Positions 1 through 21,253 of a DNA stretch of 21,253 nucleotides are shown here, piece after piece. Each line of letters opens with the position of its first letter. Positions within the stretch are counted from its first letter, which is position 1. A program made the position numbers and the translations under genes. Origin of the DNA: Actinomycetes bacterium (GTDB lineage: Bacteria; Actinomycetota; Acidimicrobiia; Acidimicrobiales; CADCSY01); contig JAODBP010000351.1 of NCBI GenBank assembly GCA_025464025.1, forward strand, positions 1 to 21,253, in the 5' to 3' direction. The notes beneath the pieces are model-generated. The model searched no databases. It saw only the letters and a program-made list of their open reading frames with translations, and was not told where the DNA came from.

Positions 1-1593
1 CGGTGGCGGGCCTTGGCCCTGGCCTTGTCCCTGGCCGTTCCGCGGCGGGCCGGCATCGTCGACCGTGGTGCCGGCGGCGAGCTGGCGCAGGGCCGAGATC
101 GACGGCTGGAACAGGTAGGCGCCGCCCGTCGTGGTGACGAACCGCTGCAGGAGCGCGATGTGGTCGGGCCGGCCGCCCGGGAGGGTGAAGCTCCGGTTGC
201 CCCGGGCCTGGGAGATCACCGGGTCGACGCCGTCGCCCCGCCGGGGGAAGTCGTCGTCGTTGACCCACCGCGACTGCACGAACTCGAACTGGCGCTCGAT
301 CGAGCTCTGGTAGCAGAGGAACAGCAAGCCCCGGTCGACGGCGGCGCTGGCCGGCGTGCCGTCGTACGACGGTCCGTACGGGATGCCCCGGCGGAGGAGG
401 CGGTGGGTCTGCGTCTCCGACTCGCCGCCGTCCCTCGTCCGCGAGTCGCGGGGGTACACCTTGCGGATGTGGGCGGCCCGGGGCACGACCCGGCCGTCGG
501 GGTCGGCGCCGAACTCGAAGTCGTTGATCGTCGACGGGTCGAGGTGGGCGGGGTCGTCACCGCCCGACTCCAGCGGCGCCCCGCTCGGGAAGCGGCCGAC
601 GAGCTTGGCGCCCATGAGGTCGGCCGGGATCCCCTCTGCCGCCGCGGTGGCGGCGACGAAGGCGCGGAAGCCGGAGACGTCCTGGCGGAGGCGCCGGAAG
701 ACGAGGTACGAGCCGTTCCTGGTCCACGACGGGCCCGACCGCGAGAGGGGGCCGGGCTGGTCGTTGGTGTCCTGGCCCGGCTCGGGGCGGGCGATCTGGG
801 TCGGGTAGCCGACGACGAACTCGCCCGGCCACAGCAGGTCCTGCCCGGGGAGCCCCTGGTCGGGGTCGGCCGGGTTCTGCCGGGCCGTCACGCCGCGGAT
901 GCCGGGCTGCGAGATGCCGTCGCGGAAGCCGAAGTGCTCGTGGCCGGGCTGGTCGGCCCGGGTGTCGCCGGCCTGGTCGAAGGCGACCGCGATGCCGGCT
1001 TGCTGGAGGGCCAGCACCTGGTCGGCGACCAGCCGGGCCAGCGCGCCGGCGCTGTCGGCGGCCAGCAGCAGGAGGCCGTCGACGCCGCCGGCGAAGGGCC
1101 CGACCCAGCGGGCCGGGGCGCTGGCGTCGTCATCGCCGAGGCGGCCGGCCCGAGCGGCCATGCCCTGCCGGAACGCGTCGGGGAAGCCGGCCGTGCCGGC
1201 GCCGAGCCGCCCGAGGCCCGTGGCGGTGAGGGCCACGTTGAGCCACTGGGAGGTGGGCACGTTGGCCTCGCTGCCACGGCGCGAGCGGGCGTCGGCGAAG
1301 AGCTGGTTGAACCGCAGGACCTCGTCCGCCGTGGCCACCTGCTCGACGACGGCGGCCAGCCAGCGACGGGCCGCAGCCGTCTCGCCGAAGCGGAGGAACA
1401 GCAGCCGCTGGTGGTCCTTGTTGAACCCGGCGAGGACGTTGCCCTGGATGTCGGCGAGCTCGATGGTCGGATCGGGGTCGGCGGCTGCCGCCGTCGTGCC
1501 CCCCACCGGGAGGAACGGGCCGAGCGTGCCCAGGGCGGCGCCGAGCCCGCCGGCCCGGAGGATGGCACGGCGGGAGAGCGGTGCGTTGGTCAT
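1..1593 (-). CDS. DyP-type heme peroxidase, Tat-exported (3' end cut by window edge)
   Basis: Dye-decolorising (DyP/EfeB superfamily) peroxidase, which uses H2O2 to oxidise organic substrates at a heme. The ATG at 1593 opens a protein with a twin-arginine signal: SRRAIL near residues 7-12, a hydrophobic Ala/Gly/Leu stretch, then an AAAA region near residue 35, so folded export is expected. The family hallmark GFRDGISQP is visible, with the catalytic Asp at about residue 225, and the probable proximal heme ligand His is at about residue 375 in AAHIRKVYPRD. The frame stays open for 531 codons to position 1, so the C-terminus is missing. The visible tail is low-complexity Gly-Gln repeats followed by prolines. 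The gene is divergent from the two-component system at 1697, with about 100 bp between starts. EfeB (heme/iron-linked) is an alternative label, but no EfeO or EfeU is visible here. Confidence 0.9.
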   Translation of the reverse strand, partial: MTNAPLSRRAILRAGGLGAALGTLGPFLPVGGTTAAAADPDPTIELADIQGNVLAGFNKDHQRLLFLRFGETAAARRWLAAVVEQVATADEVLRFNQLFADARSRRGSEANVPTSQWLNVALTATGLGRLGAGTAGFPDAFRQGMAARAGRLGDDDASAPARWVGPFAGGVDGLLLLAADSAGALARLVADQVLALQQAGIAVAFDQAGDTRADQPGHEHFGFRDGISQPGIRGVTARQNPADPDQGLPGQDLLWPGEFVVGYPTQIARPEPGQDTNDQPGPLSRSGPSWTRNGSYLVFRRLRQDVSGFRAFVAATAAAEGIPADLMGAKLVGRFPSGAPLESGGDDPAHLDPSTINDFEFGADPDGRVVPRAAHIRKVYPRDSRTRDGGESETQTHRLLRRGIPYGPSYDGTPASAAVDRGLLFLCYQSSIERQFEFVQSRWVNDDDFPRRGDGVDPVISQARGNRSFTLPGGRPDHIALLQRFVTTTGGAYLFQPSISALRQLAAGTTVDDAGPPRNGQGQGQGQGPPP

Positions 1594-1696
1594 GGCCGGC
1601 ACGCTCTGCCCCGTCCCTGTGAACGGGCTGAGGCGACCCTGCGCGTCTTCGTAGAGGTCTCCCAGGCACAGCAGATCCACAGGAACCCGTGCGACG

Positions 1697-2392
1697 ATGC
1701 CGCCCATGGCCGAGGCACGCGTGCTCGTCGTGGACGACGACACCAACATCACCGATCTCGTCGGCACCGCGCTCCGCTACGAGGGGTTCGAGGTCGCGCT
1801 GGCTCACGCCGGGCGGGCGGCCATCGACGCGGTGGCCACGTTCCGGCCCGACCTCATCGTGCTCGACGTGATGCTCCCCGACCTCGACGGCTTCGAGGTG
1901 AGCCGGCGGCTCACAGCCGACGGCCGCCGGGTGCCGACGCTCTTCCTCACCGCTCGCGACGCCACCGAGGACAAGGTGCGGGGCCTCACCCTCGGCGGCG
2001 ACGACTACGTCACCAAGCCGTTCAGCCTCGAGGAGCTCATCGCCCGGGTCCGGTCGGTGCTGCGGCGGGCGGGGGGCGAGCAGCAGTCGGCCCGGCTCTC
2101 GTTCGCCGACCTGGAGATGGACGACGACACCCACGAGGTGTGGCGGGGCGGCAGGTCGGTCGAGCTGACGGCCACCGAGTACAAGCTGCTGCGCTACCTC
2201 CTGGCCAACGCCCGCCGGGCGCTGTCGAAGGCCCAGATCCTCGACCACGTCTGGGAGTACGACTTCGGGGGCGACGCCAACGTGGTCGAGACGTACGTCA
2301 GCTACCTCCGCAAGAAGCTCGACCCGCTCGGCCCGCCGCTGATCCAGACCATCCGCGGCGTCGGCTACAGCCTCCGTTCGGCCAAGGAGTAA
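1697..2392 (+). CDS. OmpR/PhoB-family response regulator
   Basis: Cytoplasmic transcription regulator of a two-component system, 231 aa. The receiver domain (about residues 8-120) shows the acidic cluster D13-D15, the phosphoacceptor D57 in VLDVMLPDLDG, T85 in LFLTARD and K107 in VTKPFS. The C-terminal winged helix (about 140-228) has the usual TATEYKLLRYL, an ETYVSYLRKK recognition region and the final RGVGY hairpin. Start: the ATG at 1697 has AGGAA about 11 nt upstream; an in-frame ATG at 1706 is possible and loses only three residues. The stop TAA is followed after 3 nt by the kinase GTG, so the two form one operon. The target genes cannot be read from the sequence; the divergent peroxidase is the obvious candidate. 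Confidence 0.96.
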   Translation: MPPMAEARVLVVDDDTNITDLVGTALRYEGFEVALAHAGRAAIDAVATFRPDLIVLDVMLPDLDGFEVSRRLTADGRRVPTLFLTARDATEDKVRGLTLGGDDYVTKPFSLEELIARVRSVLRRAGGEQQSARLSFADLEMDDDTHEVWRGGRSVELTATEYKLLRYLLANARRALSKAQILDHVWEYDFGGDANVVETYVSYLRKKLDPLGPPLIQTIRGVGYSLRSAKE

Positions 2393-2395
2393 GGC

Positions 2396-3805
2396 GTGCG
2401 GTTCTCGCTCCGCGCGCGGTTGCTGGTGGGTCTGGTGCTGCTGGCCGCCGTGGGCATCGTGGTCGTCGAGGGGGTGACCTACACGTCGCTGCGGTCGTTC
2501 CTCGACGACCGGGTCGAGAAGCAGCTCGACGCGGCGCGGGACCCGATCTCCCGGTCGCTCCAGCCGGCGAACCAGCCGGCCGCGCCGCCCACCCGGCCCG
2601 ACGGCACCCAGCCGGCCGGGCCGCCACAGGTCACCCGGCCCGACGCCCCGCCCGGCACCTACGGCGAGCGACGCAACGCGGCGGGCGAGATCGTCGCGTC
2701 CACGTCGGTGGGCCTCGTGCTGCTGCCGGCCGTCCTGCCCCCGCACGACTTCGAGATCAGCGGCTACCGGGTGCGGTCCGAGGCCATCCCCGGCGACCAG
2801 ACGCTCGTCGTGGCCGTGCCGGTGGCCGACGTGCACGCGACCTTGCGCCGCCTCCTCCGGCTCGAGGCGGCCGTGACCGCAGCCGTGCTGGTCGGCCTCA
2901 CCGTGCTCGCCTGGTGGGTGGTGAAGCTCGGCCTCCGACCCCTCGCCCACATGGAGGAGACGGCCGAGGCCATCGCCGACGGCGACCTCGCCCGCCGGGT
3001 CGGCGACGACGACCCCCGAACCGAGGTCGGCCGGCTGGGGCGCTCGCTCAACGTCATGCTCGGCCGCATCGAGGAGGCGTTCGCCCAGCGCCAGGCGTCC
3101 GAGGACCGGTTGCGCCGCTTCCTCGCCGACGCCTCCCACGAGCTGCGGACGCCGCTCACGTCGATCCGGGGCTACGCCGAGCTGTTCCGGCGGGGCGCCG
3201 ACCGCCGACCCGACGACCTGGCCAAGGCCATGCGCCGCATCGAGGACGAGGCGGCCCGCATGGGTGTCATGGTCGAGGAGCTCCTGCTGCTGGCCCACTT
3301 CGACCAGGGCCGTCCGCTCGACCGCCAGCCGGTCGACCTCGCGCCGCTGGCGTCCGACGCCGTCGACGACGCCCGAGCGGCCAGCCCCGACCGCACCATC
3401 GACCTGGTGGTCGACGGCGCGGTGCCGGTCGAGGCCGACTCGGCTCGGGTCCGCCAGGTGCTGGTGAACCTGATCGGCAACGCCGTCCGGCACACGCCCG
3501 CCGATGCGTCGGTGTCGGTCCGGACCGCGGTCGACGGCGGGTGGGCCGTGCTCGAGGTGGCCGACACGGGTGACGGGCTGGCGCCCGGTGACGAGGAGCG
3601 GGTGTTCGACGCCTTCTACCGGGGGGACCCGGCGAGGCAGCGCGACACCGGCGGCTCGGGGCTGGGGCTCGCCATCGTCGCCGCCATCGCCGCCGCCCAC
3701 GACGGCACCGTGGCGGTGTCGAGCGTGCCCGGCGAGGGCGCCACCTTCACCGTCCGCCTGCCGCTCGCGGCTACGCCTTCACTCGCCGCGCCACCGCGTC
3801 GGTGA
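2396..3805 (+). CDS. Sensor histidine kinase (HAMP, HisKA, HATPase)
   Basis: Membrane sensor kinase, 469 aa, partner of the regulator just upstream. The GTG start is preceded by AAGGAG at a good distance, formed by the last codons of the regulator. Order of parts: TM1 (about 9-27); an extracytoplasmic sensor (about 30-155) with a Pro/Gln-rich stretch near 55-90; TM2 (about 160-176); HAMP (about 178-230); HisKA with the phosphorylated His248 in SHELRTPLTS; and HATPase_c with N-box Asn362 in LVNLIGNAVRHTP, G1 box DTGDGL, F box FDAFYRG and G2 box GGSGLGLAIV. All kinase motifs are intact. The overall layout resembles actinobacterial cell-envelope kinases of the MprB/TcrY type. The stop overlaps the 3' end of the convergent marR-like gene by 35 nt. 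Confidence 0.96.
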   Translation: MRFSLRARLLVGLVLLAAVGIVVVEGVTYTSLRSFLDDRVEKQLDAARDPISRSLQPANQPAAPPTRPDGTQPAGPPQVTRPDAPPGTYGERRNAAGEIVASTSVGLVLLPAVLPPHDFEISGYRVRSEAIPGDQTLVVAVPVADVHATLRRLLRLEAAVTAAVLVGLTVLAWWVVKLGLRPLAHMEETAEAIADGDLARRVGDDDPRTEVGRLGRSLNVMLGRIEEAFAQRQASEDRLRRFLADASHELRTPLTSIRGYAELFRRGADRRPDDLAKAMRRIEDEAARMGVMVEELLLLAHFDQGRPLDRQPVDLAPLASDAVDDARAASPDRTIDLVVDGAVPVEADSARVRQVLVNLIGNAVRHTPADASVSVRTAVDGGWAVLEVADTGDGLAPGDEERVFDAFYRGDPARQRDTGGSGLGLAIVAAIAAAHDGTVAVSSVPGEGATFTVRLPLAATPSLAAPPRR

Positions 3806-4208
3806 GGTCGTCGAGGACGGGGACGACGTCGCCCGGCAGGGCGAGCGACGCCTCCCACTCGTGGAGCTCCCGGTTGACCCGGGTGGCCAGCTCGGCGCCG
3901 ACCGGCGTGAGCTCGACCACGACCCGCCGGCGGTCGGCCGGGTCGGGCGTGCGGACGACCCAGCCGGCGGTGGTGAGCCGGTCGAGGGTGAGCGACATGC
4001 CGCCCGTGGTGCGGCCGAGGACGTCGCAGATCGCCGTCGGTGCGGATCGACCGCCGGGCGCGGCGCGGATCACGCCGAGCACGAGGTAGTCGGCCAGCGC
4101 GATCCCGTGCGCACCGGTGATGCCGTCGAGCACCTGGGTCACGGCGAGGTTGAGGCGGACGATGGCGCCGAGCAGGCCGCCGTCGTCCCAGGACGTCGTG
4201 GCCGTCAC
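3771..4208 (-). CDS. MarR-family transcriptional regulator
   Basis: Winged-helix MarR regulator, 145 aa, about the usual family length. The GTG start at 4208 overlaps the TGA of amidohydrolase A (shared GTGA, 4205-4208), so it is translationally coupled to that gene. The N-terminal dimerisation helices are followed by the recognition region TAICDVLGRTTGGMSLTLDR and a wing DPADRRRVVVELTPVG with the characteristic basic cluster, then a C-terminal helix pair. MarR proteins usually repress their own operon and release DNA on binding a small aromatic or phenolic ligand. A natural target is the 18-bp palindrome at 5441-5458 upstream of this operon; this is inference. The 3' end runs 35 nt into the convergent histidine kinase gene. 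Confidence 0.93.
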   Translation of the reverse strand: MTATTSWDDGGLLGAIVRLNLAVTQVLDGITGAHGIALADYLVLGVIRAAPGGRSAPTAICDVLGRTTGGMSLTLDRLTTAGWVVRTPDPADRRRVVVELTPVGAELATRVNRELHEWEASLALPGDVVPVLDDLTDAVARRVKA

Positions 4209-4693
4209 CTCGAGATGCCGAAGCGCTCGAGGCCGTAGCAGTCGATGGCGTTCTGGCGCAGGAACATGCGGCACTCCTCGGCGTCCATGCCGGCCTCGTG
4301 GCACAGGCGATGGGCCACGGCGCGGGAGTCGGGCCAGGTGCCGTCGGTGTGGGGGTAGTCGGTCTCGAAGAGGATGTGCTGGAGGCCGACGGCGTCGCGG
4401 CTCTTGAGGCCGTGCATGTCGTCGAACACGCAGCCCCACACCCGACCGTGCACGATCTCGCTCGGCGGGCGATCGAGCTTCACGCCTCCGGCGTCCGACC
4501 CGGCGGCCACGATGTCCATCCGCTCGAGCTGGTACGGCATCCACCCGATCTGGCTCTCGGCGAAGGCGATCTTCAGGGTGGGGAACCGTGAGAGCGAGCC
4601 GCTGAACACCCAGTCGCACAGCGACCCGGCCGCGTTGTGCGACGACAGCGCCATGGTGGTGGCGAGCGGCGCGTCGGGCGAGGTGGTGGGCAT
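4205..4693 (-). CDS. Amidohydrolase A, C-terminal part (after in-frame TAG)
   Basis: C-terminal 162 codons of an amidohydrolase-2 (ACMSD-like, TIM-barrel metal hydrolase/decarboxylase) protein. It is in the same frame as the upstream part (4694-5425), and its ATG follows the TAG directly. It holds the second half of the barrel: SLCDWVFSGSLSRFPTLK, SQIGWMPYQLERMD, and the catalytic Asp in FETDYPHTDGTWPD (codon 356 of the joined frame). Alone it lacks the N-terminal metal-binding DDH. The frame is clean with no further stop, which suggests that the break is recent, is read through, or is a sequence error. If translated separately it would depend on restart at the TAG-ATG junction. It overlaps the marR-like gene by 4 nt at its end. 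Together the two parts make 406 codons, against 407 aa for the intact paralogue at 19161-20384. Confidence 0.8.
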   Translation of the reverse strand: MPTTSPDAPLATTMALSSHNAAGSLCDWVFSGSLSRFPTLKIAFAESQIGWMPYQLERMDIVAAGSDAGGVKLDRPPSEIVHGRVWGCVFDDMHGLKSRDAVGLQHILFETDYPHTDGTWPDSRAVAHRLCHEAGMDAEECRMFLRQNAIDCYGLERFGISR

Positions 4694-5425
4694 CTACGAC
4701 GACGAGCCGATGTGCATCGACACTGTTGTCGCCGTCTCCTCGCACGCCTGACAGAGCACGTCCCACTCGCCCGAGTAGAGCGACGGGAACCCGAGCTTCG
4801 ACGGGTTCTCGGAGAAGGCGATGGCGTGGCTGCCCTTCGCCGTGCAGCGGCGGACCTCGTCGGCCGCGAGCTGCGGGTCCCACAGGGGCACGAGCGTCAG
4901 CGGGATCAAGCGGCCCTTGGCGTCGCCGCCGCACCACTCGTCGATCATCCAGTCGTTGTAGATCTCGAGGCAGGCCTGGGCCAGGACCTTGTCGGCCCGC
5001 TCGGCGAAGCCCTGGCCGGCGAAGCGGGGGAACGTGTTGGGGTAGTTGATGGCCACCTCGACGTGGTTGGTGTCCATGTCGATCAAGCGGGCCTTCTTGT
5101 CGTAGACGCCCTCGCGGAAGTCCTCGTAGATGGCCGGCACGTTGACCTGGTCCTCGGGGGCGTAGCCGGCGGCGGCGTGGAGGAGGCCGGTCGGCATGAC
5201 CAGGTCGTCGAACAGCCACAGGTCGCACCACCGGCCGTCGGGGTCGTCGCGGGTGAAGCCGTAGTGGCCACCCTCGAAGTGGAGGCTGACCTTCTCGCGC
5301 GACACCTTCGGGCCCCGCTCCCGCAGGTCGGCCGGGAGCTCCTCCTGCCACAGCTCCCGCGGCTCGAGGATGTGGTCGTCGACCGAGATGATGAGGGGCA
5401 GGTCGTGCTCGGCAGGCGTCGTCAT
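4694..5425 (-). CDS. Amidohydrolase A, N-terminal part (ends at an in-frame TAG)
   Basis: N-terminal 243 residues of an amidohydrolase-2 family protein. The ATG at 5425 has GGAGG a few nt upstream. Visible family features are SVDDHILEP near residue 16 (putative metal-binding Asp/His at 17-18), NYPNTFPRFAGQGF, a PLTLVPLWDP strand and MHIGSSS with His238, a likely metal ligand. Translation stops at TAG after SSS. In family members as I know them the run continues as SSS, then a basic residue (Lys/Arg), then MPTTSPDAP, so one base change (AAG to TAG) would explain the break. The remaining 162 codons follow in frame. The gene is preceded by SDR1 with a 120-bp gap carrying a palindromic operator, and is followed by the rest of the enzyme and MarR. 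Alternatives are a pseudogene, a split enzyme or a sequencing error. Confidence 0.85.
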   Translation of the reverse strand: MTTPAEHDLPLIISVDDHILEPRELWQEELPADLRERGPKVSREKVSLHFEGGHYGFTRDDPDGRWCDLWLFDDLVMPTGLLHAAAGYAPEDQVNVPAIYEDFREGVYDKKARLIDMDTNHVEVAINYPNTFPRFAGQGFAERADKVLAQACLEIYNDWMIDEWCGGDAKGRLIPLTLVPLWDPQLAADEVRRCTAKGSHAIAFSENPSKLGFPSLYSGEWDVLCQACEETATTVSMHIGSSS

Positions 5426-5440
5426 GGGGTCCTCCGCAAA

Positions 5441-5458
5441 TAGCTTTCTGCAAAGCTA
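5441..5458. promoter_or_regulatory. Palindromic operator upstream of amidohydrolase A
   Basis: TAGCTTTCTGCAAAGCTA is a perfect 7-bp inverted repeat with a 4-bp spacer, 16 bp before the ATG at 5425 and next to its ribosome site. On the gene strand its left end (TAGCTT) also fits a TANNNT -10. The size and symmetry suit a MarR dimer, and a marR-like gene sits at the end of this operon. A second, shorter repeat (GAGCT-TGCG-AGCTC, 5473-5486) lies 30 bp away centre to centre. Confidence 0.6.
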
Positions 5459-5545
5459 CCTGGCCCAGGTGCGAGCTTGCGAGCTCCGCATCAGCACAGT
5501 GGTTCTTTCGGACGCTCGCGGCGGGTGGATCTGTCGGCAGACCTG

Positions 5546-6289
5546 CTAGAGGTTCATGAAACGTCCGCCGTCGACGACGAGGGTCTGGCCCGTCACGTAA
5601 CGGGCCTCCTCCGACAGCAGGAACAGCACGGGCGGCGTGTTGTCGACCAGCGGATCGCCCAGCCAGCCCAACGGCACCTTGGTGGCCAGGCGGGGCTGGA
5701 GCGACGGGTCGTTGGCGAACGCCGCGGTCAGCGCCTCGGTGGCCGACAGCGGCGACACGGCGTTGACGGTGTGGCCCCGGTGGGCCCACTCCCGGGCCAG
5801 GCTCTTGGTGAACCCGCGGAGGCCGCCCTTCACCACGCCGTAGAGCGGGTTCATCGGGCTGCCCTCCATGCCGGCCGGCGAGGTCATGAGGACGAGCCGG
5901 CCGTCCCGCTCGGGCAGCTTCGGCAGGGCGCACTGGGCCACGTGGAAGGCACCCGTGAGGGACACGTCGGCGTGGTCGCGCCACTCCTCCCGGGTGACCT
6001 CGATGAGCCTGGCCGGCATGCTCGAGAGCCGGCTGGTGGCGTTGTGCACCACGCCGTGGATGATGTCGAACGAGTCGAACGCAGCTTCGACGTCCTCCCG
6101 CTCGGTCACGTCGCACTTGATCCAGACGGCGCCGTTGCCGGCCTCGTCGGCCGTGGCCTTCCCGTTGTCGCCGTGGGAGGTGACGATCACCTTGGCCCCG
6201 GCGCGGGCCGCGCCGATGCACAGGGCCTTGCCCAACCCGGCGCCACCGCCGGTGACGAGGATGGTCTTGCCGCTCAGGTCGATGGTCAC
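5546..6289 (-). CDS. Short-chain dehydrogenase/reductase (SDR1), catalytically intact
   Basis: Classical SDR oxidoreductase of 247 aa, using NAD(P)(H) to interconvert an alcohol and a ketone. The Rossmann motif TGGGAGLG is at residues 13-20. The catalytic triad is Ser137 (LMTSPAG), Tyr150 and Lys154 (LYGVVKGG). The C-terminal TGQTLVVDGG strand is present. The GTG start at 6289 overlaps the TGA of SDR2 (GTGA, 6286-6289), so SDR1 is translationally coupled to the degenerate SDR2. Downstream, after 120 bp, comes amidohydrolase A on the same strand. The substrate cannot be assigned; the pairing suggests that SDR1 and SDR2 work or assemble together. A longer open frame upstream of the GTG is only the antisense shadow of SDR2. 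Confidence 0.93.
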   Translation of the reverse strand: MTIDLSGKTILVTGGGAGLGKALCIGAARAGAKVIVTSHGDNGKATADEAGNGAVWIKCDVTEREDVEAAFDSFDIIHGVVHNATSRLSSMPARLIEVTREEWRDHADVSLTGAFHVAQCALPKLPERDGRLVLMTSPAGMEGSPMNPLYGVVKGGLRGFTKSLAREWAHRGHTVNAVSPLSATEALTAAFANDPSLQPRLATKVPLGWLGDPLVDNTPPVLFLLSEEARYVTGQTLVVDGGRFMNL

Positions 6290-6846
6290 GGGACCAGGAC
6301 CGTTCCGCCGTCGACGACGAGCGTGGCGCCGGTGACGCCGCTCGACTCCTTGGACGCCAGGAGGGCCACGGCCCCGGCGACGTCCTCGACGGTCGGAGGA
6401 CCGAACGTCGGGATGGCGACCTCGGGGCCGCCGACCCGGCGGGCCACGCACGAGACGCGGATGCCGTCGGCGCCCCACTGGCGGGCCGCCGTCTTGGTGA
6501 GCGAGCGCACGCCCTCGGCCGCCGTGGCCAGCGGCACCAGGCCGGCGGCGCCGGTGAGGCCGAAGCTCGGCGTGACGAACACGATGTTGCCGCCGGTCCC
6601 GGCCATCCGGGCATGGGCGGCGTGGGCCGCGTCGATGGCGTCGCGGATCGGGAGGTCGCACCGGCGGTCCCAGTCCTCGGCCGTCAGGTCGGCGAGCGAG
6701 ACCTCGTCGAGGTCGCCGGTGACGACGTGGACGACGACGTCGACGGGACCCTCGGGACCGACCAGCTCGGCGCCGTGGGCGGCGAGGGCGTCGGTGAGGG
6801 TTCCGTCGTCGCCACTGACGTGGAGGGTTCGGCCGCTGAGGAGCAT
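6286..6846 (-). CDS. Degenerate SDR-family protein (SDR2), catalytic Tyr/Lys missing
   Basis: SDR-fold protein of only 186 aa, against about 250 for the family. The dinucleotide loop is reduced to SGDDGTL (residues 11-17) in place of TGxxxGxG, with a shortened second strand and helix. Where classical SDRs have YxxxK, this one reads LATAA, so Tyr is Leu106 and Lys is Ala110; the surrounding EGVRSLTKTAARQW, GIRVSCVA and TGATLVVDGG are preserved. It is therefore probably not an oxidoreductase on its own; a structural partner of SDR1, whose start overlaps its stop, is a reasonable inference. Start choice: the ATG at 6846 has TACCAT exactly 7 nt upstream on the same strand, a leaderless -10 arrangement. 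An ATG three codons earlier (6855) lies inside that element and has no ribosome site. Confidence 0.82.
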   Translation of the reverse strand: MLLSGRTLHVSGDDGTLTDALAAHGAELVGPEGPVDVVVHVVTGDLDEVSLADLTAEDWDRRCDLPIRDAIDAAHAAHARMAGTGGNIVFVTPSFGLTGAAGLVPLATAAEGVRSLTKTAARQWGADGIRVSCVARRVGGPEVAIPTFGPPTVEDVAGAVALLASKESSGVTGATLVVDGGTVLVP

Positions 6847-6853
6847 GGGCGGC

Positions 6854-6859
6854 ATGGTA
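6854..6859 (-). promoter_or_regulatory. Leaderless -10 element (TACCAT) for SDR2
   Basis: TACCAT on the minus strand fits the actinobacterial TANNNT -10 and ends 7 nt before the ATG at 6846. This places the expected transcription start at or next to the A of the ATG. No Shine-Dalgarno sequence is present for this gene. Confidence 0.5.
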
Positions 6860-6869
6860 GGGAGAGCCG

Positions 6870-7664
6870 GTGATCGAAGAGCGATTGGGCCTCGAGGGCA
6901 AGCGCATCGTCGTCGTCGGCGCCGGCGGCGGCGGGATCGGCACCGGCATCGTGAAGATGCTCGAAGAGGCCGGGGCCGAGCCCATCGGCATCGACGTCGA
7001 CCCCGAGCAGGGCTACCGAACGGCGGACGCGGCCGACGAGGCATCGGTCACCGCCGCCCTCGCCGACGTCGACGAGCTCGACGGCCTGGTCCACGTGGTG
7101 GGCGGGTTGCCCACGGCCCGGTGGGACAAGGTCGTCGACGCCCCCACCGAGGCGTGGCTCGAGGTCCTCACCCGCAACGTGATCACGGCGACCGTCTCGA
7201 CCCGGGTGGTCGCGCGGAAGCTCCTGGCCGCCGGCCGTCCCGGCTCGATCGTGAACATCGCCTCCATCGTCGGGCTGGAGTCCATGCCCTACGGCGCGCC
7301 CTACGCGGCGTCGAAGGCGGCGCTCATCAACTTCACCCGGACCGCCGCGGTCGAGCTCGGGCCCCACGGGATCCGGGTGAACGCCGTCGCCGTGGGCACC
7401 ATCCGCGTGCCGCAGAACAAGACCCGGGCGCCGGCGCTGGACACGCCCGAGACCAAGGCCGTCCTCCCGCTGGGCCGCCGGGGCACGCCCGAGGACATCG
7501 CCGGGCCGGTGCTGTTCCTGCTCTCCGACCTGGCCGGATTCGTCACCGGCTCGGTGCTCACCGCCGACGGCGGCGCCACGGCCCGTCCCGGCTACATGGA
7601 CGCCGACAACCTGCCGGTGTTCGTGCCCGAGGGCGAGCTCCGGTCGAGGCTCACCGGTCGCTGA
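6870..7664 (+). CDS. Short-chain dehydrogenase/reductase (SDR3)
   Basis: Classical SDR, 264 aa. The GTG start at 6870 has GGGAG about 6 nt upstream. The cofactor loop GAGGGGIGTG lies at residues 17-26, and an acidic residue after strand 2 (GIDVDPE) suggests NAD(H) preference. Ser132 (NIASIVG), Tyr145 and Lys149 (YAASKAA) form the catalytic set, so the enzyme should be active, unlike its divergent neighbour SDR2. The usual NNAG motif is replaced by HVVGG near residue 75, as in a subset of SDRs. The C-terminus TGSVLTADGG is complete, with a short extension. Its start codon is only 23 bp from the SDR2 ATG, so any -35 element must lie within SDR2 coding sequence. The 3' end overlaps the convergent phosphatase-like gene by 14 nt. 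Confidence 0.94.
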   Translation: MIEERLGLEGKRIVVVGAGGGGIGTGIVKMLEEAGAEPIGIDVDPEQGYRTADAADEASVTAALADVDELDGLVHVVGGLPTARWDKVVDAPTEAWLEVLTRNVITATVSTRVVARKLLAAGRPGSIVNIASIVGLESMPYGAPYAASKAALINFTRTAAVELGPHGIRVNAVAVGTIRVPQNKTRAPALDTPETKAVLPLGRRGTPEDIAGPVLFLLSDLAGFVTGSVLTADGGATARPGYMDADNLPVFVPEGELRSRLTGR

Positions 7665-8634
7665 AGCGCAGTTGGGTGACGACGGCCCGGTGGTCGCTGC
7701 CCGGGATGGTGGCCTCGTCGACGTCGCGGACGACGACGTCCTTCGACACGAGGACGTGGTCGAGCAGCGCGAACGGCGGGCCCGGCTTGTTCGTCGGCCA
7801 GGTCGTGGCCAGGCCCCGGCCCCGCTCCAGGTGGGCGTCGAGCAGGCCGTGCTGGAGGAGCGCCCGGAAGCCGTGGTGCTGGCGGGTGGCGTTGAAGTCC
7901 CCGGCCAGCACCAGCGTGCCCTTGGTGCGCTCGGCCTCGTAGTCGAGCTCGGCCAGCTGCTGGCGCAGGATGCCGAGGCCGGCCAGGGGTTGGAGCGTGT
8001 GCACGGCGAAGACCGTCGCCGGACCGGACGGGAGGGCCACCTCGGCCGTGAGGAGCGGGTAGCCGACCAGGTCGCGCTGGCGCTGGTCGGTGAGCGGGTA
8101 GCGGCTCCAGATCAGCGCGCCGAAGGCGGTGGCGCCGCCCCGAGCATCGGTCATCCGGTACTGCAGGTCGTCGAGCGCCGTGATCCGCTCCAGGGCGCGC
8201 GCCATGTCGGGGGACAGCTCGAGCACCACGAGCACGTCCGGGTGCAGCGACGCCAGCCGTGCAGCCGCCCGGGCCGGATCGGGGTTCCCGTGGTAGGTGT
8301 TCGCCGAGACGACCCGGATCGTCGGGCCGCGGCCGGTGCGGTGCTCCCGCGGCCACCAGCGGACGTCGGGCCCGACCCAGACGAGGTGGCAGAGGACGAC
8401 GACGGCGGCGACGCCGACCATCAGCCGTCGACGGGTGATGGTGGCGCCGGCGAGCACCAGCCAAGCCGGCAGCAGCAGCCAGAGGGTGAGCGACTCGAGG
8501 GCGAACGGGCGGCCCAACCGGTCGAGCAGGCCGACGATCCGCAGGGCGGCGAAGCCCGCGAGCGGTGCCAGGACCAGCCACCCGGCGACGGACACGGGCC
8601 GGCGTGCGGGGGAGGCCGTCACGCCCGGCATCAT
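7651..8634 (-). CDS. Membrane-anchored endonuclease/exonuclease/phosphatase (EEP) family protein
   Basis: 327-aa protein with three predicted N-terminal membrane helices (about residues 16-37, 46-66 and 71-90) followed by an EEP-fold hydrolase domain (about 104-325). Catalytic-type residues are visible: Asn112 in SANTYHGN, Glu139 in VVLELSPD, Asp246 and Asn248 in GDFNATRQ, and Asp314-His315 in GSDHRAVV. Family members cleave phosphodiester or phosphoester bonds of nucleic acids, phosphoinositides or sphingomyelin; the substrate here is unknown, and the catalytic domain is probably on the outer face. Two start codons, 8634 and 8631 (ATGATG), are possible. The divergent transglutaminase-like gene begins 5 nt away. 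The 3' end overlaps SDR3 by 14 nt. Confidence 0.92.
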   Translation of the reverse strand: MMPGVTASPARRPVSVAGWLVLAPLAGFAALRIVGLLDRLGRPFALESLTLWLLLPAWLVLAGATITRRRLMVGVAAVVVLCHLVWVGPDVRWWPREHRTGRGPTIRVVSANTYHGNPDPARAAARLASLHPDVLVVLELSPDMARALERITALDDLQYRMTDARGGATAFGALIWSRYPLTDQRQRDLVGYPLLTAEVALPSGPATVFAVHTLQPLAGLGILRQQLAELDYEAERTKGTLVLAGDFNATRQHHGFRALLQHGLLDAHLERGRGLATTWPTNKPGPPFALLDHVLVSKDVVVRDVDEATIPGSDHRAVVTQLRFSDR

Positions 8635-8642
8635 GGTGCATG
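8629..8642. promoter_or_regulatory. Abutting divergent start codons
   Basis: The string CATCATGGTGCATG holds the ATG of the EEP gene (minus, 8634) and the ATG of the transglutaminase-like gene (plus, 8640) with only GGTGC between. CATCAT, 5 nt before the plus ATG, could serve as a weak -10. No Shine-Dalgarno site can fit for either gene outside the other gene's coding sequence. Confidence 0.45.
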
Positions 8643-9404
8643 GACACCCACGTCGGATGCGCGCTCTCGTTCGACGTCGATGCCGGGACCGAGCTGCTGC
8701 TCCAGATCGCCCCGACGGTGGTGGCCAGCGAGGAGCTGACGCTCAGCATCGGCGAGGTGCGCGAGCTGCCGGGCGCTCACGGGGCGCGCCTCCACGTCAT
8801 CACCGCGCCGGCCGGCCGGCTCGACGTGACGTACTCGGCCACCGTCCCGCCGGGGGAGCCGGGCCCGTCCGTGCCGCTCGACACCGACGTGATCGACGCC
8901 CTCCGGCCCAGCCGCTACTGCCCGTCCGACGCCCTCGAGGGGTTCGCCCCCACGGAGCTGGCCGGGGTCGACGACGTGGCCGACTGGGTCTTCGAGCGCT
9001 TGGCCTACGTGGTCGGGGCCAGCGGTCCGCTCGACACGGCGATCGACACGCTGCTCGCCGGCCGGGGCGTGTGCCGCGACTTCGCCCACCTCACGATCGC
9101 CCTGTGCCGGGCGACGGGCGTGCCGGCCCGCCTGGTGTCGGTGTACGCCCCCGGCCTGTCGCCGATGGACTTCCACGCCGTGGCCGAGGTGCACGACGGC
9201 GAGCAGTGGCACGTCGTCGACGCCACCCGGCTGGCGCCCCGCCACTCGCTCGTGCGGATCGCCACCGGGCGCGACGCCGCCGACACCGCCTTCGCCATGA
9301 CGCTGGCCGGGAGCGCCGAGCTGCTGTCCACCGAGGTCACCGCCGTGATCGACGGCGACCTCCCACTCGACGACCACCGCTCGCCGGTCGTGCTCCCGTC
9401 CTAG
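8640..9404 (+). CDS. Transglutaminase-like cysteine peptidase-fold protein
   Basis: 254-aa cytosolic protein of the bacterial transglutaminase-like superfamily. An N-terminal beta domain (LSFDV...LLLQIAPT, about residues 1-80) precedes the papain-like core with the catalytic triad Cys145 in GRGVCRDFAHL, His179 in DFHAVAEV and Asp194 in HVVDAT. Such proteins are thought to cleave or cross-link amide bonds; the exact role is unknown, and many are proteases rather than true transglutaminases. It has no signal peptide. The start at 8640 gives an N-terminus (MDTHVGCALSFDV) that looks complete for the family. The gene is divergent from the EEP gene with 5 nt between start codons, and converges on the adenine deaminase homologue with a 50-bp gap holding only weak short repeats. 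Confidence 0.93.
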   Translation: MDTHVGCALSFDVDAGTELLLQIAPTVVASEELTLSIGEVRELPGAHGARLHVITAPAGRLDVTYSATVPPGEPGPSVPLDTDVIDALRPSRYCPSDALEGFAPTELAGVDDVADWVFERLAYVVGASGPLDTAIDTLLAGRGVCRDFAHLTIALCRATGVPARLVSVYAPGLSPMDFHAVAEVHDGEQWHVVDATRLAPRHSLVRIATGRDAADTAFAMTLAGSAELLSTEVTAVIDGDLPLDDHRSPVVLPS

Positions 9405-9454
9405 GGGCAGGAGGGTCGTCGTCGACGGCAGCAACCTCGCCCCCACCGTCGCGC

Positions 9455-11173
9455 TCAGGTGACGGCGAGGTCGGCCAGGTCGAAGGTGTCGACGTCGAGC
9501 ACGCCGCGGTCGGTGATGCGCAGCTTCGGGATGGCGGTGAGGGCCAGGAAGCTGAGCTGCATGAACGGGGCGTCGATTGTGGCCCCGATGCCGACGGCGG
9601 CCGCGCTCACCGCTTCCAGCACGTCGGCCACCTCGTCGAACGGCCGGTCGCTCATGAGCCCGGCGATCGGCAACGCGATCTCACCGATCACCTCGCCGTC
9701 GTGCACCGCCACCTGGCCGCCGCCGAGCTCGGCCAGCCGGGCCACGGCCCGGGCCATGTCCCGCCGGCCCGCCTCGGTGCGGGGTCCGACCACGACGACG
9801 TTGTGGGCATCGTGGGCCACCGTCGACGCCAGGGCGCCCTCGAGCGGGCCGAAGCCGGTGACGTAGCCGGTGCCGATGCGGCCGGTCCCGCGGTGGCGCT
9901 CGACCACGGCGACCAGGGCGACCTCGGGGCCGGCCGTCGCCAGGTCGACCTCCTCCTGGGTGGTGAGGATGGTGCCAGGAACCAGGCCGATCACCTTCGT
10001 GATGCCATCCGGTTCGGGTGTGGCGAACGCCTCGGGTGCCGGTCGTGCGCCGAGCCGCACCGAGTGGCGCATCCACGCCGGCGGCGGCGCGTCGGGCACG
10101 GCACCGTCGACGAGTCGGCCGTCGCGGGCGACGACCTGGCCCTTCTGGAGGACGAGGGAGGGCTCCCACGTCGAGAGGTCGTCGAACACCAGCACGTCGG
10201 CCTGGAAGCCGGGCCCGAGGTGCCCGAGGTCGCGGAAGCCGTGGTAGAGCGCGCCGTTGGTGCACGCCGCGACCAGCGCGTCCTCCATCCGCACGCCGGA
10301 GGCCACGGCGATGCGGGCGCAGTCGTTGACGTGGCCGGCGGTGCGCAGCAGGTGCGGCTCGCGGTCGTCGGTGCACAGGGCGACCAGGTCGGTGCCGAAC
10401 CGGGTCAGCAGGGGCGACAGCTCCCGCACGTTCCGGCTGGCCGAGCCCTCGCGTGCGAACACCCACATGCCCTTGCGGCGCTTCTCGAGCGCCTCCTCGT
10501 AGTGCACGCACTCGTGGTCGGACTCGACGCCGGCGGTGAGGAAGGCGTCGAGGGCGGCGCCGGTCAGGCCCGGCGCGTGCCCGTCGACCCGCCGGTGCCC
10601 GGCGGCGGCGATCTTGGCCAGGACCTCGGGGTCGCCGGCCGCGGCGCCGCGCCAGTCGCCGATCTCGGCCACGCCGACGGCGCCGTGCTCGCCCAGCAGG
10701 GCGCTGACGCCTGCGCTGTCGATCACCGCGCCAGCCGACTCCCAGTGCGACACCGGCACCGAGGCCGACGCGCAGACGCCAAAGGTGAACGGCAGCCCTT
10801 CGGCTGCCTGGGCCAGGGCCACGATGCCCTCGATGCCGAAGACGTTGCCGACCTCGTGCGGGTCGGCGGCCACGGCGGTGGTGCCGTGCGGCAGCACGGC
10901 ACGCACGAACTCGTCGACCCAGAGCTTGGTGGACTCGAGGTGCATGTGGGCGTCGACGAACGCCGGGGTCACCGAGGCCCCGTCGACGTCGATCACCTCG
11001 AGCGCGTCGCGGCGGCCCCACGCCACGACCCGCCCGTCGGCGATCGCCAGGTCGGTCGGGATCCACTCGCGGGTGGCCGGGCTGAAGACCCGGCCGCCGG
11101 TGAGCAGCAGGTCGGCGGGCTCGTCGCCCCGGGCGGCGGCGAGGGCGCGGAGGGTGATCGGGGAGCGGGCCAC
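9455..11173 (-). CDS. ade: Adenine deaminase (amidohydrolase superfamily)
   Basis: Catalyses adenine to hypoxanthine plus ammonia if the assignment is right; 572 aa, the usual length for Ade. Motifs: PAFVDAHMHLES with the HxH metal pair at residues 76-78, ADPHEVGNVFGIEG, the DGHAPGL...ESDHE metal-binding segment, CTDDREP with the catalytic Asp, and the C-terminal Ade-specific domain with HDAHNVVVVG and SFLALTAIPKLRITDRG. The GTG start at 11173 sits 1 nt after the TGA of the Rieske oxygenase gene, so the two are almost certainly co-transcribed and translationally coupled. That partnership is unusual for a salvage enzyme and leaves open a related purine or modified-purine substrate. An open frame extending upstream of the GTG is only an out-of-frame reading of the oxygenase gene. 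Confidence 0.93.
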   Translation of the reverse strand: MARSPITLRALAAARGDEPADLLLTGGRVFSPATREWIPTDLAIADGRVVAWGRRDALEVIDVDGASVTPAFVDAHMHLESTKLWVDEFVRAVLPHGTTAVAADPHEVGNVFGIEGIVALAQAAEGLPFTFGVCASASVPVSHWESAGAVIDSAGVSALLGEHGAVGVAEIGDWRGAAAGDPEVLAKIAAAGHRRVDGHAPGLTGAALDAFLTAGVESDHECVHYEEALEKRRKGMWVFAREGSASRNVRELSPLLTRFGTDLVALCTDDREPHLLRTAGHVNDCARIAVASGVRMEDALVAACTNGALYHGFRDLGHLGPGFQADVLVFDDLSTWEPSLVLQKGQVVARDGRLVDGAVPDAPPPAWMRHSVRLGARPAPEAFATPEPDGITKVIGLVPGTILTTQEEVDLATAGPEVALVAVVERHRGTGRIGTGYVTGFGPLEGALASTVAHDAHNVVVVGPRTEAGRRDMARAVARLAELGGGQVAVHDGEVIGEIALPIAGLMSDRPFDEVADVLEAVSAAAVGIGATIDAPFMQLSFLALTAIPKLRITDRGVLDVDTFDLADLAVT

Positions 11174-11174
11174 G

Positions 11175-12164
11175 TCAGGCGTAGGGCGGCAGGTCGCCGG
11201 CGGCCATGTCGGCGTACATGCGGCGCAGCTCGACCGAGCCGCGGTCGCACTTGAGGTGCACGTTGGCGGTGAGGTCGGTGGCATAGGCCGGCGGCAGGGC
11301 GTCGAGGATGTGGCGGTCCTCCTCCTGCACCTTGGTGTCGAAGCGGACGATCTCCTCGACGGCGAGCGGGTCGCCGGCGTCGTTGCGCATGACGAGCTGC
11401 ACGAGCCGGCTCGTGCTGTCGTCGACGGGCACGCATCCCTTCACCATGATGTGCACGAGGCCGTCGGGGTACTCGATGCGGAACACGCCGAGGAAGGGGC
11501 CGACGACATCGATGGTCAGGTTGCGCTCGCTCTCGCCCACGTCGCCCGGCTTGGCCTTGATCGGCAGGACGGTGGCCATGCGAATGCCCTCGGCCGTGCG
11601 CTCCACGAGCCGGGGCGACGGCACGCGCGTGTCGTCGCTGCCGAACGTCCCGCTGTGCACGAACGAGAGGTGGGCGCCGTCCATGTTGTTGTCGAGGAGG
11701 TGCGGCGCGCTGCAGGCCCACTCGTCGTCGAACTCGTGGAGGTTCCACCAACCGTCGTCGTCGTACTCCGGCAGCTCGGGGATGCCGCCGATCGGATCGG
11801 GGTCGAGCGACGCCCAGACGATGCCGTAGCGGACCGTCGAGGTCACCAGGTCGAGCTGGGCCTTCGGCGGCAGCGTGCTGCCCGGTTCGAGGGCCGGGAT
11901 GGCTCGGACCTTGCCATCGCTGCCGTACTCCCAGCCGTGGTACGGGCAGACGATGGCGCCGTCGTCGCACTGCCAGCCGGCCGACAGTCGGGCATCGCGG
12001 TGCGGGCAGCGGTCGGCGGCCACGGATGCCTCGCCATCCGGGTCGATCCACACGACGAGATCGGAGCCGAGCAGGCGGCGGTGGTGGGGCCGCCCGGCCA
12101 GGCGGTCGACGAAGCCGAGGGGATACCAGAAGCGCCGGAAGGCCGCGGTGTCCGAGACGAGCAT
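11175..12164 (-). CDS. Rieske [2Fe-2S] non-heme iron oxygenase
   Basis: Oxygenase component of a Rieske-type ring-hydroxylating or O/N-demethylating system, 329 aa, in the size range of the short VanA-like class. The Rieske cluster ligands are Cys53 and His55 (RCPHRDARLSAG) and Cys73 and His76 (CPYHGW). The mononuclear iron site follows NxxDxxHx4H, with Asn159, Asp162, His165 and His170 (NNMDGAHLSFVH). A reductase partner is not in the window. Start: ATG 12164 is used here; a GTG at 12182 would add MSETGP. A perfect 12-bp inverted repeat brackets the ATG, which would place it in a hairpin loop of the mRNA. The stop is 1 nt before the adenine deaminase homologue. The substrate is unknown. Confidence 0.93.
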   Translation of the reverse strand: MLVSDTAAFRRFWYPLGFVDRLAGRPHHRRLLGSDLVVWIDPDGEASVAADRCPHRDARLSAGWQCDDGAIVCPYHGWEYGSDGKVRAIPALEPGSTLPPKAQLDLVTSTVRYGIVWASLDPDPIGGIPELPEYDDDGWWNLHEFDDEWACSAPHLLDNNMDGAHLSFVHSGTFGSDDTRVPSPRLVERTAEGIRMATVLPIKAKPGDVGESERNLTIDVVGPFLGVFRIEYPDGLVHIMVKGCVPVDDSTSRLVQLVMRNDAGDPLAVEEIVRFDTKVQEEDRHILDALPPAYATDLTANVHLKCDRGSVELRRMYADMAAGDLPPYA

Positions 12165-12183
12165 GGGCCCAGTCTCGGACACC
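12147..12183. repeat. Perfect 12-bp inverted repeat around the Rieske gene start codon
   Basis: GGTGTCCGAGAC (12147-12158) and GTCTCGGACACC (12172-12183) are exact reverse complements separated by 13 bp. The ATG of the oxygenase gene (12164-12162) lies in the spacer and the alternative GTG (12182-12180) lies in one arm. It could be an operator or an mRNA hairpin that presents or hides the start codon. Confidence 0.65.
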
Positions 12184-12238
12184 CCTGTTTCCCGCCCGTT
12201 TCGGCGGGTTGACAGACTGTTGAACTACGACCGGTGCA

Positions 12239-13141
12239 CTACGAGCGGGCCTTCACCATGCGGCGGATGCCGTCCTGCCACGGCACCTTGCACGGGCCGG
12301 TGATGGCCAGGCGCTTGGTGTTGTCGGAGATGGCGCTGCGCTGGGTGCCGGGGAAGTCGCCGACCTGCACCTCCACCGGTCGGCCGAGCTCCTCGCCGAT
12401 GAGGGCGCACCACTGCTGGGCGCTCACCGGCTCGTCACCGGCCCAGTTCACGATCGTGGCCGGCACGGTGGCGGCGTGGAGCAGCGCCTCGGTCTGCTCG
12501 CAGATGTCGTCCTCGTGGATCGGGCTGTAGACGCACGGGTCCCAGCGGGTGACCACCGGCTTGCCCTCGAGGGCGGCGGCCAGGTGGTTGCCGGGCAGGC
12601 CGCCGTTGTCGCCGTACGAGGCGTTCATGCGGGCGATGATCACCGGCAGGCCGAGCGACCGGGCGCAGTAGCGGGCCACCGCCTCCTGGCCGATCTTCGA
12701 CACCGAGTACGCCGGGGCGTGCATCGAGTTGGCGTCGCCCAGCGGATCGGTCTCGACGTAGGGGAGGGTCGGGTCGTCCTTGGGCCGGTAGGTCGAGAAC
12801 GTCGACATCACCAGGGCGGCCTTGGCCTTCCGGCAGTGCTGGAGCAGCAGGCCGGTGCCCTCGGCGTTGTTGCGGATGGCGCTGTCGTAGTCCAACCCGC
12901 CGCTCTGGTCGGCGGCCAGGTGCAGCACGTAGGTGAAGTCGTCAGGCAGGTCGCCGAACTCGCCGTCGCCCAGGTTGATGGCTCGGGTGGTGACGCCGTA
13001 GCCCTCGACCCGGGTCTTGGTCTCGGGGTCGCCGAAGCGTGCGATGCCCCACACCTCGTTGTCCTTGGCCAGGTACCGCGTCAGGGGCTCGGCGATCTGG
13101 CCGGCGGGTCCGGTGATGAGGATCTTCTCGTCGGTGAGCAT
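12239..13141 (-). CDS. NAD-dependent epimerase/dehydratase (extended SDR)
   Basis: 300-aa extended-SDR protein of the NAD-dependent epimerase/dehydratase family, acting on a nucleotide-sugar or another hydroxy compound. The cofactor motif TGPAGQIA is at residues 10-17, a STFSTY region carries the catalytic Ser/Thr, and Tyr145/Lys149 form YSVSK. An unusual Gly-to-Pro change sits in the first loop (GPAGQIA for GxxGxxG), which still fits the extended class. The SPIHEDDICEQTEALL segment is typical of the family. The ATG at 13141 has TACGTT 8 nt upstream on its strand, a possible leaderless promoter that overlaps the -10 of the divergent thiolase-like gene. The Rieske gene follows on the same strand after 56-74 bp. 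No sugar pathway is otherwise visible, so a ketone or alcohol substrate is possible. Confidence 0.92.
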   Translation of the reverse strand: MLTDEKILITGPAGQIAEPLTRYLAKDNEVWGIARFGDPETKTRVEGYGVTTRAINLGDGEFGDLPDDFTYVLHLAADQSGGLDYDSAIRNNAEGTGLLLQHCRKAKAALVMSTFSTYRPKDDPTLPYVETDPLGDANSMHAPAYSVSKIGQEAVARYCARSLGLPVIIARMNASYGDNGGLPGNHLAAALEGKPVVTRWDPCVYSPIHEDDICEQTEALLHAATVPATIVNWAGDEPVSAQQWCALIGEELGRPVEVQVGDFPGTQRSAISDNTKRLAITGPCKVPWQDGIRRMVKARS

Positions 13142-13149
13142 CAAGCGGG

Positions 13150-13159
13150 AACGTACTGT
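13150..13159. promoter_or_regulatory. Overlapping divergent leaderless -10 elements
   Basis: AACGTACTGT holds TACTGT on the plus strand (13154-13159), 6 nt before the ATG at 13166, and TACGTT on the minus strand (13155-13150), 8 nt before the ATG at 13141. The whole gap between the two start codons is 24 bp and has no ribosome site for either gene. Confidence 0.6.
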
Positions 13160-13165
13160 GCGCGC

Positions 13166-14620
13166 ATGGATCCGCGAAGCCCTGTCCTGGTCGGTGTCGC
13201 TGCCGAGGTGCGGCGCGACGAGGAGCTGCCCGGGCTCGACCCGGTCGGGCTGATGGTCGCCGCCGCCGAGCGGGCCTTCGCCGACGCCGGCATCGACAGC
13301 AGCCTGACCGGCGCCGTGCTCGTCCCCCGCGGCTCGTGGGGCGCCGGTGACCCCGAGCGGGTGGTGGCCCAGCGGCTCGGCGCGCCCGAGGCCCGGACGA
13401 CCATGGCCGAGCTGGGCATCCCGCAGCTCTCGATCATGCGCCGGGCCTGCGAGCTGATCGTCGACGGCGTGGTCGACGTCGCCCTCGTGGTGGGTGCCGA
13501 GCACCGCCACCGGCAGGGCGTGGCTCGGCGGGCCGGGGTCGAGCTGCCGCCCCTGCCCACGACCGGGGCGCCGGCCGACGAGGTCCTGAAGCCCCACGAC
13601 GAGTTCATGACCCGACCCGAGATCGAGCGGAAGCTCACGGTGCCCGCCCACCAGTACGCCGTCATCGAGTCCACCCTGCGGGCCGCCGCCGGCCGCACGC
13701 CGGCCGAGCACGTCGAGCACCTCGGCCGGCTGTGGCACTCGTTCGCCGAGGTGGCGGCGAACCACCCCGACGCCTGGGACCGCTCGAACCCGTCGGCCGA
13801 CGAGATCGCCACGCCGAGCCCGAGGAACCGGATGATGGCGGCGCCGTACACGAAGCTCCTCGTGTCGCAATGGACGGTCGACATGGCCGGCGCCATGGTC
13901 TTCATGTCGGCCCGGGCCGCCGAGGCGGCCGGCGTGGCCACCGACCGGTGGGTGCACCCGCTCGCCTTCGCCGAGTCGAACCTGATGGTGCCGATGCCCG
14001 TGCGGCGTGACATCCACCGGTGGCCGGCGTTCGAGCTGGCCGCGGCCAAGGTGTTCGAGCTGACCGGTCGATCGATCGGCGACGTCGGCCCGATCGACCT
14101 CTACAGCTGCTTCCCGGCTGCGGTCGAGACGTTCGCCAACGAGCTCGGCGTCGGCTTCGACCGCCCGCTCACCGTCCTCGGCGGCATGACGTTCGGCGGC
14201 GGCCCGCTCAACAACTACACGTTCCAGTCGGTGGTGGCCATGGCCCAGCGCCTCCGTGCAGAGTCGGGTGCCGTGGGCCTCACCACATCGGTGAGCGGGC
14301 TCCTCACCAAGCCGGCGATCGCCCTGTGGTCGACCGATCCGGGTGACCGCCCGTTCGCCTGGGCCGACGTCACCGAGGAGGCCACGGCGGCGACGGCCAA
14401 GGTCGAGGTCGACGGCGACGTCACCGGGGCCGGCACGGTCGTCGGGCTCACCGTGCTCTACGAGGACGGTGAGCCGGCCACCGGCGTGGCCGTCGTGCAG
14501 GTCGGCGACGTCCGCACCGTCGCCCTCACCGACGACCGCGACACGGCGGCCGACATGGTCGTCACCGAGTGGGTCGGCCGTGACGTCAAGGTCCCGACGG
14601 CCGGGGTGCTCACCACCTAA
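13166..14620 (+). CDS. Thiolase-superfamily protein lacking the nucleophilic Cys
   Basis: 484-aa thiolase-fold protein, of the type often labelled acetyl-CoA acetyltransferase or SCP2-thiolase-like. Aligning GVVDVALVVGAE with the thiolase GxxDVxLxGGxE puts the usual nucleophile Cys at Gly84 (sequence ELGIPQLSIM), so the first active-site Cys is absent. The C-terminal half keeps DLYSCFPAAVE (Cys315) and GGMTFGGGPLNNY (about residues 339-351). A final beta-rich domain (about 400-480) resembles the OB-fold/DUF35-type tail of such proteins. It may act in CoA-linked side-chain shortening (for example a retro-aldol role, as in sterol degradation) rather than as a true thiolase; this is inference. 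The start codon ATG at 13166 lies 6 nt after TACTGT, fitting leaderless expression. It converges on the VOC gene across a strong hairpin. Confidence 0.88.
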   Translation: MDPRSPVLVGVAAEVRRDEELPGLDPVGLMVAAAERAFADAGIDSSLTGAVLVPRGSWGAGDPERVVAQRLGAPEARTTMAELGIPQLSIMRRACELIVDGVVDVALVVGAEHRHRQGVARRAGVELPPLPTTGAPADEVLKPHDEFMTRPEIERKLTVPAHQYAVIESTLRAAAGRTPAEHVEHLGRLWHSFAEVAANHPDAWDRSNPSADEIATPSPRNRMMAAPYTKLLVSQWTVDMAGAMVFMSARAAEAAGVATDRWVHPLAFAESNLMVPMPVRRDIHRWPAFELAAAKVFELTGRSIGDVGPIDLYSCFPAAVETFANELGVGFDRPLTVLGGMTFGGGPLNNYTFQSVVAMAQRLRAESGAVGLTTSVSGLLTKPAIALWSTDPGDRPFAWADVTEEATAATAKVEVDGDVTGAGTVVGLTVLYEDGEPATGVAVVQVGDVRTVALTDDRDTAADMVVTEWVGRDVKVPTAGVLTT

Positions 14621-14621
14621 G

Positions 14622-14673
14622 CGAACCCGCGACGGATGGTGGACACATCTGTCCACCGGTCGGCGCGGGTTCG
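14622..14673. terminator. Nested hairpin, likely bidirectional terminator
   Basis: An outer 10-bp perfect stem (CGAACCCGCG 14622-14631 with CGCGGGTTCG 14664-14673) encloses, through a partly paired 6x6 internal region, an 8-bp perfect stem (GGTGGACA 14638-14645 with TGTCCACC 14650-14657) and a CATC tetraloop. It fills the 54-bp gap between two convergent stop codons almost exactly. There is no T-tract on either side. Confidence 0.7.
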
Positions 14674-14674
14674 G

Positions 14675-15196
14675 TCAGGCGGGGGTGGAGATGCCGACGC
14701 CGCCGCGGGTGTCGGCGCCGAACTTGGCCTTCTCCTTGGCGATGTCGAGGTGCTCGATGCCCTTGCGGCCCTCGAGGGCGACCTCGTCGAGCAGGTCGGC
14801 CGGGATGATCCACGCGACCTCGAACTCGATGCCGTCGGGATCGTGGGCGTAGAGGCTCTTGGTCGTGCCGTGGTCGGAGGCGCCGACGAGTGCGCCCTTC
14901 GCCGTCAGCACGCCGGCCAGCCGCTCGAGCTCGTCGAGCGTGTCGACCTCCCAGGCCAGGTGGTAGAGCCCCACCGAGGTGCGGCCGGCCCCCGAGGGGG
15001 CGGCCGCATCGCCGACGGTGAACAGGCCGAGGTCGTGGTCGTTGGTCGACCCCGGCGCCTGGAGGAACACGGCACCGTTCCAGCCCTCGGGCCCGATCGG
15101 GATGCGCCGGAAGCCGAGCACCTCCTCGTACCAGGCCGCGCTGGCGAGCGCGTCGCGGACGTAGAGCACGGCGTGGTTCAGGCGCTGGATCGGCAT
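14675..15196 (-). CDS. VOC-superfamily protein (glyoxalase/extradiol dioxygenase fold)
   Basis: 173-aa vicinal-oxygen-chelate protein made of two beta-alpha-beta-beta-beta modules. Likely metal ligands are His8 (LNHAVLYV), His79 (LYHLAWEVD) and Glu126 (PDGIEFEVAW), the pattern of extradiol dioxygenases, glyoxalases and epimerases. A short C-terminal extension (about 130-173, rich in charged residues) follows the core. The ATG at 15196 has a strong GGAGGGG site. The promoter just upstream contains an 18-bp palindrome with a TTGCAG core. The gene follows the lipocalin/CrtC-like gene on the same strand after 45 bp but appears to have its own promoter. Ring cleavage is possible given the neighbouring oxygenase genes, but the reaction cannot be fixed from the sequence. 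Confidence 0.92.
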   Translation of the reverse strand: MPIQRLNHAVLYVRDALASAAWYEEVLGFRRIPIGPEGWNGAVFLQAPGSTNDHDLGLFTVGDAAAPSGAGRTSVGLYHLAWEVDTLDELERLAGVLTAKGALVGASDHGTTKSLYAHDPDGIEFEVAWIIPADLLDEVALEGRKGIEHLDIAKEKAKFGADTRGGVGISTPA

Positions 15197-15205
15197 GTCC
15201 CCTCC

Positions 15206-15233
15206 AACCTAGTTGCAGATACAACTATTCCAA
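15206..15233 (-). promoter_or_regulatory. Promoter and palindromic operator of the VOC gene
   Basis: On the minus strand TTGGAA (15233-15228) and TAGGTT (15211-15206) are 16 bp apart, a fair -35/-10 pair. The inverted repeat TAGTTG-CAGATA-CAACTA (15210-15227) fills the spacer and touches the -10, as expected for a repressor site. GGAGGGG (15205-15199) follows as ribosome site. Confidence 0.6.
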
Positions 15234-15241
15234 GGCGTTGC

Positions 15242-16315
15242 TCATTCGAGTCCGTACTTCGGCATGGCGCCGGAGAACGAGTGCTCGTAGAGGCCGTAGC
15301 CCACGTGGCCGTCGTACTCGAAGCGGGCGGCGTGGTCGACCACGGCGTACGCGCCGAGCACCCGGATCTCCGGCACCTGGTAGACGACGCCCTGCACCAC
15401 GAGGTCGGGCCCCTGCCACATGCCGTGGCGCCAGTCGGCCTCGAGGCCGTAGCCGGTGCCGACGGCGAGGAAGTTGGCCAGCAGCGGGGTGCACGTGATC
15501 TCGATGCCGGCGTCGGGGAACGAGATCGTCGAGCCGGTGAGCAGGCGGATGCCGGGCTCGAACGTGTGGTCGTGCTCGGTGCGGCCCAGCTCTTCGACCC
15601 GGCCGTCGAGCCAGACCCGCTGGGCCTGCTCGAGCGTGCGGGTGCCGTCGGCCTTCTCGGAGCAGATGTAGTAGAGGCAGTGGTCCTCGAAGCGCATCGG
15701 GAAGTAGCTCCACATGCCGCCGCCCATGACGTTCTGGCCCTGGCGGATGCCGTCCGGCTCCTTCTCACCGACGGGCCGCACGCCCCACGAGCGGTCGCGC
15801 GAGCCCCACGTCGTCTCGGGGCTGACCTTCAGCTCCTTGCCGTTGACCGAGAGGGTCCCGCTCCACGAGCCCATCTGGGCCAGGCGCTGGGTGTCGAACA
15901 TGACCCGGCTGCCGTGGCGGATGAACTGGTTGGGCTCGGGGATGGCCGGGCCGAAGCCCTCCCACGTGAGGTCGCACTGCACGGTGTGCTCGTTGGCCTC
16001 GGTGACGAAGCGCAGCTTCTTCAGCGGCTCGAGCACCTCGACCCGCAGCGGCCCGACCGAGATGTCGGCCCGATCGCCGAGGGGGCGGGACGCCCGCACC
16101 ACGTGCTGCTCGTCGCCCAGGCGCACGGTGATGAACGCATCGGTCACCCCGAGGTTCGGGTACTGGCCGAGGCCCATGATCGCCATCCACTCACCGCCGG
16201 TGTCGAGGGCGTTGAAGTAGTAGCGGTCGTAGAAGTTGCGGTCGCTGGTGGCCGGGTGGGCGATCCACTCCGACGCCTGGTGGACGGGAAAGTCGTCCCA
16301 CGAAGACACGGTCAT
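15242..16315 (-). CDS. Lipocalin/CrtC-like beta-barrel protein of unknown function
   Basis: 357-aa protein without signal peptide or membrane helix. It is rich in beta-strand-forming stretches and carries TTWGSRDRSWG at residues 168-178, which recalls proteins of the AttH/CrtC (hydroxyneurosporene synthase-like, lipocalin-type) group and actinobacterial families of unknown function found beside lipid and terpenoid catabolism genes. That family link is from memory of the motif, not a search. The ATG at 16315 is preceded by TAAGGT 6 nt upstream on its strand, a leaderless arrangement, and it diverges from the aldo/keto reductase gene. The VOC gene follows on the same strand. A role in binding or hydrating a hydrophobic compound is possible; no catalytic residue can be named. 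Confidence 0.85.
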   Translation of the reverse strand: MTVSSWDDFPVHQASEWIAHPATSDRNFYDRYYFNALDTGGEWMAIMGLGQYPNLGVTDAFITVRLGDEQHVVRASRPLGDRADISVGPLRVEVLEPLKKLRFVTEANEHTVQCDLTWEGFGPAIPEPNQFIRHGSRVMFDTQRLAQMGSWSGTLSVNGKELKVSPETTWGSRDRSWGVRPVGEKEPDGIRQGQNVMGGGMWSYFPMRFEDHCLYYICSEKADGTRTLEQAQRVWLDGRVEELGRTEHDHTFEPGIRLLTGSTISFPDAGIEITCTPLLANFLAVGTGYGLEADWRHGMWQGPDLVVQGVVYQVPEIRVLGAYAVVDHAARFEYDGHVGYGLYEHSFSGAMPKYGLE

Positions 16316-16321
16316 TGGGCG

Positions 16322-16366
16322 ACCTTAGGCACGACTCCTCACGTCGCGACGCCTCGGCACTAGGTT
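16322..16366. promoter_or_regulatory. Divergent leaderless promoters (CrtC-like gene and aldo/keto reductase)
   Basis: TAAGGT on the minus strand (16327-16322) is followed by CGCCCA and the ATG at 16315. TAGGTT on the plus strand (16361-16366) is followed by CGCCCC and the ATG at 16373. The two share the same 6-nt spacing and nearly the same spacer. Neither has a Shine-Dalgarno site or a clear TTGACA. Confidence 0.6.
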
Positions 16367-16372
16367 CGCCCC

Positions 16373-17308
16373 ATGGAGTACCGACAGCTCGGACGCAGTG
16401 GCCTGACCGTCTCGGCGGTGGGCCTCGGCTGCAACAACTTCGGCATGCGCATCGACGCCGACGCCACGGCCAAGGTCGTGCACCAGTCGCTCGACGAGGG
16501 CATCACGTTCTTCGACACGGCCGAGATGTACGGCGGCGGCAAGTCGGAGGAGTTCCTCGGCGCCGCTCTCGGCAGCCGGCGCGACGAGGTGGTCATCGCC
16601 ACCAAGTTCGGTGGTCCCAAGGGCCCGGGCAAGGACCAGGCGCCGGGCTCCCGCCGCGACGCCATCCGGGCCTGCGAGGACAGCCTGCGCCGGCTCGGCA
16701 CCGACTACATCGACCTCTACTACCAGCACTACCCCGACCCGCTGACGCCGATCGACGAGACGCTCGAGGCCCTCACCGACCTCGTCGGCCAGGGCAAGGT
16801 CCGCTACGTGGCCTCGTCGAACGTCACCGGCTGGATGGTCGCCGATGCCGACCACATCGCCTCGCAGCAGGGCTTCCAGCGCTTCACCGGGTGCCAGATC
16901 GAGTGGAGCCTGCTCAACCGGGCCGTCGAGGCCGAGATCGTGCCGGCCTGCCGGAAGTTCGAGCTCGGGATCGTCCCGTACTTCCCGCTCGCCTCCGGCC
17001 TGCTCACCGGCAAGCACCAGCGCGGGGTCCCCTTCGCCGAGGACTCGCGCATGTCGAACGCCTACTTCGCGGCGGCGGCCACCGACGAGAACTGGGACCG
17101 CATCGAGCGCCTCACCGCGGTCGCCGAGGCCGGCGGCCACACCATCCTCGAGCTGGCCGTGTGCTGGCTGCTCTCGCAGGACGGCGTGTCCTCGGTGCTC
17201 ACCGGCGCGACGAAGGCCGAGCAGGTGACGGCGAACTGCGCGGCCTCCGACTGGCGCCTGTCGCGCGACGAGATGGCCGCGGTCGCCGAGGCACTGGCCG
17301 GCGGTTGA
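16373..17308 (+). CDS. Aldo/keto reductase
   Basis: NAD(P)H-dependent aldo/keto reductase, 311 aa, a TIM barrel reducing aldehydes or ketones (or oxidising sugar alcohols). It starts with the family's MEYRQLGRSGLTVSAVGLGC. The catalytic tetrad is complete: Asp48 and Tyr53 (FFDTAEMYGGGKSEEFLG), Lys78 (IATKFGG) and His119 (YYQHYPDP). The cofactor end shows LASGLLTGK and a SVLTGATKAEQV phosphate-binding loop. Relatives include the YajO/Tas-type group. The ATG at 16373 lies 6 nt after TAGGTT, so the mRNA is probably leaderless. Its TGA overlaps the TTG start of the next gene (TTGA, 17305-17308), the head of a three-gene overlapping operon with the isomerase-like and Gfo/Idh/MocA genes. Confidence 0.95.
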   Translation: MEYRQLGRSGLTVSAVGLGCNNFGMRIDADATAKVVHQSLDEGITFFDTAEMYGGGKSEEFLGAALGSRRDEVVIATKFGGPKGPGKDQAPGSRRDAIRACEDSLRRLGTDYIDLYYQHYPDPLTPIDETLEALTDLVGQGKVRYVASSNVTGWMVADADHIASQQGFQRFTGCQIEWSLLNRAVEAEIVPACRKFELGIVPYFPLASGLLTGKHQRGVPFAEDSRMSNAYFAAAATDENWDRIERLTAVAEAGGHTILELAVCWLLSQDGVSSVLTGATKAEQVTANCAASDWRLSRDEMAAVAEALAGG

Positions 17309-18030
17309 TCCTCTGCAGCGGGACCCTCGGTCGGGTCCCGTTCGCGGACAAGGCCCGGGCCGCGGCGACGGCCGGCTTCACGGGCATCTCCATCTACCAC
17401 CACGAGGTGGTGCCCGGCCTCCGCGCCCTGCTCGACGACCTCGGCCTGGCCGTGGCCGAGGTCGACGGCGCCATGGCGTGGCTGGCCGGCCAGCCTGGCC
17501 CGGAGCCGGCCCGGGTCCTCGACCTGGCCGCCGAGCTCGGGGCCCGGTCGGTGACGGTCCTGGAGGCGACGGGGGAGCGGCCCGAGCCCGGCCTGGCCGC
17601 CGACGCGCTCGGCGAGCTGTGCGAGCGAGCCGTGCCCCTCGGCCTCGGCGTGCACGTCGAGCCGTTCGCCTGGTCGGGCGTCGCCACCCTCGCCCTGGCC
17701 CACGAGATCGTGGCCCGCTCCGGCCACAGCAACGCCGGGATCCTCCTCGACACCTGGCACCTGGTCCGCGGCCCCGACGCCGGCCGGCTCGACCCCGCCG
17801 CGCTCCACTCCGTCGTCGCCGTGCAGGTCAGCGACCCGGCGCCGGTGCCCGGGCCCAACCTGCGCGACGAGTGCATGGCCGACCGCTGGCTCCCCGGCCC
17901 GGTGTCGAAGGCGATCCTCGACCAGCTCCCCGACGTGCCGGTCGAGATCGAGGTGTTCGGCCTCCCCGGCACCCCGGCCGTCGCCGCCCGCGCCGCCTAC
18001 GGTGCGCTCCATGAGCTCGTCACCGGATAG
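17305..18030 (+). CDS. Sugar phosphate isomerase/epimerase-like TIM barrel protein
   Basis: 241-aa xylose-isomerase-like TIM barrel (AP endonuclease family 2 fold). Metal-site residues that can be picked out are Glu119 (VHVEPFAW), Asp149 and His152 (LLDTWHLV) and Glu214/Glu216 (VEIEVFG). The usual His before the SD/ND element appears as Gln in AVQVSDP. Family members isomerise or epimerise sugars, inosose or keto-acids. The start is a TTG overlapping the preceding TGA; it is chosen because the coding frame begins there with MILCSGTLGRVPF, a complete N-terminal strand, and no ATG or GTG gives a comparable start. It overlaps the following dehydrogenase gene by 20 nt. The operon suggests polyol or sugar catabolism, inositol-like for example, but this is inference. 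Confidence 0.87.
   Translation: MILCSGTLGRVPFADKARAAATAGFTGISIYHHEVVPGLRALLDDLGLAVAEVDGAMAWLAGQPGPEPARVLDLAAELGARSVTVLEATGERPEPGLAADALGELCERAVPLGLGVHVEPFAWSGVATLALAHEIVARSGHSNAGILLDTWHLVRGPDAGRLDPAALHSVVAVQVSDPAPVPGPNLRDECMADRWLPGPVSKAILDQLPDVPVEIEVFGLPGTPAVAARAAYGALHELVTG
17998..18003 (+). promoter_or_regulatory. Internal leaderless -10 element (TACGGT) for the Gfo/Idh/MocA gene
   Basis: TACGGT ends 7 nt before the ATG at 18011 and lies inside the end of the isomerase-like gene. It could provide a secondary, leaderless transcript in addition to read-through from the aldo/keto reductase promoter. Confidence 0.35.
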
Positions 18031-19108
18031 GTCACTCGGGGTCGTCGTGGTGGGCACCGGGTTCGGGTGCCTCACGCACGTGCCGGCGCTGCGGGACGCC
18101 GGGTTCGAGGTGAAGGCCCTCGTCGGCCGCGACCCGGAGAAGACGAAGGCACGGGCCGAGCGGTTCGAGGTGCCGCTCGGGCTCACGTCGATGGAGGAGG
18201 CGCTCGCTCTCGACGGCGTCGACGCCGTGTCGGTGGTGACGCCGCCCCACACCCACCACGACCTGGTGGTCGCCGCGGTCGAGGCCGGCAAGCACGTCGT
18301 GTGCGAGAAGCCGTTCGCCACCGACGCCGCCGAGGCCCAGCGCATGCTCGACGCCGCCGAGGCCGCCGGCGTGGTGCACCTCCTCGGCACCGAGTTCCGC
18401 TTCGGCACCGGGCAGGCGCTGCTCCGCCGGGTGGTGCAGCGGGGCGACATCGGTGATCCCAAGCTCGTGCTGTTCCTGCTCGAGATGCCGCTGATCGCCG
18501 ACCACGGGGCCGAGGTGCCCGAGTGGTGGGAGGACCGGGGCGAGGGCGGGGGCTGGTTCGGCGCCCACGGCTCGCACTGGATCGACCAGGTGCAGTCGAT
18601 GCTCGGGCCCATCGCCGGCGTGAGCGCGTCGCTGCCGGTGGTCTCCGGTCGCCCCATGTCGGCCGAGGACACCTACACGGTGCACTTCCGCACGGCGTCC
18701 GGGGTCGAGGGCGTGCTGCACTCGACCGCCGCGTCGCGGGGCCCGATGCTCATGGACCAGCGCGTCACCGGCACGAAGGGCACCGCGTGGGTGCAGGGGG
18801 AGGAGGTGCACCTGGCCACGGCGGCCGGCACCGGCCCGGTCGACGTGCCCGGGGACCTGAAGCTGGACGGCCCGGTGCCTCCGCCGATGGACCTCATGGT
18901 CACGGCCTACGACTGGATGCACTCCACCGGCATCGACCGCCACCCGTACGCCCGGCTGTTCTCCGTGTTCCGCCACCGCATCGAGGGTCGGGTCGTGGCC
19001 CAGGACCCGCCGCCCGCCACCTTCGCCGACGGCGTGGCCGGCATGAAGGTCATGGACGCGATTCGCCGGGCCGACGCAGAGGGGACCTGGGTTCCCATCT
19101 CGAACTGA
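18011..19108 (+). CDS. Gfo/Idh/MocA-family oxidoreductase
   Basis: 365-aa NAD(P)-dependent dehydrogenase of the glucose-fructose oxidoreductase/inositol dehydrogenase type. The N-terminal Rossmann domain has GTGFGC at residues 15-20, VVTPPHTHHD, and the family signature EKP at residues 99-101 (CEKPFATDA). The C-terminal alpha/beta domain carries GWFGAHGSHWID, with His186 and His189 in the place of the catalytic His of inositol dehydrogenases. The ATG at 18011 is preferred over an in-frame ATG at 18002 because TACGGT sits 7 nt upstream and because MSSSPDRSLGVVVVG gives a normal N-terminus. It overlaps the isomerase-like gene by 20 nt. The substrate is likely a sugar, polyol or similar cyclic alcohol; unproven. 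Confidence 0.93.
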   Translation: MSSSPDRSLGVVVVGTGFGCLTHVPALRDAGFEVKALVGRDPEKTKARAERFEVPLGLTSMEEALALDGVDAVSVVTPPHTHHDLVVAAVEAGKHVVCEKPFATDAAEAQRMLDAAEAAGVVHLLGTEFRFGTGQALLRRVVQRGDIGDPKLVLFLLEMPLIADHGAEVPEWWEDRGEGGGWFGAHGSHWIDQVQSMLGPIAGVSASLPVVSGRPMSAEDTYTVHFRTASGVEGVLHSTAASRGPMLMDQRVTGTKGTAWVQGEEVHLATAAGTGPVDVPGDLKLDGPVPPPMDLMVTAYDWMHSTGIDRHPYARLFSVFRHRIEGRVVAQDPPPATFADGVAGMKVMDAIRRADAEGTWVPISN

Positions 19109-19114
19109 CTGGGG

Positions 19115-19141
19115 TAAGATGTTTGCAGCGATACATGCATC
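19115..19141 (+). promoter_or_regulatory. Candidate promoter/operator of amidohydrolase B
   Basis: The 52-bp gap before amidohydrolase B holds TAAGAT (19115-19120) as a possible -10. It also holds an imperfect 24-bp palindrome, 19118-19141, running from GATGTTTGCAG to CATGCATC with 8 of 12 pairs matching. It shares TTGCAG and ATACA with the operator of the VOC gene. Confidence 0.4.
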
Positions 19142-19160
19142 TATCCCGCAGGAGGGTGAC

Positions 19161-20384
19161 GTGGCAGACCAGACCGCCGAGCAGCAGGCCGTGGCCGAGC
19201 TCGGGTACCGGCCGTTCGATGGCGACAACCACTACTACGAGGCCGAGGACGCCTTCACCCGGCACCTCGACCCGAAGCTGGGTGAGCGCGTCATCCAGTG
19301 GTGCCAGATCGGCAAGCGCAAGTACCACGTCATCGGCGGCAAGGTCAGCCACGCCGTGACCAACCCGACCTTCGACCCGGTGTCGCCGGCCGGCGCCATG
19401 GCCGAGTACTTCCGCGGCAACCCCTCGGGCAAGCTCCCGATGGAGTACCTCGGTCGGCCCGAGCCCATCCGTCCCGCCTACCGCGACCGCGACGCTCGCC
19501 TGCAGACGATGGACGACCACGGCCTCGAGAAGATCTGGCTGTTCCCGACCCTCGGCATGATCTACGAGGAGCCCCTCAAGCACGACGTCGAGGCGGTGGG
19601 CCACCTGTTCCGGGCCTTCAACCGCTGGATGCTCGAGGACTGGGGCTTCGCGTACCAGGACCGCATCTTCGCCGGCCCCTACATCTCGCTGGCCGACGTC
19701 GACTGGGCCGTCGAGGAGCTGGAGTGGGCGCTCGAGAACGACGCCCGCACCTTCGTCATGCGCCCGGCACCGGTGTGGACGGCCAACGGCCCGCTCCCGC
19801 CCGCCGACCCGCACTTCGACAAGTTCTGGGGCCTGGTCAACGAGTCCGGCATCACGGCCGTCGTCCACGCCGGCGACACCGGCTACTCGCTGCAGGGCTA
19901 CGCCCCGGAGAAGGGCTTCTCGGCGTCGTTCGGCGGCGGCAGCTTCCGCCCGAACCTCGGCATCCTGCACATCGGGATCGAGCGGGCCATCTACGACTTC
20001 CTCGGCTCGGTCATGGTCGACCGCCTCTTCGAGCGGTTCCCGAACATCCGCATGGCTTCGGTCGAGAACGGTTCCGGCTTCCTCGGCGACATGTTCAAGA
20101 AGCTGCGAGGGGCGTCGGCCAAGGCCCCCGGCCTGTTCAAGACCGATCCGGTCGAGCTGTTCCGCGAGAACGTGTGGATCAACCCGTTCTGGGAGGACGA
20201 CGTCCGCGAGACCGTCGACCTCATGGGCGCCGACCGGGTCGTCTTCGGCTCGGACTGGCCCCACATCGAGGGCATGGAGCGCCCGCTCGACTACCTGGCC
20301 GAGCTCAAGGTGTTCACCGACGAGCAGCGCAAGCAGATCCTGCTCGACAACGTCTCGTTCCTGAACGAGCGCCGCCCCGCCTAG
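19161..20384 (+). CDS. Amidohydrolase-2 family metal-dependent hydrolase (amidohydrolase B)
   Basis: 407-aa cytosolic amidohydrolase-2 protein (ACMSD/isoorotate decarboxylase-like TIM barrel), an intact relative of the interrupted amidohydrolase A. Putative active-site residues are Asp22 and His24 (DGDNHYYE), His236 (VVHAGDTG) and Asp365 (FGSDWPHIEG). Family members hydrolyse C-N or C-C bonds or decarboxylate ring-cleavage products; the substrate here is unknown. The GTG at 19161 has a good GGAGG 6 nt upstream; an earlier ATG at 19119 would add 14 residues but sits inside the palindromic promoter element. It follows the Gfo/Idh/MocA gene by 52 bp with its own likely promoter, and is followed by a strong hairpin. 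Confidence 0.95.
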   Translation: MADQTAEQQAVAELGYRPFDGDNHYYEAEDAFTRHLDPKLGERVIQWCQIGKRKYHVIGGKVSHAVTNPTFDPVSPAGAMAEYFRGNPSGKLPMEYLGRPEPIRPAYRDRDARLQTMDDHGLEKIWLFPTLGMIYEEPLKHDVEAVGHLFRAFNRWMLEDWGFAYQDRIFAGPYISLADVDWAVEELEWALENDARTFVMRPAPVWTANGPLPPADPHFDKFWGLVNESGITAVVHAGDTGYSLQGYAPEKGFSASFGGGSFRPNLGILHIGIERAIYDFLGSVMVDRLFERFPNIRMASVENGSGFLGDMFKKLRGASAKAPGLFKTDPVELFRENVWINPFWEDDVRETVDLMGADRVVFGSDWPHIEGMERPLDYLAELKVFTDEQRKQILLDNVSFLNERRPA

Positions 20385-20396
20385 CCCTGGGTTCTG

Positions 20397-20431
20397 GGAC
20401 GCTGGCGCACCTGTGCGGTGCACCAGCGTCC
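20397..20431 (+). terminator. Hairpin terminator after amidohydrolase B
   Basis: A 9-bp perfect stem (GGACGCTGG 20397-20405 with CCAGCGTCC 20423-20431), one mismatch, then a 5-bp stem (GCACC 20407-20411 with GGTGC 20417-20421) and a TGTGC loop. It begins 13 nt after the stop codon. No T-tract follows, as is common in high-GC actinobacteria. Confidence 0.7.
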
Positions 20432-20459
20432 ACATCCAGTCGGAACGCGTCGGAAGAAG

Positions 20460-20489
20460 TTGACATGTCGGGGATTCCCGACACATCAT
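20460..20489 (+). promoter_or_regulatory. arsR-type promoter with palindromic operator in the spacer
   Basis: TTGACA (20460-20465) and CATCAT (20484-20489) are separated by 18 bp. That spacer is exactly the inverted repeat TGTCGGG-GATT-CCCGACA (20466-20483). CATCAT ends 6 nt before the GTG at 20496, so transcription probably starts at the start codon. The site is well placed for autorepression by the ArsR protein. Confidence 0.65.
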
Positions 20490-20495
20490 GAGGGC

Positions 20496-20810
20496 GTGGC
20501 AAGCGACCTCGTGTTCAGCGCACTGGCCAATCCGGTGCGCCGCCAGCTCCTGGAAGTGCTGACCGAGGGCCCCCGCACCGCGGGGGCCCTCGCCGCGCCG
20601 TTCGAGCTCAGCCGCCCGGCGGTGTCGGAGCACCTCGCGGTCCTCCGCAAGGCCGGGCTCGTGCGCGAGGAGCCGTCGGGTCGTGAGCGCCACTACCACC
20701 TGACCGCCGGGCCCCTGGCTGCGGTGGACGAGTGGCTCCACCCGTTCGAGCGCTACTGGCGTGACCGGCTGCGCTCGCTCGCTGACGCCATGGAAGAGGA
20801 CCCCTCATGA
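20496..20810 (+). CDS. ArsR-family winged-helix transcriptional regulator
   Basis: 104-aa ArsR-type repressor. The helix-turn-helix reads ALAAPFELSRPAVSEHLAVLRKAGLV (about residues 31-56) and is followed by the wing EPSGRERHYHL. The protein has no cysteines, so it is not the classical metal-sensing type; it fits the subgroup that sits in operons with SRPBCC/AHSA1 proteins. The GTG at 20496 is chosen for the leaderless promoter spacing and because the upstream frame crosses the operator and terminator. The ATGA overlap at its end couples it to the next gene. It probably represses its own operon through the 18-bp palindrome. A perfect 13-bp hairpin lies inside the coding sequence at 20564-20592. 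Confidence 0.93.
   Translation: MASDLVFSALANPVRRQLLEVLTEGPRTAGALAAPFELSRPAVSEHLAVLRKAGLVREEPSGRERHYHLTAGPLAAVDEWLHPFERYWRDRLRSLADAMEEDPS
20564..20592 (+). repeat. Perfect 13-bp hairpin inside the ArsR coding sequence
   Basis: CGAGGGCCCCCGC (20564-20576) and GCGGGGGCCCTCG (20580-20592) are exact reverse complements around a 3-nt ACC loop, over codons for about residues 24-33. It is the most stable-looking short hairpin I found in the window. Confidence 0.7.
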
Positions 20811-21202
20811 CCGCCTTCGAGGTCGACCAGTTCCTGCCCCACCCGCCGGCCAAGGTGTGGCGGTTCCTCACCGAGCCCGACGCCGTGGCGACGTGGTGGG
20901 CCGCCGCCCGCGACATCAAGCCCGTGGTCGGCCACGCGTTCACCGTCGACATGGGCGCCTGGGGTCACCAGCCGTGCGAGGTGCTCGAGGTCGTCGAGCC
21001 CGAGCGCCTCGTCTACTCCTTCACCGAGCGGTGGCAGCTGACGTGGACGCTGGTCCCCGAGGGCACCGGCACCCGCCTGCTCCTCGAGCACTCTGGCTTC
21101 GACCTCGACGACCCTCAGGACCGCTTCGCCTTCGACAACATGGGCCAGGGCTGGCGCGACGAGATCCTGCCCCGCCTCACCGACGTCCTCGCCGCCGACT
21201 AG
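20807..21202 (+). CDS. SRPBCC/AHSA1-domain protein
   Basis: 131-aa START-like (SRPBCC, Aha1 C-terminal-like) domain protein with a hydrophobic ligand cavity; relatives bind lipids or polyketide-like compounds or assist other proteins. The opening FEVDQFLPHPPAKVWRFLTEPDAVATWW is typical of the family, as are the VLEVVEPERLVYSF strands and the C-terminal helix GQGWRDEILPRLTDVL. The ATG at 20807 overlaps the ArsR stop (ATGA), so the two are translationally coupled. ArsR-SRPBCC pairs are common in actinobacteria, where the regulator controls the pair. The gene ends at 21202 and the last 51 bp of the window show no further feature. Confidence 0.94.
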   Translation: MTAFEVDQFLPHPPAKVWRFLTEPDAVATWWAAARDIKPVVGHAFTVDMGAWGHQPCEVLEVVEPERLVYSFTERWQLTWTLVPEGTGTRLLLEHSGFDLDDPQDRFAFDNMGQGWRDEILPRLTDVLAAD

Positions 21203-21253
21203 CTGTAGATCCCATCCACGTTCGTCAGGGTGGCTGCCGGTATCGCCCCGTCT

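Follow-up and report, generated by a model that had tools for sequence, protein, structure and literature searches.

A single in-frame TAG directly before a conserved methionine codon interrupts an otherwise intact amidohydrolase gene

Introduction

Proteins of the Amidohydro_2 family are metal-dependent hydrolases or decarboxylases. The closest described relatives of the gene considered here are actinobacterial ‘TIM-barrel metal-dependent hydrolases’ of about 406 amino acids that belong to this family (PF04909), among them the orthologue at the sister locus L001 and the database proteins P0001-P0003, which are 85–93% identical to it. By sequence, the most similar chains of solved structure are DitZ (8uyr) and PtmU3 (6omp; phmmer E-values of 7.5e-48 and 6.1e-33, respectively); both are distant from the protein of this locus in sequence, and the solved proteins are single chains.

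Bacterial genes interrupted by a nonsense codon, that is young pseudogenes, are a known kind. Gene pairs coupled by termination and reinitiation have stop and start codons that overlap as ATGA or TGATG (PMC6728339, PMC10666635). According to PMC10666635, reinitiation declines sharply as the distance grows, and no other arrangement is nearly as common as a short overlap. PMC6728339 describes how removal of the Shine-Dalgarno motif substantially lowered reinitiation in four of five E. coli pairs.

The locus described here has likenesses to both. It lies in a window of 21,253 nucleotides, the whole stretch of DNA that we analyzed, which has the same gene order as the L001 contig. The window copy differs from the L001 orthologue and from P0001-P0003 in having a TAG at codon 244 and a cysteine at codon 225. 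With young pseudogenes it shares one stop, no other decay and many paralogues in the sister genome; with termination-reinitiation pairs it shares a stop and a start that abut. Unlike in such pairs, its junction has no sequence overlap and no Shine-Dalgarno match and was not seen in the loci of relatives. Among the papers listed by literature searches, none concerned the amidohydrolase gene itself.

Results and discussion

Translation of positions 5425-4205 on the minus strand yields a frame of 407 codons, the final TGA counted, with one internal stop and no further stops or frameshifts. This bears out the earlier note on this DNA, made from the sequence alone, which had described a lone in-frame TAG at codon 244, between MHIGSSS and MPTTSPDAP, with an ATG behind it. 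The span that it gave, 4690..4696, places the site correctly and is one base too wide, the ATG occupying 4691-4693 and the TAG 4694-4696. The features of the interrupted gene and of its two neighbors are as follows.

4694-5425, minus strand: N-terminal part of an Amidohydro_2 protein, 243 amino acids, ending at the internal TAG and containing the predicted barrel strands as far as the conserved MHIGSSS histidine (translation, Pfam, model)
4694-4696, minus strand: TAG, codon 244; serine codon TCG in the sister L001 (translation and sister comparison)
4691-4693, minus strand: ATG right after the TAG; Met in 121 of 121 aligned relatives (alignment)
4205-4693, minus strand: C-terminal part, 162 amino acids, with the FETDYPH motif and an Amidohydro_2 match above the cut-off (Pfam; 97.5% identical to the sister over 161 amino acids)
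4751-4753, minus strand: codon 225, TGT (Cys) (alignment to 121 relatives)
3771-4208, minus strand: MarR-family regulator, ending in TAG (Pfam MarR_2, 49 bits on 3771-4205)
5546-6310, minus strand: short-chain dehydrogenase upstream of the amidohydrolase, ending in TAG (Pfam adh_short_C2, 152 bits on 5573-6310)

Both parts match Amidohydro_2 (PF04909), the C part with 43.5 bits (profile 151-289) and the N part with 26.2 bits (profile 47-146). The curated cut-off is 26.4 bits, which the C part exceeds and the N part alone misses by a narrow margin. The claim that the joined length equals that of a 407-amino-acid paralogue in the window is correct only if this paralogue starts at GTG 19161, which has AGGAGG upstream; from ATG 19119 its ORF has 421 amino acids, and the agreement in length means little. 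By tblastn, the two parts match the sister contig in a single shared frame, with 88% identity for residues 1-240 and 97.5% over 161 amino acids, and the interrupted frame is thus not a chance ORF.

We modeled the read-through frame with AlphaFold2 (35 sequences, mean pLDDT 82.7, pTM 0.88; numbering is that of the ORF minus one). The model places the stop in a low-confidence loop (model residues 240-245, pLDDT <50) that follows the strand bearing the conserved histidine. As read with the stop, the gene does not encode a single unbroken chain with a complete (beta/alpha) barrel: five core strands of the model lie in the N part (E11-18, E121-128, E172-174, E200-204 and E233-237) and three in the C part (284-287, 328-332 and 350-352), the selection of core strands being our own. 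The DDH motif and the histidine of MHIG are in the N part and the aspartate of FETDYPH is in the C part. We take these to be metal or catalytic sites of the superfamily and, because they are divided between the parts, neither part should be active alone. A break in a predicted loop makes reassembly of the two parts conceivable, not likely.

We searched 5.8 billion proteins with the read-through frame; 8000 candidates were scored, and 6631 of them matched. The 120 proteins listed are 394–425 amino acids long, save for one partial sequence of 382, and the two nearest are 92–93% identical. The length limits of this search select unsplit proteins, so that the residue at the stop column is informative and the rate of splitting is not. 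We ran the alignment at codon 244 that the earlier note had proposed, using these 120 proteins and the L001 orthologue (n = 121): the stop column holds Ser in 62, Thr in 38, Lys in 13, Gln in 5, Ala in 2 and His in 1, and no relative has a stop. Likewise, all of the best 80 of 211 genome loci have a sense codon at the site (AAG 43, AAA 15, TCG 9, ACG 4, AGC 4, ACC 2, CGC 2 and CGG 1; that is, Lys 58, Ser 13, Thr 6 and Arg 3). Lysine and arginine prevail among these loci because 63 of the 80 are only 51–54% identical; the first 16 listed have Ser (10) or Thr (6). Among a further 23 loci (L081-L103), scanned on a single strand, only 9 showed the codon pattern, and these loci were left out of the counts. 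The earlier note had given Lys/Arg as the residue in relatives, which turns out to be typical of distant ones, close relatives having mainly Ser or Thr. Its derivation of the TAG from AAG is likewise unsupported, since close relatives have Ser/Thr and the syntenic sister has TCG, the codon also found at window codons 241-243. By this comparison, a serine codon is the likely ancestral state at codon 244.

The closest genomic relative is L001 (MAG RYN_34, Acidimicrobiales; 92% identical), in which the gene is uninterrupted. We consider it about an even call that the window carries an ordinary full-length amidohydrolase (~406 amino acids) in which a serine codon would have undergone one recent nonsense substitution, seen solely in this sequence. 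Among its options, the earlier note had listed a sequence error and a new nonsense mutation; either of these origins stays plausible, and its description of a nonsense codon in an otherwise intact amidohydrolase stands.

Interrupted family members were also sought in 98 genomes that, like the sister genome G001 among them, were reached via a locus and taken as relatives. G001 alone has 24 matches to the query. Among the matches listed for these 98 genomes (64 with matches), two amidohydrolases are interrupted by a single TGA and none by a TAG. Interrupted members turn up now and then in this multiplied family. In-frame TGA codons, one each, occur in the paralogous amidohydrolases of G026:C199, G070:C38 (57202-58386), G002:C169 and G001:C288.

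The sister contig (L001/L103) is colinear with window positions 33-18721 in four blocks of 82–87% nucleotide identity. Relative to the sister, 29 codon differences in the N part change the amino acid and 41 are silent; for the C part the numbers are 5 and 31 (Fisher p = 0.004). By NG86, this contrast is smaller than the codon counts imply (dN 0.068 and dS 0.33 for the N part, dN 0.054 and dS 0.32 for the C part), four TCG/AGC exchanges at serine codons inflating the dN of the C part. When eight proteins were taken as outgroups, the changes in the C part fell on the window lineage in two cases and on the sister lineage in two, with one ambiguous; those in the N part fell on the window lineage in 10 cases and on the sister lineage in 17, with two ambiguous. 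Neither the codon counts against the sister nor these lineage changes give any sign of relaxed constraint on the C part after the stop, and we rejected relaxed selection on the C part on these grounds. A recombinant or chimera with a foreign C part was also rejected: dS is alike in the two parts (0.33 and 0.32), and the blastn match runs unbroken through the gene.

For the greater part of its history since divergence from the sister, the C part has thus been under constraint. The gene displays no further decay or relaxed constraint of the kind that marks pseudogenes, so it is either a young one or no pseudogene at all. As the C part is without decay, the stop arose very recently or is a base error. 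Put more broadly, the stop may be very young, it may be missing from the organism, or the C part may remain in use, for which strong conservation is also expected.

That the TAG is a wrong base call in a metagenome-type consensus, with an intact gene in the organism, is a real possibility, if one that we would bet against. The TAG is seen in one sequence only, in a frame without other decay, and it has a singular companion nearby. At codon 225, the 121 relatives have Trp (113), Phe (7) or Leu (1), and Cys225 is the sole residue of the window protein that is unseen in them at well-covered columns. The base changed in Trp225Cys is 56 bases away from the one changed in the stop, and both changes, read directly against the sister, are one-base G:C to T:A transversions. 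Transversions of this type are common in oxidation-damaged DNA. Trp225Cys may point, weakly, to poor base quality rather than biology. Singular residues as such are not rare, however: a leave-one-out count gave 0–11 per protein (none in L001), and five of the ten nearest proteins (P0003, P0004, P0008, P0009 and P0010) carry one or two at 90%-conserved sites, so that one per protein is not unusual. The substitution fits either a young mutation or a base error. Two further points speak against a wrong call. There is no comparable break elsewhere: the two pieces of this gene aside, 16 frames, picked as open in the window and each a single open frame there, match the sister contig without a stop in the sister. 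In addition, the C part is present in the protein database as P0121, whose cluster has five member sequences, and the split frame might thus have been assembled more than once, although the members may be contig-end fragments.

The junction itself invites the reading that the earlier note had raised as one option, a stop and restart. All 121 aligned relatives have a Met directly behind the position of the stop; among the best 80 of 211 loci, 77 have an ATG there and three a CTG. On these grounds, the ATG would most likely predate the stop. Elsewhere in the ORF there are 123 one-base opportunities for a nonsense codon. Five of these would be followed directly by ATG, ten by ATG, GTG or TTG, and 87 have an in-frame ATG or GTG in the range from -5 to +10 codons. 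By this count, a junction of TAG and ATG is close to chance expectation. In the 20 bases upstream of the ATG at 4691-4693, no Shine-Dalgarno match of at least 4 bases was found. The start of the amidohydrolase at 5425 has GGAGG upstream, and of the 13 starts examined, three more, all assumed ones (marR, Rieske and Gfo/Idh), also have no match, which makes a missing motif weak evidence alone. By analogy to coupled pairs, a zero-base junction could permit some reinitiation.

Searches with the separate parts bear on whether homologues are normally split. Under length limits that exclude full-length proteins, the search with the C part gave 98 proteins, including the window's own P0121. The starts of the 97 others are scattered, and five (P0129, P0139, P0143, P0191 and P0200, on contigs of 1058–2099 bases) begin exactly at the equivalent methionine; as far as it goes, this counts against a plain nonsense codon. 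The search with residues 26-243 of the N part gave 848 proteins, of which 120 were listed and 116 were new, and none of these 116 ends at SSS. Two of them, P0219 and P0228, on contigs of 1403 and 1447 bases, stop at MHIG and so miss the SSS end by three residues, and P0231 loses similarity right after residue 243 and continues with other sequence, as if frameshifted. The earlier note had named homologues that are normally two proteins with a boundary elsewhere as what would overturn its interpretation; among the proteins listed, the ends of the pieces scatter, and no conserved split is seen. We therefore rejected a conserved split family: the pieces begin and end at many places, as contig-end fragments or mis-calls would. 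The window's own 243-residue N part is absent from the 120 listed matches, where it would be expected at the top rank, and the contig's own annotation apparently does not contain it.

A working two-piece enzyme would require ribosomes to stop at the UAG and restart at the abutting AUG, and the resulting parts of 243 and 162 amino acids to form one barrel. The distance of zero between stop and start suits the steep dependence on distance given in PMC10666635. The predicted position of the break in a loop after a strand, the strong conservation of the C part, the five C-part hits that start at the equivalent methionine and the loss of similarity in P0231 are also in its favor. Against it, the methionine is conserved in all 121 unsplit relatives and hence was not selected for restart, and the motif whose removal reduced reinitiation in four of the five E. 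coli pairs in PMC6728339 is missing. Stop and start do abut as in coupled genes (TAG 4694-4696, ATG 4691-4693), yet a Shine-Dalgarno motif before the second start, contributory rather than essential, is lacking, and so is a two-gene arrangement in relatives, with a sense codon in all of the best 80 of 211 loci and 0 of 116 N parts (from 120 listed of 848) ending at SSS. We hence regard the two-piece enzyme as very improbable, and the stop-restart junction of the earlier note is not supported.

Programmed or suppressed read-through, by pyrrolysine, an amber-suppressor tRNA or reassignment of TAG, is very improbable in our estimate. It would account for a single in-frame TAG with constraint on both flanks. 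TAG, however, is an ordinary stop in this DNA. It ends 7 of the 20 other window gene frames examined, for which we chose the gene bounds. Five TAG-ended genes were tested against their orthologues in the sister: three of the orthologues stop at the same codon and two at most three codons away, and two of the five use TGA and three TAG. A search for PylS gave no score above the cut-off among 98 relatives, 70 of which have weak matches short of it, and one score above it among 14 controls; no tRNA gene was found in the window. The relatives' loci (best 80 of 211) have no stop at the site. The usage of TAG as a local stop and the result for PylS in the 98 relatives led us to reject reassignment of TAG, and they tell against the read-through that the earlier note had offered as an option.

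Returning to a recent nonsense substitution in a serine codon, we infer that the change is real in the organism, that it has the young age given above and that activity is lost. Ribosomes would terminate at the UAG and release a 243-amino-acid fragment with barrel strands 1–5, which would be probably inactive because the last three strands and FETDYPH are missing. Some ribosomes may restart at the abutting AUG, only weakly since there is no Shine-Dalgarno match, and thereby make the 162-amino-acid C part and maintain some flow into marR. The loss would be tolerable because the family is highly multiplied in the closest genome. It is very improbable, in our view, that we have caught a newborn split barrel, in which a nonsense change before a conserved methionine would have created a co-translated pair of 243 and 162 amino acids that still folds and works, a snapshot of gene fission. 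Should both parts prove to be made and to assemble, the locus would offer a useful case of gene fission, caught in nature at birth. As it stands, the case is a minor one, an ordinary hydrolase gene with one nonsense codon, a kind already known. It also carries a caution: a tidy TAG-ATG junction can arise merely because the next residue is a conserved methionine.

The earlier note had called the marR gene translationally coupled to the second half, and the overlap is real: its GTG (4208-4206) shares bases with the TGA (4207-4205), giving GTGA. The sister orthologue of the MarR regulator ends at the same place with TGA, and that of the short-chain dehydrogenase ends at the same place, also with TAG. 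For another minus-strand ORF, at 7651-8634, which from reading its sequence we take to be endonuclease/exonuclease/phosphatase-like, tblastn at E 1e-20 found no counterpart on sister contig L103, although that contig is otherwise colinear. Long spurious ORFs are usual in G+C-rich DNA, and very long mechanical ORFs at 13-3573 (plus strand), 3771-6614 (minus strand) and 4637-5443 (plus strand) lie in part antisense to the likely genes of the window or in a different frame from them.
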